Shown: piece after piece, positions 1 through 64,000 of the stretch
Position numbering within the stretch: position 1 is the first letter of the stretch
How the letters are laid out: each line of letters starts with the position of its first letter
DNA from: an uncultured Bacteroidia bacterium
GTDB lineage: Bacteria > Bacteroidota > Bacteroidia > Bacteroidales > UBA932
Direction: 5' to 3'
Length of the DNA: 64,000 nucleotides
NCBI GenBank assembly: GCA_902792815.1
Contig: CADBAY010000011.1
Span: 19,456-83,455 of the forward strand
The notes under the pieces: model-generated
The model's input: the letters and a program-made list of their open reading frames with translations, nothing else
The model's database searches: none
Told to the model about the DNA's origin: nothing
Position numbers and translations under genes: made by a program

Positions 1-615
1 GGCTCCGACAAGACCGCTCTCGACGACAACGGACGCTGCAAGAGAGGCACCGGCAACTACGGAGAGCCTTGCTGGTACGGAGCCTGGAAGGGCGACGTGG
101 CCGAAATGACGGCCGAGACCGCGGAAGCCCTGCCCGCCGGCACCAAGCTGCATATTTACTATGTTCTCCGCCCCAACACGCAGAACACCCTTAAGTACTG
201 GCTGCTTGAAATCAAGGACGGCGAGAACTGGGTACCTGTAGGCGAGGTCAAGAATGCAGCCGCAGGCGGTGAAGAGGTAAAATACAACGTCGAACTTATC
301 TATGACCCGTCAGGCAGCAAGGATATAGGCACCGACCCTGTGACAGGAGACCCTGTATATCCCGACAATCCCCAGCAGATCAACACCGTTGTGGACTATA
401 CCTACACACTCACATCTACCGTGAGCGGCCTGGTAGAGTACCGCATGACCTGCCAGTCACTGATGATAGCCGACGGCTCCATGGTTGTATCGACCATAGG
501 TGAAACCTCTGCCAGCAAAGCCCAGAACTCCGTGGTCCGTTACGCCGGCAAAGACTCCAACAGCGGCGGCTCCCGCCCCGTCCAGGAGCATATGAAGATT
601 GAAATCGTTAAATGA
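1..615 (+). CDS. C-terminal part of an unrecognised, probably exported protein
   Basis: The reading frame is open from the first base of the window and stops at the TGA at 613-615, so the start lies upstream and only about 204 residues are present. I do not recognise the family. The visible part is rich in Gly, Thr, Asp and Tyr with alternating hydrophobic residues, as in beta-rich secreted proteins, and has no membrane segment or catalytic motif I can name. Its stop overlaps the start of the following metallo-beta-lactamase-fold lipoprotein by 4 bp (ATGA), so the two are very likely in one operon and translationally coupled. A surface or ligand-binding partner of the downstream enzymes is a guess from context only. 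Confidence 0.75.
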   Translation, partial: GSDKTALDDNGRCKRGTGNYGEPCWYGAWKGDVAEMTAETAEALPAGTKLHIYYVLRPNTQNTLKYWLLEIKDGENWVPVGEVKNAAAGGEEVKYNVELIYDPSGSKDIGTDPVTGDPVYPDNPQQINTVVDYTYTLTSTVSGLVEYRMTCQSLMIADGSMVVSTIGETSASKAQNSVVRYAGKDSNSGGSRPVQEHMKIEIVK

Positions 616-2003
616 GAAGAAAGTATTTGAGTATGGCTATCCTGGCAGCCGCCCTGTTCGGCTGCCAGGAGCCTTATACTCCTCCCACACCTGGAGGTAA
701 AAAAGAACCTGAAAGTGTTGACCCGCCAATCGATGTCAAGGTGGGTCAGGTACTGCCTGCCTGGCAGGACGGATATCTTGACATCCACAGCATCAACGGT
801 GGCCGCGGAGAGGCGTTCTATTACATCTTCCCCGACGGCACAACCATGCTTTGCGACGCAGCAGGAGCCCCTCCCGCAGAACTTCACGACTACGGCAGCG
901 ACTCGCAGGGCGTCCCCTCCAAACCTTCTGTATCGGTGAGCAGCGGCGGCGTTATAGTCAATTATATCAAGCATTTTGCTCCTGCAGTTGCAGGAGGGCG
1001 CCTGGACTACTTCTACACTTCACATTACCACGGCGACCATATCGGCGCTTGGAGGGACAATTATGCCTCCTACGGCTGGACGCCGTTCAACAAGGAGGGA
1101 GAACAAGTATCGTCGGTGAACCTCAACGACGGCGGGTTCTACCTCAACGGCATAGCCGAGGTGGGCCTCGCCATCCCCATCGACAAGGTTCTTGACCGCG
1201 GCGACTGGGCATCGCGCCCTTCGGCCGATTATTTCGACTCCGGGGGCCAGAAGCGTTACCAGCTCTATGTCAATTACCTCGACTACGCCAAGCGCAAACA
1301 AGGCACCGTGCGAGAGACTCTTAAGATCGGCCACGACGACCAGGTGGTGCTCAAGCACGACGCCGGCAAGTATTCCACTTTCCGCGTGCTCAACGTTGCG
1401 GCCGGCGGAGATATCTGGACTGGCAAAGGAACAGAAGTCAATACTACCTATGTTCCTTCAACAGCTGAGTGCAGCAAGAACCACACCGCGTGGGCCATCA
1501 GCGAGAACATCTTCTCCAACGTGTTCCTGCTCAGCTATGGAAGCTTCGACTTTTTCAGCGGCGGCGATATCCAGTACAGCGGAAGAAGCAACTACAGCTG
1601 GAAAGACATCGAGAAACCTATATCGGTGGTTATGAAGAAGGTGGAGGGCATGAAAGCCAGCCATCACAGCACCGCCAATACCAACAGCGCCGAACTGCTG
1701 GGTGTGCTCAAGCCCGACTTCTACATAGCCGGAGTATGGCGTGACGTTCAGCCCAACCCCGCTACGCTAAAGCGTGTACTCAGCGCCAATCCTTCTACCC
1801 GAATATTCACTACCAATCTGGTACAGAGCAACATAACTACACTCAAGGCCGAAGGTGTCGACCCTTCCACCTTTGCCGCCACTGGAGGACACGTGGTGGT
1901 AAGAGTGCTGCCGGGAGGAGTCAAATACTACATCTACGTCCTCGACGACAGCAACCTGGAGTACAAGGTCAAGGCCAAGTTCGGGCCTTTTACTGCAAGA
2001 TAA
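612..2003 (+). CDS. MBL-fold metallohydrolase lipoprotein (first of tandem pair)
   Basis: A 463-residue exported enzyme. The N-terminus is a lipoprotein signal peptide with a lipobox ending at Cys18 (LFGC), followed by a Pro/Gly-rich linker, so the protein should be anchored in the envelope, probably facing outward. The metallo-beta-lactamase metal-binding motif is intact as SHYHGDHIG (His138, His140, Asp142, His143), and a second His cluster (KASHHSTANTNS) lies in the C-terminal half, as in ComEC/Rec2-type MBL proteins. The substrate is unknown; phosphodiester or other ester hydrolysis fits the fold. The start overlaps the preceding stop by 4 bp. A paralogue follows after 52 bp with the same lipobox, linker (YxPPTPGGK) and motif order, so the pair arose by tandem duplication. 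Confidence 0.85.
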   Translation: MRRKYLSMAILAAALFGCQEPYTPPTPGGKKEPESVDPPIDVKVGQVLPAWQDGYLDIHSINGGRGEAFYYIFPDGTTMLCDAAGAPPAELHDYGSDSQGVPSKPSVSVSSGGVIVNYIKHFAPAVAGGRLDYFYTSHYHGDHIGAWRDNYASYGWTPFNKEGEQVSSVNLNDGGFYLNGIAEVGLAIPIDKVLDRGDWASRPSADYFDSGGQKRYQLYVNYLDYAKRKQGTVRETLKIGHDDQVVLKHDAGKYSTFRVLNVAAGGDIWTGKGTEVNTTYVPSTAECSKNHTAWAISENIFSNVFLLSYGSFDFFSGGDIQYSGRSNYSWKDIEKPISVVMKKVEGMKASHHSTANTNSAELLGVLKPDFYIAGVWRDVQPNPATLKRVLSANPSTRIFTTNLVQSNITTLKAEGVDPSTFAATGGHVVVRVLPGGVKYYIYVLDDSNLEYKVKAKFGPFTAR

Positions 2004-2055
2004 TAGCAAGCAAAATGAGCTTCTACAATTATCAAACTAGTGAAGGTTTCATTAA

Positions 2056-3441
2056 ATGAAAGAATATAGTTTATTGATTCTTTATTCACTGATTCTGGCC
2101 TCCTGCGAGCAGCCGTATGTTCCGCCGACTCCGGGGGGAAAGACTGAGCCGGAGGTGAAAGAGCCGGCGTTTGAAGTGAAGGTCGGGGAGGCTCTGCCCT
2201 CATGGCAGGAAGGGCTGCTGGACATTCATTTCATCAATACTTCCACCGGCGAATGCTGCTTTATGATCTTCCCCGACGGAACGCAGATGCTGGTGGATGC
2301 CGCCGGGTCGCATAACCCGACCGGCCCTGTGGGCAGTACGACAAATGTCGGGATACGCTCGCGCTGGGACCCTATGAAGGATTCCGGTTTCAGGGCTGGC
2401 GAATTCATTGCGGATTACATCCAGAAATGCATGGCATGGACCGGGAACAACAAACTTGACTATGTGCTCAACACCCATTTCCACGGGGACCATTTCGGCA
2501 GTACCACCGGCATGCCTGTCTCCGACAAATCGCCAAGCTACGTTAAGCAGAGTCTGCCTGAGGTGCTTGACCTGCTGCCCGCAGGCTTGCTGCTGGACCG
2601 CGGATGGCCCTCGTACGACTATCCTGTGGATATGCAGACAAAGGCATCCAATGCCTCCATCGTCAAGAATTATGTAACTGCCGTAAAATGGCACGTAGCT
2701 AATACCGGGCTCAAGGTCGAGCGCTTCAAGGCCGGCGCGTCCGACCAGATTGTTATGCTTCGTTCCGCTGCCGGCTACCCCGATTTCAAGGTTCAGAATG
2801 TTGCGGTGAACGGTGACATATGGGACGGCCCGGGCACGACCACCGCGACTGCTACTTTCCCCGCCCTGAAGGATATTCAGGTTGCAGATCCCAAGAATAT
2901 CGGCAACGCCGATAACTGTCCGGAAGAGAACCATTGCACCACTGTTTTCAAACTAAGCTACGGCAAGTTCGATTTCTTCCACGGGGGCGACGCCCAGTAC
3001 GACGGCTGTTCCACTTTTGTATGGAAGGATATGGAGACTCCCTGCGCCAAGGTTTGCGGAGCAGTGGATGTCATGAAGGCCGACCATCACGGCGTTACCA
3101 ACACTAACGGATATGGCTTCGTTGCCAAGAACAAGCACGTCTGCGAGGCAATGAAGTACCTCACTCCCCGGTGCTGGATAATCAACAGCTGGACCGACGG
3201 GCACCCGCGCCAGCCTGTATATGAAGGGGTTACGGGAATGAATCAGAGCCTGGACATCTTCATCACCAACACCTGTGACGCAATGCGTTCATACGGACGT
3301 TTCGGCCAGGTCAAAGGTTCAGACGGCCACATAGTAGTACGCGTCGAGAAGGGCGGTGCTCACTATTATGTGTATGTTCTTTCCGATTCGGACGGAAAAA
3401 GGACCGTACGTACAATCGCCGGTCCTTATACTTCAAAATAG
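2056..3441 (+). CDS. MBL-fold metallohydrolase lipoprotein (second of tandem pair)
   Basis: A 461-residue paralogue of the gene just upstream. The signal peptide ends in a lipobox at Cys17 (ILASC) and is followed by the same PPTPGGK linker. The metal-binding motif is THFHGDHFG (His141, His143, Asp145, His146), and the later motif KADHHGVTNTNG supplies further probable metal ligands. Compared with its neighbour it carries a longer loop before the first motif (about residues 84-128), so the two may differ in substrate. The family is COG2333-like (the MBL domain also found in ComEC), usually linked to nucleotide or nucleic-acid chemistry; the actual reaction cannot be read from sequence. No clear promoter is visible in the 52-bp gap, consistent with one operon. 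Confidence 0.85.
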   Translation: MKEYSLLILYSLILASCEQPYVPPTPGGKTEPEVKEPAFEVKVGEALPSWQEGLLDIHFINTSTGECCFMIFPDGTQMLVDAAGSHNPTGPVGSTTNVGIRSRWDPMKDSGFRAGEFIADYIQKCMAWTGNNKLDYVLNTHFHGDHFGSTTGMPVSDKSPSYVKQSLPEVLDLLPAGLLLDRGWPSYDYPVDMQTKASNASIVKNYVTAVKWHVANTGLKVERFKAGASDQIVMLRSAAGYPDFKVQNVAVNGDIWDGPGTTTATATFPALKDIQVADPKNIGNADNCPEENHCTTVFKLSYGKFDFFHGGDAQYDGCSTFVWKDMETPCAKVCGAVDVMKADHHGVTNTNGYGFVAKNKHVCEAMKYLTPRCWIINSWTDGHPRQPVYEGVTGMNQSLDIFITNTCDAMRSYGRFGQVKGSDGHIVVRVEKGGAHYYVYVLSDSDGKRTVRTIAGPYTSK

Positions 3442-3460
3442 CTGTCCGGGACTCCCGAAG

Positions 3461-4165
3461 CTATTTTTTCAAACTTAACCCGTTGGAATGGATATCTCCG
3501 CTGCCTGAAACTCTGGAATTAAGGCTGCGGGCGCTGCCCAGAAGGGTTATGTCGCCGCTGCCGCTTATCTTTGCGGAAACATCCCCCGCTCCGGAGAGTT
3601 CCATCGCAATGTCACCGCTACCGCTGATTGTAAGGCTCATATCCTCTGCAGTTACGGGGCCGGCATCGATGTCTCCGCTTCCGGACACCTTAACGGCAAA
3701 CTTCTTACAAGCAACTGCGCCAGCATCGATATCGCCGCTACCTGTTACGGAAAAGCCCAACGGTCCGTCCACTCTCAAATCGCCCTTAAACACTAAATCT
3801 CCGCTGCCGGTGATTGACGCCTCGCGAAGCACCGGAGCGCTCACGCTCACATAGCTTAGCGCCTTGGGGCTGACTGAAACCCCGGGTTTGGTGCTGATCA
3901 CCAGCACATCGCCCTTTACTTCAATGCGATAGTCGTCTATAAGGTTCTCGTCGGTGTGGAGGACTACGGAATGATCCTCATCGCTTTGGGCGAATATGAC
4001 ATCGAGCGATCCGACCAAAGATACAGAATTGAATTCCCCGACTTCGAAAGTCTTCTCCGCAGCCGTTCCGTTGCCTCGGACAATGTTAACAGGGAGAGAA
4101 AAAGTGCACGAAGCCGCCAGCAGAGCAACCCCGAGCAAAAGTGATAAGTGCTTCATATCCATCAT
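3461..4165 (-). CDS. DUF2807 / head GIN domain lipoprotein
   Basis: A 234-residue exported protein with a lipobox (LLAASC) near residue 20. After a lead-in strand region it contains about seven copies of a short beta repeat built round GSGDI (variants GSGDL and GAGDV), spaced some 17-20 residues apart. That is the signature of the DUF2807 'putative auto-transporter adhesin, head GIN' family, which folds as a right-handed beta-helix. The cellular role of the family is unknown. The start overlaps the stop of the upstream methyltransferase gene by 4 bp (4162-4165), so the two are co-transcribed although functionally unrelated. It converges on the MBL gene that ends at 3441. Confidence 0.85.
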
Positions 4166-5073
4166 TTTTCAAGTCTAACTACAATCGAGAGCGGCAGTAC
4201 TTTGCCAAAACTGTCGTTAAGGGCCAGCTCGCCCGAAGTAATCCGGGGTGCCGCAACGGCCGGCAAACCGGGAATACCGAAGGCCTCGCGGACCAAAGTC
4301 TCGCCGAGGGCGGCACTGTAGCCGTTGGAATACAAATTCAGCACCACAAAACCATGCGGCGCAAGAATGGTCGCCACCGTACGGAGCATCTCGAAAAGAC
4401 ACTCGTCAAGCTTCCACTTCTCCCCGTCGGGGCCGTGCCCGTATGCCGGAGGATCAAGAATTATCCCGTCGTAAAGATGCCCGCGGCGGCACTCCCTGGC
4501 CGCAAACTTCATAGCATCTTCAACCACCCAGCGAACCCCGTCAAGGCCGCTGCGCTCCATATTTCCCCTCGCCCAGGTAACCACCTGCCTGACAGAATCA
4601 AGATGCGTAACTTCGGCTCCGGCAGCCCTCGCGGCGAGCGAAGCGGCTCCGGTGTAAGCAAACAAATTGAGCACCTTTGGGCTCTCCATCGAGCGGCATT
4701 TACGATATATGAAATCCCAGTTCGGCGCCTGCTCCGGGAACACCCCCACGTGCTTGAAACTCGTCAGCCCCAGCCGCAACGAAACACTCGCCTCCGAAGC
4801 AGGCAGAGCATAGCGGATCCACCACTGATCGTCCATCGCCCGAAGCCGCTCCCAAGTACCGCTGTCCTCCTTGCCGGCACGCCCGAACCCCGCCCCCGGC
4901 TTAAAATGCGTATGACTCAACCTCGCCCACTCACTCTGGGGCAAAGACTTCGTCCAAAGGGCCTTGGGCTCCGGACGCGACAGCACATAAGAGCCAAAAC
5001 GCTCCAACTTTTCGCCGTCGCCGCTGTCAAGCAGCTCATAATCCTTCCAACTAATATCAGGAAACTCTATCAT
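4162..5073 (-). CDS. Class I SAM-dependent methyltransferase (RlmI-like)
   Basis: A 303-residue cytoplasmic methyltransferase. It opens with [10 protein letters not shown] and RPEPKALW, typical of the Bacteroidota branch of the COG1092 (RlmI-like, 23S rRNA cytosine-C5) family. SAM-binding motif I is [11 protein letters not shown] and the catalytic-region motif is [10 protein letters not shown]. The family suggests rRNA methylation, but the PUA domain of true RlmI is not evident at the N-terminus, so I leave the gene symbol empty. A TATCTTTG promoter box (reverse complement of 5078-5085) sits only 4 nt upstream of the ATG, which predicts an almost leaderless transcript. It is divergent from pgk and overlaps the DUF2807 gene by 4 bp. 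Confidence 0.85.
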
Positions 5074-5077
5074 AACG

Positions 5078-5085
5078 CAAAGATA
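5078..5085 (-). promoter_or_regulatory. Promoter -7 box for the methyltransferase gene
   Basis: CAAAGATA on the plus strand reads TATCTTTG on the minus strand and matches the Bacteroidota -7 consensus TAnnTTTG. It lies 4 nt from the ATG at 5073. No convincing -33 TTG was found. Confidence 0.5.
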
Positions 5086-5098
5086 TCGATATTTTTGT

Positions 5099-5106
5099 TA
5101 AATTTG
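5099..5106 (+). promoter_or_regulatory. Promoter -7 box for pgk
   Basis: TAAATTTG matches the Bacteroidota -7 consensus and lies 21 nt before the pgk ATG. It is back to back with the promoter of the divergent methyltransferase gene. The -33 element is unclear. Confidence 0.6.
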
Positions 5107-5127
5107 TGGGATTTATCAAATACGATT

Positions 5128-6381
5128 ATGCAACAGCACATTGATTCTTACAATTTCAACGGCAAAAAGGCCATAGTCCGCGTGGACTTCAACGTCCCCC
5201 TCAACGAGAATTTCGAGATCACCGACGACACCCGCATCCGCGCAGCGATGCCCACCCTAAAGAAGGTGCTCGCTGGCGGCGGCGCCCTTATCATCATGTC
5301 TCACCTCGGCCGTCCCAAGGGAGTAGCCGACAAGTTCTCCTTAAAGCACATCCTAGCGCACGTATCCGAGTGCCTCGGAGTGAACGTTAAGTTCGCCCCC
5401 GACTGCCAGAAGGCCCAGGCCGAAGTGGCCGCCCTCAAGCCCGGCGAGGCTCTCCTGCTCGAGAACCTCCGCTTCTACGCCGAGGAAGAAGGCAAACCCC
5501 GCGGGCTCGCCGAAGACGCCTCCGACGAGGAGAAGAAAGCCGCCAAGGCAGCTGTCAAGGCATCCCAGAAAGAATTCGTAAAGACCCTCGCTTCATACGC
5601 CGACTGCTACATCAACGACGCATTCGGCACCGCACACCGCGCACACGCATCCACCGCCCTCATCGCCGACTACTTCCCCAACGACAAGATGTTCGGTTAC
5701 CTCATGGAAGGCGAGATCAAGGCCATCGACAATGTGCTCCGCAACGCACAGCACCCCTTCACCGCCATCATCGGCGGCAGCAAGGTATCCAGCAAGCTCG
5801 CAGTGCTCGAGAACATGCTCGAAAAGGTTGACAACCTCATCATCGGCGGCGGCATGGGTTACACCTTCATCAAAGCGGAAGGCGGCAAGATAGGCAACTC
5901 CCTCCACGAAGACGAACTCATGCCCCAGGCACTGGAAATCATGGCAAAGGCCAAGGAGAAGGGCGTAAACATCTACCTTTCTGTCCAGACCCTGGTAGCC
6001 GACGCATTCAGCGCAGACGCCAATACCAAGATCGTCCCCTCTCACGAGATTCCAGACGGATTCGAGGGCGTAGATGCAGGTCCCGAGTCGCTCGAGCGCT
6101 GGGGCAAGGTCATCCTCGACTCCAAGACCATCCTCTGGAACGGTCCCGTGGGCGTATTCGAGATCGCTCCTTTCGCCAAGGGAACCCTCAAGATAGCCGA
6201 ACTCCTTGCCCAGGCCACCGAGAAGGGCGCCTATACCCTTGTTGGCGGCGGTGACTCCGTAGCAGCCGTGACCCAGATGGGATTTGCAAACAAGGTGAGC
6301 TACGTAAGCACCGGCGGCGGCGCAATGCTCGAGGCCCTCGAGGGCAAAGAGCTCCCCGGTATCGCAGCTATCAAAGGATAA
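5128..6381 (+). CDS. pgk: Phosphoglycerate kinase
   Basis: A 417-residue, full-length glycolytic enzyme that transfers the 1-phosphate of 1,3-bisphosphoglycerate to ADP in the cytoplasm. Visible family motifs are VRVDFNVPL near the N-terminus, [15 protein letters not shown], and the C-terminal nucleotide-site glycine motif GGGDSVAAV. The frame is open far upstream (to 4141), but that extension is antisense to the methyltransferase gene and lacks PGK homology; the ATG at 5128 gives the expected N-terminus ([16 protein letters not shown]) and lies just behind a good promoter box. A strong terminator hairpin follows the stop codon. The gene stands alone in its transcription unit. Confidence 0.97.
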
Positions 6382-6403
6382 TTCCTGTATCCGGAATAAG
6401 ATC

Positions 6404-6438
6404 AGCCCGCGCCATTGACGCGGGCTTATTTATTATTT
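6404..6438. terminator. Bidirectional terminator after pgk
   Basis: Perfect 7-bp stem GCCCGCG (6405-6411) / CGCGGGC (6419-6425), 7-nt loop, followed by a T-rich run. It lies between pgk and the convergent thioredoxin-like gene and probably serves both. Confidence 0.75.
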
Positions 6439-7221
6439 CTCAAACAAATAACCTATGCTTTCGCCCGCATTGCACACGGTGACGTTGTCAACTATGCCCC
6501 TACGGCACACAAGTGCAACGCAACGCAGGTTCCCGCTCCCAGCCGCCAGGGAGAACGACGCCTCAAATACTTCTCCTCCACCTCTGAAAACAACAGGACT
6601 CTCCTCCCAGAAGCGCAGCACATCGTTATGCACATAGTCGCCGGAGGCCCCTGTCTGCGGAGCGACAATCCCATCTTCGAGCACCAGCAGGGCCAAGTTG
6701 TACTCTCCGTTGCGAACGGCGGTAGCCTCCACCTCCACATTCAGCACGGCGTCTTCCAGTGTGCTTTGGATCTTCAGTCCCGCCGCCTTGCCCCGCACCT
6801 TGAGCAAGCGGTCGCAGTGCGAGAGCAGCAGATCCGGCGAAGATGTGGTAATGAGCGATGAACCATCAAGGTCAACAACCGCCGAAGGATAGGCGGTAAT
6901 GCCAAAACGCGAGACAAGAGAGCTGCTCCACGGTTCAAGGCTCATAGCATCGAGGCAATGCACGCCCACGCTCACGATGCGCCCGGGACGCAGTTGCTGC
7001 GCCTGTACTACGGCCGCCTGCATCTTGGGACAATGGACGCACCAGGTACCCGTAAAATCCAGCACCAGCGAGCGGCGGAAGTATTCATCACCCTCTCCCG
7101 CCCAAGGATCGGGGGAAGGATTGTCGGGATTATCGATGGGAACGGGTTCAGGATCGTCCTTCTGGCCCACGCAGGAGAGCATGGGCAGCAGGCAGCAGAG
7201 TATGATAATCCACTTTTTCAT
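6433..7221 (-). CDS. Thioredoxin-like lipoprotein (Omp28-related type)
   Basis: A 262-residue lipoprotein with a lipobox at Cys17 (MLSC), a Pro/Asp-rich linker, and a thioredoxin fold whose active site is WCVHCPKM (Cys61-Cys64). The C-terminal half is a beta-rich domain like that of Omp28-related outer-membrane proteins of Bacteroidota. The frame is open to 7293 but the start at 7221 gives a proper signal peptide (MKKWIIILCC) and overlaps the upstream DUF6029 stop by one base (TGATG), a coupling signal. With the other two genes of this operon it makes a thiol-redox plus outer-membrane barrel set; the redox partner protein is not known. Confidence 0.85.
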   Translation of the reverse strand: MKKWIIILCCLLPMLSCVGQKDDPEPVPIDNPDNPSPDPWAGEGDEYFRRSLVLDFTGTWCVHCPKMQAAVVQAQQLRPGRIVSVGVHCLDAMSLEPWSSSLVSRFGITAYPSAVVDLDGSSLITTSSPDLLLSHCDRLLKVRGKAAGLKIQSTLEDAVLNVEVEATAVRNGEYNLALLVLEDGIVAPQTGASGDYVHNDVLRFWEESPVVFRGGGEVFEASFSLAAGSGNLRCVALVCRRGIVDNVTVCNAGESIGYLFEK

Positions 7222-8825
7222 CAGAATGACCATTGAATACGGAGCACTCCACCGGTAAACGCCGGCTGCCATCGGCAAACTCCGCCCGAGCAAATCATGC
7301 CCTCGCGGTTGCGGCCCGCAAGCAGCGAAATGTTTAAAGCATCCAGCGAGTAGGAAGCTCCAATGTTGTAGTAATGTACCTTCGAGCTGCCATGATTGTA
7401 CATGTCGCTGAGCGTAAAACTCCAGTGAGGCGAGAAGGTAAACTCCACCAGCGCCGCCATCCAGTCGCGGCTAAGCTCCTGGGAATAAAGATATTGCAGT
7501 TCAAGACGGGCGGCCACATCAGACGAAATCCTATACTGTCCGTCCAGCACGAAGACATTTTGCGCATTGGTGGCCTTGCGGTTGCCGTGAGTAGGCGAAT
7601 TCTCCTGGATGGACACGAATGCAATGGTCTTGAAAGCGCGGCTCCACCGCCTTTCAAGTTCGATGTTTACGTCGCGGTAGGCAAGGTGCGATTCCGTCCG
7701 GTCGGGAAGGGCGCAAGGCAGAGCCTCTATCCAGCTGCCGGCAACGTGCAGCTTCATTCCGTACCGCCCGCCAAGCGCGCTCCCGCGGCGGAAAGTCCAG
7801 AACAGGTCGCCCTGCACCCCGGCCTCGCCGTCGGCATAAGTCACGTAAGGGTTGAGCCCCGCCAGCATATAAGATTGCTGCATACAGAGCGACGGAAGAT
7901 AGTTGAGCGTATTGGTAAGCGATGGCGCCGAAGTGGTAAGGAATATATGCTCCGCCATATTCTCAAGGCGCCTCAGGGTAATTGTCCCCGAAAAAGGCCC
8001 CGCAGCCGCTGTGACCTCTATAAGCTGGGCATTCCCGCCCTTGAGGCGGTAGCGCTCTTTGGCGCCGCTCAGCTGCTCGGCATAAAAATCGGCCCCCTTG
8101 CCCACATACTCAGCCTTAAGCGAAAAGCCTTCCCAGGCATATTGCGCCCGGGCCGACCAACCGGGGAGATGCAGCGGAACGCTGAAGCCAGAACCGGAGG
8201 CAAGATAAGCTATGCCCTCATCTGTTTTTAAAGCGATGCGGTCGGTAAAACTGCCCTCCAGCTTAAGCGTGTGGACCGACTCTACGCCAAGAGAGCGGAG
8301 CACATCGAGCGAAAGGTCCGCCCCGGCAAGGGCCGAAGCGCCCGTAGGCCAGAGGCCGTACTTGGGAAATCCGCCCAGCAGTTTGAATTCCAGTTCCCTG
8401 CCCCCTGTACGGACGGAGGCCCAGCCTCCGTCGATACAGTTGTTAAGGCCAAGGTCCCTGTCTTCCCAGCTGCGGAGCAGCAAGCCGCTTCCCAGCTGCT
8501 CGTGGAAGCTGCCGCCGTGAAGATGCAGCAGGCCGTGTGTCCAGTCGATGTAAAGCCCTGTCAGACCCGCTCCTTTAAGCTCCGAAGGATAGCCGGCAAG
8601 TGCCTGCGGATACCATTCAGCCTGCACTCCGGCCGAGAGCGAGTCTCTCTGCCAGTCAAGCTTAAGATAATTGTTGGAGCCCCATCTGTGCGCCGCCGGC
8701 CCCAGGGCGGGATCATCAAAATATACCGCTGAATTACTTTCAATAGCGCCTCTGAAAGACTGTCCCGCCGCAAGCAGCGGAAGGAAGACGGCTGTTAAAA
8801 TAGCGATCAGCGGAGCGAGTCTCAT
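7221..8825 (-). CDS. DUF6029 family outer-membrane beta-barrel protein
   Basis: A 534-residue exported protein with a signal peptide ending LLAAGQ. The sequence is a long run of amphipathic beta-strands with aromatic girdles and ends in aromatic-rich strands (LRIQWSF), as in outer-membrane barrels. It resembles the DUF6029 family, which in this phylum is often found beside TlpA-type thioredoxins. Function is unknown; a porin-like or substrate-presenting role is only inference. The start overlaps the TlpA-like stop by 4 bp (8822-8825) and the end overlaps the next start by 1 bp, so three genes form one tightly coupled unit. Confidence 0.8.
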   Translation of the reverse strand: MRLAPLIAILTAVFLPLLAAGQSFRGAIESNSAVYFDDPALGPAAHRWGSNNYLKLDWQRDSLSAGVQAEWYPQALAGYPSELKGAGLTGLYIDWTHGLLHLHGGSFHEQLGSGLLLRSWEDRDLGLNNCIDGGWASVRTGGRELEFKLLGGFPKYGLWPTGASALAGADLSLDVLRSLGVESVHTLKLEGSFTDRIALKTDEGIAYLASGSGFSVPLHLPGWSARAQYAWEGFSLKAEYVGKGADFYAEQLSGAKERYRLKGGNAQLIEVTAAAGPFSGTITLRRLENMAEHIFLTTSAPSLTNTLNYLPSLCMQQSYMLAGLNPYVTYADGEAGVQGDLFWTFRRGSALGGRYGMKLHVAGSWIEALPCALPDRTESHLAYRDVNIELERRWSRAFKTIAFVSIQENSPTHGNRKATNAQNVFVLDGQYRISSDVAARLELQYLYSQELSRDWMAALVEFTFSPHWSFTLSDMYNHGSSKVHYYNIGASYSLDALNISLLAGRNREGMICSGGVCRWQPAFTGGVLRIQWSF

Positions 8826-9310
8826 TTACCCGCGCATTTGCGGAGAGCGGCGAGCAGCTGCAGCTCATCTCCGGGACGATATCCTATGTGGGTGTGGTAA
8901 AGATTGCCGTCTTTGTCGTACACAAATACTTGCGGAACGGCAGACACGTTAAGGGCACGGCGCAGGTCCCCGTTTGGGTCGAAGAGCGGAGTAACCCCTT
9001 CCCAGGCCTTTGTCATGGCCACAGCCCTCTGGAGAGAGCGGCTGTCGTCAACCGAAACGGCATACACGCGAAGCGGGAAATCTCCGTTCCAGCCGGCGGC
9101 CTCGTCCATCACGGCCTCAAGCTCCTTGAGACAAGGCTTGCAGGTGGTCATCCACATACTGATCACAAAGGGCGTTTTATGATCGATAAGCGAAGAGGTT
9201 GTAACGGTCCGGCCTGAAGCGTCGGAGAGTTTGACTCCGGGAATATCCTGCCCCTTTAAGGATAAAGCAGCAATGCAGCAAAGCAGGAGTAGTGTCACCA
9301 GGCGTTTCAT
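8822..9310 (-). CDS. TlpA-family thiol-disulfide oxidoreductase
   Basis: A 162-residue exported thioredoxin-like protein. A hydrophobic signal peptide (about residues 1-20) is followed by a TlpA/AhpC-TSA fold with the active-site motif TTCKPC (Cys57-Cys60) and the conserved region PQVFVYDKDGN. It should work in the periplasm, reducing or isomerising disulfides of exported proteins. It is first of a three-gene operon with the DUF6029 barrel and the thioredoxin-like lipoprotein. A TATATTTG box (minus strand, 9315-9322) lies 4 nt upstream of the ATG, so the mRNA is predicted to be nearly leaderless. Confidence 0.88.
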   Translation of the reverse strand: MKRLVTLLLLCCIAALSLKGQDIPGVKLSDASGRTVTTSSLIDHKTPFVISMWMTTCKPCLKELEAVMDEAAGWNGDFPLRVYAVSVDDSRSLQRAVAMTKAWEGVTPLFDPNGDLRRALNVSAVPQVFVYDKDGNLYHTHIGYRPGDELQLLAALRKCAGK

Positions 9311-9314
9311 ATTG

Positions 9315-9322
9315 CAAATATA
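9315..9322 (-). promoter_or_regulatory. Promoter -7 box for the tlpA-DUF6029 operon
   Basis: CAAATATA on the plus strand reads TATATTTG on the minus strand, 4 nt from the ATG at 9310. No clear -33 element. Confidence 0.5.
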
Positions 9323-9352
9323 AAATAAATTGGGTCAATAACCGTACCGCAC

Positions 9353-9382
9353 TTGTAAATTGCTAAAAAATAACTACCTTTG
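9353..9382 (+). promoter_or_regulatory. Promoter and leader of rpsP-rimM
   Basis: TTG at 9353-9355 is followed after 19 nt by TACCTTTG (9375-9382), a near-ideal Bacteroidota promoter. The predicted leader of about 50 nt holds a small hairpin (GTCCGC 9385-9390 / GCGGAC 9402-9407). It might be a ribosomal-protein leader structure, but I cannot assign it. Confidence 0.65.
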
Positions 9383-9439
9383 CAGTCCGCTCTCGGGTAG
9401 GGCGGACATTTAGGTTCAATTTAAACAAACAGATTCACA

Positions 9440-9988
9440 ATGGCTGTTAAGATTCGTTTACAGCGCCACGGTAAGAAGAATTTCGCATTCTTCCACATTG
9501 TAGTGGCAGACTCACGCTCCCCGCGTGACGGTCGTTACATCGAGGAACTCGGTGTGTATAACCCCAACACCAACCCCGCTACCATCGATCTCAATTTCGA
9601 GCGCGCACTGGCATGGGTTAAGGTCGGTGCAGAGCCTACTCTGACCGCCCGCCGCATTCTCTCCTACGAGGGTGTTCTCCTTAGGCATCACCTTGACGGT
9701 GGTATCGAGAAAGGCGCTCTCACCCAGGAAGTTGCTGACAAGAAGTGGAACGACTGGAAGGCTGGCAGGGATGCCAAGATCGAGGCCAAGAAGACCGGTC
9801 TGAAGAACGCTGCCATCGAGGCCCGCAAGGCCGCCAAGGCCGAAGAGGCCAAGGTAAATGAGGCACGCGCCGAGGCTATCGCCAAGAAGGCCGCCGAGCT
9901 TGCCGCCGCCCAGGCTGCAGCAAAGGCCGCCGCCGAGGCACCCGCCGAGGAGGCTCCCGCAGCAGAGGAAGCACCCGCCGAGGCATAG
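9440..9988 (+). CDS. rpsP: 30S ribosomal protein S16 with long acidic/Ala tail
   Basis: A 182-residue small-subunit ribosomal protein. Residues 1 to about 80 are canonical S16 ([20 protein letters not shown], then [16 protein letters not shown]). The remainder is a low-complexity Ala/Lys/Glu helix-forming extension ending in Ala/Pro/Glu repeats; S16 of most bacteria is 80-90 residues, while Bacteroidota proteins commonly carry such tails. Its role is unknown. The gene is followed after 1 bp by rimM, whose product matures the 30S subunit, a conserved pairing. Confidence 0.97.
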
Positions 9989-9989
9989 G

Positions 9990-10454
9990 ATGCTCTCTGT
10001 AGCCAAAATCATTAAGTCCAACGGCACGAGTGGAGATGTCCTCATCGGACTTCTGGACTGCGAGCTTTCGGACCTTACAAACGAGGAACCGGTATACATC
10101 GAATTCGATGGACTGCCGGTTCCATTTTTTGTAGAAAGCATCTCCCCCAAGGGGTCCACACGCGCCATAGTGCACCTTACCGACGTCGATTCCCTTCAGG
10201 ACGCCGAAGAGCTTGTGGGCCGGGAGATTTACATCGAGGGCGAATATGAAGACGACGGCCCGGAGGATTTCACCGGCTGGACCCTGTACGACGGCGAGCG
10301 TCCGGTAGGCACCGTAGAAGGCCTGGAAGATATTCCCGGCAACCCTTGCCTGATTGTCGGAGGCGCCCTTATCCCCCTTCACGAAGATCTTATCCAATCT
10401 GCAGACCCTTCCACCCGTACTCTGGTGATGAACCTCCCGGAGGGACTGCTGTAA
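9990..10454 (+). CDS. rimM: Ribosome maturation factor RimM
   Basis: A 154-residue cytoplasmic factor for 16S rRNA processing and 30S head assembly; in known systems it binds S19. The N-terminal RimM domain starts VAKIIKSNGTSGDVLI and the C-terminal PRC-barrel contains GREIYIEGE and GTVEGLEDIPGNPCLIV. The open frame extends upstream to 9858, but that part is antisense-like low complexity inside rpsP; the ATG at 9990, one base after the rpsP stop, gives the normal N-terminus. Co-transcribed with rpsP, and perhaps with the aldehyde dehydrogenase gene 10 bp downstream. Confidence 0.93.
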   Translation: MLSVAKIIKSNGTSGDVLIGLLDCELSDLTNEEPVYIEFDGLPVPFFVESISPKGSTRAIVHLTDVDSLQDAEELVGREIYIEGEYEDDGPEDFTGWTLYDGERPVGTVEGLEDIPGNPCLIVGGALIPLHEDLIQSADPSTRTLVMNLPEGLL

Positions 10455-10464
10455 ATTCATCAGT

Positions 10465-11853
10465 ATGACTCTGTCCAACACCACTTCCGAGCGCATAGAG
10501 GCCCTCGCAGGGGGCCAGCGCGCATTTTTTGCCACAGGCGTCACCCGCGATATACGCTTCCGCAAGCAGCAGCTCAAGGCCCTGCGCAGCGCCCTTCAAA
10601 AATGGGAAAAGCCCCTTTGCGATGCGCTGTGGACCGATCTTCATAAATCCTATGAGGAGGCCTTCATGACAGAGATCGGCCTGGTGTTCGGCGAGATTTC
10701 CGACGCTCTCAAGCACGTAGGCAAATGGGCGCGCAGGCGTAAATGTCCTACGCCCATTACGGGCATACCCTCAAGCAGTTACATCATCAGGGAGCCCCTC
10801 GGGTGCACTCTCATAGTCTCTCCGTGGAACTATCCTGTGCAGCTGCTGCTGAGCCCCCTTGTGGGCGCCATCGCCGCGGGCTGCACCGCCATCCTCAAGC
10901 CCTCGCCATATGTTCCGAACGTGTCCGCCGCACTCCAGCAGATGATCGAAGAGACCTTCGAGCCCGGCTACATTGCCGTGGTGCAGGGCAACCGCGAGGT
11001 CAACACCGCCTTGTTCGGCACCCGCTTCGACCTGGTGTTCTTCACCGGCAGCCCGGCCCTGGGCAAAGTGGTGATGGAGGCCCAGTCCAAATATCTTACG
11101 CCGCTGGTGCTGGAACTAGGCGGCAAGAGCCCCTGCATAGTGGACAAAGATGCCGACATACAGATCGCCGCCCGCCGCATCGTCTGGGGAAAGTGCCTCA
11201 ACAGCGGCCAGACCTGCATAGCTCCCGACTACCTTTTCTTGCACGAAGACATCAAGGACGCCTTCATAGAGGCGTTCAAAAAGGAACTCGCCGGCTTGTA
11301 TCCCGAGGGCACGAAGGATGCAAAACACTACGTGCACATAGTCCGTGACCGCGCATTCGCCCGCCTCACTTCTTACCTGCAGGACGGTACCGTGATTGCC
11401 GGAGGGCATTTTGACCCCGCCACACGCTGGATAGAGCCCACCCTGCTTGACGGCGTGAGCCCACAGGCCCCAGTGATGCAGGAAGAAATCTTCGGCCCCA
11501 TCTTCCCGATACTCACCTTCCGCGAGCGCAAAGAGGTGGAGCAATTTGTCTGCAGCAGGGAGAAGCCACTTGCCTTCTACTACTTTGGCAAGAAGGCCGA
11601 CGGCTGGAGCATACTCTCTCATACCACTTCCGGCGGTGCCTGCATCAACGATGTCATAATGCACATCGCTAACAGCAAGATTCCTTTCGGCGGCGTGGGC
11701 AATTCCGGAATGGGAAGCTACCACAGCGAACGCAGCTTCCTCGCTTTCAGCCACGAGCGTTCGGTATTCGTCACTCCCACAAGCATCGATCTCAAGTTCC
11801 GCTACATGCCCTACGGAATGTTCAAGCTGGTCAGGAAGATGCTGAAGGGGTAA
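10465..11853 (+). CDS. Aldehyde dehydrogenase family protein
   Basis: A 462-residue NAD(P)-dependent aldehyde dehydrogenase of the class-3-like (ALDH3) type: short overall, with no signal peptide. Motifs visible are SPWNYPVQL (cofactor site), FFTGSPALGK, the general base in ELGGKSP (Glu217) and the catalytic thiol in NSGQTC (Cys251), plus PFGGVGNSGMG near the C-terminus. Such enzymes oxidise fatty or aromatic aldehydes to acids; the substrate here is unknown. It lies 10 bp after rimM on the same strand. The downstream intergenic region contains a repeat with a strong inverted structure that may act as its terminator. Confidence 0.93.
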   Translation: MTLSNTTSERIEALAGGQRAFFATGVTRDIRFRKQQLKALRSALQKWEKPLCDALWTDLHKSYEEAFMTEIGLVFGEISDALKHVGKWARRRKCPTPITGIPSSSYIIREPLGCTLIVSPWNYPVQLLLSPLVGAIAAGCTAILKPSPYVPNVSAALQQMIEETFEPGYIAVVQGNREVNTALFGTRFDLVFFTGSPALGKVVMEAQSKYLTPLVLELGGKSPCIVDKDADIQIAARRIVWGKCLNSGQTCIAPDYLFLHEDIKDAFIEAFKKELAGLYPEGTKDAKHYVHIVRDRAFARLTSYLQDGTVIAGGHFDPATRWIEPTLLDGVSPQAPVMQEEIFGPIFPILTFRERKEVEQFVCSREKPLAFYYFGKKADGWSILSHTTSGGACINDVIMHIANSKIPFGGVGNSGMGSYHSERSFLAFSHERSVFVTPTSIDLKFRYMPYGMFKLVRKMLKG

Positions 11854-11966
11854 AACTGGCCCGGGCGTGGCGTCCCCAAGGATTGCCGGGATACGGACGT
11901 TTCGGGATATGGTATGACCTGCCGTTTGCCCTCTGCTGAAGCAACCACCAAATGATGCTACCGACA

Positions 11967-12090
11967 GCCCCAGCGGGCAAGGTCTGATTTCATTGCCGAC
12001 ACCTTGCCCGGCAATCGGCCTCTGAGGTGCGTAGGAGCCATATTCAGCGGCAAGGTCTGCCATCTGTTTTGAGACCTTGCCCGCTGGGGC
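11967..12090. repeat. Intergenic repeat family A, copy 1 (111-bp core, 19-bp inverted ends)
   Basis: The 111-bp core (11973-12083) begins GCGGGCAAGGTCT and ends AGACCTTGCCCG. Here the arms extend to perfect 19-bp inverted repeats, GCCCCAGCGGGCAAGGTCT at 11967-11985 and its complement at 12072-12090, followed by a T-run. Inside are another ACACCTTGCCC and a GGCAAGGTCT, so the element can fold as two smaller hairpins or one large cruciform. It lies between two convergent genes and could serve as a bidirectional terminator. Copies 2 and 3 are at 39853 and 40295. Confidence 0.8.
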
Positions 12091-12120
12091 AGGCTTTTTC
12101 CTGAGTCTTCTTGGTCCTTC

Positions 12121-14685
12121 TTAGAACCGCACTTCCATGCCAAGGTTGATGGTCCACAGGCGGCGGGCGGGAACCATTGTGCCGTCAGGCCCGGGTACGG
12201 TGGTATGGGTGATGCGGCGTACGTAATCGACGCGGAAAAGGCGGAAGATATTGGACACGCCGATACCAAGTTCCACATAGGGCACGCCTCCCATAGGCTG
12301 GGTCATATAACTGAACGTCTTGCCGCCCTTCAGGGAATAAACATTCGTGGGGAACTTGGTCATGGCTCCGTACGCAGGATCGGTGCCGTTGTTGGCGTCG
12401 GTAAGCATACCGTACGCTATCTTGGCGCTGAACTCCTCGCGCAGCTGTAGCTTGCGCAGCAGAGGTATCTTACCCAGGATGAATCCGTTGAGGTTGTGGT
12501 ACCAGATGAGCTGCGCCCAGCGGTCGGAGGCGAACTCGAAATACTCCATACAGGAGAATGCGCTCTTGTCCAGAATGTTGGTGGTATTGCCCGGGAACAG
12601 GTTAAGCATGGTCCAGGGCACCCGCCCTATGATGGCCCCGGCATTGAAATGCATATCCGACATTCCGAAGGGAGGAATTCTGAACTTCCAGTCCACATAG
12701 AGCTGAGGCTTGAAATAGCCCACGTCGCCCGGGCGCAGACCAGGTATCGATCCGCCGAGGTCGATAGACACTATAGGGAAGAAAGTGTGGACGAAAGCCT
12801 TGTTGAAGTAGCCCCGGTTGACCGTCTCCTCTTTTGAGAAACGCAGCTGGATACGGGCTTCGTTAGTGGCAACGCTGGGCAGCGATACCGGCAGGCCGTC
12901 CGGGCCAAGCTCCCAGGTATCCATAGGCACGAACATATTGGAATAGTACCTGCGTGCAGCTATCTCGGCAAAGAAGTTGAAATTCATCGAGAACTCGTGC
13001 TCGAAGAAGGCCGAGAAGTTGCTGCGCGGAGCCAGCCTCGAGGTTCCTCCCCAGATGGAAGCCAGCAGGTTGCCGCTGGTGAGGTTGCTGCTGCCCTTGC
13101 CAAGCTGGAAAACGTCATATGACGCATCAAGGGTAAGCTTGCTGAACGGCTCCTTGCGGAAAAGATGCTCGTATGTAAGGCCTCCTTTGACTTGTTTGTC
13201 CTTGAATCCGTAGGCCACGAAGCCTGTAAAGCGGAACTTCTGGCTCAGATCTTTTGATGTATGTAGGCCGAGCCTCGGCTTGAAGCCTTCCAGATTGTTG
13301 TTGCTTATCAGCTGCATGTAGGGGCCTATACCTATGGGACCTATGTCATAGTATTCTGTGACAAGGGTATAAACGGTACGGTAGGCCGTTTTATAGAGCG
13401 GGGCATCCTGTACCTGGTCCACCATTTTATAGATGTCCTGTTCTTTGCGCGTAAGCTCATAGGGCCGCGCCTGATTCCAATATGCGTCGTCCTTGTGATT
13501 GGCATCTTCAAGCACCTTTACTTTACCGTCCGCCACCTGCATGTCTTCAATCGCGATGGGGCTGAAGTCGATATCGGAATAATTGAGCTGCCTGGTGCCG
13601 ATGACCGACATCACCCTCGAAGAATCACCCAGGGCGATAGAAAAGTCGGCGTATAGCTTGTCCTGCTTGTAAAACCAGGTGGAGTCCGGGAGCCTCTGGT
13701 AATCGGTCTCAAGCACTATGTCGCGGAGCCAGTTGACGTTACCGCCCTTGACCATCTTGGCCCTTATGCTCTTGAGGGCGAATTCTTCGGCGTCGATACG
13801 CATTTCTCCATCCAGAGCCGGGGTTGAAATGCCCCTCTTGGGATGGTAGCGCACCACGTAAGTCTTGCGTCCGTCCATCTGAAGCGAGTCCACGATGAAG
13901 TAATTGTAGTACAGCAATCCGCCGTTCTGGATGGGCGAAGGGAACTCCACGTCGAAACTGTTGATGAAGGGACGGTAGAAGTTGACCCTAAGGTGCATGC
14001 TGCCGGTAAACTGGCTCAGCATGTTATGGTTAGGGTTGATACCTGAGATACGGTTGGCAAGCACCGTTTCGTTGTCGATGTCGGGTGTACGCGTATGGCG
14101 CCGCTCCACTACAGACTCGGATATCATGGCCGGAAGGTATGGAACGCCGCTCACCACGGAGGTGTCGATATAGTCGAACACGAAGCCGAAGTCGCGAAGG
14201 AAAGCATTGCCGCGGAGCTGCTCGCGGGGATGCGTGATATCCAGCTCCATCTTGTTGTAAATAGTACACTTATACTGTTCCCGCAGATCCGGATCGTTAC
14301 GGTCGCGATGCTTGTCGATGTTGCGAAGCAGGCGCTTGATAAGGCGGTTGTCGGCCTTGACAAACGCTCCCGAGAGCTGGTTGTCGGTGAGTTTGAGGCG
14401 GAAGTTCACCTCGGTAAAAGCTCCGCGCTTGACCGCCTTTTCCTGGGTATCGTAGCCAAGGAGCTGGCACACCAGAATCTGTGCCGCAGGGTCACGGGTC
14501 TCAAGAGTATATTTGCCGTCGATATCTGCGGTAAGGCCAATTGTGGTGCCTTTGAAGAATATGCCCGCAAAAGGTATGGGCTCGCCCGTATCTGCATCCG
14601 TCACGGTGCCGCGGACCTTGGTGGTCTGGGCAAGCAAAGATGCACCGGCGAGGAGCATACACAAAACAAGAGCAAATCTCCGCAT
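12121..14685 (-). CDS. DUF5686 outer-membrane protein with CarboxypepD_reg-like domain
   Basis: An 854-residue exported protein. A signal peptide (MRRFALVLCMLLAGASLLAQ) is followed by a carboxypeptidase-regulatory-like beta-sandwich (about residues 25-105; KVRGTVTDADTGEPIPFAGI) and a long DUF5686 region that ends as a beta-barrel (final strand TINLGMEVRF). The arrangement is like that of TonB-dependent receptors without a plug. Function of the family is unknown; envelope transport or assembly is inference. The frame is open to 14712, but the ATG at 14685 starts the signal peptide and lies 7 nt from a TATATTTG box. Its 3' end faces the aldehyde dehydrogenase across repeat A1. Confidence 0.85.
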   Translation of the reverse strand: MRRFALVLCMLLAGASLLAQTTKVRGTVTDADTGEPIPFAGIFFKGTTIGLTADIDGKYTLETRDPAAQILVCQLLGYDTQEKAVKRGAFTEVNFRLKLTDNQLSGAFVKADNRLIKRLLRNIDKHRDRNDPDLREQYKCTIYNKMELDITHPREQLRGNAFLRDFGFVFDYIDTSVVSGVPYLPAMISESVVERRHTRTPDIDNETVLANRISGINPNHNMLSQFTGSMHLRVNFYRPFINSFDVEFPSPIQNGGLLYYNYFIVDSLQMDGRKTYVVRYHPKRGISTPALDGEMRIDAEEFALKSIRAKMVKGGNVNWLRDIVLETDYQRLPDSTWFYKQDKLYADFSIALGDSSRVMSVIGTRQLNYSDIDFSPIAIEDMQVADGKVKVLEDANHKDDAYWNQARPYELTRKEQDIYKMVDQVQDAPLYKTAYRTVYTLVTEYYDIGPIGIGPYMQLISNNNLEGFKPRLGLHTSKDLSQKFRFTGFVAYGFKDKQVKGGLTYEHLFRKEPFSKLTLDASYDVFQLGKGSSNLTSGNLLASIWGGTSRLAPRSNFSAFFEHEFSMNFNFFAEIAARRYYSNMFVPMDTWELGPDGLPVSLPSVATNEARIQLRFSKEETVNRGYFNKAFVHTFFPIVSIDLGGSIPGLRPGDVGYFKPQLYVDWKFRIPPFGMSDMHFNAGAIIGRVPWTMLNLFPGNTTNILDKSAFSCMEYFEFASDRWAQLIWYHNLNGFILGKIPLLRKLQLREEFSAKIAYGMLTDANNGTDPAYGAMTKFPTNVYSLKGGKTFSYMTQPMGGVPYVELGIGVSNIFRLFRVDYVRRITHTTVPGPDGTMVPARRLWTINLGMEVRF

Positions 14686-14692
14686 AAGGGTG

Positions 14693-14700
14693 CAAATATA
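14693..14700 (-). promoter_or_regulatory. Promoter -7 box for the DUF5686 gene
   Basis: CAAATATA on the plus strand (TATATTTG on the minus strand), 7 nt upstream of the ATG at 14685. It suggests transcription separate from the upstream SusC-SusD operon. Confidence 0.5.
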
Positions 14701-14744
14701 GCAATTTCCCACGGAGATTTGCTCAAAAAGAAGAATAATCGGTA

Positions 14745-16166
14745 TTACTTAAACAGCGAAAGTGTCTCTTTGTAAATCTTTTCGGCCATATACGCGTGGC
14801 CTGCGGCATTGGGATGCAGTTCGCTGTAGACAGTCACCTTTTGGTCACCCCTGAAGTCAACCACCGGCAGCTTGAAGTGCTCTGCGATGGTCTTTACGGA
14901 GTTGCCGTACTCGCCGTCGATATGGTTGCCCACTATGCAGATAAGCTGCGCATCTGGATAATTCTTCTGCAGAGTCTTGATTACCCAGATGTAAGACTCG
15001 CGGAAGCGGGCGTGCTTGTTGAGGGCTTCGGGAGCGGAATTGAAATCAAATTCGCCCAAGGCTATCTGGCGTGCAGGCTGGCTGTCGTTTGTCCCGCCGA
15101 AAAGGATGATTACGTCGGGATTCTTGAACAGGCTGCAACGCTTCACAAAGGGAGTACGCACCACAGTCGGGTCGCCGTCGGCAACGCAGCTTCCGCTCCA
15201 GGAGGAGTTCACATCCAACTCACACTTCCAGTAATCCTTGACCAGATGCCCCCAGTAGGTCTTTTCCCACGATGTCACATCGGAGCAGGCGGCATTGGTG
15301 GAAGGATAATATGGCCTGTGGTCGGAAGGAATGATGCCATTGAAGGTGGAGATAGAGTCGCCCAGGATGCCGAGGCGCGTTGGCATATGCTTGAGGCCCT
15401 CCACTTCGGCGTTTGCCATGTCAAGGCTGATGTGGTTCACCACCCCAGCCTTGAGCGTCTGGTCGACCGTAAAGGTGGCCTTGACTCCCCCTTCGCACTC
15501 TACGGTTACCGTGCCTTTGAAAGCGCTGGGCAGCACCATTGCGCCAAGGCTTGCGGGAGCACTTGAGCTTCCCACCTTGAAAGCGCCTCCGGAGCAGTCG
15601 AAGCTGATGCCGGAGGAGCTGTTTGACAGTTCTCCTATGCGGGACTCCTCGGGATAGATCTTAATATCGGCAGTAAGCGCAGCCGTTCCCGAAGAAGTCA
15701 GTTTAACCGCACTGAAAGGCCTTCCGGCAAGCTTCCCTCCGGTATCGAAGATATCCAGAACTATGCCTGCGGTAAGTGGCCTTATTGTGCCGGTAACAGG
15801 CTCCCGGCCAAGCAGGATAGTGGTGGTACAGAACACCATCTCGCCCGTCTGTGCGGATGTTGACGGATTGTCCTTGACCAGGTAGGAAGGAAGGGAGAAT
15901 ATATTGCCCGGTTCGCCCGTAAAGCACCAGAGGCTGGTAGCGGAGCCGCTCACCTTAAAGGTACCGGACAGCTTATCCGAACCCAGAGCAGTTAACGTCC
16001 CGGTGCCCGAGTCGCCGCCATCGGTTATATAAGACACCAGGCAGGGCTGGATGGAGGTATTGTCAAGGGACAGCTCCACCTGTACCGTTTTTTCCGGTGC
16101 AATCTTCTGGCAGGCAAAGGATACGAGAAGAGCCGCAGCAAACAAAAAGAGTCGTTTAGCTTTCAT
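14745..16166 (-). CDS. SGNH/GDSL hydrolase lipoprotein
   Basis: A 473-residue lipoprotein (lipobox VSFAC, Cys19). Residues from about 20 to 250 are a beta-rich fimbrillin-like or immunoglobulin-like region. The C-terminal half is an SGNH esterase: block I LGILGDSISTFNG (catalytic Ser), block III FGGTNDS (Asn) and block V YSELHPNAAGH (catalytic His). It is expected to deacylate or de-esterify a glycan or other ligand at the cell surface. The frame also allows a TTG start at 16175 overlapping the upstream stop, but the ATG at 16166, preceded by a weak AAAGAA motif and giving a clean signal peptide, is preferred. It is last in the SusC-SusD operon, 5 bp after the EEP gene. Confidence 0.88.
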   Translation of the reverse strand: MKAKRLFLFAAALLVSFACQKIAPEKTVQVELSLDNTSIQPCLVSYITDGGDSGTGTLTALGSDKLSGTFKVSGSATSLWCFTGEPGNIFSLPSYLVKDNPSTSAQTGEMVFCTTTILLGREPVTGTIRPLTAGIVLDIFDTGGKLAGRPFSAVKLTSSGTAALTADIKIYPEESRIGELSNSSSGISFDCSGGAFKVGSSSAPASLGAMVLPSAFKGTVTVECEGGVKATFTVDQTLKAGVVNHISLDMANAEVEGLKHMPTRLGILGDSISTFNGIIPSDHRPYYPSTNAACSDVTSWEKTYWGHLVKDYWKCELDVNSSWSGSCVADGDPTVVRTPFVKRCSLFKNPDVIILFGGTNDSQPARQIALGEFDFNSAPEALNKHARFRESYIWVIKTLQKNYPDAQLICIVGNHIDGEYGNSVKTIAEHFKLPVVDFRGDQKVTVYSELHPNAAGHAYMAEKIYKETLSLFK

Positions 16167-16171
16167 TTCTT

Positions 16172-17170
16172 TCAATATTCAAACTGGAAGAGCACAGGAT
16201 TGTGGTCCGAAAGATACGGAAGGCCATAATTGGACCCTTCTACCCAATACTTCCCCGGCTTGAGGGACTTACAGCCGTAATAGATATGGTCTATTATGCT
16301 GCTGCTCTTGCCGAAACCGTTGAAAGTGGCGCTGTTCCGATCGGTGCCGGAGCCCGTCAGGCGGGCATACTCCATACTGTCGTTCAACGGCTTAAGTTCG
16401 CTTGAATCGGAGGTGGTGTTGAGGTCGCCCACATGGATTATCAACTTTGAAGAGTTCTTCAGGTCGGTCTCCTTGGTGAGGGCTTTCATCTGCGAGACCA
16501 TAAGCTCAGCCGAATTCTTGCGGGCATCGGCACTCTTGTGATCGTAGTGGGTCGGGAAGAAATAGACAAGTGCATCGTTGTTCTTCTTGTCTTTAAGGAC
16601 CACATAAACGGTGACCCTCCGGCAGGCCGAATTCCAGGCGCCGTATGTGCCGTCGGCATTCTTGGCGGGTATTTGGCGCGTAGAATTGTCGAGCCAGAAG
16701 AAGTCTTTCTGCACCAGTTCGAAACGGCTTTTCAGGTACATTATTCCAACACCTTCCCCGCCTGCATTTGCCACCGACGAGCCGGAAGAGCTGTCACGGC
16801 ACACATCGTAATAACCGTATTCCGAATTGAAATACGACGACGAGAAGAAGTTGGACTGCTCCTTGCGCACTTCCTGCAAGCCTATCAGGTCGGGCTTGGC
16901 GGTATCGATGAACTGCTTCACCGCCGGAGCGCGAACCGACCAGGCCGCGCTGCTGCCATTTGGATAAGTGTCGGCGGTATTGGCATAACGGATGTTGAAA
17001 GTACATATCGTCATGCTTGCCGTACCGCCCGGAGTGTCGGGTTCTTCCGGTTCCGGGGTCACAGGAGCGGGAGGCGGGGTAACCGGATTCACTACATCCT
17101 TGGGCACGCAGGCAATAAAGGCTGCGTGCACCAGGATGAGCGATAAAAACAATCTAATGGATTTTGTCAT
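16172..17170 (-). CDS. Endonuclease/exonuclease/phosphatase (EEP) family lipoprotein
   Basis: A 332-residue lipoprotein with lipobox AFIAC (Cys21), a Pro-rich linker, then a DNase I-like EEP domain. The catalytic landmarks are present: CTFNIRYANT (Asn), GLQEVR (Glu), VGDLNTTSD (Asp and Asn) and the final SDHNPVLF (Asp-His). Family members cleave phosphodiesters in nucleic acids, sphingomyelin or phosphoinositides; which one applies here cannot be decided. Its position behind SusC, SusD and a PKD/propeller lipoprotein, and in front of an SGNH esterase, suggests work on the ligand captured by the SusC-SusD transporter. Gaps to neighbours are 5 bp on each side. Confidence 0.9.
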   Translation of the reverse strand: MTKSIRLFLSLILVHAAFIACVPKDVVNPVTPPPAPVTPEPEEPDTPGGTASMTICTFNIRYANTADTYPNGSSAAWSVRAPAVKQFIDTAKPDLIGLQEVRKEQSNFFSSSYFNSEYGYYDVCRDSSSGSSVANAGGEGVGIMYLKSRFELVQKDFFWLDNSTRQIPAKNADGTYGAWNSACRRVTVYVVLKDKKNNDALVYFFPTHYDHKSADARKNSAELMVSQMKALTKETDLKNSSKLIIHVGDLNTTSDSSELKPLNDSMEYARLTGSGTDRNSATFNGFGKSSSIIDHIYYGCKSLKPGKYWVEGSNYGLPYLSDHNPVLFQFEY

Positions 17171-17175
17171 TATTT

Positions 17176-19068
17176 TTATTCCATTTTACAAGTCTTGCGG
17201 GGATTACCGCCAAGCTGCGACCATCCGTCCGCGGGAGCGGCCACGCCCTTCACTGCCGAGAGAGTAGGTTTGCCGTCCTTGACTCCGTTGCAGTAGATGG
17301 TGCCGTCGGGAGCGATGGTAGGCGAAGTACAGACACTCTGACCGAGAGTGATTTCCGCAATCTTGACTCCGTCAGGCCCGAGCTTGACCAGTTTGCCGGC
17401 GCTTTGGTCGGTGGCTGTCTCGTTATAATAGACATTGCCATTCTTGTCAACGGCAGGGCTGCCCATAACCTCGCCGCCGGCGGGAGTGTACCACTTCTTG
17501 GTTCCGTCGGGATTGACGGCGGTGATACCGGTCGTGGTGCTCACGTAGATGGTTCCGTCTTCACCGATAACGGTACCGAGGCTGTAGTACTGCTTGTTCT
17601 TACCGTCGAGGTCAAGACGCCACTCGTGAGTCGCTCCGGCTTCCTTGTCATACTTGCCAAGGTCGTAGCACATAAGTACGGCATCCGCCTCCGAACCGCC
17701 GGCGCCCTCGGCCTTGCCGAAGAGGATGTACACCTTATTGCTGCCGTCGATGGCCATGTAGCTGGTGAAACCTATCTCGGTATTGGTCTGGCCGATGTAG
17801 CCGAGCATGAAGGCGTTCTGTCCTGCGGCTGCGCCGTAGTACTTCCAGCCGTCACCCTCTTTCCAGTACACACGGGTACCGTACTTGCTGTCGGTATGCA
17901 CCATGAAGGTCTCTTCCTTGGTTGCGGCAAGTCCGCCGTGCGAACCACGCTTTACCTGGAGATATCCGGCGTACGAGCCGTCACCCTTGTAGAGCAGGAG
18001 TCCGTTGTCGCCGGAACCCGAAGGCCAGAGCTCAGGGAAGTCGGCAGGTGCAGGATTACGCTTGGTAGCAACGAAGATGTGGTCGTTCAGAACCAGAGGT
18101 ATGACATTGCAGAACCAGCCATAGCCATAAGCATAGTACCATTTCTGCGTGCCGTCCGGATTGACTGCATAGATACCGGACTCATAGGTCCTGGTCTTGT
18201 CCTGGGTATCCTTGTTACCCACGATCACGAACACGGTACCGTCTGCATCTACCGAAGGAGTGCAGGAAGAGAAGTTCTTGGTGGTGCCGGGGTTGTGGCT
18301 GCCGGCATCGAAACTCCATTTCTTCTCTCCGTCCTTGCCGATTGCAACCAGATGCAGGCCGCTGGAGAAGGCGTAAATGGTATTTCCGTCGGGGCTTACG
18401 GCAGGTGAAGAGAATATCACGTCGCCGTCGCCGTCGTACGAATTGGACCACAGGAGTTCGATAGAGGCCTCGCTCTTTTCTACGTGGACGGTCTTTGTGA
18501 CGGAGCCCTTGCCCCTCTGGTTGTCGGTTACGGTGAGAGTAACTTCGATGTCGCCGTACTCGTTGAACGTGAACTTGGGATTCTGCTCCATAACCGTGTT
18601 GGCGCCGATCCTCCACTCCCAGCCGATAATCTTGCCGTCAGGGTCGGTGGACTTGTCGGTGAACTGCACCTCGTCGCCTGCGGTGATGCCGCTGGACGGG
18701 CTGTAGTCGAAGTCAGCTATAGGACGTTTGTTGGTGTCCTGTACGGTGATGGTCTTGGTGCAGGTGCCGCTGACACCGCTGTTGGTGACGGCGGTGAGCT
18801 TGATTTCCTTCTCGCCCGGAGTATCGAACGACAAAGGAGTTTCCAGCTGCTTGCCCCACACATACTCGGAGCCCCATTCCCATTTGCACGCAACGATAAT
18901 GTCGTTGGTGGCGGTGGAAACGTTGGTTATCTTGATATCCTCGTATATCTCGTACACATCCTTGTCGGTGGTAAAGTCGGCGTTGACCGACACCTTGGGC
19001 TTGTTCAGGCACGAGGCCGCAGCGAGCAAGGCTAGAGAAATGAGGAGTAATCTGTTAACTCTTTTCAT
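17176..19068 (-). CDS. PKD-domain lipoprotein with PQQ-like beta-propeller
   Basis: A 630-residue lipoprotein (lipobox AAASC, Cys20). Two PKD domains occupy roughly residues 28-110 and 112-195 (each with the WEWG/WEWR-type core strand and a TKTVxV ending). Residues from about 200 to 630 form a repeat-rich beta-propeller of the PQQ-binding-like type, with recurring blades such as SPAVSPDGNTIYAFS, TPSVDADGTVFVI and SPTIAPDGTIYCNG. It is probably a surface protein that binds ligand for the SusC-SusD pair, in the position usually held by SusE/SusF-type proteins. Same operon, 18 bp after susD. Confidence 0.88.
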   Translation of the reverse strand: MKRVNRLLLISLALLAAASCLNKPKVSVNADFTTDKDVYEIYEDIKITNVSTATNDIIVACKWEWGSEYVWGKQLETPLSFDTPGEKEIKLTAVTNSGVSGTCTKTITVQDTNKRPIADFDYSPSSGITAGDEVQFTDKSTDPDGKIIGWEWRIGANTVMEQNPKFTFNEYGDIEVTLTVTDNQRGKGSVTKTVHVEKSEASIELLWSNSYDGDGDVIFSSPAVSPDGNTIYAFSSGLHLVAIGKDGEKKWSFDAGSHNPGTTKNFSSCTPSVDADGTVFVIVGNKDTQDKTRTYESGIYAVNPDGTQKWYYAYGYGWFCNVIPLVLNDHIFVATKRNPAPADFPELWPSGSGDNGLLLYKGDGSYAGYLQVKRGSHGGLAATKEETFMVHTDSKYGTRVYWKEGDGWKYYGAAAGQNAFMLGYIGQTNTEIGFTSYMAIDGSNKVYILFGKAEGAGGSEADAVLMCYDLGKYDKEAGATHEWRLDLDGKNKQYYSLGTVIGEDGTIYVSTTTGITAVNPDGTKKWYTPAGGEVMGSPAVDKNGNVYYNETATDQSAGKLVKLGPDGVKIAEITLGQSVCTSPTIAPDGTIYCNGVKDGKPTLSAVKGVAAPADGWSQLGGNPRKTCKME

Positions 19069-19086
19069 AATCTTTTACTTTAAGGG

Positions 19087-20910
19087 TTACCAGCCGGGGT
19101 TCTGCTTGAGAGCTTCATTCTTCTGGATGACGTTCTCGGGAACCGGGTAAATGTACATATTGTCGTTCCACTTGCGGGGCATTTCATAACCCAGCAGGTA
19201 GCCGCCTGAAGGATCGTCGGCAATCTTGACAGCCTTCTGATGATCGTTAAGTGTCATGGCGATGGCCTTATATGTGCCGTTCTTCTGATAATTGGCATCA
19301 GCGGTCACGTACACGTCGTTCTCGCCGTCGCCGTTCAGGTCGACAGGAGTGTCGAGCCCCGGAATGTAAACGCCGTCCCAGGGAGCGTTCTGCCAATCGG
19401 CACCGCAAGCCCAGCGCTTAAGGTCGTCCATACGGAAGCCCTCGAGTATAAGTTCGATGGCCCTGTCGCGGCGCACCTCAAGAATGACGGGATTGGTCAC
19501 GTTGGGGTAGAAAGTCTGCTGCAGATAGGTATCCACCACTGTGGGGAGCTTGTCAAGGTCTCCTCCGGAGATACCTGCCCTGCGGCGCAGGGCGCCGATA
19601 GTTTTGCTCCAGTCATCCGCGGTGATGGATCCCAGCTCGGCCTTGGCCTCGGCGTAGTTGAGCAGAACCTCGGCATAGCGCAGCAGCGGCACGTCGTTGT
19701 CGTTGGAACGGGCGTTGTCGTAGTTCACATCGTCCATGACATACTTGGTGTACTGGTAGCCGGTGAGCGAAAGGCTCATGTCGGGGCTGGTACGGACATA
19801 CTTGCCGCTCTTGTCCTTGCGGGTGTAATCGGCTCCGCGTATGGTCTGGCAAAGGCGGGCGTCACGGCCGGTGGTCTCTTCGACGAAGGTCTTGTACGCG
19901 CCGTTGGCTTTCTTCTCGTTGTAGATGGAGCCGTCTTCGTTCAGGTAAGTCTTGGCGAAAGCACGGGTCATCGAGAGGTGAGGGCCGTAAGAAGTGGAAT
20001 TGTAATACCAGTTGGCCTCGCCGAGCACCGAAAGGTCTTTGCTCTGCGTGTAGGCAAGCATCACTTCTTCGGTCACAGGGTTGTCGCTGATGAACAGGTC
20101 GCGGTAGGCCCCGCGGCCACCCGACTCATAAACAGTACCGGTGTGGAGCTTGTAAGGGCCTTCGTCCATAACCTTCTTGGCAGCCTCTGCAGCGGCCTTC
20201 AGCAGTTCATCGGCGGTGATGGTGCACCCCTCAAGGTACTGGGCGCCATACTTGCTTCCGTTTGCGTGATATTTGCGGAAAGTTCCTTCGAACAGGCAGA
20301 TACGGCTCTTGATAGCAAGGGCGGTCCACTTGTTTACGGTATTGGAGTAAGGAGTGATGCCGGTTACCGTAATGTTATCCGCAGCAAAATCCAGGTCTTC
20401 GATGATGTTGGTAATGATAACATCACGGCTGTCCTGAGTCTTGTACAGATCTTCATCGACGGGGTCGAGAGGTTTACTGATCCAAGGCACTTTACCATAG
20501 GTAACGAGCTTGTCGTAGTAGAGCAGGGCGCGGAACAGACGGGCAATGCCGGTATAGTTGTTGCGCACCTCTTCAGGCACTGTAGGATCGGTATTGTACT
20601 GTATGAAGTAGTTTACGTTACGGATGCTGCCCCAGCTCCAGGACGTGGAAGTGCTGACGGTATATGCACCCTGCTCGTAGGTACCGATGTTCATCTTTGC
20701 CGAGTGGTCATGCATCACATTGATTCTGTGAGCATTGCTATAGTCGGGCAGATAGTTGTAGAAGCCGTAGACATAGTTGCGCAGACCTGACTCGTCGCCG
20801 AAGACTATAGCCCTTCCGGCCTCGGCCTGGGGCGCCTCGGTAAGGTCGCAGCCGACTGCTGTGAGGCCCAGTGCAACGAATGCTGTAAGAATGTAGAATA
20901 TGTTTTTCAT
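19087..20910 (-). CDS. RagB/SusD family nutrient-binding outer-membrane lipoprotein
   Basis: A 607-residue SusD-like protein. The signal peptide runs MKNIFYILTAFVALGLTAVGC with the lipid-anchored Cys in the AVGC lipobox. SusD-family features are present: the N-terminal helical TPR-like region, the LRYAEVLLNYAEAKAELG motif in the C-terminal third, REVRRDRAIELILEGFR-like helices (seen as LEVRRDRAIELILEG), and the usual GDLDKLP/FYPNV region. It should form a lid over the SusC barrel and bind an oligosaccharide, peptide or other large nutrient. It follows susC after 15 bp. Confidence 0.95.
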   Translation of the reverse strand: MKNIFYILTAFVALGLTAVGCDLTEAPQAEAGRAIVFGDESGLRNYVYGFYNYLPDYSNAHRINVMHDHSAKMNIGTYEQGAYTVSTSTSWSWGSIRNVNYFIQYNTDPTVPEEVRNNYTGIARLFRALLYYDKLVTYGKVPWISKPLDPVDEDLYKTQDSRDVIITNIIEDLDFAADNITVTGITPYSNTVNKWTALAIKSRICLFEGTFRKYHANGSKYGAQYLEGCTITADELLKAAAEAAKKVMDEGPYKLHTGTVYESGGRGAYRDLFISDNPVTEEVMLAYTQSKDLSVLGEANWYYNSTSYGPHLSMTRAFAKTYLNEDGSIYNEKKANGAYKTFVEETTGRDARLCQTIRGADYTRKDKSGKYVRTSPDMSLSLTGYQYTKYVMDDVNYDNARSNDNDVPLLRYAEVLLNYAEAKAELGSITADDWSKTIGALRRRAGISGGDLDKLPTVVDTYLQQTFYPNVTNPVILEVRRDRAIELILEGFRMDDLKRWACGADWQNAPWDGVYIPGLDTPVDLNGDGENDVYVTADANYQKNGTYKAIAMTLNDHQKAVKIADDPSGGYLLGYEMPRKWNDNMYIYPVPENVIQKNEALKQNPGW

Positions 20911-20925
20911 TGCTGTTCCTCCTTA

Positions 20926-23900
20926 TTATTTGTCTATATGTCCGAAGGTAACTTTCACACCGACACTGATACTCTTCATCGTCGGGAAGTTGTATCCGTC
21001 ACCGGTGGTTTCAAGCACGCCGTCGGCGCCGTAGATATTAGCGGTCACGTCAACATCGCGGGTCCACTTGTAAACCGGCGACCAGGTCCAGAGGTTCTCG
21101 CCCGCCACGAACACGGAGACCTTCTGAAGGCCGGCCTTGCGGGTAATCTTCTCGGGGATGTTGTAACCTATCTGGACGCTCTTGAGGCGTATGTAAGAAG
21201 CATCCTGCAGATACCTTGTATTGGCATTCACGCGGCCTTTGTAGAAAGGAGCGAAGTAACCGGTGTAAAGAGGCAGGTACGCGTTGGGATTCTCGGGAGT
21301 CCAGTAATTTCCCAGGTGCCAGGAAGGCATCTGGTTGTAAGGCCTGTTGTACATGCCCCAGAAAGCGGAAGACTCGTTGTCGGGATACCAGTCCTGTTTG
21401 CCCACGCCCTGGAAGAATGCGTTGGCGTAGATACCGGCCCACTCCACATCGAAACCGAAGGAATAGATGTAGCGGGGCTCGCTGTTACCGATGATTTTGC
21501 GGTCGCCCGGATCGTCGGCGGTGTTCTTGCCGCGGTCGATATATCCGTTCTTGTTAAGATCCACGAAGTGCATCTGGCCGGGAAGTATGTTATAGCTTTC
21601 GGTCTGCTGCATCAAGGGGTTGTAGTGAGCCTGTCCGGCTGCTGCCGCCATAGCTTCGTCGGCATCGATCTGGGCCTGGTTCTGATACAAGCCGTCGCAC
21701 TCGAAGCCCCAAAGCTCTCCGAGCACCATACCCTCGTAGTATGAATTATTGTAGGCATTGTTGCTCAGCGACTTGAGGGCGTTGTTGTATTTGTCGATGA
21801 CAGAATAATAGTCGGCCAGGGTGGCGTGGACGCCGTACTTGAAGGGATGTCCTCCAAGCTTTATGGCATCGTCCCAGCCGAGAGTGATTTCAAAGCCGCG
21901 GGTGGTCATTTCGGCAAAGTTGCCCTTAGGCGAACTGGCGCCGTATACATCGGGGAGGGTAGGTCCTACGGTGTACATATTCAGGGTCTTACGTACATAC
22001 ACGTCGCCGGTGAAATTCAGCCTGCCGGAGAACAAACTCAGGTCAATTCCTCCGTCAATGGTCTGGGCCGTTTCCCAGGTCAGAGACTCGGGGATAGGGG
22101 CGGGAGCGCTGGTGTAGCGTACCTTCTGGCCGTTGATAATGCGGCCGTTATCGAAATCGAAGGTTTCATCGTAAGCATAAACGCTGACGTTACTGTTGCC
22201 GAGCGAACCGTAGGATGCGCGGATCTTGAGGTTGGAAATGATGCTCTGGTCGATATTGAACCAAGGTTCCTGGCTCACCCTCCAACCGGCGCTCACCGAG
22301 GGGAAGAATGCCCAGCGCTGACGGGCGGGGAACTTGGACGAGCCATCGTAGCGGCCGTTGATCTCGAGCAGGTAGCGCTCCGCGAAGTTGTAATTGAAAC
22401 GGAAGAAAGCACCGGCCGTACGCCATTTGCTGTAGTCGCTGGTAATGCTCTTGTTGTCAAGGCCGAGTGCCAGGTTGAGCTGGTCCACATTAGGGGCAAG
22501 CAGGCCGTCGTTGTACGCATAGACATTGCGGTATGTCTGCTGCTCGTAGTTGTAACCGAGCAGGGCCTTGAAGTTGTGCTTGCCCACCGTATCCTCCCAC
22601 TCGATCCACTCGTTGGTGGCAAGGTAATCGTAAGTGCGGAGAGTTTCGCTGATGTAGTCGGCAAGGCCCTTGATTTCCGCGAGCGACTCTATAATGCCTT
22701 CATACCTTGAGAAGGGTGAAGGAAGACGGTGAACATGGGTATCGTACGAGCGGGCCCTGTAGGTAAAGTCGGCGTTCAGGCGCAGGCGCTTGTCGAAGAA
22801 TGTGGCCTTGGCGGCCACGGTGTTCTGCGCCTGGCGGTTGGTGTAAGTACGGTTGCTGCCGCCGTAGAGGATATCACCTACCGAATACACGCCGCTGTAG
22901 GACAGGGTGCCGTCGGGGTTGATGATGGGCGAGCAGGGGTGCCCTTCGTCGGCGATGTTACGCCAGATGTTGCCGCCGGCCTCGCTCTGGGTCTCAGGCA
23001 TCACGTACTTGCTGTAGGCGATGTCGGTGTTGGATGTGATCTTGAGCCAGGGAGTAACCTGGTAGCCCACCTTCACACGGCCGTTGTAGAGCTTATAGGA
23101 GTCGGGGTTCACCTGGCTGTCGAACAAACCGTTGTTGTCGTAGAGTCGGGCAGAGACATAGTAATCGAATTTGTCGTCCGCTCCCGAGATGGACAGGTTG
23201 TGGGTCTGGGTGAAGGTAAAGTCCTTGTACAGGGCGTCGTAGTAATCGGTTCCTTTATGGAAATACAGCCAGCGGCCTTTGGTGATAAGGGAGCCGTCGG
23301 AAACCAGGGTTTCGTAATTCCCGCTTTCATGCCTCAGGCGATATTCGTCGAGCCATGCCGTGGTGAAGTCCATGGTCTTGTTGATGGCGGTAGGATTACT
23401 GCCCTTGTAGTTGTACCATGCCTTGTAGAAGTGCTCGGCCCACACATAACCGTCTGACACCACGTCAGGCATTGCGGTCGGCCTTTCGAAAGAAAGGTTG
23501 GTCTGGTAGCTGACGGTGGCGGTGCCCTTCTTGGCGTTTTTGGTGGTGATGAGCACAACGCCGTAAGGAGCCCTGGATCCGTAGATAGCCGAAGAGGCGG
23601 CGTCTTTGAGCACCGACACGCTCTCGATATCGTTAGGGTTCAGGAGGCTGGCGTTGCCTTCCACACCGTCGATGAGCACAAGCGCGCTGCCGCCTTGTCC
23701 GATAGAGGTTCTTCCTCGGATGTTGAACGACGGCGAAGAGTTTGGACGGCCGTCGGTAAACTTGAGGTTGAGGTTGGCCACGCGGCCCTGGAGCATCTGC
23801 GCCAGGTTGGCGTTGGGACGGCCGTCAAAGGTTTCGGCCCCCACCTGGTCGACCGCACCGGTAAGGTTGGCCTTCTTTTGAGTACCGTAACCTACGACCA

Positions 23901-24234
23901 CCACCTCGTCGAGCAGTTCGTCGTCGGAAGAGAGAGTAACATCAATCCTCGATCGGCCGCGTACCGGTATTACCACGGTCTTAAAACCGATGCTCTGAAT
24001 TGAAAGGGAAGCGTTGGAAGGAACAGTGATGGTATAATTACCGTTCAGGTCGGTAGCCACACCGGTAGTTGTCCCCTCCACCATTACACCAGCACCTATA
24101 ACCGGAGCCCCCTGATCGTCAAGGACCTTACCGGATACGGTGACCTTGCCGGTGCCCTGTCCCTGCCCCTGGGCAAATGCCGGAGCGGCGATGAACAGTA
24201 ACACCAGCAGCAACAGTATGCTTTTGGCTTTCAT
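20926..24234 (-). CDS. SusC/RagA family TonB-linked outer-membrane transporter
   Basis: A 1102-residue outer-membrane receptor. A signal peptide ending PAFAQ is followed by a CarboxypepD_reg-like domain (about 30-105), the SusC signature DEVVVVGYGTQKKANLTGAV-type segment before the plug (about 105-125), a TonB plug (about 125-230, with FNIRGRTS) and a C-terminal barrel of some 850 residues. It imports a bulky nutrient in a TonB-dependent way together with the SusD partner. The ligand is not evident: no glycoside hydrolase is present in this operon, only an EEP phosphodiesterase and an SGNH esterase. A TATATTTG promoter box lies 31 nt upstream of the ATG. No adjacent sigma/anti-sigma or hybrid two-component regulator was seen. 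Confidence 0.96.
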   Translation of the reverse strand: MKAKSILLLLVLLFIAAPAFAQGQGQGTGKVTVSGKVLDDQGAPVIGAGVMVEGTTTGVATDLNGNYTITVPSNASLSIQSIGFKTVVIPVRGRSRIDVTLSSDDELLDEVVVVGYGTQKKANLTGAVDQVGAETFDGRPNANLAQMLQGRVANLNLKFTDGRPNSSPSFNIRGRTSIGQGGSALVLIDGVEGNASLLNPNDIESVSVLKDAASSAIYGSRAPYGVVLITTKNAKKGTATVSYQTNLSFERPTAMPDVVSDGYVWAEHFYKAWYNYKGSNPTAINKTMDFTTAWLDEYRLRHESGNYETLVSDGSLITKGRWLYFHKGTDYYDALYKDFTFTQTHNLSISGADDKFDYYVSARLYDNNGLFDSQVNPDSYKLYNGRVKVGYQVTPWLKITSNTDIAYSKYVMPETQSEAGGNIWRNIADEGHPCSPIINPDGTLSYSGVYSVGDILYGGSNRTYTNRQAQNTVAAKATFFDKRLRLNADFTYRARSYDTHVHRLPSPFSRYEGIIESLAEIKGLADYISETLRTYDYLATNEWIEWEDTVGKHNFKALLGYNYEQQTYRNVYAYNDGLLAPNVDQLNLALGLDNKSITSDYSKWRTAGAFFRFNYNFAERYLLEINGRYDGSSKFPARQRWAFFPSVSAGWRVSQEPWFNIDQSIISNLKIRASYGSLGNSNVSVYAYDETFDFDNGRIINGQKVRYTSAPAPIPESLTWETAQTIDGGIDLSLFSGRLNFTGDVYVRKTLNMYTVGPTLPDVYGASSPKGNFAEMTTRGFEITLGWDDAIKLGGHPFKYGVHATLADYYSVIDKYNNALKSLSNNAYNNSYYEGMVLGELWGFECDGLYQNQAQIDADEAMAAAAGQAHYNPLMQQTESYNILPGQMHFVDLNKNGYIDRGKNTADDPGDRKIIGNSEPRYIYSFGFDVEWAGIYANAFFQGVGKQDWYPDNESSAFWGMYNRPYNQMPSWHLGNYWTPENPNAYLPLYTGYFAPFYKGRVNANTRYLQDASYIRLKSVQIGYNIPEKITRKAGLQKVSVFVAGENLWTWSPVYKWTRDVDVTANIYGADGVLETTGDGYNFPTMKSISVGVKVTFGHIDK

Positions 24235-24265
24235 AGGTTGGAGTTTGTAGCGTTATTATATATCA

Positions 24266-24273
24266 CAAATATA
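24266..24273 (-). promoter_or_regulatory. Promoter -7 box of the SusC-SusD operon
   Basis: CAAATATA on the plus strand (TATATTTG on the minus strand), 31 nt from the ATG. A weak TTG complement lies about 20 nt further upstream (CAA at 24294). A G-rich tract and repeat B1 lie upstream of it. Confidence 0.55.
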
Positions 24274-24344
24274 AATACTCTGCCACCAAAATACAAGTGT
24301 TAATATATTAAAGTATTGCGTAGGGTTTCGGAAGTGCTTCCGGG

Positions 24345-24430
24345 GGTGCGGGAGGGGGGGAAGAGGGGGAGGCGGGGAGCAGGGGCGGGGGAGGCGGGAG
24401 CGGGAAGGGAGCGGGAGCGGCGGGCGAAGG
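24345..24430 (+). other. G-rich polypurine tract upstream of the SusC promoter
   Basis: About 85 bp made almost entirely of G and A on the plus strand, with many runs of three to seven G. It has the composition of a G-quadruplex or triplex-forming tract. It lies in the 445-bp gap between ispE and susC; no ORF of this gap is credible. Confidence 0.6.
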
Positions 24431-24443
24431 GAAAACACTTTTT

Positions 24444-24640
24444 GTCGCAGGTCTGCCACTCCGGTAATGCTGGTTCCCCATCTGGTGTCGCAGGTCCGAT
24501 TCTTTGCTGGGGACCGGCGACGGAAATCACTGCTGTATGGCATATAGCGTTGCCGGTCCTACATAGAAAAGCTGACTTGCGACGTGACAAGCCGTGACTT
24601 GCGACGTAGCGTCAGCTGACCTGCGACGTGATCGGCTTGC
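24444..24640. repeat. Intergenic repeat family B, copy 1 (GTCGCAGGTC units)
   Basis: GTCGCAGGTC occurs at 24444-24453 and 24487-24496, and its complement GACCTGCGAC at 24618-24627, with degenerate inverted copies (ACTTGCGACG, GACCGGCGAC) between. A core ATGGCATATAGCGTTGCCGG at about 24537-24556 is shared with copy 2 at 40145. Multiple short direct and inverted units could fold into alternative hairpins. Confidence 0.7.
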
Positions 24641-24679
24641 ATAGTGCTATGGAGAAGAAAGGCCGGGGAGCCGGGGCGA

Positions 24680-25696
24680 TTATTTGCGGAAGAGGCCGAA
24701 GACGGAGGAGCCGGAGCCGGACATGGCGGCGTAGGAGGCGCCGCGGCGGTAGAAGTCGGCAATGAGGGCGGGGATTTCGGGGTGGCGGGGGCAGACGGTG
24801 GCTTCGAAGTCGTTGACGACGAGGCCGCGCCATTGCTCGACAGGGAGTTTCAAGGCTTCCCGGAGGGGTAGGAGATTCTTCGACTCGCTTTGCTCGCTCA
24901 GAATGACAGCGGACGGAGACTCAGCGATGGCAGCAGTGCCGGCGGTTCCATACCGACCCTGGTCATTACGTGCCGGCACTTCCGGGCTCGCAGCAGCGGC
25001 GTCCTGCCGACTCTGGCCCTTACGAACAGGAGGCTGGATGCCGCTGCTGCAATCCAACCAACGCCAGCGATCGCGCGGAACTATGCCGCCGTAAGCCTCC
25101 CTGGTACTCACGGCCACAGGCTTGCCGTCCGGCCCGAGAGGAATCTCCACCCGGAGCTCATAGCCCGACAGGTCAATGTCGAAAGGTTCCAGCACCTCTC
25201 CCCTGCCGGTAGCGAACATCGGCCGGCAATAAAACAAAGCGTCAGCGACCGGGAGCGTCTGAGGGTTGGTAGTGCCGACAAAAAACGCGCAATCAGAACC
25301 AAGGCGCGCAGCATAGGCGGCGAGAGCGGCATCTGAAAGCCCCAGCTCCCCGATCTCATTAAGAGCACGAAGCATAAAGGCCGCATCGGCACTGCCGCCT
25401 CCGAGCCCGGCCCCCACAGGGGCGAACTTTTGCAAACCTATACGCACAGGAGGCAACTGCGGGAAATCGGCCTTCAGAAGCCGCCAGGCACGCACCGTCA
25501 GGTCGTCCATCGGGTCCCAGTCCACTCCTTCCGCCCGCTCAATCTCGATAGAAAGCTCCGCCGCGGGCTCCACATCCAGCACATCTGCCCAACCATAGTA
25601 CGGCACGAACAGCGTCTCGATGTCGTGGAAGCCTTCGGGACGGCGGCGCAGGACATTGAGCCCGACGTTCACTTTGGTGCAGGTGCGCAGAATCAT
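24680..25696 (-). CDS. ispE: 4-diphosphocytidyl-2-C-methyl-D-erythritol kinase with in-frame insertion
   Basis: A 338-residue GHMP kinase of the MEP isoprenoid pathway. Family motifs are KVNVGLNVLRRRPEGFHDI at the N-terminus, the ATP loop PVGAGLGGGSADAAF (about 93-107) and the C-terminal SGSGSSVFGLF. Typical IspE is 260-290 residues. Residues about 217-275 (24872-25048) are an extra low-complexity segment between AYGGIVPRDR and LKLPVEQW that contains ILSEQSESKN, a known translation of a dispersed AT/GC repeat, and an 11-bp inverted repeat. The reading frame stays open, so the enzyme may still fold with a surface loop. It is the last gene of the psuK-suf unit, overlapping sufD by 4 bp. Confidence 0.88.
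   Translation of the reverse strand: MILRTCTKVNVGLNVLRRRPEGFHDIETLFVPYYGWADVLDVEPAAELSIEIERAEGVDWDPMDDLTVRAWRLLKADFPQLPPVRIGLQKFAPVGAGLGGGSADAAFMLRALNEIGELGLSDAALAAYAARLGSDCAFFVGTTNPQTLPVADALFYCRPMFATGRGEVLEPFDIDLSGYELRVEIPLGPDGKPVAVSTREAYGGIVPRDRWRWLDCSSGIQPPVRKGQSRQDAAAASPEVPARNDQGRYGTAGTAAIAESPSAVILSEQSESKNLLPLREALKLPVEQWRGLVVNDFEATVCPRHPEIPALIADFYRRGASYAAMSGSGSSVFGLFRK
24868..25050. repeat. Repeat-derived insertion inside ispE
   Basis: The segment includes a dispersed-repeat sequence (TTCGACTCGCTTTGCTCGCT, then CAGAATGAC) at about 24874-24905 and a perfect 11-bp inverted repeat GCAGCAGCGGC (24990-25000) / GCCGCTGCTGC (25040-25050). It matches the extra residues of the IspE protein. Confidence 0.65.
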
Positions 25697-26262
25697 AAGG
25701 CTCGGTTAAGCACAGGCGCGAGGAAGGCCTCCACCTGCATTGCTCGCGCTTCATCCTCGGGAATGCCGCGGCTGCGCATATAAAACAGTTCTTCAGGATT
25801 GAGATATCCGGTAGTAGCGCCGTGCGAACACTGCACATCGTCGGCATAAATCTCCAGCTGCGGCCGGGCCTCGCAGAAAGCGCCCTCGGAGAGCAACAGA
25901 GAGTGGCACTGCTGGTGCGCATCGGTCTTGACGGCACCGGGAGCCACGTACACAAGACCGTCGAATTCGGCCCTCGCGCTCCCACTCACCACGCCCTTGA
26001 AAAGCTGCTCCGAATGGCACCCGGGAGCATTATGGCGCACAATTACCTGCAGCCGGACATTCTCCGAGCCGCTGCAGCGCCAGGCCCCCGCAAGGTCGAG
26101 CGAAGCCCCGGGACCGTCGAGATGGAACTCCAGCGCCCGCTCGCAGCTCACGCCCTCGGGAACGATGAGAGTCAGATGCAGCTGCTCGCCACTCTCCAGA
26201 TGAGTCACCGCCGGGAGCGGATCGCGCCCGACTACGCACACCAATTTATCCGTTGATGCCAT
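25693..26262 (-). CDS. sufD: Short SufD-like Fe-S cluster assembly protein
   Basis: A 189-residue cytoplasmic protein matching the C-terminal beta-helix and helical end of SufB/SufD (motifs [28 protein letters not shown], read here in shorter pieces: [20 protein letters not shown]). Canonical SufD is above 400 residues; the N-terminal part is absent and upstream sequence is occupied by sufC, which it overlaps by 17 bp. With SufB and SufC it would form the SufBC2D scaffold that builds Fe-S clusters. The short form could be a natural reduced SufD or a truncation; the intact motifs and tight operon packing favour a functional short form. Confidence 0.85.
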
Positions 26263-26998
26263 CGTACCCTTGTTTTTCGATCAGGTCAACAAGCTCGCGT
26301 CCGCCGGTACTGACGATGCGCCCGTCCTTGAGCACATGCACCACGTCCGGAACTATGTACTCCAGCAGGCGCTGGTAGTGAGTAATAACTATAGATGCAG
26401 TCTCGGCAGTGCGCAGACGGTTCACGCCGTCCGCCACTATGCGCAGGGCGTCCACATCGAGGCCGCTGTCGGTCTCGTCCAGAATACTCAGCACAGGCTC
26501 AAGCATCGCCATCTGGAAAATCTCGTTGCGCTTCTTTTCGCCGCCGGAAAAGCCCACGTTCACCTCTCTCTTGGCAAATTCGCCCTTCATCTGCACCAGG
26601 GCCATCTTTTCCTTCAGGAGCTTAAGGAACTCCGCGGGCTTTAGCTCGCTCTCGCCTGCAGCCTTGCGCCTGGCGTTGAGAGCGGCTTTCATAAAGTTGG
26701 TGATGCTCACCCCGGGAATCTCCACCGGATACTGGAAGCTCAGGAATATACCTGCCCAGGAGCGCTCCTCGGGAGGCATGGCGAGCAAGTCGCGGCCGGC
26801 ATAAGTCACTGAGCCCGAGAGCACTCTGTAGTCCGGCCGTCCGGCCAGGACCGCGCTCAGGGTTGACTTTCCAGCCCCGTTGGGCCCCATAACTGCATGC
26901 ACCTCGCCGCGGCGTATGGTAAGGTTCACGCCTTTGAGGATTTCACGTCCTTCGATTCCGGCGTGCAGGTCTTTTATTTCAAGTAGAATGTCTGACAT
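26246..26998 (-). CDS. sufC: Fe-S cluster assembly ATPase SufC
   Basis: A 250-residue soluble ABC ATPase. Walker A is GPNGAGKST, the signature motif is [10 protein letters not shown] and Walker B is [12 protein letters not shown], the last being typical of SufC. It drives conformational change of the SufBCD scaffold. In most Bacteroidota sufC directly follows sufB; here a 3.4-kb trifunctional enzyme gene and pnuC lie between them. It begins 10 bp after that gene and overlaps sufD by 17 bp. Confidence 0.96.
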
Positions 26999-27008
26999 AA
27001 ATGCTTAT

Positions 27009-30000
27009 TTAGAACCCCAGCACCGCTGCTATGGGATAATGGTCGGAGATATAGGGTTTACCCTCGAAGCTCCGGTCCACCACGTAGAACTCACGTGCTG
27101 AAGAGAAGCCTCGGTAGTAGATGTAATCGATTATTTTGGCGCGGGTTGCGCCATACCCGTTAAACGACGGCTTGTCGCTGGTGACGGGCGCCTGGAGACG
27201 CGCGTCAAGCATCTTGCCCTCAAGGCTAAGAAGGCACTCGTCCCCCGGCTCCACGTTAAAGTCGCCGGTAAAGATGAGAGGCACCCCGGGGGTCATTTCC
27301 TCAACACGGTCCACAACCATAGAGAGTCCGCGCTTGCGTGCTTCCACTCCCCTGTGGTCGAGATGGGTGTTGACGAAGTAAAACTCCCTGCCGCTGCTGC
27401 GCTCCCGCAGTTTAGCCCATGTGGCGGTACGGGGATACTTGGCATCCCAGCCCACCGAAGGCACGCCGGGAGTCTCCGAAAGCCACCAGGTGCCGCCGTC
27501 AAGCAGCTCAAGGACATCGGTACGGTAGAACACCGACATCCTCTCGCCCGCGTCCTTACCGTCGTCACGGCCCACGCCGAAGCCTTTGTATTCGGGGCAA
27601 TTCTGCAGAATGAATGCTTCCTGCTCGGGATAGGCTTCCTGGATGCCGAAAACATCGGGCCTCTCGCTGCGCAGCATTGCGGCAACGGCCTCGCGCCTCT
27701 GAGGCCAGGAGTTCTCGCCGTCCTTGGCCCCGGCATTGCGGATGTTGAACGACATAACCTTCAGTCCTACAGCCTCCAGAAGCACTTTTTCAATCACTTT
27801 ATACCCGGCAAGGTTGGGATGCACGGAGTCTAAAGCATAAGCGGGATCAAGAGCTCCGTCAGGGGTGCGGAGTGCTGAATGATAATCGGCGAGCGGAATG
27901 TTGTGCCCGGCCGCATAATCCTTGATCAAGCCGTTGAGCTGCTCTATCTGCGGCCTGGGGTCACCCAGTTGCTTGCGCCAGCCTATGGTGCCGGCGGGGC
28001 AAAGGGTGCAGAGAATCGGTTTGATGCCGTTGACGCGGGCAAGTTCCACCATCGACACGATATTGCCGAAGCAGTTCTCGACCGATATATAACCGTTGTT
28101 GCGTGCAATATCGTTGGTGCCTATGAGGAGTGCCATGTATTCCGGATGCAGGTCGATCACGTCCGGCCTGATACGCGAGAGCAGCTGAGCGGTGGTCTGC
28201 CCGCTGATACCGCGGCCCACGAAGCCGTGCTCCTCCAGCCACTGATGGTCAAGCCTCTCCCAGTTCCAGGTAATAGAGTCGCCGAACAGCACCATCTTGG
28301 GTGCGGAGGTCATTTCGGCATTTTGCTTTTCGTAAACTCCGTACTGGGGCCAGTCGGAATCGGTCTTCTGCCAAGGCTCGGGAGTGCTGCGCAAAATCGC
28401 CGCCCAGCCGCCGCCAGGGGCCATTTTGATACTGATTCTGCCCCCCTCGGGGAAATCAAGCCACTGGTGCTTGTAGTCCCTCGCCGCCCTGTGGGCGTTG
28501 GCCCCGTCGGCGAAGACTTCCAGCAGCGGCGTCCCCTCTATGAAGGAAAGGTCGAGGGTCATTTCCCTCTCGTTCCAGTCGGTAAGGGCGCCTATGTACC
28601 AAGTATCGCCCTTGCGGCGCGCAATAGCCACATATTCGCCCGCCTTGCCTTCAAGCGCACGGGTTTCATCCCACACAGTGGGCACTTCGGCAATGAATTT
28701 AAGGCACTCGCGCTCTTTTTTGTAATTGGACGGCGAGTCGCAAAGCATGGTGAGAGGCGCGTCGAAGATGACGTACTCGGCCAGCTGACGGCAGCGGGTC
28801 CCCTGCGACATAGCCTCCGAACTCACGTAGCGGAAATTACCCTTGGTGGCATTGCGCATAGCTCCCTGCGTATAGTCGCAAGGCCCGGCGACAAGGCGCA
28901 CGAAGGGGATGCTCACCTCGTAAGTAACGAGATCAATATCGTAAGGCTTCTGGCCCTTGGCGTTCTCCAGGCCGTACACGCCCTCGAAGTTCACCACGTT
29001 GGGCCAGGTGCGCTGGAGTCCCGCTGGCTTGAAAGCTCCGTGGAAATCGACCATCAGGTGATAGCGCGCGGCGGTTTCGGCTGTACGGCGGTAGAAATCA
29101 ACCATGGGCTGGTCGTCGCGGTCCATAAAGTCGACCTTGAAGCCCTTGACGCCCATCGCTGAATATTCGCGGCAAGCGCGCTCCATATCCTTTTCGAACG
29201 CCCAGTAGCCGGCCCAGAGTATGAGCCCCACGCCACGCTCTCCGGCATATCGGCAGAGCTCCGGAAGATCTATCTCGGGCACCACCTGGAACAGGTCGGC
29301 CTGTTTATTTACCGCCCATCCCTCGTCAAGAATAACGTATTCTATGCCGTTGCGGGAAGCAAAGTCGATATAGTATTTGTACGTGTCGTTGTTGACTCCG
29401 GACTTGAAATTAACTCCGTACACGTTCCAGGCGTTCCACCAGTCCCAGGCCACTTTGCCGGGCTTTACCCAGCTGAAATCGACTCCCGGATCCCTCTCGC
29501 GCCCGAGCAGCCAGGGAAGGTCGCAGGTCAGAAGGTCTTTATCTTCTTTGGAAACTACTACGATACGCCAAGGGAAAGCCTCGCCGGCATCAGCCTTGGC
29601 GATATAGTCCTCGCGCGAGCGCACAAGGCCCTGGAGCATATTGTGGCCGCCCTGCTCGATATCTTTTGGATATGGAGCGAACACGGCCTCGAGGCTAGTG
29701 TCGCCGTCCTCGTTGGAAAGATACATTCCGGGATAGTTCAGCAGGTCGCTCTCGGTGATGCAGATCTTCATTCCCCCGGGCCCGTCCAGAGTGACGGGAA
29801 GGAAGGCGAGGCGGCCCTTCTCCCATTTGCTTATTTCGGTGCGGGTATAAGTAGATTCGAAAGAGGTAAAGAACTGGCACTCAAAGCTATCGTTGCTTTT
29901 ACGTGTATATGGCACGAATGCCTTGCAGTCGCGCCCGATATTGAATGCCGCCTGCTCGCCGTTAACCTTGAAGGGGGCTTTGCGGTCGGCCACAAAACGG

Positions 30001-30383
30001 TAAGCGGCACCCTCGTCGTAGGCGCGGAATACTATCGAATAGCCCTTACAGCGGAGCGTAAGTTCATTATATGCCTCCTTAACCTGAGCCTGGCGGTACA
30101 CGACAGGCGCAAGAATGCTGTTTACGCTGCTCTTGACGGCCTTTTTAACTTTGACGTCCTTGCCGAACACGGTGCCGTCGTCAAGAGTCATGCTAAGCGG
30201 CGAGGGCTCGATGATGGCAGAGCCGCACATCTTCACCGACCAAAGGGTCTGCGGACCAGCCGAAATATCTATGGCAAGCTCTCCTGAAGGAGACAGGAGC
30301 TTGTACGTCTTGACAGCCGCCCCGGCAGGGAACGCCGTTAGCGCAAGGAGCAGGGCAGCTATTATTAAACGCCTGATTTTCAT
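27009..30383 (-). CDS. Three-enzyme fusion: GH97 glycosidase + SGNH hydrolase + EEP phosphodiesterase
   Basis: A 1124-residue exported protein (signal peptide 1-22, ending AGAA). Residues 23 to about 665 are a glycoside hydrolase family 97 module: N-terminal beta-sandwich, catalytic barrel with AWDWWNAWNVYG, ILDEGWAV, GVKGFKVDFMDRDD and NFEGVYGLE, and a C-terminal sheet domain. The Asp in KVDFMD (418) points to the retaining GH97 subgroup, which includes alpha-galactosidases. Residues about 690-872 are an SGNH esterase (LFGDSIT, IGTNDIA, DSVHPN). Residues about 873-1124 are an EEP domain (MSFNIRNAG, GIQEAY, FTGDFNVE, SDHYPIAA). All three active sites look intact. It has no lipobox. It lies 12 bp after pnuC and 10 bp before sufC, inside the suf unit. 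Confidence 0.93.
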   Translation of the reverse strand: MKIRRLIIAALLLALTAFPAGAAVKTYKLLSPSGELAIDISAGPQTLWSVKMCGSAIIEPSPLSMTLDDGTVFGKDVKVKKAVKSSVNSILAPVVYRQAQVKEAYNELTLRCKGYSIVFRAYDEGAAYRFVADRKAPFKVNGEQAAFNIGRDCKAFVPYTRKSNDSFECQFFTSFESTYTRTEISKWEKGRLAFLPVTLDGPGGMKICITESDLLNYPGMYLSNEDGDTSLEAVFAPYPKDIEQGGHNMLQGLVRSREDYIAKADAGEAFPWRIVVVSKEDKDLLTCDLPWLLGRERDPGVDFSWVKPGKVAWDWWNAWNVYGVNFKSGVNNDTYKYYIDFASRNGIEYVILDEGWAVNKQADLFQVVPEIDLPELCRYAGERGVGLILWAGYWAFEKDMERACREYSAMGVKGFKVDFMDRDDQPMVDFYRRTAETAARYHLMVDFHGAFKPAGLQRTWPNVVNFEGVYGLENAKGQKPYDIDLVTYEVSIPFVRLVAGPCDYTQGAMRNATKGNFRYVSSEAMSQGTRCRQLAEYVIFDAPLTMLCDSPSNYKKERECLKFIAEVPTVWDETRALEGKAGEYVAIARRKGDTWYIGALTDWNEREMTLDLSFIEGTPLLEVFADGANAHRAARDYKHQWLDFPEGGRISIKMAPGGGWAAILRSTPEPWQKTDSDWPQYGVYEKQNAEMTSAPKMVLFGDSITWNWERLDHQWLEEHGFVGRGISGQTTAQLLSRIRPDVIDLHPEYMALLIGTNDIARNNGYISVENCFGNIVSMVELARVNGIKPILCTLCPAGTIGWRKQLGDPRPQIEQLNGLIKDYAAGHNIPLADYHSALRTPDGALDPAYALDSVHPNLAGYKVIEKVLLEAVGLKVMSFNIRNAGAKDGENSWPQRREAVAAMLRSERPDVFGIQEAYPEQEAFILQNCPEYKGFGVGRDDGKDAGERMSVFYRTDVLELLDGGTWWLSETPGVPSVGWDAKYPRTATWAKLRERSSGREFYFVNTHLDHRGVEARKRGLSMVVDRVEEMTPGVPLIFTGDFNVEPGDECLLSLEGKMLDARLQAPVTSDKPSFNGYGATRAKIIDYIYYRGFSSAREFYVVDRSFEGKPYISDHYPIAAVLGF

Positions 30384-30395
30384 ATCATTGACAAT

Positions 30396-30995
30396 CTATT
30401 CGTTTTGGGAGTATTTGCGCCTCCAGCCAATAAGCGACCAAATGCCGTTGGCAAGGTAAAGGGCGCTGACTATAGGCATGACGTACAGGCCGGAGCTGAT
30501 GTAGAGCACTATATTTGCCACATTCACCACAAGCCACACGATCCAGCACTCCCAGTACTTCCGGGCACTCAGGAACTGGGCCGTGAGGGTGAGCATCAGA
30601 ATGAAAGAATCAAGCAGTGGCTGCGGGTCCGGGGCGAAAACTTCGGGCCATCTCTGGGGGAGCCACTGCAGGGCCTTGGCCCAAAGTATGCCGCACAGCA
30701 CAACCAAGGTAAACATATTCACCCACTGCCAGGGCTTCATCTTGCCGATTTTCAAATCCCCCTTGGAGTTCTTCTCCTCCTCCTTGGGATGCGTCCAGCG
30801 CCAATGCCCGTAAAGGTTGATTCCGAAGGCCACCGGCTGCAGCAGCATTGCGCTGTACAGATGCTGCCGCCAGAACAGCACGAACAGGAACACATTGTAG
30901 ATGTATCCCACCCAGAAGTTGTACTTGGAGCCGCGGCCCGCAAGGAACACGCAGCTAAGGCCGAGTATGGCCGACACTATCTCTACCCAGCTCAT
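30396..30995 (-). CDS. pnuC: Nicotinamide riboside (mononucleoside) transporter PnuC
   Basis: A 199-residue inner-membrane protein with about seven hydrophobic helices. Features of PnuC are the early [13 protein letters not shown] region, the NLYGHWRW motif and the second-half [22 protein letters not shown] segment. It facilitates uptake of nicotinamide riboside or a related vitamin for NAD synthesis; subgroups take thiamine or riboflavin, so the substrate is probable rather than certain. Its start overlaps the sufB stop by 4 bp, so translation is coupled to an Fe-S assembly gene. Confidence 0.92.
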
Positions 30996-32437
30996 CCTAC
31001 AGCCCCCTCCAAAGACACGCTCAGCAGCTTCTGAGCTTCGATTGCGAATTCCATGGGCAGACGGCTCAACACCTCTTTGGCGTAACCGCCTACTATAAGG
31101 GCCGTCGCATCTTCGGGACCTATACCCCTCTGGCCGCAGTAGAAGAGCTGGTCGTCGCTGATCTTGGAAGTGGTGGCCTCATGCTCCACTACCGCCTGCG
31201 GGCAGAAATTCTTGATCACCGGGAAGGTATGGGCTCCGCACTGAGAACCTATCAGCAGAGAATCGCAGGACGAGAAATTCCTTGCTCCCACCGCGCAGGG
31301 CCCCATACGCACGAGGCCTCGGTAGCTGTTCTCGCTGTGCCCGGCTGATATACCTTTTGAAACTATGCGGCTGCGGGTCCCGCGCCCGAGATGTATCATC
31401 TTGGTGCCGGTATCGGCCTGCTGGTAATTATTGGTCATGGCTACAGAATAGAATTCCGAAGAACTGTAGTCCCCTTTGAGCACGGTGCTAGGGTACTTCC
31501 AGGTAATGGCCGAGCCCGTCTCTACCTGAGTCCAGCTCAGGTGCGAGCCCTCGCCGCGGCAAAGCCCCCTCTTGGTCACCAGGTTAAGTATGCCGCCGCG
31601 GCCCTGCGCATCGCCGGGATACCAGTTCTGGACGGTGCTGTATTTCACGTCGGCGTCTTTTTCCACTATTATTTCGACCACCGCGGCATGCAGCTGGTTG
31701 GTGTCGCGCATAGGGGCGGTGCAGCCCTCCATATAGCTCAGCTTCGCCCCCTCGTCGGCCACTATGAGAGTACGCTCGAACTGCCCGGTGCCGGCCGCGT
31801 TGATGCGGAAGTAGCTGCTAAGTTCCATAGGGCATTCGACCCCCTTGGGAACATAGCAGAACGAGCCGTCCGAGAACACTGCCGAATTGAGCGCCGCAAA
31901 GAAATTGTCCCCCGCGGGCACCACGGTGGCAAGGTACTTTCGCACCAGGTCGGGATGCTCTTTTACCGCCTCGGAGAAGGAACAGAAGATTATTCCTTTG
32001 TCTGAGAGAGTCTTGCGGAAGGTGGTGGCAACGCTCACCGAATCGAATACGGCATCGACAGCAACCTCCTTGGATTTCACTCCGGCAAGCACTTCCCTCT
32101 CCTTAAGGGGAATGCCCAGCTTGTCGAAGGTTTCCATAAGGGCAGGGTCGATCTCGGTAGGGCGCTCGCTGTCTTTAATGGGGGCAGCGTAATAGATAAT
32201 GTCTTGATAATCAATCTTTGGCATCTTGAGGTGCCCCCAACGGGGCTCCTTCATAGTCTGCCAGCGCCGGAAGGCGTCAAGCCGGAAGTCAAGCAGCCAC
32301 CCGGGCTCCCCTTTCTTGGCCGATATGAGGCGGATGATATCTTCGTTCAGACCCTTGGGTACATACTCCTGCTCGACGTCAGTCACGAAGCCTTGTTTGT
32401 ATTCTTGCTGCGCAAGGTCTTTAATCAGCTCGTCCAT
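30992..32437 (-). CDS. sufB: Fe-S cluster assembly protein SufB
   Basis: A 481-residue, full-length SufB. Motifs include [20 protein letters not shown], read as [17 protein letters not shown], then [33 protein letters not shown]-like [28 protein letters not shown] and the C-terminal [16 protein letters not shown]. It is the scaffold subunit on which clusters form, working with SufC and SufD. Starts 11 bp after psuG and overlaps pnuC by 4 bp. No SufS, SufE or SufU gene is present in this window. Confidence 0.97.
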
Positions 32438-32448
32438 TTTTCAAATCG

Positions 32449-33360
32449 TTACTCGCACAAGCACTTGGCAGTGGCGGCTGCGAGGCGGGCGTTGTTCAGA
32501 ACCAACTGTATGTTGGAAGCAAGGCTGTCCCCGCCGGTGATATCCTTTACCCTGGCAAGCAGGAAAGGTGTGGTTTCCTTGCCGCGAATGCCCTGCTCTG
32601 CGGCCTCAGCGAGAGCCTGCTCTATGGCGGCATTTATACGCTCCGGATCCATGGAATACTCCTCGGGGATGGGATTGGTAACCAGCATTCCGCCGCCAAG
32701 GCCCATGTCAAGCTTAGCGCGGAAAGCGGCTGCAAGCTCCTCGGGTGTATCGATGCGGTAGTCCACCTTGAAGCCGCTCCGACGCGTATAGAAAGCCGGA
32801 AGTTCGTCGGTCCCATAGCCTATTACGGGCACTCCGTGAGTCTCCAGATACTCCAGCGTAAGGCCCAGGTCCAGAATAGACTTGGCTCCTGCGCAAACCA
32901 CCATTACGCTTGTGCGGGCAAGTTCTTCAAGGTCGGCGGATATGTCCATAGTAGTCTGCGCTCCGCGGTGCACTCCCCCGATTCCTCCGGTGGCGAATAC
33001 CTTGATGCCGGCCATAGCGGCAATAATCATGGTTGTGGTGACGGTAGTTGCTCCGTCGGCTCCGCGAGCCACCAACACGGGGAGATCCCTGCGGGAGGCT
33101 TTGGCTACAGCCCTTCCGCTGCGGCCCAGGTGCTCAATCTCTTCCCGGCTCAGGCCGGCTTTCAAGCGCCCGCCTATTATGGCTATGGTGGCGGGTACCG
33201 CTCCGCAGTCACGTATTGTCTGCTCCACGCGGAGTGCCGTCTCCACATTCTGCGGATAAGGCATTCCGTGCGAGATAATGGTCGATTCCAAAGCCACCAC
33301 GGGGCGAGAAGCGGCAAGCGCGGCACTCACCTCGGGGGCTATATCGAGATATTTATTCAT
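32449..33360 (-). CDS. psuG: Pseudouridine-5'-phosphate glycosidase
   Basis: A 303-residue enzyme of the indigoidine-synthase-A-like family that splits pseudouridine 5'-phosphate into uracil and ribose 5-phosphate. Motifs are [65 protein letters not shown] and the C-terminal GKETTPFLL. It overlaps the PfkB kinase gene by 8 bp; that kinase supplies the phosphorylated substrate, a standard psuK-psuG pair for pseudouridine catabolism. Confidence 0.95.
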
Positions 33361-34237
33361 ATTTCAGATGCTTGATTTCTTCGTTTACAGCTTCTGAAGT
33401 TTGCATTGCAATGCGGGCGCACTCAAGTCCGAAGCGGGCGGCGTCAACCGCAGTAGCCTGCGGCCCTGCGTGCACTATTCCCGCCAGGAGGGCGTCTCCC
33501 GCACCCGTGGCATTGACTATGCCAGTAGCGGGAAGCGCGGGGAGAGCGGTCTCCTCTCCGTCTTCGCGCACCACAACCCCCTCGGAACCCTTGCTCAGAT
33601 ATATCCTGCCAACCTTCGAGCCCAGGGAACGGCCCGGCTCGAAAAGGCCCAGCACCTCGGCCTCGAGGCGGTTGCATTTGAGGGCGAACACAGGGTCGGA
33701 ATGCAGGCGGTTCATTGCCAGGGCCTCGCGCAGGCGCATGGCCTTTGCGGACGAGACGGCATCGATATAAAGGGGTGGTTCACAGCAGCTTACCAGCATA
33801 CCGAGAGTCTCCGCAGGCAGGTTGGTATCGGCCACTACGACGTCGAACTTATTGATCTTTGACAGACGTGACTCCAGCCATTCGGGAGTCATAAGCCCGG
33901 TCACGGCCATATCGGCAACGCCGCCCAGAAGTTCTCCGTCCGAGTCGTTCAAGCTCACGAAACAGGCGTTCCTGGCTCCTGACACAACCCGGCTGTACTT
34001 GGTGCCTATACCCACGGAGGCACAGTGCTCGCGCAGCATACGTCCGAAGCCGTCGTCACCGAACACCGTAATGAGTTGTACTTCATTTCCAAGCAGCACA
34101 AGATTGTGGGCTATGTTCCGGCCCACTCCGCCGGGTGCTGTACGCACCATTCCGGGATTGGAATCCCTTGCAACGAAAGGCACCGCAGTCGTTGCGCAGA
34201 TGTCCATATTGGCTCCGCCGATAACGCAAATCTTCAT
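33353..34237 (-). CDS. psuK: PfkB-family sugar/nucleoside kinase, probable pseudouridine kinase
   Basis: A 294-residue ribokinase-fold kinase. The N-terminal VIGGANMDI, the [11 protein letters not shown] sugar-binding motif and the C-terminal [14 protein letters not shown] signature (catalytic Asp) are intact. Adjacent to psuG with an 8-bp overlap, it most likely phosphorylates pseudouridine. The frame is open to 34372, but the ATG at 34237 gives the canonical N-terminus and a TATATTTG promoter box ends 6 nt upstream of it. It heads the long unit psuK-psuG-sufB-pnuC-fusion-sufC-sufD-ispE. Confidence 0.9.
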
Positions 34238-34243
34238 AGATTG

Positions 34244-34275
34244 CAAATATAACAAAAATCGGCTATTTCCGGCAA
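34244..34275 (-). promoter_or_regulatory. Promoter of the psuK-psuG-suf-ispE unit
   Basis: CAAATATA at 34244-34251 reads TATATTTG on the minus strand; TTG on the minus strand (CAA at 34273-34275) lies 21 nt upstream. The box is 6 nt from the psuK ATG and overlaps the end region of the FeoB-associated gene. Confidence 0.6.
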
Positions 34276-34403
34276 TAGTTCCTGAGGGCGCAGCCGCAGC
34301 ATATTTCGGACCCTGCTCTCTTGCGGCGGTGCACCATAAAAGCCACCGCCGCAACAGCTGCCACAACAACAAACACCAAAACTATTATCGTCGCCAGATT
34401 CAT
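34263..34403 (-). CDS. FeoB-associated Cys-rich membrane protein
   Basis: A 46-residue protein: one hydrophobic helix (about residues 3-22, LATIIVLVFVVVAAVAAVAF) followed by a basic, Cys-rich tail ending CCGCALRNYC. This is the layout of the small FeoB-associated Cys-rich membrane proteins that sit behind feoB. Its ATG overlaps the feoB stop by 4 bp (34400-34403). A role in ferrous-iron transfer or in tuning FeoB is likely by association. Confidence 0.82.
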   Translation of the reverse strand: MNLATIIVLVFVVVAAVAAVAFMVHRRKRAGSEICCGCALRNYCRK

Positions 34404-36757
34404 ACGAACAGAAGCGCAATCCTGTAAGCACCGAATGCAGCCACCCAGGCCACGGCGCACTGGAAGCCGATCATAAACAGGGCCCACTTGCCCCCGAGTT
34501 CACGCCTTACCGCCGCTATCGCAGCAACGCAGGGCGTATAAAGCAGGCAGAACACCAGCATAGGCACCGCCGTAGCCACGGTAAGAGTGCCCGCCACGCC
34601 AAGCACCTCCATGGTGGAAACGACGCTCTCCTTGGCGAGGAATCCGGAAATGAATGCCGTCACCACTCTCCAGTCGCCCAGTCCCAGCGGAGCAAACAGC
34701 GGAGCAAGGATGCCTGCAAGCCACGCCAGAATGCTACCCTCGCCGTTCTGTACCATATTGAAACGGAAGTCGAAGGTCTGCAGGAACCATATCACCAGCG
34801 TAGCCACGAAGATCACAGTAAAGGCTCTCTGTATAAAGTCCTTGGTCTTATCACACAGCAAGTGCCAGACGTTGCGCAGCTGTGGCAGGCGGTAATTGGG
34901 AAGCTCCATCACAAAGGGAGCCGCCTCCGACTTTCCCCGCCAGTACTTGCCAGCCAGAGCCACCAGGATGCCTATCACTATTGACAACAAGTATAGGCAC
35001 ACCAGCACCAGCCCGCCGCGTCCGGGGAAGAAAGCGCTGCTCAGGAAGGCATATATGGGCAATTTGGCCGAACAGCTCATGAACGGCGTGAGCATTATGG
35101 TCTTGCGGCGGTCGCGCGCCGAGGGAAGGGTGCGCGAAGCCATCACTCCGGGCACCGAGCATCCGAGTCCGATGAGGAGCGGCACGATACTGCGCCCCGA
35201 CAAGCCTATCTTGCGCAGGAAGCCGTCGGTGACGTATGCCACGCGGGCCATGTAGCCGCTGTCTTCCAGCATCGACAGGAAGAAGAACAGAATAATGATA
35301 ATGGGCACGAAGCTTATTACTGATCCCACTCCCCCGAAAATGGCATCGACAACCAGCGATTGCACGGCAGGGCTTACATTCCACCGTGCGAGCAAGTTGC
35401 CGACGCCTTGTCCGAGGGCTCCTATGCCGGCATCAAGCAGGGCTTGAAGAGGAGCTCCGAGCACATCTATAGTGAGCCATATCACCAGCGCCATAACAGC
35501 GATGAAGATAGGGATTGCCGTCCATTTTCCGGTAAGGACCTTGTCGATGCGGCGGCTGCGTATATACTCGCGGCTCTCTCGGGGCTTGACCACCGTCTGC
35601 GCGCAGAGTTTGCGGATGAAGGTATAGCGCATCTGGGCGATAGCTGCCGCGCGGTCCATCCCGCGCTCGCTCTCCATGGTGGTGATGATGCTCTCGATGG
35701 CGCTTTTTTCGTCGGCTGGGAGCTTGAGGGCCCTCTCCACCCAGTCGTCACCCTCGATAAGTTTTGTGGCGGCAAAACGCAGCGGAAGACCGGCCGCTGC
35801 AGCGTGGTCTTCTATCAGATGCATTACGCTATGTATGCAACGGTGCACGGAGCCCCCGTCATCGTCTTTGCCGCAGAAGTCGGTGCGGCCGGGGGTCTCG
35901 CGGTAGCGCGCCACGTGAACGGCGTGCTCCACAAGCTCGTCGATACCCTCGTTGCCCGCGGCCGAAATGCCCACCACAGGAATGCCCAGAATGCGTTCCA
36001 TCTCGTTGATGCGGATGGAGCCCCCGTTCCCCCTTACTTCGTCCATCATATTGAGCGCCAGTACCATAGGCACATCGAGTTCCATCAGCTGAAGGGTCAG
36101 GTAGAGGTTGCGTTCGATGTTGGAAGCGTCAACTATGTTTATGAGTCCGCGAGTATCGGGGTCGAGGATAAACTCACGCGACACTATCTCTTCGGTGGTG
36201 TACGGCGAGAGGGAGTAAATGCCGGGCAGGTCGGTGATTACCGTGTCCGGCCAGTCGCGGATGGCGCCTTCCTTACGGTCAACCGTCACGCCGGGGAAGT
36301 TGCCCACATGCTGGCGGGAGCCTGTAAGAAGGTTGAAAAGAGTGGTCTTTCCGCAGTTCTGCTGGCCGGCAAGGGCAAAGCGGATCACGGTACCTTTGGG
36401 AATGGCGTTACGGTGGTCTTTGGAATGATATTTCCCTCCTTCGCCAAGGCCCGGGTGGGAATTGTGGTCGTGAAGATAAGCGTTGCGTCCTTCCTGTCCG
36501 GAGCCCTCCGAGGCTTGCACGTCGGGAGCGGAAAGGAGCGAAACGCTGATATCGGCGGCATCCGCTTGCCGAAGGGTGAGTGCGTATCCGTTGATCTGCA
36601 ACTGGATAGGATCCCCCGTCGGGGCTCGGCCCACAACCTGGAAGGTGGCGCCGGGGATGAGTCCCATATCCAAAAAATGCATACGGGTTGCACCCTCGCC
36701 TCCGACCGAGACGATTGTTGCGTATTGATTTATTTCGAGTTTGTCGATTGTCAGCAT
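34400..36757 (-). CDS. feoB: FeoA-FeoB fusion ferrous iron transporter
   Basis: A 785-residue inner-membrane Fe(II) transporter. Residues 1-75 are an SH3-like FeoA domain (MHFLDMGLIPGATFQVV). After a His/Gly linker, the G domain starts LAGQQNCGKTTLFNLLTG, with NFPGVTVDRKEG (G2), LPGIYSLSPY (G3 region) and ALNMMDE (G4). The remaining 400 residues hold the gate helices of the FeoB membrane domain. FeoA-FeoB fusions are common in this phylum. A TAACTTTG box with TTG 20 nt upstream ends 7 nt from the ATG. Confidence 0.96.
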   Translation of the reverse strand: MLTIDKLEINQYATIVSVGGEGATRMHFLDMGLIPGATFQVVGRAPTGDPIQLQINGYALTLRQADAADISVSLLSAPDVQASEGSGQEGRNAYLHDHNSHPGLGEGGKYHSKDHRNAIPKGTVIRFALAGQQNCGKTTLFNLLTGSRQHVGNFPGVTVDRKEGAIRDWPDTVITDLPGIYSLSPYTTEEIVSREFILDPDTRGLINIVDASNIERNLYLTLQLMELDVPMVLALNMMDEVRGNGGSIRINEMERILGIPVVGISAAGNEGIDELVEHAVHVARYRETPGRTDFCGKDDDGGSVHRCIHSVMHLIEDHAAAAGLPLRFAATKLIEGDDWVERALKLPADEKSAIESIITTMESERGMDRAAAIAQMRYTFIRKLCAQTVVKPRESREYIRSRRIDKVLTGKWTAIPIFIAVMALVIWLTIDVLGAPLQALLDAGIGALGQGVGNLLARWNVSPAVQSLVVDAIFGGVGSVISFVPIIIILFFFLSMLEDSGYMARVAYVTDGFLRKIGLSGRSIVPLLIGLGCSVPGVMASRTLPSARDRRKTIMLTPFMSCSAKLPIYAFLSSAFFPGRGGLVLVCLYLLSIVIGILVALAGKYWRGKSEAAPFVMELPNYRLPQLRNVWHLLCDKTKDFIQRAFTVIFVATLVIWFLQTFDFRFNMVQNGEGSILAWLAGILAPLFAPLGLGDWRVVTAFISGFLAKESVVSTMEVLGVAGTLTVATAVPMLVFCLLYTPCVAAIAAVRRELGGKWALFMIGFQCAVAWVAAFGAYRIALLFV

Positions 36758-36764
36758 TGCTGCG

Positions 36765-36795
36765 CAAAGTTACGCTTGGCGGCCTTGCCGGGCAA
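36765..36795 (-). promoter_or_regulatory. Promoter of feoAB
   Basis: CAAAGTTA at 36765-36772 reads TAACTTTG on the minus strand and TTG (CAA at 36793-36795) lies 20 nt upstream. The box is 7 nt from the ATG. I saw no evident Fur-like palindrome. Confidence 0.6.
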
Positions 36796-36805
36796 TACCA
36801 ATTTG

Positions 36806-37651
36806 TTATGATTGTATCTGGGGGGCGGAGGCCACGTGGCTGCGGTACAGCTCGTCTATTCCCACGAAGCCCTCGCCTGCAGGGTCTTCGAGGACGTTGA
36901 TCCTGGTCTTGGGCCCGCACACTGCAACACGCAGTACATCAATTATTTGCCGCGACACCACAGGCTCCAGCCAATCGAACTCCTTGACCCGGCGATTGTC
37001 GATTTCAGCCTCAACCTCGGCACGAATGCTTTCCGTCATCTTGTGGGTAAAATCTTCCGCCACCTTGTCGTTAACAGGAGGAAGGCTTATGCCCAGCAGC
37101 GAGCGGCTCCGGAAAGTGTTGCTCAGGTCCCAAGTCAGGCGCTTACGGGAGTAAGAAATGATGCCGGGGTTGAATCCGGCCACGTAGAGAGTATCCGAAT
37201 CGGGCTCATATTTGAACCTTACATCCTCTAGGCGCACCCCGTATTCGGCACAGATATCGGCCCGGAGCGCTCCGTTGAAAACGAGCGACCGCTCCTTGTC
37301 TTCACGGACGTAAGTGCGCGTGAACGAAGTATCTACGTTAAGTACAGAAAGGTGCAGCACGGGGGTCAGGGAGGCCACGTTGAGCGGGCTGTGGCGAAGG
37401 GTATCCAACTCGCGGCGCAGTTCCGAGAGCTGATTGGTCAGTTCGTCGTTGCGCTGCTCGCTTTTAAGCAGTTCTTCACGGCCGTTTTTAATGAAGGCTT
37501 TCCATACCAAATAGCCCAAGACAATGCCGGCTATGAGGATAACTCCATACTTGAGGGTCGGAGAGGTAAAAAGCAGCAAAACCCCCACTGCAAGCAGCAG
37601 GATGGCAACGATAATAACGGCTACCGTTCTGAATTTCACTTTACCTGACAT
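36806..37651 (-). CDS. DUF4230 domain-containing membrane protein
   Basis: A 281-residue protein with two closely spaced hydrophobic helices near the N-terminus (about residues 9-28 and 33-52), a short coiled-coil (NDELTNQLSELRRELDTL) and a DUF4230 domain (about 95-260; TRTYVREDKERSLVFNG, YGVRLEDVRF, DTLYVAG). The family is of unknown function and membrane anchored. The frame is open to 37690, but the ATG at 37651 has a TAGCTTTG promoter box 5 nt upstream and gives a sensible N-terminus. It stands between feoAB and a divergent lipoprotein gene. Confidence 0.85.
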   Translation of the reverse strand: MSGKVKFRTVAVIIVAILLLAVGVLLLFTSPTLKYGVILIAGIVLGYLVWKAFIKNGREELLKSEQRNDELTNQLSELRRELDTLRHSPLNVASLTPVLHLSVLNVDTSFTRTYVREDKERSLVFNGALRADICAEYGVRLEDVRFKYEPDSDTLYVAGFNPGIISYSRKRLTWDLSNTFRSRSLLGISLPPVNDKVAEDFTHKMTESIRAEVEAEIDNRRVKEFDWLEPVVSRQIIDVLRVAVCGPKTRINVLEDPAGEGFVGIDELYRSHVASAPQIQS

Positions 37652-37656
37652 CGGTG

Positions 37657-37664
37657 CAAAGCTA
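37657..37664 (-). promoter_or_regulatory. Promoter -7 box for the DUF4230 gene
   Basis: CAAAGCTA on the plus strand (TAGCTTTG on the minus strand), 5 nt from the ATG at 37651. No clear -33. Confidence 0.5.
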
Positions 37665-37696
37665 CGCTTTATTTTTGGTTTTTTATGCATTAATCG

Positions 37697-37704
37697 TATC
37701 TTTG
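37697..37704 (+). promoter_or_regulatory. Promoter -7 box for the 37.7-kb lipoprotein gene
   Basis: TATCTTTG, 28 nt upstream of the ATG at 37733. Confidence 0.55.
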
Positions 37705-37732
37705 CTTAATTGTTGTTTTAAATAACACGGTT

Positions 37733-38788
37733 ATGAAAATCAAGAATACACTTCTTTTGCTGGTGGTTGCAGCCGCAGCTGCCGTTTCCTGCAACTTGTT
37801 CAATAATTGGGATATGGATGTCCCCATGGGGGTTGACAAACACGCCAACCTTACTCCCGAGAAGCTTTTCGACGTTCAGTTTGACAACAATCTCGCCACT
37901 ACTCCGGCCGGAGATATTTGCTTGAGCTTCGAGCCTTCCAAAGGCATCGAAAAAGAGTGCACCCTGGAGGCCGGCAAGAATACTTTACTCGGAGAGTTTA
38001 CCGTTGTCGCCGACGACGGCCCCGCTATCAGCGGAGGTGCCGACTTTGATCCGGCACAGATATTCTTCACCTTCGACAACCCCTCGGACAAGACCGTCAA
38101 GTTCGATGTCGACGTAGAGGCCAGCACTTTAACTAAGGCCGTCCAGACAGTCACTTTCTCCATTCCTGTACCGGCAGGCAAGACCGGTTACACCGTGCTT
38201 ATCAAGAGTTCCAACTCCGACGTTCCCGCCGCCAACTCAAATGCCACCGTCATAATGGACAACACTGCCAAGGACGTTTTCGTCGGCCACAAACTCAGCG
38301 GTCCCGTCAAGTTTAAGGTTATGGCCGGCGTGGGCACCACCAAGGCCGGCGTGGCTCCCGCGGCATCGGCATTCAAGTTAAGGGCAACCGCCAAGGTTTT
38401 CGTGCCGTTTACGCTCAGGAAAGGTTCTTCGTTTACCCTCATCAAGGCGTTCACCGACCTGGGCCTCAAGCTCTCGGACTATACCATTGAATCAAAGGAA
38501 TACGATGTGATTGCCGATGTTACCAACAGCATGCCTTTTGAGATCTCCGGTACCGGCGAATCCGTCCAGGGCGTCACAGCTACCATCAACAATCCTATCG
38601 CCGCCGGCACAAAAGCCTCTCCCGCCAAGACCTCGATTATCGTGAGGGTAAATGACAACTCCGGCAACAGCTTGGTCCAGGATGCTTCCATCAAACTTAA
38701 GTTCACGGCCGCTGAGAATGGTGCCAGGATCAACAACGGCGGAACGCTCCAGATTCATTACACCGGAATCAAAGTTCATCAGTTCTAA
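37733..38788 (+). CDS. Unrecognised lipoprotein
   Basis: A 351-residue lipoprotein with lipobox AAVSC (Cys20). The rest is predicted beta-rich, with several Thr/Val/Lys strand patterns (KTVKFDVDVEASTL, ATVIMDNTAKDVF) and no Cys beyond the anchor. I do not recognise the family. It is monocistronic: a promoter box lies 28 nt upstream and a strong terminator hairpin follows. Surface adhesin or binding function would be a guess. Confidence 0.8.
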   Translation: MKIKNTLLLLVVAAAAAVSCNLFNNWDMDVPMGVDKHANLTPEKLFDVQFDNNLATTPAGDICLSFEPSKGIEKECTLEAGKNTLLGEFTVVADDGPAISGGADFDPAQIFFTFDNPSDKTVKFDVDVEASTLTKAVQTVTFSIPVPAGKTGYTVLIKSSNSDVPAANSNATVIMDNTAKDVFVGHKLSGPVKFKVMAGVGTTKAGVAPAASAFKLRATAKVFVPFTLRKGSSFTLIKAFTDLGLKLSDYTIESKEYDVIADVTNSMPFEISGTGESVQGVTATINNPIAAGTKASPAKTSIIVRVNDNSGNSLVQDASIKLKFTAAENGARINNGGTLQIHYTGIKVHQF

Positions 38789-38806
38789 GATGCTTTAAAT
38801 AATTTT

Positions 38807-38841
38807 ACCGCCGCTCCCGGGTGTGGGGCGGCGGTATTTTT
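38807..38841 (+). terminator. Rho-independent terminator
   Basis: Stem ACCGCCGC (38807-38814) / GCGGCGGT (38828-38835), 13-nt loop, followed by a T-run. It terminates the lipoprotein gene. Confidence 0.8.
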
Positions 38842-38928
38842 ATGCTTGCTTGGGCTTATGCGTTTATGCCGGTCAGGGCCGGGGCGGGGGCGGAGCCAGG
38901 CGGGGGCGACTGCGGCTTCAGGACGGCA

Positions 38929-39636
38929 CTAAAGCAGTGAGAGGGCCACTTCCATCATATTTGTGAAAGTGGTTACGCGCTCCTCGGCTGTGGTATCTTC
39001 GCCGGTAATGACGTGATCGGATATGGTGCAGATAGCCAGGGCCTTGTTGCCGCTGCGGGCTGCATTCATATAAAGGGCCGACGCCTCCATCTCCACCGCC
39101 AGCACGCCCATCTTGATCCATCCGTTTATGTCCGGCGTGTCGGAGTAGAACACGTCGGTCGAGAGCACATTGCCCACTTTATAGTTGATGCCTCTGCGGG
39201 TGCATTCGTCAGCGGCGCGGCGGATGAGGTCGAAGTCGGCGATGGGGGCGAAAGTTCCCCTCAGGTGGTATTGGTCGCCGTAGCAGGAGTCGGTGCAGGC
39301 ACCCTCGGCAATCACCAGGTCGCCCACGTGGAGGTCCATGCTGTATGCTCCGGCAGAACCCACGCGGATGATGGTTTTGACTCCATAGAAGTTATAAAGC
39401 TCGTAGGTATAGATGCCTATCGAGGGAATGCCCATGCCGTGGCCCATCACGCTGACGCGTTTGCCTTTGTAGGTGCCGGTGAAGCCCAGCATTCCGCGGA
39501 CGTTATTGAATTGAACGGGATTATCGAGGAAATTTTCTGCCATGAATTGGACTCGCAGAGGGTCGCCCGCCATGATGACGGTCTCGGCTATCTCGCCGTA
39601 CTGCGCTCCGATGTGAGGTGTAGGTGTACTTGCCAT
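38929..39636 (-). CDS. deoD: Purine-nucleoside phosphorylase (DeoD type)
   Basis: A 235-residue hexameric-type PNP that phosphorolyses purine nucleosides to base and ribose 1-phosphate in the cytoplasm. Motifs: [20 protein letters not shown], read as [16 protein letters not shown], the phosphate-site [25 protein letters not shown] and the catalytic ISDHVITGE (Asp in SDH). The frame opens upstream at 39666, but the ATG at 39636 starts the canonical MxTPTPHI N-terminus. A weak TACTTTCG-like box lies 17 nt upstream. Confidence 0.95.
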
Positions 39637-39715
39637 AATGTGATTATTTTGCACGAAAGTAAACATTTTTTAGCTTTTGAGCAAAAATTAGCGGCGGGCG
39701 GGGGCAGACAAGCAC

Positions 39716-39840
39716 AAAAGCCGCTGTTTTGTGTCAGAATAGCCTATTGCCGAACCCAAAGCGCACAAAATCTTGGAAAATGTGGCAAAAGAGGCTCAGA
39801 ACCTTCTGTTTTGACACGAAAAACCCATATTTGTGCGCTC
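39716..39840. repeat. Intergenic repeat family D, copy 1 with inverted partner
   Basis: GCGCACAAAATCTTGGAAAA followed by TGTGGCAAAAG (about 39761-39791) recurs as ACGCACAAAAACCTGTAAAA, TGTGTCAGAAG at about 40426-40456. Within copy 1 an inverted partner ends TTTGTGCGCTC (39829-39840). This is a weaker family than A-C. Confidence 0.45.
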
Positions 39841-39852
39841 TCGAAGGCCAAA

Positions 39853-39963
39853 GCGGACAAGGTCTCATTTCATTGGCGACACCTTGCCCGGGAAAAGCCG
39901 TTAGAGGCCCGCAGGAGCCAGGTATGCGGGCAAGGTCCCCGGCATATAATTAGACCTTGCCCG
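39853..39963. repeat. Intergenic repeat family A, copy 2 (111 bp)
   Basis: Starts GCGGACAAGGTCT and ends AGACCTTGCCCG. It is exactly 111 bp, like copies 1 and 3, and closely similar to copy 3 (shared internal GGCGACACCTTGCCC, AAGCCGTTAGAGG and GCGGGCAAGGTCCCCGGCAT). Confidence 0.82.
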
Positions 39964-40072
39964 AAAGCTTCTTTCTCTTCCGCCGCGGGCCTCACACCAC
40001 TACGCGCTAACTCATGTTTTCCAGCCTGACGGAGATGCTGCAGGAGGCTGGAAAGCAGGAATCTTCCTCCAT

Positions 40073-40216
40073 GTCGCAGGTCAAGAGGCTTGGCGTCGCA
40101 GGTCAGTATTTCTACCGGGGACCTGCGACACAAATCAAAGCAATGTGCCATATAGCGTCGCCGGTCTCCCATCCTTTTTCCGACCTGCGACGATAAACAA
40201 CCAGACCTGCGACGTC
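40073..40216. repeat. Intergenic repeat family B, copy 2 (GTCGCAGGTC units)
   Basis: Forward GTCGCAGGTC at 40073-40082 and 40095-40104; inverted GACCTGCGAC at 40120-40129, 40182-40191 and 40204-40213. The core GTGCCATATAGCGTCGCCGG at 40145-40164 matches copy 1 at 24537. It lies between the two adjacent family-A copies. Confidence 0.78.
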
Positions 40217-40294
40217 TGCCAGAGGGACTTTCTCGTGGATCTCCTGCCCGGCGTGGATGATAGCCGCTGCGGGCGGGGCCTGCGAGGCGGATGG

Positions 40295-40405
40295 GCGGGC
40301 AAGGTCTCCTTTCAGCGGCGACACCTTGCCCAAGGAAAGCCGTTAGAGGGCCGTCAGAGCCAGGTAAGCGGGCAAGGTCCCCGGCATATTATTAGACCTT
40401 GCCCG
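40295..40405. repeat. Intergenic repeat family A, copy 3 (111 bp)
   Basis: Starts GCGGGCAAGGTCT and ends AGACCTTGCCCG, 111 bp long, with internal ACACCTTGCCC and GGGCAAGGTCC giving two potential hairpins. Same orientation as copy 2. Followed by a family-D unit at about 40417-40456. Confidence 0.82.
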
Positions 40406-40471
40406 GCAGCTCATTTGGGCCCGAAACGCACAAAAACCTGTAAAATGTGTCAGAAGTTATGATCTACCCGA

Positions 40472-41320
40472 TCACTTAATCCCCCAGTCGCTGAGCTTGA
40501 CTTTGCCTTCGACTCTTTCTTCGATTTTGTCGTCGAGGGCGGGGAAGAAGTCGAAGCCGGTGAGGGCTTCGAGTTCATCGACGCTCATCAAGCAGTCCTT
40601 GAGGTAGTAGCGGGCGTCGTCATTGTCCATCACAAAGGCGATGGCGCTGTAAGATCCGTCGGGGCGGCGGGCAAGGACGGCTTTGTAGAACGAATCGGGC
40701 ACCACTACGTCCCTCTCTCCGATGGTCCCGTAGCGGTTCTTCCCTACTATAGGTCCGGTGACAACCCACACGCTTCCGTAGCGCTTGGCCCAGGCGCGGA
40801 CGCGCTTCTCAAGGTACTGCCAGTCGCCGGCATTGAGGACTTCGTTCTGCGGGCAGATATTGGTAAAGTAGAACGTCTCCGCCATGGCGGTGCTGCTGAA
40901 AGCGGCGTCGGCGGCCGGCATGAGGTGCCCCTTGGTCCATCCGGAGCCGCTGTAATCCTCCCGCATGGCCTGGGTGCAGCCCCGCAGGTCGGGATCCATC
41001 CGGAACTCTATACCGTCCCGGTCGCGGCGCCCCTCAGCCTCCTCGGCAGTGAGCTCATAAGCCACCCAGTCGGGAATGAGAGTGCTTGTATTGTAAGAAG
41101 TTACGTATGCACCATGCTTAACGATACGCCCTCCGGATACAGGCACCGGAAGTTCAAGGGCGCCACCGGAGCTGACATCAGTGCCCGGGGATGCCAGAAC
41201 GCCCGGATCATCAGGAGTCACGGGCTCCTCGGCAGCCCCGCCTCCGCCTACAAAATAATAGACAAGAGCGGCAATGGCGAGCACTGCGAGCAACAAATAT
41301 TTCTTGATTTTCTTCACCAC
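40472..41320 (-). CDS. Exported DNA/RNA non-specific endonuclease (NUC1 type)
   Basis: A 282-residue protein with an N-terminal hydrophobic signal/anchor (about residues 7-24) and a Gly/Pro/Asp linker, then a beta-beta-alpha-Me nuclease domain. The signature is SGSGWTKGHLMPAADAAFS (general base His in GHLMPAAD) with downstream FTNICPQNEVLN (Asn ligand) and WVVTGPIVG. It cleaves DNA and RNA without sequence specificity outside the cytoplasm. The start codon is GTG at 41320; a TATTTTTG box on the minus strand (41341-41348) lies 20 nt upstream. Neighbours are DeoD and RidA, fitting nucleic-acid scavenging. Confidence 0.9.
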   Translation of the reverse strand: MVKKIKKYLLLAVLAIAALVYYFVGGGGAAEEPVTPDDPGVLASPGTDVSSGGALELPVPVSGGRIVKHGAYVTSYNTSTLIPDWVAYELTAEEAEGRRDRDGIEFRMDPDLRGCTQAMREDYSGSGWTKGHLMPAADAAFSSTAMAETFYFTNICPQNEVLNAGDWQYLEKRVRAWAKRYGSVWVVTGPIVGKNRYGTIGERDVVVPDSFYKAVLARRPDGSYSAIAFVMDNDDARYYLKDCLMSVDELEALTGFDFFPALDDKIEERVEGKVKLSDWGIK

Positions 41321-41390
41321 TTATGCGGTTAGCGCACATGCAAAAATATGAATTTTTATCAATTATTATTCTCAGTAGCAATAAAAACTG

Positions 41391-41398
41391 TATCTTTG
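41391..41398 (+). promoter_or_regulatory. Promoter -7 box for ridA-sanA
   Basis: TATCTTTG, 16 nt upstream of the RidA ATG; nearly back to back with the divergent nuclease promoter (41341-41348). Confidence 0.55.
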
Positions 41399-41414
41399 AC
41401 AAAAACCGAAACGT

Positions 41415-41792
41415 ATGAAAGCAATCAGTTCATCCAAGGCCCCGGCCGCCATAGGCCCATACAGCCAGGCCATCGACAGCGGTGCAGGACTCGTTTTTGT
41501 GTCCGGCCAGCTACCCATCGACCCTGCTACGGGAGCTTTCCCCGAGGGTGGCATAAAGGAGCAGACAGCCCAGTCGATCCGCAATGCAAAGGCCATTCTG
41601 GAGGAGGCCGGCAGCGGACTTGCCAAAGTGGTCAAGACAACCGTTTTCCTTGCCGACATGGCCGACTTCGGAGCAATGAACGAAGTGTATTCCAGCTACT
41701 TTACCTCTCCCTTCCCCGCCCGCAGCGCAGTGGCGGTCAAAGACCTGCCCAAGGGTGCTCTGGTTGAGATTGAATGCATCGCAAGGGTATGA
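41415..41792 (+). CDS. RidA-family enamine/imine deaminase
   Basis: A 125-residue YjgF/RidA protein: APAAIGPYSQAIDSGAGLVF at the N-terminus, GQLPIDPATG, and the C-terminal ALVEIECIARV with the Glu of the active site. It hydrolyses reactive enamines and imines released by PLP enzymes, in the cytoplasm. The stop overlaps the start of the SanA-like gene by 4 bp, so the two are coupled. Confidence 0.95.
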   Translation: MKAISSSKAPAAIGPYSQAIDSGAGLVFVSGQLPIDPATGAFPEGGIKEQTAQSIRNAKAILEEAGSGLAKVVKTTVFLADMADFGAMNEVYSSYFTSPFPARSAVAVKDLPKGALVEIECIARV

Positions 41793-42436
41793 AGAAAGTA
41801 GGGCGGACCATACTGTGGATCCTGCTCGTGCCGGTGCTCGCAGCGCTGGCGCTTATCTTCACGTGCGACGGTATCATCTCGCACGCGGCCAAAGGACGCT
41901 GCTACGAAAGCACCGATGACATCCCGCACAACAAAGCGGCTCTCGTGCTCGGCACCTCGTCCAAGCTCGCCGGAGGCCGTCCCAACGCCTACTTCACCTA
42001 CAGGATAAGAGCCGCCGTCGAGCTTTACAACGCCGGCAAAGTGGATTGTATTGTGGTCAGCGGAGACAACCGCCACGCCTCGTACAACGAGCCCCGCGAG
42101 ATGAAAAGGGCCCTTCTTGCCGCCGGCATCCCCGAAAGCAAGATTTTTATGGATTACGCCGGCTTCCGCACCCTCGATTCGGTGGTAAGGATGGACACCA
42201 TATTCAGCCAAAACAGCTTCACGGTGGTCAGCCAGCGCTTCCACATCGAGCGAGCCCTGTACATCGCAAAGTCCAGGGGCCTTGACGCAATAGGCTACAG
42301 CGCAACTGACGTAAACCGCTTCTACGGCTTCAGAACCCGCTGCCGCGAATACCTTGCACGGGTGAAGATGTTCATCGACCTCCTCACCCACAAGGAGCCT
42401 CACTTCGGAGGCGAGAAAATAGAGCTTGACTGCTAA
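41789..42436 (+). CDS. SanA/YdcF-like DUF218 membrane protein
   Basis: A 215-residue inner-membrane protein with one N-terminal transmembrane helix (TILWILLVPVLAALALIF) and a DUF218 domain outside the membrane: ALVLGTSSKLAGGRPNAYF, then IVVSGDNRHASYNEPREM and the C-terminal YGFRTRCREYLARVK. SanA of enterobacteria affects envelope permeability to vancomycin; the biochemical activity is unknown. The start at 41789 overlaps the RidA stop (ATGA); an upstream ATG at 41774 lies within ridA and is less likely. Confidence 0.9.
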   Translation: MKKVGRTILWILLVPVLAALALIFTCDGIISHAAKGRCYESTDDIPHNKAALVLGTSSKLAGGRPNAYFTYRIRAAVELYNAGKVDCIVVSGDNRHASYNEPREMKRALLAAGIPESKIFMDYAGFRTLDSVVRMDTIFSQNSFTVVSQRFHIERALYIAKSRGLDAIGYSATDVNRFYGFRTRCREYLARVKMFIDLLTHKEPHFGGEKIELDC

Positions 42437-42513
42437 TTCTCAAGCACACTGCCTTCCTCGCGGCTGAGCGGTCTAACTTCAGGAACGCCGCAAACATCAT
42501 CCTTTTTCATCAT
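42433..42513 (-). CDS. Possible 26-residue small ORF
   Basis: A short frame MMKKDDVCGVPEVRPLSREE and six further residues ends at the TAG at 42433-42435. It overlaps the sanA stop codon. It lies just downstream of the decayed lipoprotein gene and may be a remnant or a true small peptide. I see no family and no clear promoter. Confidence 0.25.
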   Translation of the reverse strand: MMKKDDVCGVPEVRPLSREEGSVLEN

Positions 42514-42558
42514 AATCTACTTCAGATTAAAACAACTATTGCAAATGTGATGAAAACT

Positions 42559-42965
42559 TTACTGTCCAACATTTAGTTCGAGTTCAATTACCTTTGTCTT
42601 ACCCGCGGCGGCTTTGTACGCCTCTCCAGCGGCCGCCCTGCGCATCTGTGCGGCTTCCAGTCGGGTGCTAAGAGTATTGCGTGTAATAGTATTGGATACA
42701 TGCCAGAATCCGTCTTCGCCCTGCTCGACAATATTGCCGGCATCGTCGGTTGCCCAGTGGCCGAATTCGTCACCGTGCAGGTGTATGCCAATGGTAGAAC
42801 CGTCTGGCTGGGTAACAACGATCCTGCCGGGATATGCAGGACCGGCAAAGGCAGTCAACGTGGCGCTTTCTCCTTGTCGTTAACTTCCTCAGCCTCACGC
42901 TGGCAGCAAGGGATTAGCACAGCAGCGGCACATATTGCCGCAATAAACTGGTAAATACGTTTCAT
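42559..42965 (-). pseudogene. Decayed lipoprotein gene (M6-metalloprotease-type N-terminus)
   Basis: The ATG at 42965 opens a lipoprotein signal peptide (MKRIYQFIAAICAAAVLIPC) but that frame stops at TGA after 37 codons. The continuing homologous frame (42858-42559) reads AFAGPAYPGRIVVTQPDG, LHGDEFGHWATDDAGNIVEQ, GFWHVSN, the N-terminal domain seen in secreted M6-type metalloproteases of Bacteroidales. So there is a frameshift near 42865-42875, and the gene then ends after about 100 codons without any protease domain. I call it a truncated, frameshifted remnant. Confidence 0.65.
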
Positions 42966-42998
42966 AGGCATACGGAAAAACTAAAACTCGCCGAAATC

Positions 42999-43109
42999 TT
43001 ATTCATGTACCGGCGCTATCTGGGAGTCCTCCAGAAGCGATTTTCTCAGCGATACCGTGACGACCTTCAGGGAAGGGGCGGTGTAACAGAACTGGAAATT
43101 CTGTGTCAT
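42999..43109 (-). CDS. Small peptide gene upstream of the decayed lipoprotein
   Basis: A 36-residue ORF starting MTQNFQFCYTAPSLKVVTVS. The pattern (tyrosine, Ala-Pro, then alternating Val strand, then an acidic tail) is that of short peptides often encoded next to secreted-protein genes in Bacteroidales. It lies 33 bp upstream of the decayed lipoprotein start on the same strand. Function unknown; I found no clear promoter box. Confidence 0.45.
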   Translation of the reverse strand: MTQNFQFCYTAPSLKVVTVSLRKSLLEDSQIAPVHE

Positions 43110-43189
43110 AAATAAACCTTCTAAAATGTTAACACTTAACTAGTAATTACAAAGGAAAGTATTTTTTCAGAATAATCAAATAAATGAAC

Positions 43190-43197
43190 TATTTTTG
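43190..43197 (+). promoter_or_regulatory. Promoter -7 box that fixes the start of the BACON gene
   Basis: TATTTTTG, 22 nt upstream of the ATG at 43220. It overlaps codons that would follow the earlier in-frame ATG at 43184, which rules that start out. Confidence 0.6.
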
Positions 43198-43219
43198 CAA
43201 ACAACACCGCTTTGTTGTC

Positions 43220-44359
43220 ATGAAAGTTTTTGTCAAGATTATCGCAGTAGCCGCCTTGCTGGCGGGCTCCGTTTGCGCTCAAGCCCAGAATGCTGTTTAT
43301 ACTTTTTTGTTCGACAGCATTAAAACATCAGAATCAGAAGACTTTGTCCCCGGAACAGGACGCGTTGTTATTTATGATAATCTAACAGTTTCCATCTCCG
43401 GTTCCAAGGCAAAAGGGAAACCAATTAATTACTCATTTAAATTCAACAGCTTGGTCCCGTTAAAAGGGGTGCTGGGTTTCAAATTATATTCTGACATTAA
43501 TGTCGACGATAAAAAGCCCTACCTATTTGTTTCGTATGAAGGATGGATGGCTGACTACAACGATAAATCTTCCGGTCACTTTCTTGCGCTTTATGATGAT
43601 AATAAACATAATATAGCCACCATGGAAGCCTGCTTGGATGCTATAAAAAACTCTACCGGCATTTTCAGGAATTTCTCAAGCGAAGCCGACCGTGAACTAC
43701 CCCTGACCGTCAACGGCTACAATACCGGCAAAGTCTTTACCGTGCCGGCCAATGGAGGCGATACGGTATATCCTATCCGGACTAAAACGGGCAAGATGGT
43801 ATGCGACACCAAGATAGGCGACTACACAGCCACTTCCGATTCCTACTGGTGCGAGATCAACACCAAGACCGATGCGGCTATACTTTTACGTACCAGTGCC
43901 AATACTACCGGCTATGAAAGGAAGGCGACCATAACCGTCGAAGCCGGAGGCAAGACCACTACGGTAAGGGTAAGCCAGCCGTCCTGCACGGCAGTGGTCA
44001 AAAATGTCTGGGTAGAACACAACAAATTTTCCGGCCTGGTGAAAGGCATGAGGATACATTTCGATTTCGAGACTTACAACATGCGCGGACGTACCGGGGA
44101 ATGCGGGGCTTACTTCTTTTTCGCGAACGGCCAGAAGCTGATGGACTACAATTACCAGTACCGTGCTCTGGACGGCCAGGTGTGCGTTTGTACCAACTTT
44201 ACTCCGGGATACGACAACACCTCCTACAACGACGTACAACTGTTCATGCCTTATTCCGAGTTGCACATCAACGGAAGCGCAACATGTAAATTTTATGTCC
44301 AAATAGCTATTGGCGGCCAGTACGCCATAAGCCAGGAATATTCTTTCACATACAATTAA
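43220..44359 (+). CDS. Exported BACON-domain protein
   Basis: A 379-residue exported protein with signal peptide MKVFVKIIAVAALLAGSVCA, cleaved near AQA-QN. No lipobox in the standard place. The central part (about residues 180-255) is a BACON domain: VPANGGDTVYPIRTKTG, then SDSYWCEINTK and GYERKATITVEAGGKTTTVR. The flanking regions are beta-rich and unrecognised; the C-terminal one (about 265-379) could be a second sandwich. BACON domains are mucin- or carbohydrate-associated modules of gut Bacteroidota. The ORF has lower GC than its neighbours in the first third. It converges on the nucleoside-hydrolase fusion gene with only 2 bp between. Confidence 0.8.
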   Translation: MKVFVKIIAVAALLAGSVCAQAQNAVYTFLFDSIKTSESEDFVPGTGRVVIYDNLTVSISGSKAKGKPINYSFKFNSLVPLKGVLGFKLYSDINVDDKKPYLFVSYEGWMADYNDKSSGHFLALYDDNKHNIATMEACLDAIKNSTGIFRNFSSEADRELPLTVNGYNTGKVFTVPANGGDTVYPIRTKTGKMVCDTKIGDYTATSDSYWCEINTKTDAAILLRTSANTTGYERKATITVEAGGKTTTVRVSQPSCTAVVKNVWVEHNKFSGLVKGMRIHFDFETYNMRGRTGECGAYFFFANGQKLMDYNYQYRALDGQVCVCTNFTPGYDNTSYNDVQLFMPYSELHINGSATCKFYVQIAIGGQYAISQEYSFTYN

Positions 44360-44361
44360 GC

Positions 44362-46272
44362 TTAGCGCTGGACGTACTCTTTGAGTATCTCGTCAATACG
44401 CCCGTTGATAGCATCTGCAGTGGCTTTGCCCTTGACTCCGATGCCGGGGATGGAGTACAAGTCGCCTGCGGCGGCACGAAGCGCCCCCATCCCTATCTCG
44501 CCGTTATTAACAGCCGACAATAAAGTGGAAAGCAGGCCGTCGATATCGGCGGTGCTTACTTTGTAATTCCACTTCTGCGCCTTGGCATAGCTCACCGGGC
44601 GCGGACCCTGGTTACGGGTACAATCCACCGGGCGTATATCCACATCGGGGAACTCGCGGTGAAGGCCATCCAATTGGCCCTCGTTGGCGCGGTATGCCCT
44701 CACCAAGTCTCCCAGGCTGTTGTATCGGTTAGTAATACGGCCCTGGCTCAAACTGTTTTTCAGACAGGTCTGGATATCGTTGTAAACGGGTACGACGGTG
44801 ATTTTATCCATCCCCAGCTCCCGTGCCCTGCGGATAATTGCGCCGATGGCCCCCTCGCCCGAAGGCACTCCGTCGCAAATAAGTCCGGCATTTTTAAGGT
44901 CCAGATGGCGCACGGCGGTCGATTTGCCAGAAGATGGCGGGCCCATGACAATCACCATGTCGCTCTTGCCCTCACGAAGGGCCTTTTGTATCATGTGCGA
45001 AAAGATATAATCGTAGAGGAGTTGCCCTGCGGCATCAAAATCGGAGGCGTTGGTACCGGTATAGCCAAGCGGGCGGAACAGCGCCCTTACCTCGTTGGGG
45101 TCAAGGGTGTTACCGGCGGCGCCAAGATACTTGTCCTTCAGTTGGTCCAGGCGCTCCCCTGCCCATTCCACCGCATCGGGCCCGGTAAGCTGAGGCTGAG
45201 GGGCCTCGATGGAGCAGGCGGAGGGATAGCGGTTCATACGGGTATGACGCCGGATATCCATCACCTTTTCTTCGGCAAAATAGGTGTCGCCCGGCAGCTG
45301 ATAGCGGGCGTTCCCCTCCGGATCGGGCGTAAAAATCATCTGCGATGCCTCCCCCCGGTCAACATAGCGCACCCATCCACGCGGGGAGAGGTTGTATTCT
45401 CCGTCGCCCAGCACCGCATTGACCACGCAGTTGGTGTCCCACATTCGCTGTCCCACCTCGCAATCGAACTGGGTATAGACGGTCTTTATGGGATTCAGGT
45501 TGGTGTAGGACAGGTCGGTTAGTATATCCTTGGAGGTATAGTCCATCATTTCGCCCACATTGGTGGGAGACAGCACCAGGTCAACGTTACGAGGCAGCTT
45601 GTCGTAGAAAACGGCCGCCGCGGCGGAAGCGGTGCGCATGTTGTAGCCGCTCAGGTTGTCGTTCCCGTCAAAGTGGCCGGCCTGCACGTAAACAGCCTTG
45701 ACTTTGAGGCCGAAAAGTTCCGTTCCATCAAGCGGGGAGAATTCGTCGGGGCCCGACTCAAAGAGCTGAGAGAGACATGTCATCATGCCAATTGCCACCA
45801 CAACCACCGAATGGTCTTCAGCCTCCGAGAGCAGTTTACGGTAGAATTTATAGCCTTCCGGCAGTTTGGCCGGATCGATGGAACGCGGATACAGCCAGTC
45901 GCCGCCGGGCTTTTTGAAACCGACCAGACGGCTGTAGGGAATAAAATCGTACGGATCTTTTATGCCATTATGCTCCAGTGCGATGGGTATGTCGGGATGG
46001 CCATAGTACAGGTTGAAAATATCCACCAGGACAGCATTCCTGTCCCCTTCCCTGTCAACAATGACTCCTTTCAGGTCCACCAACCCGTCCTCTATGTAGT
46101 GATAGAGCATCACTATGGAAAACAAATCGTCGGTACAGCTGCCAAAGTCGGTATCGAGTATTATTGGAACAGGCTGCCTGAGAGGATGGGAAGTGCCGTA
46201 ACTAATGTTCTGTGCCCGCCCGGGCATAAAGCTTAGGACGGCAAGAAGAAGAGCAAAGAAGAGTTTTTTCAT
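44362..46272 (-). CDS. Exported nucleoside hydrolase fused to a zeta-toxin-like P-loop kinase domain
   Basis: A 636-residue protein with signal peptide 1-20 (MKKLFFALLLAVLSFMPGRA). Residues about 34-345 are an inosine-uridine-preferring nucleoside hydrolase: PIILDTDFGSCTDDLFS holds the Ca-binding Asp cluster in the form DTDxGxxxDD, with later VVAIGMMTCLSQLF and VYVQAGHFDGNDNLSGYN. Residues about 365-580 resemble zeta-toxin/AAA kinase domains: MVIVMGPPSSGKSTAVRHL (Walker A 444-451), CDGVPSGEGA, DKITVVPVYNDI. The last 50 residues contain a helix-hairpin-like SIPGIGVKGKATADAI. The two halves are in one uninterrupted frame. Why a P-loop kinase should be exported is unclear; ATP is scarce outside the cytoplasm. 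Confidence 0.82.
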   Translation of the reverse strand: MKKLFFALLLAVLSFMPGRAQNISYGTSHPLRQPVPIILDTDFGSCTDDLFSIVMLYHYIEDGLVDLKGVIVDREGDRNAVLVDIFNLYYGHPDIPIALEHNGIKDPYDFIPYSRLVGFKKPGGDWLYPRSIDPAKLPEGYKFYRKLLSEAEDHSVVVVAIGMMTCLSQLFESGPDEFSPLDGTELFGLKVKAVYVQAGHFDGNDNLSGYNMRTASAAAAVFYDKLPRNVDLVLSPTNVGEMMDYTSKDILTDLSYTNLNPIKTVYTQFDCEVGQRMWDTNCVVNAVLGDGEYNLSPRGWVRYVDRGEASQMIFTPDPEGNARYQLPGDTYFAEEKVMDIRRHTRMNRYPSACSIEAPQPQLTGPDAVEWAGERLDQLKDKYLGAAGNTLDPNEVRALFRPLGYTGTNASDFDAAGQLLYDYIFSHMIQKALREGKSDMVIVMGPPSSGKSTAVRHLDLKNAGLICDGVPSGEGAIGAIIRRARELGMDKITVVPVYNDIQTCLKNSLSQGRITNRYNSLGDLVRAYRANEGQLDGLHREFPDVDIRPVDCTRNQGPRPVSYAKAQKWNYKVSTADIDGLLSTLLSAVNNGEIGMGALRAAAGDLYSIPGIGVKGKATADAINGRIDEILKEYVQR

Positions 46273-46343
46273 ATTCTGGCCATGTTTTCTTCAAAAATCG
46301 GCATTTTTTTTCAAATTACATTCGCTACTTGAGTTTTTAAGCC

Positions 46344-46351
46344 TACATTTG
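46344..46351 (+). promoter_or_regulatory. Promoter -7 box for the tyrosine phosphatase gene
   Basis: TACATTTG, 4 nt upstream of the ATG at 46356, another predicted near-leaderless transcript. Confidence 0.5.
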
Positions 46352-46355
46352 TAAT

Positions 46356-47504
46356 ATGAGCAAGAAACTATTATCCCTTCTTTTGATTCTCCCGGCACTG
46401 ACCTTCTGCGCTCCCAAAGCATCCGAGAACGGCAGCCTGAAGGACATCCCGGAAATCCACTACGCCGACACGGTGCTGGCAACTAACGTAAATGTCGAAA
46501 AGTTCCTGACGGAAGTCTCCTACCCCGACACCGATTATTCATTCACCAAAATATTCGACTACTACGGCGGGTACAACGAATCCTGCACCGAAGAGCCCGA
46601 CTCCGACCTTCCTCCGGTTTACTGCATCCGCTGGAATGCCGAGCCCGGCGCCGGAAAGCTGGTTTTCGAGCTCAAAGAGCCCGGCGCGGAGCGCACGGAA
46701 ATCCTCAAGAGGGGCAGCAACTGCGTGTCATTCACGAACCTGCTTCCCAACACCGGATATACTTTCAAGGTAAGTTCCCAAAAGAGCGGTAAAGTGCTCA
46801 CTGAAGGCAGCTTCTGCACTACCGGGCACCTTCACCAGGTATGGTTCAAAGACAATTGCCGCAACGCCAGAGACCTTGGCGGATGGACCACCACCGACGG
46901 AAAGACCGTTAAATACCGCAAGATTTACCGCGGCGGCCGCATGGAGAAATGGACCCTTAGCAAACTCGGCGGCAAGGAAGTGCTCCAGGAAGGAATCAAG
47001 GCCCAGCTTGACCTCCGCGGCCACTCTGACGTACTTTCAGCCCCTGCGGTACAGGGCCTGGAATTCTGCGCCCCCGTAATAGAACAGGGCGGCCCCACCA
47101 TGCTCATCGACGATGCGGCCAAAACCAAGCAGTGCTTCGACTTCATCCTGAACTGCGTCAAGGAAGACAAGCCTGTGTACTACCACTGCTCCCTCGGGCG
47201 TGACCGCACAGGCACACTTACGATTCTTCTGCTTGGAGTGCTTGGAGTTGCGGAAGGCGACATTTCCAAAGAGTTCGAGCTCACCTACTTTGCCCCCAGA
47301 GGCTGGAGCATAGCATATTCTGAAGACAATTTGATTTTTGCCAACGACCGCACCAAATGGGCCTGCGAGCCCACTGCAAGCTACCTTCGCAGCCTTGCGG
47401 GCGACGAAGGCAGCATAGGCCAGGGGGCACAGAACTACCTCCTCTCAATCGGCGTAAGCCAGGAAGATATCGACTGCTTCCGCACCCTGATGCTGACGCA
47501 GTAA
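46356..47504 (+). CDS. Tyrosine-protein phosphatase lipoprotein
   Basis: A 382-residue lipoprotein (lipobox LTFC, Cys18). Residues about 40-155 are a fibronectin-type-III-like module (VYCIRWNAEPGAGKLVFEL, NTGYTFKVSS). The C-terminal two-thirds is a Y_phosphatase3-type domain: CRNARDLGGW, DLRGHSDV and the catalytic P-loop HCSLGRDRTG (Cys278, Arg in GRDRTG). It should dephosphorylate phosphoesters (protein tyrosine, phosphoinositide or inositol phosphates) outside the inner membrane. It is divergent from the nucleoside-hydrolase fusion. Confidence 0.9.
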   Translation: MSKKLLSLLLILPALTFCAPKASENGSLKDIPEIHYADTVLATNVNVEKFLTEVSYPDTDYSFTKIFDYYGGYNESCTEEPDSDLPPVYCIRWNAEPGAGKLVFELKEPGAERTEILKRGSNCVSFTNLLPNTGYTFKVSSQKSGKVLTEGSFCTTGHLHQVWFKDNCRNARDLGGWTTTDGKTVKYRKIYRGGRMEKWTLSKLGGKEVLQEGIKAQLDLRGHSDVLSAPAVQGLEFCAPVIEQGGPTMLIDDAAKTKQCFDFILNCVKEDKPVYYHCSLGRDRTGTLTILLLGVLGVAEGDISKEFELTYFAPRGWSIAYSEDNLIFANDRTKWACEPTASYLRSLAGDEGSIGQGAQNYLLSIGVSQEDIDCFRTLMLTQ

Positions 47505-47520
47505 GCAAGGAAAGGCCTGC

Positions 47521-48807
47521 TTACCAGACCTTGCTGAATATCGTGGGGTTAATGATGAGCATAAGCCAGGCCCAGTGCAGGTCACCTTGGCTGGAAGCCC
47601 TCTTCAGGACCACCATGGTGTCGGTGCCTTTCATGAATGAATAACCGGCACTTATCGAGCAGTCGTTGAAGAATTTATACGATGCTTTCAGCTCCACCTC
47701 ATGTCCAAGGGGCATCTTGGCGTTGTAGAGTTTGGTGGCAGTAGCAAGGAAGTGGTAAGAAGCATCCACGGCGACCTTCTTCCCGGGCATCCATTTGCCG
47801 CCGACATATGCATTTTGCAGTCCGGGGGTAAATCCGTTCACATACGTGGTGACGTAGAAAAAGTCCATTGCGCCGTAGAACTTGTTGTGCGAACCGTACA
47901 AAGAGCTGAATCCGCGTATTGTTTCGTGGCGCGTAAGGCCTATGGAGCCCTTGGGGGGAGTGGCAAAACTATGGTCGCCGCTAAGGAAGTCGTATCCGCC
48001 GTAAACAGACCAGTGCTCACCCGGATTGAAGGCGAATTTGGCACTCGCCATCCAGGCGTCGATAGGAATTCCCGTCTCGTCTTTACCCATCTGATGATAG
48101 TAAGCGGCCTCTGCCGACCATTTCTTGGGACGGTAAGACACGTACACGCCGGTAATCTGCTGATAGAAAGTATGCTCGACTTCATTATTGTCTCTGCCCT
48201 GCATTCCTGCATTCATGAACAGCAGGGAGGCACCCAGGCCGGTATTCGGAACGTCATAGTGATACCAAAGGGCCTCCATCGACTTATATGGCTGAAGGCC
48301 GCCCGTAAAATAGGTTCCCCCGGACATATTGGCCAGATTCTGGTTGTACGCCCCTACCAGATGGATCTTGTGCCCATGGCCCTCGTAACCAAGTTTGAGG
48401 GCATCGTGCGAAAGGCCCGTCATGGACCATTCGTCGGAACCGAAGATTCGCTGGTCGTCGTACGAGAGGTTCTGGCGTCCGAACTGGGCGAACAATCCAC
48501 TTTTCGTAAAGAGCTTGGCCCACGCCTCGTAGACGTTGAATGACACGTTCTGGGCGCTCCCCCAAGTAGTGGCGTGCTGAGCGGTCAGCTTTGTCTGGAG
48601 CGAAGGCCTCTCGTACGAAATCCCGAGCCGGGAGCGTTCAAGGATAAAACTTGCGTTATCCGCAATATCATCATCTTCGGTGGCAAGTCCACCTATACGC
48701 AACTCGCCGCGGGTGAGAAGGTCGGCGTCTACGACAAGCTTATAATCTTGCGCCTTAAGGCCGCTCCCGGCGAGAAGCAGCAAAGCAACCCACAAAAGGC
48801 GTTTCAT
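47521..48807 (-). CDS. Alginate-export-like outer-membrane porin
   Basis: A 428-residue exported beta-barrel. Signal peptide ends GLKAQ; barrel strands include SRLGISYERPSLQTKLTAQH and the motif FGRQNLSYDDQRIFG, typical of alginate_exp/porin barrels. Substrate unknown. Its start overlaps the STAS gene stop by 4 bp (48804-48807), and the STAS gene in turn overlaps the SpoIIE-type gene, so synthesis of this porin is translationally coupled to a partner-switching regulatory pair. Confidence 0.83.
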   Translation of the reverse strand: MKRLLWVALLLLAGSGLKAQDYKLVVDADLLTRGELRIGGLATEDDDIADNASFILERSRLGISYERPSLQTKLTAQHATTWGSAQNVSFNVYEAWAKLFTKSGLFAQFGRQNLSYDDQRIFGSDEWSMTGLSHDALKLGYEGHGHKIHLVGAYNQNLANMSGGTYFTGGLQPYKSMEALWYHYDVPNTGLGASLLFMNAGMQGRDNNEVEHTFYQQITGVYVSYRPKKWSAEAAYYHQMGKDETGIPIDAWMASAKFAFNPGEHWSVYGGYDFLSGDHSFATPPKGSIGLTRHETIRGFSSLYGSHNKFYGAMDFFYVTTYVNGFTPGLQNAYVGGKWMPGKKVAVDASYHFLATATKLYNAKMPLGHEVELKASYKFFNDCSISAGYSFMKGTDTMVVLKRASSQGDLHWAWLMLIINPTIFSKVW

Positions 48808-49106
48808 TCAAACTCAAATAACTTGATAAATCCCGTAAGTTCAAACACGTCGCGGATTACCTCGTTGACGTTTTTAAGCACCACACGGCCCCCATCGGCC
48901 TTAACCTTCTTAAGTATGCCCAGAAGTATGCGAAGGCCGCTGGACGCTATGTATTCGAGCTCGGTGCAGTCAATGACTACGTCGCGGCCCTCACTTCCCA
49001 GAAGGGGACGGAGATCAGCTTCAACCTCGGCCGCTGCCGCTGTATCCAGTTCCCCGGACAGGAACGCCACCAGCTTGCCGTCAATTTCCTGAATGCTTGT
49101 TTTCAT
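48804..49106 (-). CDS. STAS-domain anti-sigma-factor antagonist
   Basis: A 100-residue SpoIIAA/RsbV-type protein. The phosphorylatable serine motif is LEYIASSGLRILL (two adjacent Ser). It would be phosphorylated by an anti-sigma kinase and dephosphorylated by a PP2C phosphatase. The upstream gene encodes both such domains in one chain. It overlaps both neighbours by 4 bp. Confidence 0.93.
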   Translation of the reverse strand: MKTSIQEIDGKLVAFLSGELDTAAAAEVEADLRPLLGSEGRDVVIDCTELEYIASSGLRILLGILKKVKADGGRVVLKNVNEVIRDVFELTGFIKLFEFE

Positions 49107-51253
49107 ATCAATGATTTCTTAAGTGTTAATACATTTTTGTCTCCCGCACGCTCATATCCCACATAATCCATCATGCTGCGTGCAAGTAATATTCCAAGGC
49201 CGCCCTGATCGCGATCTTCTGCGGCCAGGTCGGTATCAGGAGCCGCCACGGCGGTGGGATCGAACTCAATGCCTTCATCGCTGACCGTAAAGGTAAGCTC
49301 CTTTCCGTCGGAACAAGCCTCTATATCTACATACCCATCCTGGCCCTCAGGGTAGGCATAGGACATTACATTCACAACTATTTCCTCGAGCCCAAGCCTC
49401 AAGCGTGCAGCTGTCTTGCCATCAGCCGAAATGCGCTCGCAAACCGACTTTATGAACACGCCCAAGCGCTCCACATCCTTGACGTCAGTGGTGAGGGTAA
49501 TCTTTTCTCTCAAGGCAACGCCCTCATCTTCACGCATATAGCGTATAGTCAGCAGGGTCATGTCGTCGCTTTGCGGCGCGCCCTTGGTGAAGTTGCCGAC
49601 TTCATTTTCAAGAGCGCCCACCAACTGCTCCGCGCTCACATCGAGGCAGTTCGATACAACTTCTTTCACCCGTGAGAGGGTAAACTGCTGCCTCTGGGTA
49701 TCCTTGGCCTCGGTCAGGCCGTCGGTATAAAGCACAATGCCCGTACCGGAGCGCAGGAGGCATTCCTGCTCGTCGAATTCGGTAGTGTCGAACACTCCCA
49801 GAGGAAGGTTGGACACGGCTTTCAGTTCCTCAACCGTATCGCCGACCACCAGAGGGCGGTCGTGACCGGCATTGCAAAAGCGCAGTTTGCCCGATTTGAG
49901 GTCCAGTACCCCGCTGAAGAAGGTAACGAACATATTGGCATCGTTATCCCTGCACAACTGTTTGTTGAGGGCCTGCATGATACGGCTGGGGCTGTCTTCG
50001 CTCTCGGATACCATCCTGAACAGAGAATGCATCACCGACATAAGCATTGCGGAAGGCACGCCCTTGCCGCTCACGTCCCCTACGCAGAAGAAGAGTTTTT
50101 CGTCCCTGATGAAGAAGTCGAAAAGGTCGCCGCCCACCTCGAGTGCCGGCACCAGGTGCCCATATATGTCAAGGTCTTTTCGCTCGGGATAAGGAGGGAA
50201 TGTTTCGGGCAGCATCTCCATCTGTATCCTCTTGGCTACGGCAAGCTCGCCTCCAAGACGCGCCTGCTCTATGTTGACCGCCCGCAACTGACGTTCTTTA
50301 TGCGCAAAGCGCTCTATCATAAAGAACATGATCAAAAGGCCGGCAAGGATCCAAAGGATCTGCTCCCTGCGCAGTTTCTGCAGGGGCGCGAACACCTCGG
50401 CGGTCGGATAGACCTGGACCAAAGTCCAGTATGGAGCCCGTCTCATCCTTGTCTGGCGGACGGTTATCTTCTTTTCGTCCAATGGAGGGCATTTGCCGTT
50501 TACCACTTCAGCCACTTGGTTCACTAACTCTGCGGAAGCCCGGCTCACGGGAGGCGAAGCCACAAGGTCACCCTCGTCGTTAAGCATGAAGGCAAATGAA
50601 TCCGGATACGGCTGACGTGCATTAAGCGTGTCCCCTAACCACGAGAGATCCATATCCAAACCGCAAACGGCCACAATCTTCCCCGTCTCGTCTGAAATGG
50701 GGTAGGAATACGTGGTGAGGCTCATGGGCTCGTCGGCACCGTACATATAAGGATCCGACCATAATTGACGCTCAGTCTCCAGCACCTTGCGGAACGCCGG
50801 GGTCTGAGTATAATCGTGATCCTCGCCCGCAATCTGCTCCATTCTATAGCCATTATCGCCGGTTTTGGCCACGTATGGCTCAAAGAGCCGCCCTTTGGAG
50901 CGGTAGTAATCAGGCACGAAGCCAATGCATCCTCCCACCACATGCCGATTGTCGTCGATAAGCCGCACGATGGCATTGAACATCGAATCAGGATATGGCA
51001 GGTAGTGGCGGATCTCCCATTCGTTTTCCCTCATGGTAGTCTCGGTGAGTTCCAGCGTATGGCTTATGTTATCGGCCATACTGCCAAGCACGATGCGGGA
51101 GCGGACATCCATGTCGTGGTAGAACAATGAGCTTAGTTTATTGTACTGCACAATGGATATCATTTCCACCAACAGGGCGGCTATGATTATGATTCCGAGC
51201 CCGGCGCCGAACTCGCCACGGAAAAACTGCCGTATTTTGCCAGGAAAAGCCAT
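49103..51253 (-). CDS. Membrane SpoIIE-type phosphatase fused to an RsbW-like kinase domain
   Basis: A 716-residue inner-membrane sensor. TM1 is at about 15-38 (LGIIIIAALLVEMISIV), a dCache-like external sensor spans about 40-295, TM2 is at about 300-320 (ILWILAGLLIMFFMI). Residues about 335-575 are a SpoIIE/PP2C phosphatase (AKRIQMEMLPETFP, GGDLFDFF, DVSGKGVPSAMLM, LYTDGLTEAKD). Residues about 585-716 are a HATPase_c module (RLGLEEIVVNVMSYAYPEG, GGLGILLARSMMDYV). So one protein holds both activities that set the phosphorylation state of the downstream STAS protein. The cognate sigma factor is not next to it. Confidence 0.93.
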   Translation of the reverse strand: MAFPGKIRQFFRGEFGAGLGIIIIAALLVEMISIVQYNKLSSLFYHDMDVRSRIVLGSMADNISHTLELTETTMRENEWEIRHYLPYPDSMFNAIVRLIDDNRHVVGGCIGFVPDYYRSKGRLFEPYVAKTGDNGYRMEQIAGEDHDYTQTPAFRKVLETERQLWSDPYMYGADEPMSLTTYSYPISDETGKIVAVCGLDMDLSWLGDTLNARQPYPDSFAFMLNDEGDLVASPPVSRASAELVNQVAEVVNGKCPPLDEKKITVRQTRMRRAPYWTLVQVYPTAEVFAPLQKLRREQILWILAGLLIMFFMIERFAHKERQLRAVNIEQARLGGELAVAKRIQMEMLPETFPPYPERKDLDIYGHLVPALEVGGDLFDFFIRDEKLFFCVGDVSGKGVPSAMLMSVMHSLFRMVSESEDSPSRIMQALNKQLCRDNDANMFVTFFSGVLDLKSGKLRFCNAGHDRPLVVGDTVEELKAVSNLPLGVFDTTEFDEQECLLRSGTGIVLYTDGLTEAKDTQRQQFTLSRVKEVVSNCLDVSAEQLVGALENEVGNFTKGAPQSDDMTLLTIRYMREDEGVALREKITLTTDVKDVERLGVFIKSVCERISADGKTAARLRLGLEEIVVNVMSYAYPEGQDGYVDIEACSDGKELTFTVSDEGIEFDPTAVAAPDTDLAAEDRDQGGLGILLARSMMDYVGYERAGDKNVLTLKKSLI

Positions 51254-51385
51254 TACAGGGTTACAAATCTAACTTACAAATATAAAGATTTTCCGTTATG
51301 CTCCAATGTTATGGTACTTAAAAGAAAAACGAGGGCGTTTCGCATAAAATGTGTAAATTCGCAAAGTCATATTATTGATTCAGGC

Positions 51386-52480
51386 ATGAAACGCTTCATT
51401 CTTTTCATTCTTCTTGCTGTATCAGCTGCCGCATCGGCGCAGAGTTATGTTTATACGGAAGCCACTGAGCTTACCATTGTCGGGAAACTCATGCCCGGCA
51501 AAACTTCAAATCCATATCACCGGGTGGATACCACGCTCTACAAGGGCTTCACCAAGAGGGAGAATCAGCTGGTGCGCATGAGTTCCGGAATGGCCTGTGC
51601 ATTCAAGACCGATTCACGCAGCATCAGCGTATGCACCGTGTACGGCGAGATGGACGACCCTGTCAACACCAACATCATTTCCGCTCGCGGATACGATTTG
51701 TACGTTAAGCAGGACGGCAAATGGATTTGGGCTTCGTCGGGCGTAAGCCCCCGCAAGAATCCTTCGGAGCCGCTGAAGCTTATTTCCGGCATGGACGGGA
51801 GCGAGCATGAATTTCTGCTGTATTTTCCCGCCTACAGTGAGGAGTATTCCATAAAGGTGGGAGTAGAGCAAGGGGCTGCTCTCGAGAGCGTGCCCAATCC
51901 GTTCAGGCACCGCATTGCCATCTGGGGCTCCAGTTATACTCATGGCTCAAGCACATCCCGCTCCGGAATGACCTACCCGGCCCAGTTCTCCCGCGCCACA
52001 GGGCTGCAGATGCTCTCCCTTGGATGCAGCGGCCGCTGCATGCTCCAGGATTATTTCTGCGACGTGCTGGTAGATGTCGACGCTGACGCTTTCGTCTTCG
52101 ATTCTTTCTCCAATCCCAAGGCGGATATGATACGCGAGCGCCTCGTGCCGTTTATCGACCGTATGATTGCAGCGCACCCGGGCAAGCCTATGATTTTCCA
52201 GCAAACCATCTACAGGGAAAGGCGCAATTTCAACACCGCCGAGGACGAAAAGGAGCAAGCCAAGATGGACATGGCCTCACTAATTTTCAAGGAAATCAAA
52301 TCCACCCCCGAAGGGCGCAAAAAGTATAAAGACGTCTATTTCATCACGCCCGACGCCTGCCCCCAGAGCCACGAAGCCACTGTTGACGGAGTTCATCCCG
52401 ACAATTACGGTTACACCCTCTGGGCCAAGTCGATAGAAAAACCCGTCAAGAGAATACTCCGCAAGTACGGGATTAAATAG
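51386..52480 (+). CDS. Exported SGNH/GDSL hydrolase
   Basis: A 364-residue exported enzyme, signal peptide MKRFILFILLAVSAAASA. An N-terminal beta-sandwich (about 20-170) precedes an SGNH domain: block I IWGSSYTHGSS (catalytic Ser), SLGCSGRCML, VFDSFSNPKADM and block V DGVHPDNYGY (Asp-His). It is predicted to remove acyl groups from glycans. The frame is open to 51311, but the ATG at 51386 starts the signal peptide and a TAAATTCG box lies 25 nt upstream. Divergent from the SpoIIE gene; single transcription unit. Confidence 0.87.
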   Translation: MKRFILFILLAVSAAASAQSYVYTEATELTIVGKLMPGKTSNPYHRVDTTLYKGFTKRENQLVRMSSGMACAFKTDSRSISVCTVYGEMDDPVNTNIISARGYDLYVKQDGKWIWASSGVSPRKNPSEPLKLISGMDGSEHEFLLYFPAYSEEYSIKVGVEQGAALESVPNPFRHRIAIWGSSYTHGSSTSRSGMTYPAQFSRATGLQMLSLGCSGRCMLQDYFCDVLVDVDADAFVFDSFSNPKADMIRERLVPFIDRMIAAHPGKPMIFQQTIYRERRNFNTAEDEKEQAKMDMASLIFKEIKSTPEGRKKYKDVYFITPDACPQSHEATVDGVHPDNYGYTLWAKSIEKPVKRILRKYGIK

Positions 52481-52511
52481 CACGGGAGGGCTCTTTTTCG
52501 TAAAAAAGCAG

Positions 52512-52519
52512 TACCTTTG
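52512..52519 (+). promoter_or_regulatory. Promoter -7 box for the flavin-reductase-like gene
   Basis: TACCTTTG, 23 nt upstream of the ATG at 52543. Confidence 0.55.
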
Positions 52520-52542
52520 AATATCCTTAACACTAAGACGCT

Positions 52543-53475
52543 ATGGCAAGTTCATTCAAAGATCTGCGCATCGTAGACAATTTCTACCAGACGAGCGCTT
52601 TTTTCCCTATGCCCACGCTCCTGATATCCACTCTGGATGAAGAAGGCAATACCACCATGGGAGCTTATTCCCTTTGCTTCCCATATTACATAGCCGGCAA
52701 AGAGTATTATGCGATGATTCTGGAATGCAGGAACTCCAGCAATACAGCTCAAAACATCCTGCGCACCGGGAAGTGCGCCATCAACTTCCTTGAAGACGGT
52801 CCCAAGGACTTTGCTTCCATCGTCAAGCTCGGCTTCCCGGGAGAAACGTCCAAGGAGAAGATGGCAAAATGCAAGTTCGAACTGGAGCCCGGTCAAGCAG
52901 AGGGCGTGCGTCCCCTTGTCGTGAAAAAGGCATTCCAGGTGTTCGAATGCACGTGGGACGACTCCCTTGAGAACGCTTTCGAGGATCGTTCAAAAGTGGG
53001 ACAGCTTGAAGGCATGGAAGGTCCGTACCGGAACTTCAACGGCGTCACCTCAAAGTTCGGCTGTCACTTCATTCTCAAGATAGACAAGATCCTCATGAAG
53101 GAGAAGTACTACGATGCCATTATCAACGGCGTCAAGGCGGGCAGTTTCCCAAACGTCCCGGTTGATTATGGATATCGCGACAGTACATATTTCTGGTACA
53201 CCCGTTTCCGCAGGCCGCGCAAAGAGCCAATCCCGGCCGGAAAAGAAATGGCCGTGGACAGTGTCATCTTTGCCGCCAACAGGATAGACCCCGAAATCAA
53301 GTTCACCAAGGATGCTTGCCAGATGTGCGTGAAGATTCCGCGTGTATTCCTCAAAGCCGCCTTGACCCAGATGGTCGACTATGCCCGCGACAAAGGCTGG
53401 AAGCTCATCGATGTGCCCCAGTTAAAAGAGATTCAGGATAAGCGCAGCAAAGAAAAGAATCAACGGCGGCGCTGA
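52543..53475 (+). CDS. Flavin-reductase-like FMN-binding protein with C-terminal extension
   Basis: A 310-residue cytoplasmic protein. Residues about 15-200 match the FMN-binding split barrel of flavin reductases (FPMPTLLISTLDEEGNTTMG, LECRNSSNTAQNILRTGKCAINFLE seen in parts as RTGKCAINFLED). Usual family length is 160-220; the extra C-terminal 100 residues end in a basic tail. Cofactor binding is likely, the electron acceptor is unknown. The 3' end overlaps the convergent glycerate kinase gene by 71 bp. Confidence 0.85.
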   Translation: MASSFKDLRIVDNFYQTSAFFPMPTLLISTLDEEGNTTMGAYSLCFPYYIAGKEYYAMILECRNSSNTAQNILRTGKCAINFLEDGPKDFASIVKLGFPGETSKEKMAKCKFELEPGQAEGVRPLVVKKAFQVFECTWDDSLENAFEDRSKVGQLEGMEGPYRNFNGVTSKFGCHFILKIDKILMKEKYYDAIINGVKAGSFPNVPVDYGYRDSTYFWYTRFRRPRKEPIPAGKEMAVDSVIFAANRIDPEIKFTKDACQMCVKIPRVFLKAALTQMVDYARDKGWKLIDVPQLKEIQDKRSKEKNQRRR

Positions 53476-54484
53476 TGTTTCGGGCAGCATTGCCCGGGCG
53501 CAAGGCCTCATAGAGGGGTTCAGAAGAGGGAGTCGCCCCTATCGCATCGGCAAAACCTGCATCAAGAAGAGCTTCCCGGTTTTCGACCGCTCCGGAAAGC
53601 AGGACTACGGGAATGCCTGCCGGGGTGCGCTTAAGCACACCGTAGGGCGCTTTTCCCATAAGTGTCTGTGCATCCGACCGGCCCTCTCCAGTTATTACAA
53701 CATTGGCATCCTTGACCAGGGCATCATACCCGATACAATCCAGAAAAGAATCCACTCCGGACAGGATGCGGGCGCCAAAATAAGCCGTCAGTGCCCCGGC
53801 AAGTCCTCCTGCAGCACCGGCGCCGGGCGTAGCGGAGATATCTTTCCCTGTTTCCCTCAAAATGACCTCCGCGCACTCCTGCATCCTGCGTTCAAGAGCC
53901 TCCACCATCGCCGGGTCCGCGCCTTTCTGGGGCCCGAATACGCGCGCCGCTCCATCAGGTCCGAGGAAGGGATTGGAGACATCGCAGTAGGCTTCAATCT
54001 CTATGGTTCCGGAGAGTTCGCGCAAGCCACGGACCGACATCATGCCCTCGCCTCCATCGCAGGTAGAAGAGCCTCCAAGGCCTATTATCAGCTTGCGGCA
54101 GCCGTCTTTGCAGGCACAAAGAATCATCTCCCCCACGCCGCGGCTGGTAGTCCGGAGGGGATTACGCCTGGAGGGGGGCACGAGCTGAAGCCCGCAAGCC
54201 GAGGCCACGTCCATAATGGCAGTATCTCCGTATCTTCCATAAAAAGCAGTTACCGACTCCCCGAGGGGGCCGGTAACATCCACCGGAACACGCTCTCCGC
54301 CAAGATGATCCGTGAGTATCCGGGCAAAGCCTTCCCCGCCGTCCGACAGGGGGCACGCCGCCACGCTCCAGTCCGGATGATGCAAGGCAATACGGTCAGC
54401 GATGATGCGGCAGACCTCGCCGGCAGGAAGGCAGTCCTTGAACGAATCCGGCGCGACCACCACTTTTACTGTGCCCGAACGCAT
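53405..54484 (-). CDS. Glycerate kinase
   Basis: A 359-residue GlxK/GarK-type kinase that phosphorylates D-glycerate. Motifs: VVAPDSFKDCLPAGEV (N-terminal substrate loop), PLSDGGEGF, GLGGSSTCDGGEGM and GAAGGLAGAL, plus VITGEGRSDAQTLMGK. The last 20 residues (from about 53465 down) overlap the flavin-reductase gene and do not look conserved, so the C-terminus may be extended or altered. It starts 11 bp after a truncated YbjQ gene and follows the DUF4234 gene in the same operon. Confidence 0.92.
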   Translation of the reverse strand: MRSGTVKVVVAPDSFKDCLPAGEVCRIIADRIALHHPDWSVAACPLSDGGEGFARILTDHLGGERVPVDVTGPLGESVTAFYGRYGDTAIMDVASACGLQLVPPSRRNPLRTTSRGVGEMILCACKDGCRKLIIGLGGSSTCDGGEGMMSVRGLRELSGTIEIEAYCDVSNPFLGPDGAARVFGPQKGADPAMVEALERRMQECAEVILRETGKDISATPGAGAAGGLAGALTAYFGARILSGVDSFLDCIGYDALVKDANVVITGEGRSDAQTLMGKAPYGVLKRTPAGIPVVLLSGAVENREALLDAGFADAIGATPSSEPLYEALRPGNAARNISAAVDSFLCCAYPESLLTGAHR

Positions 54485-54495
54485 CTTATATACAA

Positions 54496-54600
54496 TCAGC
54501 CCAGTTTGACCGCAGTGCCTGAGATAACCTCTCCGAAAACGACACCTTTGTACTCGGTGATTGTCCTACCCTCGATGGCAGGGGTGGTAGTAAGAATCAT
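54496..54600 (-). pseudogene. Truncated YbjQ (heavy-metal-binding-domain family) gene
   Basis: A 34-residue ORF reading [20 protein letters not shown], then [11 protein letters not shown]. This is the N-terminal third of the YbjQ/DUF74 family (normally about 105 residues), but it ends at a TGA after VKLG, and no continuation is seen before the glycerate kinase ATG. The ATG lies 2 nt after the DUF4234 stop. A deletion that joined the stub to the glycerate kinase leader is the simplest reading. Confidence 0.7.
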
Positions 54601-54602
54601 AG

Positions 54603-55001
54603 CTATTCAGAGTTTAACTTTCGCTCTATTTTATTCAACGTGTCGAAGAAACGGTCCGTGGCGACGGCGGGGCCGAGCAGCAAAACGCCGAAAGTATTCC
54701 AGCCGAACATGTGCCACCAGGATGTATACGGGCCCTCGATTCCAAGCTCGATTGCCTTGGCTTTCAGTTCCTCTGCAATCCTGGCCATCCAGACAAGCGT
54801 GTAAATGAATGCCGTGGGAATGCCCAGAAGATACGCCACTCCGTAGCGCTGCGTTTTCCGCCCCAGGATATAGTCCAGCTCATCCTGCAGGCCGCTCAGA
54901 GGCATATAAAACAGGAAGAACAGTCCAAAAGTGCAGAAATCCACGAGTCCGAACCAGAACCCAGGTCTGTTTGTGTGCTGGAATGGCAATATCGAATCCA
55001 T
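54603..55001 (-). CDS. DUF4234-type membrane protein
   Basis: A 132-residue inner-membrane protein with three or four hydrophobic helices ([56 protein letters not shown]) and the loop [15 protein letters not shown], as in DUF4234. Function unknown. It is first in a unit with the YbjQ stub and glycerate kinase. Confidence 0.7.
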
Positions 55002-55028
55002 AGTGCGAAGATAGTGAAAACGCCGGAT

Positions 55029-55523
55029 CTAAGGCTCGGCTTGCTTCATCTTTTCTGCGATGAGGGTCTCAAGGTCTTCGCGGTTCATCTTGCCGTCTAG
55101 GTAGATGAATGTAGATTCGTCCCCTTCATCGGCAATCATCACAAAGCCGTTGACTATCTTCTCGGAGCCAACCGTGTACATTCTTACTACTTCGCCCGAG
55201 TCCTTGGCCTCGAGCAGGAGCTCGTACCGGCCGGCATTGACAAACTTAGCGGCCTCGGCTTTGAGTTCGGCGTTGATGGCGGGGTTCTCGCTGTCGATCA
55301 GGTAAAGGCCTGAAAGCGACTGGATTATCGGAGCGAGGTTGACGTCTTCACCCTCGACGTGAAGGTCGGGAATCTTGCCGATGAGCCTGAACATGGCAGG
55401 AGAGATGTACACGGCGCTGACACCTTCGGCATCGGAATATTTTTGATAAATGCTTTTACCTGTCTGGGCAAAGGAGAATATGCTTGCGAGCAGCAGTGCT
55501 GCAATTATGGCTATACGTTTCAT
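55029..55523 (-). CDS. DUF4252 family exported protein
   Basis: A 164-residue protein with a signal peptide ending FSFAQ and a DUF4252 domain: AVYISPAMFRLIGKI, LYLIDSENP, YELLLEAKDSGEVVRMYTVG, FVMIADEGDESTFIYLDG. No lipobox. Last gene of the sigma-factor operon, 2 bp after the TM protein. The same operon starts with a second, more distant DUF4252 protein. Confidence 0.85.
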   Translation of the reverse strand: MKRIAIIAALLLASIFSFAQTGKSIYQKYSDAEGVSAVYISPAMFRLIGKIPDLHVEGEDVNLAPIIQSLSGLYLIDSENPAINAELKAEAAKFVNAGRYELLLEAKDSGEVVRMYTVGSEKIVNGFVMIADEGDESTFIYLDGKMNREDLETLIAEKMKQAEP

Positions 55524-55525
55524 GA

Positions 55526-55915
55526 TTATTTGATTTTATTGATTATTTCCATCGGCTTCTCGGCGGTCTGCTCCGCTTTGGCAGCTACGCCCACTCCGAT
55601 GGCCATTTTGTCCGATATTTTTTGGAATGTCGCCTCAACCTGGGCGTATGCAAGATAGGGATCGTCGAAAGTATCTTGAAGCTTACCGGATCCATTGTGT
55701 CGAATTATGGCCACGGCGGCAAAGCCCGCAGCAACTGCGAGGGCAGCATAAGGTATCCACCGTACCGGTTCGGCCTTGGGCTTAACGGCCTCTTTTGCGG
55801 CAATCGCGGCCTTGAGGCGCTCTTCCAGACCGGCGGGAATCGTAATATCCTCGCCGAGAGCAGCCATTTCCAGGTCTTCCTCCTGCAGTTTTTCTATGTC
55901 TTGTATCCTTTTCAT
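55526..55915 (-). CDS. Single-TM protein in anti-sigma position
   Basis: A 129-residue protein: acidic, helical N-terminal half (LQEEDLEMAALGEDITIPAG) and one transmembrane helix (about 71-87, ALAVAAGFAAVAII). It overlaps the ECF sigma gene by 4 bp (55912-55915). Position and topology are those of an anti-sigma factor, though no zinc-binding HxxxCxxC motif is present. Family not recognised. Confidence 0.65.
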   Translation of the reverse strand: MKRIQDIEKLQEEDLEMAALGEDITIPAGLEERLKAAIAAKEAVKPKAEPVRWIPYAALAVAAGFAAVAIIRHNGSGKLQDTFDDPYLAYAQVEATFQKISDKMAIGVGVAAKAEQTAEKPMEIINKIK

Positions 55916-56400
55916 ACTACGTGTTTTATTTTTGTCCGGGCCTGCGAAAGCAGTACGCGGCAGGTGAGATAATTCATTCCGGTCCGCTCGGCTATCTGCT
56001 CGTAAGACAAGCCGTCGACGGTCCGCAGGATAAGCACTTTACGCTGCCGCTCGGGCAGGGCCTTGACAGCCTCCAGAACCTTGTTAAGACGTGTCTTGGC
56101 ATCGAAGGTATCATCAGGTGCCGGAGAGAATCCGGTCTGGGGAAGTTCTTCGGGGAAGCTCTCGTGCCCGGCTTTCCTTATCCTGTCTATACAAATATTC
56201 TTCAGCAGCCTGATGGCGTAGGCCTTCGGAAGCCTGATCCCGTCGAGGCTGTCCCTGGATTCCCACAGCTTAAGATACAACTCCTGTACGGCATCTTCGG
56301 CCTCCACCCCGGATTCCAGCATATAATAGGCAATCCGGTAAAGTGTTTCGGCAAGCGGCAGATAATCTTTATGGAACAGCGACTCAGTCATCGGATGCAA
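55912..56400 (-). CDS. ECF-type RNA polymerase sigma factor
   Basis: A 162-residue sigma-70-family factor. Region 2 includes ESGVEAEDAVQELYLKLWE and AYAIRLLKNICIDRIRK; region 4 is LPERQRKVLILRTVDGLSYE followed by QIAERTGMN and the recognition helix. It overlaps the upstream DUF4252 gene by 17 bp and the anti-sigma-like gene by 4 bp. It probably governs its own operon and envelope genes. Confidence 0.94.
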   Translation of the reverse strand: MHPMTESLFHKDYLPLAETLYRIAYYMLESGVEAEDAVQELYLKLWESRDSLDGIRLPKAYAIRLLKNICIDRIRKAGHESFPEELPQTGFSPAPDDTFDAKTRLNKVLEAVKALPERQRKVLILRTVDGLSYEQIAERTGMNYLTCRVLLSQARTKIKHVV

Positions 56401-56890
56401 TCTTGGCTATGGTTTCCATCGAAACGGAACCCTTTATGCAGATCAACGCAGATTCCGACGGAGCAAATATAACGAAGTCACTGACTTTGTCGGAACGCTC
56501 GTCATAGGAGCCATAGATTTTTACCTTCTCTCCGGAGTCGCTGACTTCCAACAGCACTTCCGAATCTGACAGGGCATTTGTCAGCTTGAGGTTTATGCTG
56601 GCCTTGTCTGCCTCTGAGCAATCATCGTAACTAAAGACAGTAAGGCCACGGATGCCGCTCAACAGGCCGACTGCCTCCCTGGCATCGGGATCGTCTATGC
56701 CGGCCACACGCACGACACCTTTTATGGCTCCAGTCGCAAAGTGCCCCAGCTTCAGATAATCTGCGCCTTCGTATTGACGGCACTCGGAAATGGTTGTGGA
56801 AATGCGGGGCTTGCTTGCCGCCTTACCTTGAGTCCCCATGCAGGACATACAAGGTATAATAATGCATAATAGCAGTAAAAAACGTTTCAT
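56384..56890 (-). CDS. DUF4252-like lipoprotein upstream of the sigma factor
   Basis: A 168-residue lipoprotein with lipobox CMSC (Cys16) after MKRFLLLLCIIIP. The mature part shows the DUF4252 pattern (LLSGIRGLTVFSYDDC, ALSDSEVLLEVSDSGEKVKI, DFVIFAPSESALICIKG), aligning with the second copy at 55029. The frame is open to 56941; the ATG at 56890 begins the signal peptide. It overlaps the sigma gene by 17 bp. Confidence 0.8.
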   Translation of the reverse strand: MKRFLLLLCIIIPCMSCMGTQGKAASKPRISTTISECRQYEGADYLKLGHFATGAIKGVVRVAGIDDPDAREAVGLLSGIRGLTVFSYDDCSEADKASINLKLTNALSDSEVLLEVSDSGEKVKIYGSYDERSDKVSDFVIFAPSESALICIKGSVSMETIAKIASDD

Positions 56891-56998
56891 AATCAATCCG
56901 TTAAATAACCTGCCGCTACAGCGCGCTCTCAAGCGGCACATCTGTAAGACGGATTACCCGCAGTTTTGTTAATGCAATTTTCTCCAGTAGCTTTGTTT

Positions 56999-57081
56999 GG
57001 GCCCAAAAATGTCATTTTCGGGCCCAGGAGATAGCAAAACCGCCTCCCCGGCCCAATATAACAAATTTCTGGCCCGGCTGG
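56999..57081. repeat. Intergenic repeat family C, copy 1
   Basis: Two units with 50-bp period, each starting (G)GGCCC: the first reads GGGCCCAAAAATGTCATTTT, then CGGGCCC and AGCAAAACCGCCTC; the second is degenerate. Copy 2 is at 57898, so the pair brackets the small beta-barrel gene. It sits in the 202-bp gap between the DUF4252 gene and that gene. Confidence 0.65.
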
Positions 57082-57092
57082 TGCGGGCAAGC

Positions 57093-57704
57093 TTACTTTT
57101 TGTGCCCTCCGAAGAAGGCCCAGCCCACGCTGATTGATAGTACGGACGGAGTCCCGCCAAAGAGCAGCCGGTACTCTGCTGTGATGCGCAGATGGTCCCA
57201 GAATTCGCAACCGCCACGGAATGATATGAACGCGTTACTAGCCTTGACGGTGATTCCATCATGCCCTAAAGCGTTACTCGGGTTTAAGTATTCACCGTTG
57301 TAATATCCGGCTCCGAGCCCTGCGAAAGGTGCAATATTGTTCCAGTTACGCCAATTATAATCTACATGAGCACTGTACATCGCACCGGAATTCAATTTTA
57401 CGCCGTACTTTGGGCTGCTTACACCAAGAGCGGAGTATTGTAGTCCAAGGTCCCAAGGTGTTCCTACAATATTGTACCGGGCCTCGGCATCAAACTTAAT
57501 CCCATATCCAATTTTCAGAGGAGTAGCGAAACCGACGCCCAAACCTATCTCGAAGTCCTGGACATCATCTCCTATTCTCTGGACAATTTGTTTTTCCGCC
57601 GGAAGATCCCAAGAGGCGTCCAGTTGCTGGGCCTTGGAAACTGATGAACTCAGCAGCAGGGAGATCACCACAAACAGCGGTAAAGATATTAGTCGGTTTT
57701 TCAT
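57093..57704 (-). CDS. Small outer-membrane beta-barrel protein
   Basis: A 203-residue exported protein with signal peptide ending VSKAQ. The rest is an eight-strand-type barrel pattern (IGLGVGFATPLKIGYGIKF, IAPFAGLGAGYYNGEY, ISVGWAFFG) ending in an aromatic near the C-terminus, like OmpW/OmpA-like barrels. Function unknown. Its upstream region carries a TATCTTTG box whose upstream side is a (TTA)n tract, so expression may vary by repeat slippage. It is flanked on both sides by family-C repeats. Confidence 0.8.
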   Translation of the reverse strand: MKNRLISLPLFVVISLLLSSSVSKAQQLDASWDLPAEKQIVQRIGDDVQDFEIGLGVGFATPLKIGYGIKFDAEARYNIVGTPWDLGLQYSALGVSSPKYGVKLNSGAMYSAHVDYNWRNWNNIAPFAGLGAGYYNGEYLNPSNALGHDGITVKASNAFISFRGGCEFWDHLRITAEYRLLFGGTPSVLSISVGWAFFGGHKK

Positions 57705-57748
57705 ATCAAGCTTCCGTCAACAATTAACTGCGTTCCATGATTGGAGAA

Positions 57749-57782
57749 CAAAGATAATAATAATAATAATAATGCCGGGCAA
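57749..57782 (-). promoter_or_regulatory. Promoter with trinucleotide repeat in the -33/-7 spacer
   Basis: TATCTTTG on the minus strand (57749-57756), then a (TTA) tract of six and two-thirds units (57754-57773), then TTG (57780-57782) at 23-nt spacing. Loss of one unit would give the 20-nt spacing found at other promoters here. Confidence 0.5.
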
Positions 57783-57897
57783 CAGGCATTTTTGTACGAC
57801 TATAAACAAACTTCTCAGTAAGAATATGTCAACTGCACCACGAACACGCAAGAGGAGGCAGACCAAGTCTGGAGATAACTGATGGAAAAGCCGCTCT

Positions 57898-57999
57898 GGG
57901 CCCCAAAATGTCCTTTCCGGGCCCGGCCGGCAGCAAAATAGCCTCTCTGGGCCCAAATACGCCAACTCCGGGCCCGGCCGGCAGCAAAAGAGCTTCTGA
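57898..57999. repeat. Intergenic repeat family C, copy 2
   Basis: Two units of 51 bp. Each has GGGCCC, a central spacer, CGGGCCCGGCCGGCAGCAAAA and a (A/T)AGC(C/T)TCT end (units start 57898 and 57949). The second half, GGGCCCGGCCGGCAGCAAAA, is identical in both units. Confidence 0.75.
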
Positions 58000-58064
58000 G
58001 TCACGAAGCGACGACAGTGTGAGGGGTCGCAGAGTGATCGTGAAATGGCACTAATTGATTAATA

Positions 58065-58438
58065 AGTGGTTACATATACTGACCTGGTCATTTTTTACCA
58101 GGTGCTATTACGTAAACCACTAAGCGACAATCACTTACATTTTACGGCCAAACTAAGATCAGCCCATCCCTGGGAGTGCCGGGGTATAACAGGAGCTGCT
58201 GCGCAGCAGCCCGCTATGTCGCCCCCAGAGCGAACTAGAACGGCAGGTTGCATCAACAAGATATCGGAGGCGCTTGCGCCGACTAAGCCACCGCCCCGAG
58301 GGCGGGGGTTTGGGGGTGGGGTAACGTAGTAGCGCCCGGCGGGCGCGAGCAAGGCATGTATGGCGTCAGCAAGAGAGAAACCGTTCGCATCTTTCGGAAA
58401 AACGAAAAAGTACGAACGGTTTTTGCCTTGCTCGTGCC
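58065..58438. other. Region of nested hairpins, possible mobilisation or integration scar
   Basis: Within a gene-free stretch (57705-58581) there are: a nested stem at 58065-58121 (inner ACCTGGT/ACCAGGT around a T-rich loop, outer AGTGGTTAC/GTAAACCACT); a 16-bp palindrome GCTGCTGCGCAGCAGC at 58195-58210; and a three-tier hairpin at 58342-58438 (15-bp outer stem GGCGCGAGCAAGGCA with one mismatch, 9-bp inner stem AACCGTTCG/CGAACGGTT, short top stem). A G-rich patch (58285-58325) lies between. Similar structures are found in mob/oriT regions of Bacteroidales conjugative elements; I infer, but cannot prove, such an origin. Confidence 0.5.
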
Positions 58439-58530
58439 CCTAACGGAACCATTCTCGAACCTTTTGCTGGAGGGAATAGAGCGGCTGTGGGAAGTTCATG
58501 AGTTTTTGCCAAACCCAAAGCGTTTTCCTC

Positions 58531-58561
58531 TTGCACCAGAAGAAAGATGTTTGTAGATTTG
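58531..58561 (+). promoter_or_regulatory. Promoter for the BRO-family gene
   Basis: TTG at 58531-58533, 20 nt spacer, TAGATTTG at 58554-58561; the ATG follows 20 nt later at 58582. Confidence 0.6.
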
Positions 58562-58581
58562 TAGAACTAACATATTTGGAT

Positions 58582-59424
58582 ATGTCGAATATAGAACAAA
58601 TACAATTATTTGGAGATAGGCAGATAAGAACGGCCTGGAACGATGCTGAGGAAAAATGGTATTTTTCAATCATCGACATTATCTCTGCACTCGTGGAAAC
58701 TGACCGTCCAAGGAAGTATTGGTCAGATCTCAAACGTAAGCTGGTTGCTGAAGGAAGTGAGTTGTCCGAAAAAATCGGACAACTGAAGATGAAGTCTTCA
58801 GATGGGAAAATGTATGCTACGGATGTTGCTGATCAAGAGCAACTTTTCCGCCTCGTTCAATCAATACCGTCACCCAAAGTTGAGCCAATAAAAGTATGGA
58901 TTGCCCGTGTTGCCAGCGAGCGTATTGATGAAATAATTGACCCTGAAATCTCCATCGATAGAGCCATAGAGATGTATCGCCGAAAAGGATATTCGGAGGA
59001 ATGGATCAATCAGCGTCTGCAGGGAAAGAAAGAGCGCAAAAAGCTCACCGACGAGTGGAAACGTGTCGGCGTGAAGGAAAAACAATATGCAGTACTGACT
59101 AATGCCATTTACGAAGTCTGGTCTGGCATGACCGCAAAAGAGTATAAGCATCTCAAAGGCTTAAAGAAAGAAAACCTCCGCGACAATATGACTGATACGG
59201 AAAGTGCTCTTACCACGCTTGCAGAGGTGGCAACGAGAGAAATCTCGCAGAACGAAGATCCAGAGACAATCGCTCACAGCATTAACATCGCCCGCAGGGG
59301 AGGAGGGGTTGCCAAAGTGGCCCGTGATGCCCTGGAAGACCAGTTAGGTAGAAGCATCATTTCTTCTGAGAATGCGAAGACACTTAATGCCTCAGAAAGC
59401 CCCAAAGAGATAGAAGAGCAATAA
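58582..59424 (+). CDS. BRO-N antirepressor-family protein
   Basis: A 280-residue protein with a BRO-N/prophage-antirepressor-type N-terminus: QIRTAWNDAEEKWYFSIIDI, followed by ALVETDRPRKYWSDLKRKL and YATDVADQEQLFRLVQSI. The C-terminal half is helical and charged (YSEEWINQRLQGKKERKKL, EYKHLKGLKKENLRDNMTDT). Such proteins are phage or mobile-element regulators, probably DNA-binding. The ORF is clearly more AT-rich than the flanking genes, in line with transfer. The ATG at 58582 is preferred because a good promoter lies between it and the earlier in-frame ATG at 58498. Confidence 0.85.
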   Translation: MSNIEQIQLFGDRQIRTAWNDAEEKWYFSIIDIISALVETDRPRKYWSDLKRKLVAEGSELSEKIGQLKMKSSDGKMYATDVADQEQLFRLVQSIPSPKVEPIKVWIARVASERIDEIIDPEISIDRAIEMYRRKGYSEEWINQRLQGKKERKKLTDEWKRVGVKEKQYAVLTNAIYEVWSGMTAKEYKHLKGLKKENLRDNMTDTESALTTLAEVATREISQNEDPETIAHSINIARRGGGVAKVARDALEDQLGRSIISSENAKTLNASESPKEIEEQ

Positions 59425-59435
59425 ACCAGTTACAC

Positions 59436-59978
59436 ATGACTATGACTTCTACATGTGAACAAAACAAGGTAAAGGTTGCCACTGAATGGATAAATAAACT
59501 TGCCAATGGGATTAATCCAATCGATGGGAGTGTTTTACCTGACAATGATATAGTAAACAACATTCACATATCTCGTTGCCTTTTTTTCGTGGCTGATCTC
59601 CTTGATAAAGTCGGGAGAAAAGATCTGTTTTCGCCCAAGAAGAATGATGTAGTTTTCAACCTTAGTCCAGATGACTTGTCCAGGATTTATATCGCCGAGA
59701 AAAGCACTATCTCCATGTTTGTTAAAGAAATTAACAAGGTTATTCCTGAGAACATGAAGCGTCTAAAGGTGTCATCGGTGATCAAGTGGCTTTTAAGCTT
59801 GGGGTATTTGGACGAAGTTGAGAAAGGTGACGGCCATAGAACGAAGGTCCCCACTGATTTAGGACGGAGTATCGGTATTTCTTCCGAGATGAGAGTCACT
59901 CAAAATGGGGAGTATTCCGCAGTCATCTATGATGCCAACGCACAAAGATTTATTCTAAATAATCTTCTCAAAGAATAG
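59436..59978 (+). CDS. Unrecognised protein paired with the BRO-family gene
   Basis: A 180-residue soluble protein, AT-rich codons, 11 bp after the BRO-family stop. The N-terminal region contains ANGINPIDGSVLPDNDIVNN and ISRCLFFVADLL, and the middle looks like a winged-helix fold (LKVSSVIKWLLSLGYLDEVE, DGHRTKVPTDLGRSIGI). I have seen the N-terminal pattern in hypothetical proteins of mobile regions but cannot name a function. Coupling to the antirepressor-like gene suggests they act together. Confidence 0.7.
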   Translation: MTMTSTCEQNKVKVATEWINKLANGINPIDGSVLPDNDIVNNIHISRCLFFVADLLDKVGRKDLFSPKKNDVVFNLSPDDLSRIYIAEKSTISMFVKEINKVIPENMKRLKVSSVIKWLLSLGYLDEVEKGDGHRTKVPTDLGRSIGISSEMRVTQNGEYSAVIYDANAQRFILNNLLKE

Positions 59979-60037
59979 ATAGTCGGGACTTATCGCAAAA
60001 GATAGTATAACTGGGTTGCGGGATGAATGCTTTGTTA

Positions 60038-60505
60038 CTATAACTCTATTTCTCCCCGTTTAATCATGTTCTCGTAATAGGTCAGGTTGATTTTCCGGTT
60101 GCAGCCGCTCTTGTCGGCCTCGTCCAGGGCGTCGGCGTCACGCTCAACTTCATACAGCTTTCCAATGTAGAAGAGCGCCTCGTTTGCCAGCTTTTCGTTT
60201 TCCTTGCGGGCCTCGAAGAACTTGCGCCTCGCATGGGCCCAGCAGCCCAGAAGGAGCTTTCCCTCCATCCCCTCGAAGTGCTCGTATACTATGTAACCAT
60301 CACTCTGGATGGCTCCCTTGAAGTCTTTCAGCAGACCCATGGCCACGCGCGCACTCGGTAACCGTGCTCATAGAAGAAGAACCGATCCTCCGCCATTACA
60401 TCCACAACGCTCCAGACATAACCCTTCACGGCGCGATGGGCCTCGTTGTCGATTACCGGCAACGTGCTCTCGTCCACCTGTACAATGTCACAGGCCAGGA
60501 TATGC
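60038..60505 (-). pseudogene. IS66-family transposase remnant
   Basis: Two frames carry IS66 TnpC-like sequence. The upstream part (about 60505-60360) reads DIVQVDESTLPVIDN, AHRAVKGYVWSVVDV, FFFYEHG; the frame then shifts and continues at 60346 as GLLKDFKGAIQSDGY, CWAHARRKFFEA. It ends at 60038 long before the end of a normal transposase. Both a frameshift and truncation at each end are visible, so it is inactive. Confidence 0.85.
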
Positions 60506-60651
60506 GCCTACCACCAAGCCGGCCAGAATACGGAGCACCAAACTCCACCCGGTCCACTTTTTAACAATTTTAGAGATAGTGTTCACTTTACAAAGATATG
60601 CTAAAGAATAATAATGGCTGCCTGCGAACCCTAATCTGAAATTGTACTTTT

Positions 60652-60684
60652 TTTGCGAGAAGATACAAATAATTAGTAAATTTG
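60652..60684 (+). promoter_or_regulatory. Promoter for the fimbrillin-like/EEP gene
   Basis: TTTG at 60652-60655, 21-nt spacer, TAAATTTG at 60677-60684; the ATG follows 27 nt later. Confidence 0.65.
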
Positions 60685-60711
60685 AATTTTATAGTGAAAT
60701 AGCACTGAACT

Positions 60712-63700
60712 ATGGTTAATAGACTGAATATCGTTTGTGCAGCAGCTTTCTGCGCCGTAGCCTTGACCGCCTGCAATCTTGAGACCCAAGTGGACGCCCC
60801 CTCCTTGCGTGAGTTATCATTCGTATCCTCCCGTGAAGAAGCGGCCCCTTCGTCAAAGACCGTTCTTCAAGCAGACGGAAAGAGCGTTTGGTGGAGCGTC
60901 GGCGACAAGATAATGGTGTTCGCGGGTCCCGGGTCCGCACCCTCGGTATTTGAGAGCAACTTATCGGAAGCGGCAGCCGTGGCCACATTCAGCGGAATCG
61001 CAGCACAAGCTGAAACATATTACGGCGTGTACCCGGTAAGCGAAGAGGCATCGGTTGCTCCCGACGGTACGGTCACAGTCTATCTTCCTCCAGTTCAGCA
61101 AGCCGTTGAAGGAACGTTCGATAATTCTCTTGTCCCAACGGTAGCGATAGCGGAAGGTTCGAAAATGACTTTCCGCAATGTGGCCGGCGGCATAAGGTTC
61201 TCCCTCACGGAGGAGGGCGTCAACGCAGTGGTTATGAGCGGATGCGGCGGAGAGCTTGTAGCCGGTGCCGCCACGGTGAGCATACAAGATGGCGTACCTG
61301 TATTGCAATCAGTAGCCGACGGGCAAACCCAGATTACTCTCAATGCTCCTGAAGGCGGATTTGTCCCCGGCAAGTATTACTACGCCATACTCTATCCGGT
61401 TACTTTTTCCGACGGAATGATCGTCACTCTTAAGCACGGCGGCGACATTCCGGATTCCAAACTGGTATCCCAGCGGGCACAAACCATCAAAAGGGGCAAT
61501 TTCGGGATTCTCGACGGTCTTAATTCCGTTCTTCCTTCCGGAGGGAAAGTTCGCTTTTACATAACGGCGGAAAGCGATATATGTTCCGCCCTGGATATCC
61601 AGCAAGGCGATTTGAGCGGCTTTACCGTCAATGTAAACGGCAACCCGTGCCAGATTCTTTCCGAAAGCGACGGCAGCTACTACATAGAGGCCCCCGTAGC
61701 GGAAGACGATAAGTATAACGCCACTCTCCTGGGACCCGATTATTCCATGTGGTGCGGAGCCGATGCTTTCAGTGACGTGACCGTACCTTACTCCCAATTC
61801 TGGAGCACTACCAAGGCGGCATATGTTTCATATCCACGCTACGTAAGCTGGAGTCCCCAGATGGGAAACACCCTTGATTTCCGGGACTGCCTCTCGCTCG
61901 TTAATCTCAGGCTGAAAGGAAGCGCCTCCATCAGCTCCGTCAAAATCAGAGCCCTGGGCGGGGAACGGCTGAGCGGCAAGGCCGGCTACAACGCCGAAGA
62001 TGGATTCAAGCTTTCGGAAGGACTGGACTGGGCCGTTGTAAACTGTACGGAACATGGCAGTTTCGTACCTCTCAGCTCCAATGCGGTTTCGATTCCGATA
62101 TTCATCAGTCCGGGCAATTATTCGCAGGGACTTGAGCTAATCATCTGCGATTCCTCTCACAGGATGATGCGGAAGACTCTCAGCCCCGTCTCGCTCCAGA
62201 GCGGCCAGATAAGCAAGCTTCTGCTGACCTGGGCGCCGGAGGAAGACCTTCTCTTCTACGAAGGTTTCGACAACTTCGTGTGGGGCGGCGACATCATGTC
62301 GGGCGAGGGCTCGGTAGGGTATGCCCCAGACGATACCCAGATAGGCATTTCAGGTGGTCTGGACCGTGACGGTTATGCTGCATCTGCGACCAAAGTATCA
62401 TATAATAATCCCGGCACAGGCTTCATCCAGCCCAATTCCAAGTCCTTGGTCGAAAACAGCACGGTCGGCGAAACCCATTCGGTCAGCGATTCCTATGTGG
62501 CGAGCCGCAATATCTCCGACTGGACCTACATGTACCGCTGCCAGGAGTGCCCCGGCTACCTTGCCGTCGGTACCGGCAACACCTATAGCGGCTGGCTCCG
62601 CACACCTTTCCTCAACAGTATCGAGAACCTTACCGACCTTGTGATTTCGTTCCGTTTCTGCCTGCAGACCGGGTTCAACGACGCCCTGCTTGTAGATATC
62701 ATAAATGCCGGATACGTAAGCTCTTGCAAAATTGACGGCGCAGAAGTGACTCCGATGTCGAAGGGTATCAAGTCCAACCATTGCGAGGCCAAATTCAACA
62801 AAAACACGGTCACGATACCCGCTTCCGCAGCGGCAGCAAAGGAATGGCACACCCTTGAACTGACGGTCACTAACGCCACAAACGCAACGCAGATCGACGT
62901 CAGGGGCGCCAGTGCTTCCGCTGGCAAGCACGGCTTCTGGTTCGACGACCTCGCGGTACACTCCATCCCCGGCACATCCCGCAGGGGAAACCTTCGCTTG
63001 TTGTACTGGAACATCCAGAACGGAATGTGGTACGACCAGGCCAACAACTACAAGGAGTTCGTTGCCTTCGTGAAGAAGTACGATCCCGACGTCTGCGTTT
63101 GGTGCGAAGCGTCCTCCATCTACAAGAACAACACCAGCACTTCGGCGTCCAGCTCCAGCCGTTACCTGCCCAGCAACTGGCTGACGCTGTCCAAGCGCTA
63201 CGGCCACAATTATGCTGCCACCGGCGGCTGGCGGGACAACTATCCCCAGGAAATCACTGCCAAATATCCCATCAGCACCGTGCTCAAGATCACGGACACC
63301 GACACCTCCGGAAAACCCGTCGCCCATGGCGCCGCCATACAGAAAATCACTGTACAGGGCCAGGATATCTATTTTGTCACCTGCCACATGTGGCCGCAGG
63401 CATATGGATTCGGCGTGGCGGCATCCGACCAGGAGCGCAGCAAAGCCGCCTATGAGGGCGACTATTACCGCCAGTTCGAAATGCAGTACATCCTTGCACA
63501 CACCATAAATGATCCTCAGTACTCCGGCGTGGAGAACTGGGTGCTGCTGGGAGACATGAATTCCCGATCAAGAGTGGATAACGGCACCTACAACTATACC
63601 GCCACCAGCACGGCCTTCCTCACCCAGGACGAAATCCTGAACAACACCGACATGATAGACGTTATCACCAATCGATATCCCGCTCCGGAGAACTTCGTTT

Positions 63701-63882
63701 CCAGCACCTACGGCGCTGCCCGCATCGACTACGTCTATGTGTCGCCTGCAATGAATGGGAAAGTGGTCAACGGCTTCATCCTCAACGACCAGTGGAACTA
63801 CAAGGGCGACCCGAGTCCCTATGTGGATACCTTCAGGATGCCTTCCGACCACCGGCCGATACTGGTTGACTTCGAGTTGTAA
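60712..63882 (+). CDS. Fimbrillin-like lipoprotein fused to an EEP domain
   Basis: A 1056-residue lipoprotein (lipobox LTAC, Cys21). Residues about 30-265 have the fimbrillin-like pattern (KTVLQADGKSVWWSVGDKIM, YYGVYPVSE, MTFRNVAGGIRFSLT). Further beta-domains follow (about 270-515). Residues about 520-755 look like a jelly-roll ligand-binding module (LLFYEGFDNFVWGGDIMSG, ending HGFWFDDLAVHS). The C-terminal 300 residues (from about 758) are an EEP phosphodiesterase: LLYWNIQNGMW, DVCVWCEA, LLGDMNSRSR, RIDYVYVSPA, PSDHRPILVDF. It is a large surface enzyme with its own promoter and a perfect terminator. The fimbrillin-like N-terminus probably mediates attachment or display. Confidence 0.88.
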   Translation: MVNRLNIVCAAAFCAVALTACNLETQVDAPSLRELSFVSSREEAAPSSKTVLQADGKSVWWSVGDKIMVFAGPGSAPSVFESNLSEAAAVATFSGIAAQAETYYGVYPVSEEASVAPDGTVTVYLPPVQQAVEGTFDNSLVPTVAIAEGSKMTFRNVAGGIRFSLTEEGVNAVVMSGCGGELVAGAATVSIQDGVPVLQSVADGQTQITLNAPEGGFVPGKYYYAILYPVTFSDGMIVTLKHGGDIPDSKLVSQRAQTIKRGNFGILDGLNSVLPSGGKVRFYITAESDICSALDIQQGDLSGFTVNVNGNPCQILSESDGSYYIEAPVAEDDKYNATLLGPDYSMWCGADAFSDVTVPYSQFWSTTKAAYVSYPRYVSWSPQMGNTLDFRDCLSLVNLRLKGSASISSVKIRALGGERLSGKAGYNAEDGFKLSEGLDWAVVNCTEHGSFVPLSSNAVSIPIFISPGNYSQGLELIICDSSHRMMRKTLSPVSLQSGQISKLLLTWAPEEDLLFYEGFDNFVWGGDIMSGEGSVGYAPDDTQIGISGGLDRDGYAASATKVSYNNPGTGFIQPNSKSLVENSTVGETHSVSDSYVASRNISDWTYMYRCQECPGYLAVGTGNTYSGWLRTPFLNSIENLTDLVISFRFCLQTGFNDALLVDIINAGYVSSCKIDGAEVTPMSKGIKSNHCEAKFNKNTVTIPASAAAAKEWHTLELTVTNATNATQIDVRGASASAGKHGFWFDDLAVHSIPGTSRRGNLRLLYWNIQNGMWYDQANNYKEFVAFVKKYDPDVCVWCEASSIYKNNTSTSASSSSRYLPSNWLTLSKRYGHNYAATGGWRDNYPQEITAKYPISTVLKITDTDTSGKPVAHGAAIQKITVQGQDIYFVTCHMWPQAYGFGVAASDQERSKAAYEGDYYRQFEMQYILAHTINDPQYSGVENWVLLGDMNSRSRVDNGTYNYTATSTAFLTQDEILNNTDMIDVITNRYPAPENFVSSTYGAARIDYVYVSPAMNGKVVNGFILNDQWNYKGDPSPYVDTFRMPSDHRPILVDFEL

Positions 63883-63910
63883 AAAAGAGGTCGCCAAAAA
63901 ATGACATGAA

Positions 63911-63947
63911 CCCCGAAAGTTAGACAAAAAACTTTCGGGGTTTTGTT
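63911..63947 (+). terminator. Terminator hairpin at the start of the IS-like end
   Basis: Perfect 10-bp stem CCCCGAAAGT (63911-63920) / ACTTTCGGGG (63931-63940) with a 10-nt loop and TTTTGTT behind. It ends the EEP gene and also resembles the end of an IS3-type element. Confidence 0.75.
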
Positions 63948-64000
63948 ATGCTAAAAAAGCACACTTATGCAGATCGACTCAAGTATATGAAGATGCTTGA
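63948..64000 (+). CDS. N-terminal fragment of an IS3-like transposase OrfA
   Basis: The frame reads MLKKHTYADRLKYMKML to the window edge. This is like the opening of helix-turn-helix OrfA proteins of IS3-family elements, but only 17 residues are available. The preceding inverted repeat with CCCCGAAAGT fits an IS end. Confidence 0.5.
   Translation, partial: MLKKHTYADRLKYMKML

Follow-up and report, generated by a model that had tools for sequence, protein, structure and literature searches.

The window, a stretch of 64,000 nucleotides, comes from a rumen Bacteroidales bacterium that we take to belong, like the relatives compared here, to Cryptobacteroides. It contains an open reading frame of 1124 codons that runs from ATG to stop with no internal stop codon and joins a GH97 glycosidase, an SGNH/GDSL hydrolase and an EEP module (Table 1). 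The initial annotation had described a single unbroken frame, and this is borne out both by the lack of internal stops and by an equal reading frame in a second genome (L038). Each of the five Pfam matches exceeds its curated cut-off, including those to Lipase_GDSL_2 (PF13472; residues 699–863, 86 bits) and Exo_endo_phos (PF03372; residues 877–1115, 64 bits). With at least two catalytic domains in one chain according to Pfam, the protein counts as a multicatalytic enzyme. The SGNH and EEP modules are joined without a linker, KVLLEAVG being followed directly by LKVMSFNIRN. By inspection, residues 1–22 contain an AxA site and no lipobox cysteine. The three enzymes had been annotated as secreted; the predicted signal peptide agrees with this as far as export is concerned, but the periplasm is a likelier destination than the outside of the cell.

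Table 1. Features of the fusion gene and the surrounding suf gene run.
Feature	Position	Strand	Basis or remark
GH97-SGNH-EEP fusion gene	27009..30383	-	1124 aa plus stop; ORF call, Pfam, equal ORF in L038
Predicted signal peptide, residues 1–22	30318..30383	-	signal-peptidase-I type, by eye
GH97_N domain, residues 30–293	29505..30296	-	Pfam PF14508, 171 bits
GH97 catalytic domain (Glyco_hydro_97), residues 302–568	28680..29480	-	Pfam PF10566, 340 bits; NF053844
GH97_C domain, residues 570–664	28392..28676	-	Pfam PF14509, 97 bits
Short GH97-SGNH linker, residues 665–675	28359..28391	-	junction comparison
SGNH/GDSL module, residues 676–873	27765..28358	-	PF13472; PDB 3p94 match over 676–873
EEP module, residues 874–1124	27012..27764	-	PF03372; PDB 3g6s, 4c1r, 3mpr, 3l1w
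pnuC	30396..30995	-	stop 12 bp ahead of fusion start
sufB	30992..32437	-	profile matches
sufC	26246..26998	-	start 10 bp past fusion stop
sufD, short form as in mapped relatives	25693..26262	-	profile matches
ispE, end of suf gene run	24680..25696	-	profile matches

The fusion gene is part of the suf operon, with pnuC on one side and sufC on the other, a location missing from the initial annotation. Because the gaps on either side are 10–12 bp, the gene is probably co-transcribed with the suf gene run. Neither SusC/D, nor a calcineurin phosphoesterase, nor an antiporter is encoded directly beside it. A SusC/D pair at 19087–24234 is not adjacent but set apart by sufC, sufD and ispE, and its SusC (20926–24234) resembles weakly the SusC found at the suf site of a relative, G303. 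A Bacteroidota-type promoter pattern has three matches in the window against 0.57 expected, none of them beside the fusion gene.

Catalytic residues and related structures

Catalytic positions were assessed in an alignment of 62 sequences, counting residues over rows with more than 80% coverage of a module (28 for GH97, 18 for SGNH and 32 for EEP). In SGNH hydrolases the catalytic residues are arranged in blocks, with Ser in the GDS block followed by Gly, Asn and Asp-x-x-His, and the matching positions of the fusion (S703, G728, N757, D852 and H855) are kept in 18/18 rows. The EEP positions are N880, E916, H1007, D1041, N1043, D1086, D1114 and H1115, to which we assign the N, E, H, D/N, D and D-H roles of the superfamily; seven of the eight are kept in all 32 rows. 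The N880 column is misaligned, with gaps in 30/32 rows, and an N-x-R motif is present there wherever the 36-residue leader stretch reaches. In the GH97 module the positions are D418, whose column is Asp in 28/28 rows, and E467, the candidate acid/base. Thus 14 of the 15 catalytic columns are invariant among covering rows, and these columns and the Pfam matches together uphold the annotation of three complete modules, each with its catalytic residues.

KVDF at residues 416–419 fits the (K/M)(I/V)DF motif, which the available part of PMC2670981 gives as the signature of retaining-type GH97 enzymes, so that the retaining-type Asp annotated earlier stands. D418 within this motif is the predicted nucleophile; at the residue aligned with it, PDB entry 5e1q differs from 3a24. 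The NCBIfam model NF053844, 'retaining alpha-galactosidase', scores 994 bits against a cut-off of 800. Family model and signature both point to a retaining alpha-galactosidase. BtGH97b (BT1871), which we take to be the protein of PDB chains 3a24 and 5e1q, aligns with the fusion over residues 29–662 (797 bits) and has the retaining signature and NF053844 in common with it; unlike the fusion, these chains (641 and 655 aa) carry no SGNH or EEP module. BT1871 is needed for the use of raffinose-family oligosaccharides, according to the available part of PMC11501099.

Almost the full SGNH module can be aligned with the GDSL-like proteins 3p94, 4iyj, 4ppy and 4hf7, which are single-domain chains of 204–212 aa for which the PDB listing states no substrate. 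We infer that the module is an O-acyl esterase, with acetyl the probable acyl group. The EEP module matches 3g6s, 3mpr and 4c1r at ~150 bits and shares N, E, H, D and N with them in the aligned part, the matches to 3mpr and 4c1r (a mannosyl-6-phosphatase) being limited to EEP residues 2–175. All three proteins are unfused, and 4c1r is named a phosphatase. The module would be a metal-dependent phosphoesterase, and a phosphodiesterase is more probable than a nuclease because an organophosphate antiporter (OPA) gene stands beside close EEP relatives. A point against the phosphodiester reading is that 4c1r, the closest PDB entry for which an activity is given, is a phosphomonoesterase (match over EEP residues 2–175 only). 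The literature searched returned nothing for a mannosyl-6-phosphatase in Bacteroides.

Relatives of the modules and their neighbourhoods

Among the relatives examined, the GH97-SGNH-EEP order was found in only two genomes, that of the window and one from yak omasum. The architecture did not appear in the titles and abstract starts listed, which come from a collection with few subscription journals, and the initial impression of an unusual domain order therefore holds; a combined search for GH97, GDSL and fusion in the same literature also found nothing. GH97-SGNH is an established two-module family, present in 12 of the 80 best loci if the yak fusion is counted. The proteins of L039–L048 and L050 share the N-terminal architecture of the fusion at 69–77% identity but lack EEP in the chain; in L043 it is encoded by the next gene. 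In a set of 400 genomes from the genus, SGNH-EEP without GH97 was seen a single time, in G342 (L157). This protein has the SGNH-EEP order of the fusion, and its EEP falls together with those of the fusions (support 77), but its SGNH is 60% identical, its junction has ~8 extra residues and its gene lies away from the suf site.

Both C-terminal modules also occur with other partners. EEP is fused to GH13 (L141), DUF6259 (L142), GDPD (L147, L256), GH3 (L233), DUF4861 (L237), a PF00756 esterase (L240), GH78 (L242) and SASA (L219, L228, L232), and members of the fusion's SGNH family are joined to GH27, an unrelated alpha-galactosidase (L155, L159, L161, L162), to a GxDLY-SGNH protein (L158) and to GH20 (L257). 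Because the two modules join so many partners, the three-module fusion is one striking case of a fusing habit in the genus; neither this habit nor the two-module GH97-SGNH family is visible in the window by itself. That EEP relatives join many partners also counts against a joint substrate, of which the presence of EEP may be a poor sign.

Relatives of the modules that are not fused are often encoded side by side. In L043 and L170 a GH97-SGNH gene is followed by an EEP lipoprotein gene at a 4-bp overlap and an OPA antiporter gene, and in L153 SGNH, EEP and OPA are three separate genes. The suf site of G303 reads sufB-pnuC-...-GH127-[GH97-SGNH]-MPE-SusC-SusD-BACON-MPE-MPE-...-MPE-EEP-OPA-sufC. 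This is a large polysaccharide-utilisation locus in which SusC/D and four calcineurin-type phosphoesterases (MPE) accompany the GH97-SGNH gene, while EEP is a lipoprotein of its own and OPA the organophosphate antiporter. A large locus also occupies the site in G488; G224 and G462 have GH97-SGNH alone, and in G514 pnuC-[GH97-SGNH] is followed by an OPA gene that the end of the contig cuts off after 37 residues. The SusC of this locus is 88–91% identical across G303, G488, G349 and G342, and it has distant or partial matches only in the window genome and G243. Of the 22 closest EEPs, 13 have OPA, eight have SGNH (three of them fused) and eight have a calcineurin phosphoesterase within 3 kb, versus 1/28, 0/28 and 0/28 for 28 lower-ranked EEPs. 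OPA is missing within this distance from 9/22 of the closest EEPs, an observation that weighs against a joint substrate. SGNH-GH27 lies beside EEP in L155 and L159, and GH27 lies within 2 kb of SASA-EEP in L218, L219, L221 and L228 (on the opposite strand in L219). The phosphatase-rich clusters of the relatives hint at a phosphate-bearing sugar compound.

Selection on the fusion and its origin

The independent yak-omasum genome (L038) holds an intact 1124-aa reading frame with 91% identity to the fusion and the same operon position. Between the two genes dN/dS is 0.073 for GH97, 0.092 for SGNH and 0.051 for EEP, with dS of 0.48–0.76 across modules; all three are under strong purifying selection. 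EEP is the most constrained module, at 95% identity. A pseudogene is ruled out by the intact L038 frame and the low dN/dS in every module.

In phylogenetic trees a single clade unites the fused EEPs, the EEPs found at the suf site in G303, G349 and G488, and the EEP of G342 (support 100). The fused SGNH modules group with G462/G224/G514 (support 86, or 80 in a smaller set), and the best tree places the fused GH97 modules with G202/G209 at a weak support of 31–33. In AU tests, the GH97 data reject a clade that joins the fused genes to G462/G224/G514 and no others (p-AU 0.0016), and the SGNH data reject one that joins them to G202/G209 (p-AU 0.027). When G303 was added to the suf-site group, the grouping was rejected by neither data set (p-AU 0.41 for GH97 and 0.25 for SGNH), so that descent from suf-site genes is compatible with the data for both parts of the protein. 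A history as a mosaic of three sources was dropped on the same result, and sliding-window identity along the fusion gave no clear breakpoint.

Since both halves are compatible with suf-site genes, the fusion is likely to have formed in place by deletion. It would have arisen at the pnuC-sufC site from a layout like that of G303, through loss of the sequence between the GH97-SGNH gene and the downstream EEP gene; EEP would have lost its lipoprotein leader in the process, and the new fusion gene would have stayed within the suf gene run. In the suf-gene tree, the window genome and G243 group with G244 and G342 (support 65). pnuC is directly beside sufC in 19 of the 30 opened sufB loci, including G244, and likewise in G342; because these nearest suf-gene relatives have no insert, it must have been lost or gained repeatedly. 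The SGNH-EEP gene of G342 differs from that of the window in its junction, and its SGNH is not sister to the fused one.

Proposed function and alternatives

In our main reading, which we hold at a probability of about 0.55, the gene encodes a real, selected and exported trifunctional enzyme that acts on one decorated substrate and was formed at the pnuC-sufC site. GH97 would strip an alpha-galactosyl cap from an imported oligosaccharide or glycolipid fragment, SGNH would take an acyl ester off the same fragment and EEP would remove its phosphoester; with all three in one periplasmic chain, intermediates would not need to diffuse between enzymes. A shared decorated substrate had been proposed at the outset, and the support is indirect and concerns a phosphorylated one, because unfused relatives of the modules adjoin phosphoesterases and an organophosphate antiporter. 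A less probable account, still to be taken seriously, is that EEP and SGNH are general de-decorating modules that are shuffled among proteins, each working on a glycan of its own and linked to the others only for co-expression and export. The many partners of both modules speak for it. Against it, the combination of alpha-galactosidase, esterase and EEP recurs from different families (L155, L159; L218, L219, L221, L228), and OPA, SGNH and calcineurin phosphoesterase genes are common near the closest EEPs but nearly absent near the lower-ranked ones examined. The fusion could also be the scar of a collapsed utilisation locus with its ends joined, in which GH97-SGNH matters and EEP is a passenger. 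The suf site, with GH97-SGNH alone in some genomes and a large locus with a conserved SusC in others, fits such a collapse, but a passenger would hardly be the most constrained module with its catalytic residues intact, and we consider this improbable. The window does come from a 48-contig draft genome, but an assembly error or the loss of a stop codon in a single metagenome bin can be practically discounted, because L038 has a reading frame of identical length in the same place, at the dS given above and with dN/dS of 0.05–0.09 in each module.

A teichoic-like or glycerophospho-glycolipid substrate is a specific form of the joint-substrate explanation, not an alternative to it. Here removal of alpha-Gal would be followed by that of an ester (D-Ala or acyl) and then of a glycerol phosphodiester, and OPA would import glycerol-3-phosphate. 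OPA antiporters (GlpT/PgtP/Uhp-type) adjoin EEP genes, the OPA homologue of the window genome lies directly behind a GDPD gene, EEP-GDPD fusions exist and the G303 locus has its four calcineurin-type phosphoesterases. This substrate is nonetheless doubtful: four OPA proteins score 198–207 bits against TIGR00712 (glpT; cut-off 632.55), a similarity to the OPA group and not that of an equivalog; GH127-like and GH78 neighbours, which occur in relatives, would suit a plant glycan equally, and a plant phospho-glycolipid fits too; and a Bacteroides teichoic acid locus was not found among the literature matches listed (titles and abstract starts).

More broadly, we can suggest only tentatively that this rumen genus feeds on an undescribed compound that is alpha-galactosylated and acylated and bears a phosphodiester, either teichoic-like or a phospho-glycolipid. 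The alpha-galactosidase, esterase and EEP steps of such a nutrient system would be encoded in three arrangements drawn from different families (GH97-SGNH-EEP, SGNH-GH27 beside EEP, and GH27 beside SASA-EEP), the first fused into one chain inside the suf operon in the lineage of the window, and a dedicated antiporter would take up the organophosphate. The separate genes of the relatives suggest one pathway that includes this antiporter. If the modules share one substrate, a phosphorylated, acylated alpha-galactoside would be a rumen nutrient, and the fusion would be a ready protein with which to test this. With separate genes, two-module and three-module proteins, the genus offers a natural series for the origins of fused enzymes, including a gene within an Fe-S assembly operon. 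Fused glycan enzymes pairing a glycosidase with an esterase are already known; the chain described here has a phosphoesterase-like module in addition. CE15-GH8 of Bacteroides eggerthii, for example, has esterase and glycosidase in one chain like the fusion, but these belong to other families, the available part of PMC8417218 names no phosphoesterase, and its gene lies in a large polysaccharide-utilisation locus, versus the suf operon for the fusion.

One intact frame with three conserved modules

From its ATG to its stop, the fusion gene is a single 1124-codon ORF, the uninterrupted frame that the initial annotation had described. Residues 11–664 match the NCBIfam equivalog for retaining alpha-galactosidases, NF053844, at 994 bits (cut-off 800). 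By sequence, the top PDB chains are 3a24 and 5e1q for the GH97 part (residues 29–662), 3p94 for the SGNH esterase part (residues 676–873), and 3g6s, 4c1r and 3mpr for the phosphoesterase-like EEP module. At the residue aligned to D418, the predicted GH97 nucleophile, 5e1q is unlike 3a24, a change that we take to be the one expected of a nucleophile variant. Fourteen of the 15 catalytic columns are invariant in the alignment rows covering the module, while the fifteenth, N880 in EEP, is misaligned in 30 of 32 rows; together with Pfam matches above cut-off, this bears out the earlier reading of three modules with their catalytic residues. The proposed retaining-type Asp likewise agrees with the NF053844 score and with the KVDF of the fusion, which matches the signature (K/M)(I/V)DF given for retaining GH97 enzymes in PMC2670981. 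By inspection, the N-terminus reads as a putative signal peptide without a lipobox.

A second ORF of 1124 aa, 91% identical and flanked by the same pnuC and sufC, is found in a yak omasum MAG (locus L038 in genome G243). Between the two copies dN/dS is 0.073 for GH97, 0.092 for SGNH and 0.051 for EEP, with dS of 0.48–0.76 across modules; all three are alike under purifying selection. The equal-length ORF in the same place and dN/dS of 0.051–0.092 rule out the fusion as an artefact, and the intact frame in G243 contradicts a frameshift parting the modules, which the annotation had considered.

Among the best 80 of 167 relatives retained from a scan of genome contigs, the GH97 ORF runs on into SGNH in 12 (loci L038–L048 and L050) and through SGNH into EEP in one (L038). 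In L043, EEP is encoded by a gene of its own (275 aa, with a signal peptide and a lipobox-like Cys) that comes after an 871-aa GH97-SGNH gene and overlaps it by 4 bp. SGNH and EEP are joined in three genomes (this one, G243 and G342, whose protein, L157, is without GH97) among the matches listed from 400 genomes of the genus, and solely in this genome among those listed from 295 genomes of the order; no more than 4 or 5 candidates were scored per genome, so some cases may have been missed. Among the matches listed from 199 genomes of the family, with at most three candidates scored each, the only one to span GH97 and also SGNH or EEP was that of the window itself. In the three long GH97 frames inspected among these matches, GH97 is followed by GH13, GH3 and GH92, respectively. 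The three-enzyme fusion is genuine and rare, and was not met elsewhere within the genomes searched.

The pnuC-sufC site and the origin of the fusion

The fusion gene lies in a one-strand run, sufB-pnuC-fusion-sufC-sufD-ispE, 12 bp from pnuC and 10 bp from sufC. We opened 30 sufB loci, those with the best scores in the 89 of 101 genomes that gave a match: the gene after pnuC is sufC in 19 and a GH97 ORF in three (this genome, G243 and G224), and eight have another arrangement or are cut off. GH97-SGNH lies between pnuC and sufC in G224 and G462; the 3.7-kb contig of G514 has pnuC, then GH97-SGNH, and breaks off 37 residues into an antiporter gene. The gap in G303 (L264, L250, L204) holds a large locus with GLUG-type proteins, GH127, GH97-SGNH, four calcineurin-like phosphoesterases, SusC, SusD, a BACON protein, and a separate EEP and organophosphate antiporter. 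G488 (L265, L248) has a similar locus minus GH97-SGNH and GH127, and G349 (L203, L253) shares the right end, with EEP immediately before sufC. This SusC is 88–91% identical across G303, G488, G349 and G342; this genome and G243 gave only distant or partial matches to it. In G342, pnuC adjoins sufC and this SusC lies downstream of ispE.

The fused EEPs form a clade (support 100) with the G303, G349 and G488 EEPs of this site and the G342 EEP, to which they are nearest (support 77). The fused SGNH modules group with the two-module GH97-SGNH proteins at the site in G462, G224 and G514 (support 86). The fused GH97 modules are without a supported position (31–33 with G202/G209), and grouping with the site's proteins including G303 is not rejected for GH97 (p-AU 0.41) or SGNH (p-AU 0.25). 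At the SGNH-EEP junction KVLLEAVG meets LKVMSFNIRN with neither a linker nor the lipoprotein-type leader present in most separate EEPs compared. The history is explained most simply by a deletion between pnuC and sufC in a layout like that of G303, whose GH97-SGNH and EEP genes share a strand and stand in the order needed for joining, and the fusion likely formed by joining in place. Against an in-place deletion, the insert is absent from G244 and G342, the relatives closest in their suf genes (support 65), which means that an insert was gained or lost at this site more than once.

Coordinates of the fusion modules (Pfam matches, all above curated cut-offs) and of other features; L-numbers are loci of relatives, except L141 and L142, which are of this genome
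Feature	Location	Strand	Remark
Fusion gene	window 27009-30383	-	
GH97_N	residues 30-293		
GH97	residues 302-568		
GH97_C	residues 570-664		
Lipase_GDSL_2	residues 699-863		
Exo_endo_phos	residues 877-1115		
pnuC-sufC gap	window 26998-30396; L264/L250/L204; L265/L248; L252; L168		recurrent insertion site in the Fe-S assembly operon; occupied in some species (glycosidase genes or a large SusC/D locus), empty in 19/30 opened sufB loci
SusC/SusD locus	window 12121-24234	-	downstream of ispE; also a PKD protein
SusC	20926-24234	-	in that locus
SusD	19087-20910	-	in that locus
Second EEP	16172-17170	-	in that locus
GDSL-like esterase	14745-16175	-	directly after second EEP; followed by a DUF5686 protein
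Nucleoside-hydrolase-like protein, 636 aa	window 44365-46272	-	G342 homologue adjoins the SGNH-EEP fusion gene
GH97-GH13, GH97-GH3, GH97-GH92	L138:878-4516; L139:275-4411; L140:747-4622		further GH97 fusions in the genus
EEP-like region	L049:7736-8588	-	in two frames, apparently broken; adjoins GH97-only gene
Antiporter gene	L257:6644-8034	+	two adjacent frames (243 + 221 aa), after GH20-SGNH gene
EEP fusions of this genome	L141:2033-4774; L142:2857-5793		GH13; DUF6259

Antiporters beside EEPs and the proposed activity

We mapped the neighbours of the 22 EEPs of at least 320 bits, 20 among the matches listed from 300 genomes (both fusions included) and two from the 400-genome search; five of the 22 stretches end less than 2 kb from the EEP and were counted all the same. 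Within 3 kb, an organophosphate antiporter (OPA-type) accompanies 13, SGNH eight (three fused), a calcineurin-type phosphoesterase eight and sufC five. The antiporter is 7–38 bp from the EEP in 11 of the 13 and on the same strand in 12. Around 28 fetched lower-ranked EEPs the corresponding counts are 1, 0, 0 and 0, with a SASA-type esterase within 3 kb in seven (six fused) and GH27 in five. Matches of the antiporters tested against GlpT, PgtP and Uhp models fall far below equivalog cut-offs; the homologue in this genome, 63% identical to that of G303, directly follows a GDPD gene.

The catalytic residues are intact, selection acts on the modules and their unfused parts are co-located. We infer that the protein would be exported to the periplasm, with GH97 taking off alpha-galactose, SGNH de-esterifying and EEP cleaving a phosphoester, and with channelling inside the single chain. 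From the antiporter next to the closest EEPs, EEP would seem to free an organophosphate, which would make it a phosphodiesterase rather than an agent of full dephosphorylation, but 4c1r, an EEP relative named a phosphatase, points away from this. The substrate could be teichoic-like or a phospho-glycolipid.

Module shuffling in the genus

The same SGNH family is also fused with GH27 alpha-galactosidase (L155, L159, L161, L162), GH20 (L257) and a GxDLY-SGNH protein (L158). Relatives of the EEP are fused with GH13 (L141), DUF6259 (L142), GDPD (L147), GH3 (L233), DUF4861 (L237), a PF00756 esterase (L240), GH78 (L242) and SASA (L219, L228, L232). So many partners temper a one-substrate reading, and the genus shows a strong tendency to fuse modules of this kind. 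Even so, alpha-galactosidase, esterase and EEP come together again in sets built from unrelated families. SASA esterase-EEP fusions of 738–745 aa have a GH27 alpha-galactosidase gene less than 2 kb away (L218, L219, L221, L228) and, judged by their domains, would be another route to these three activities.
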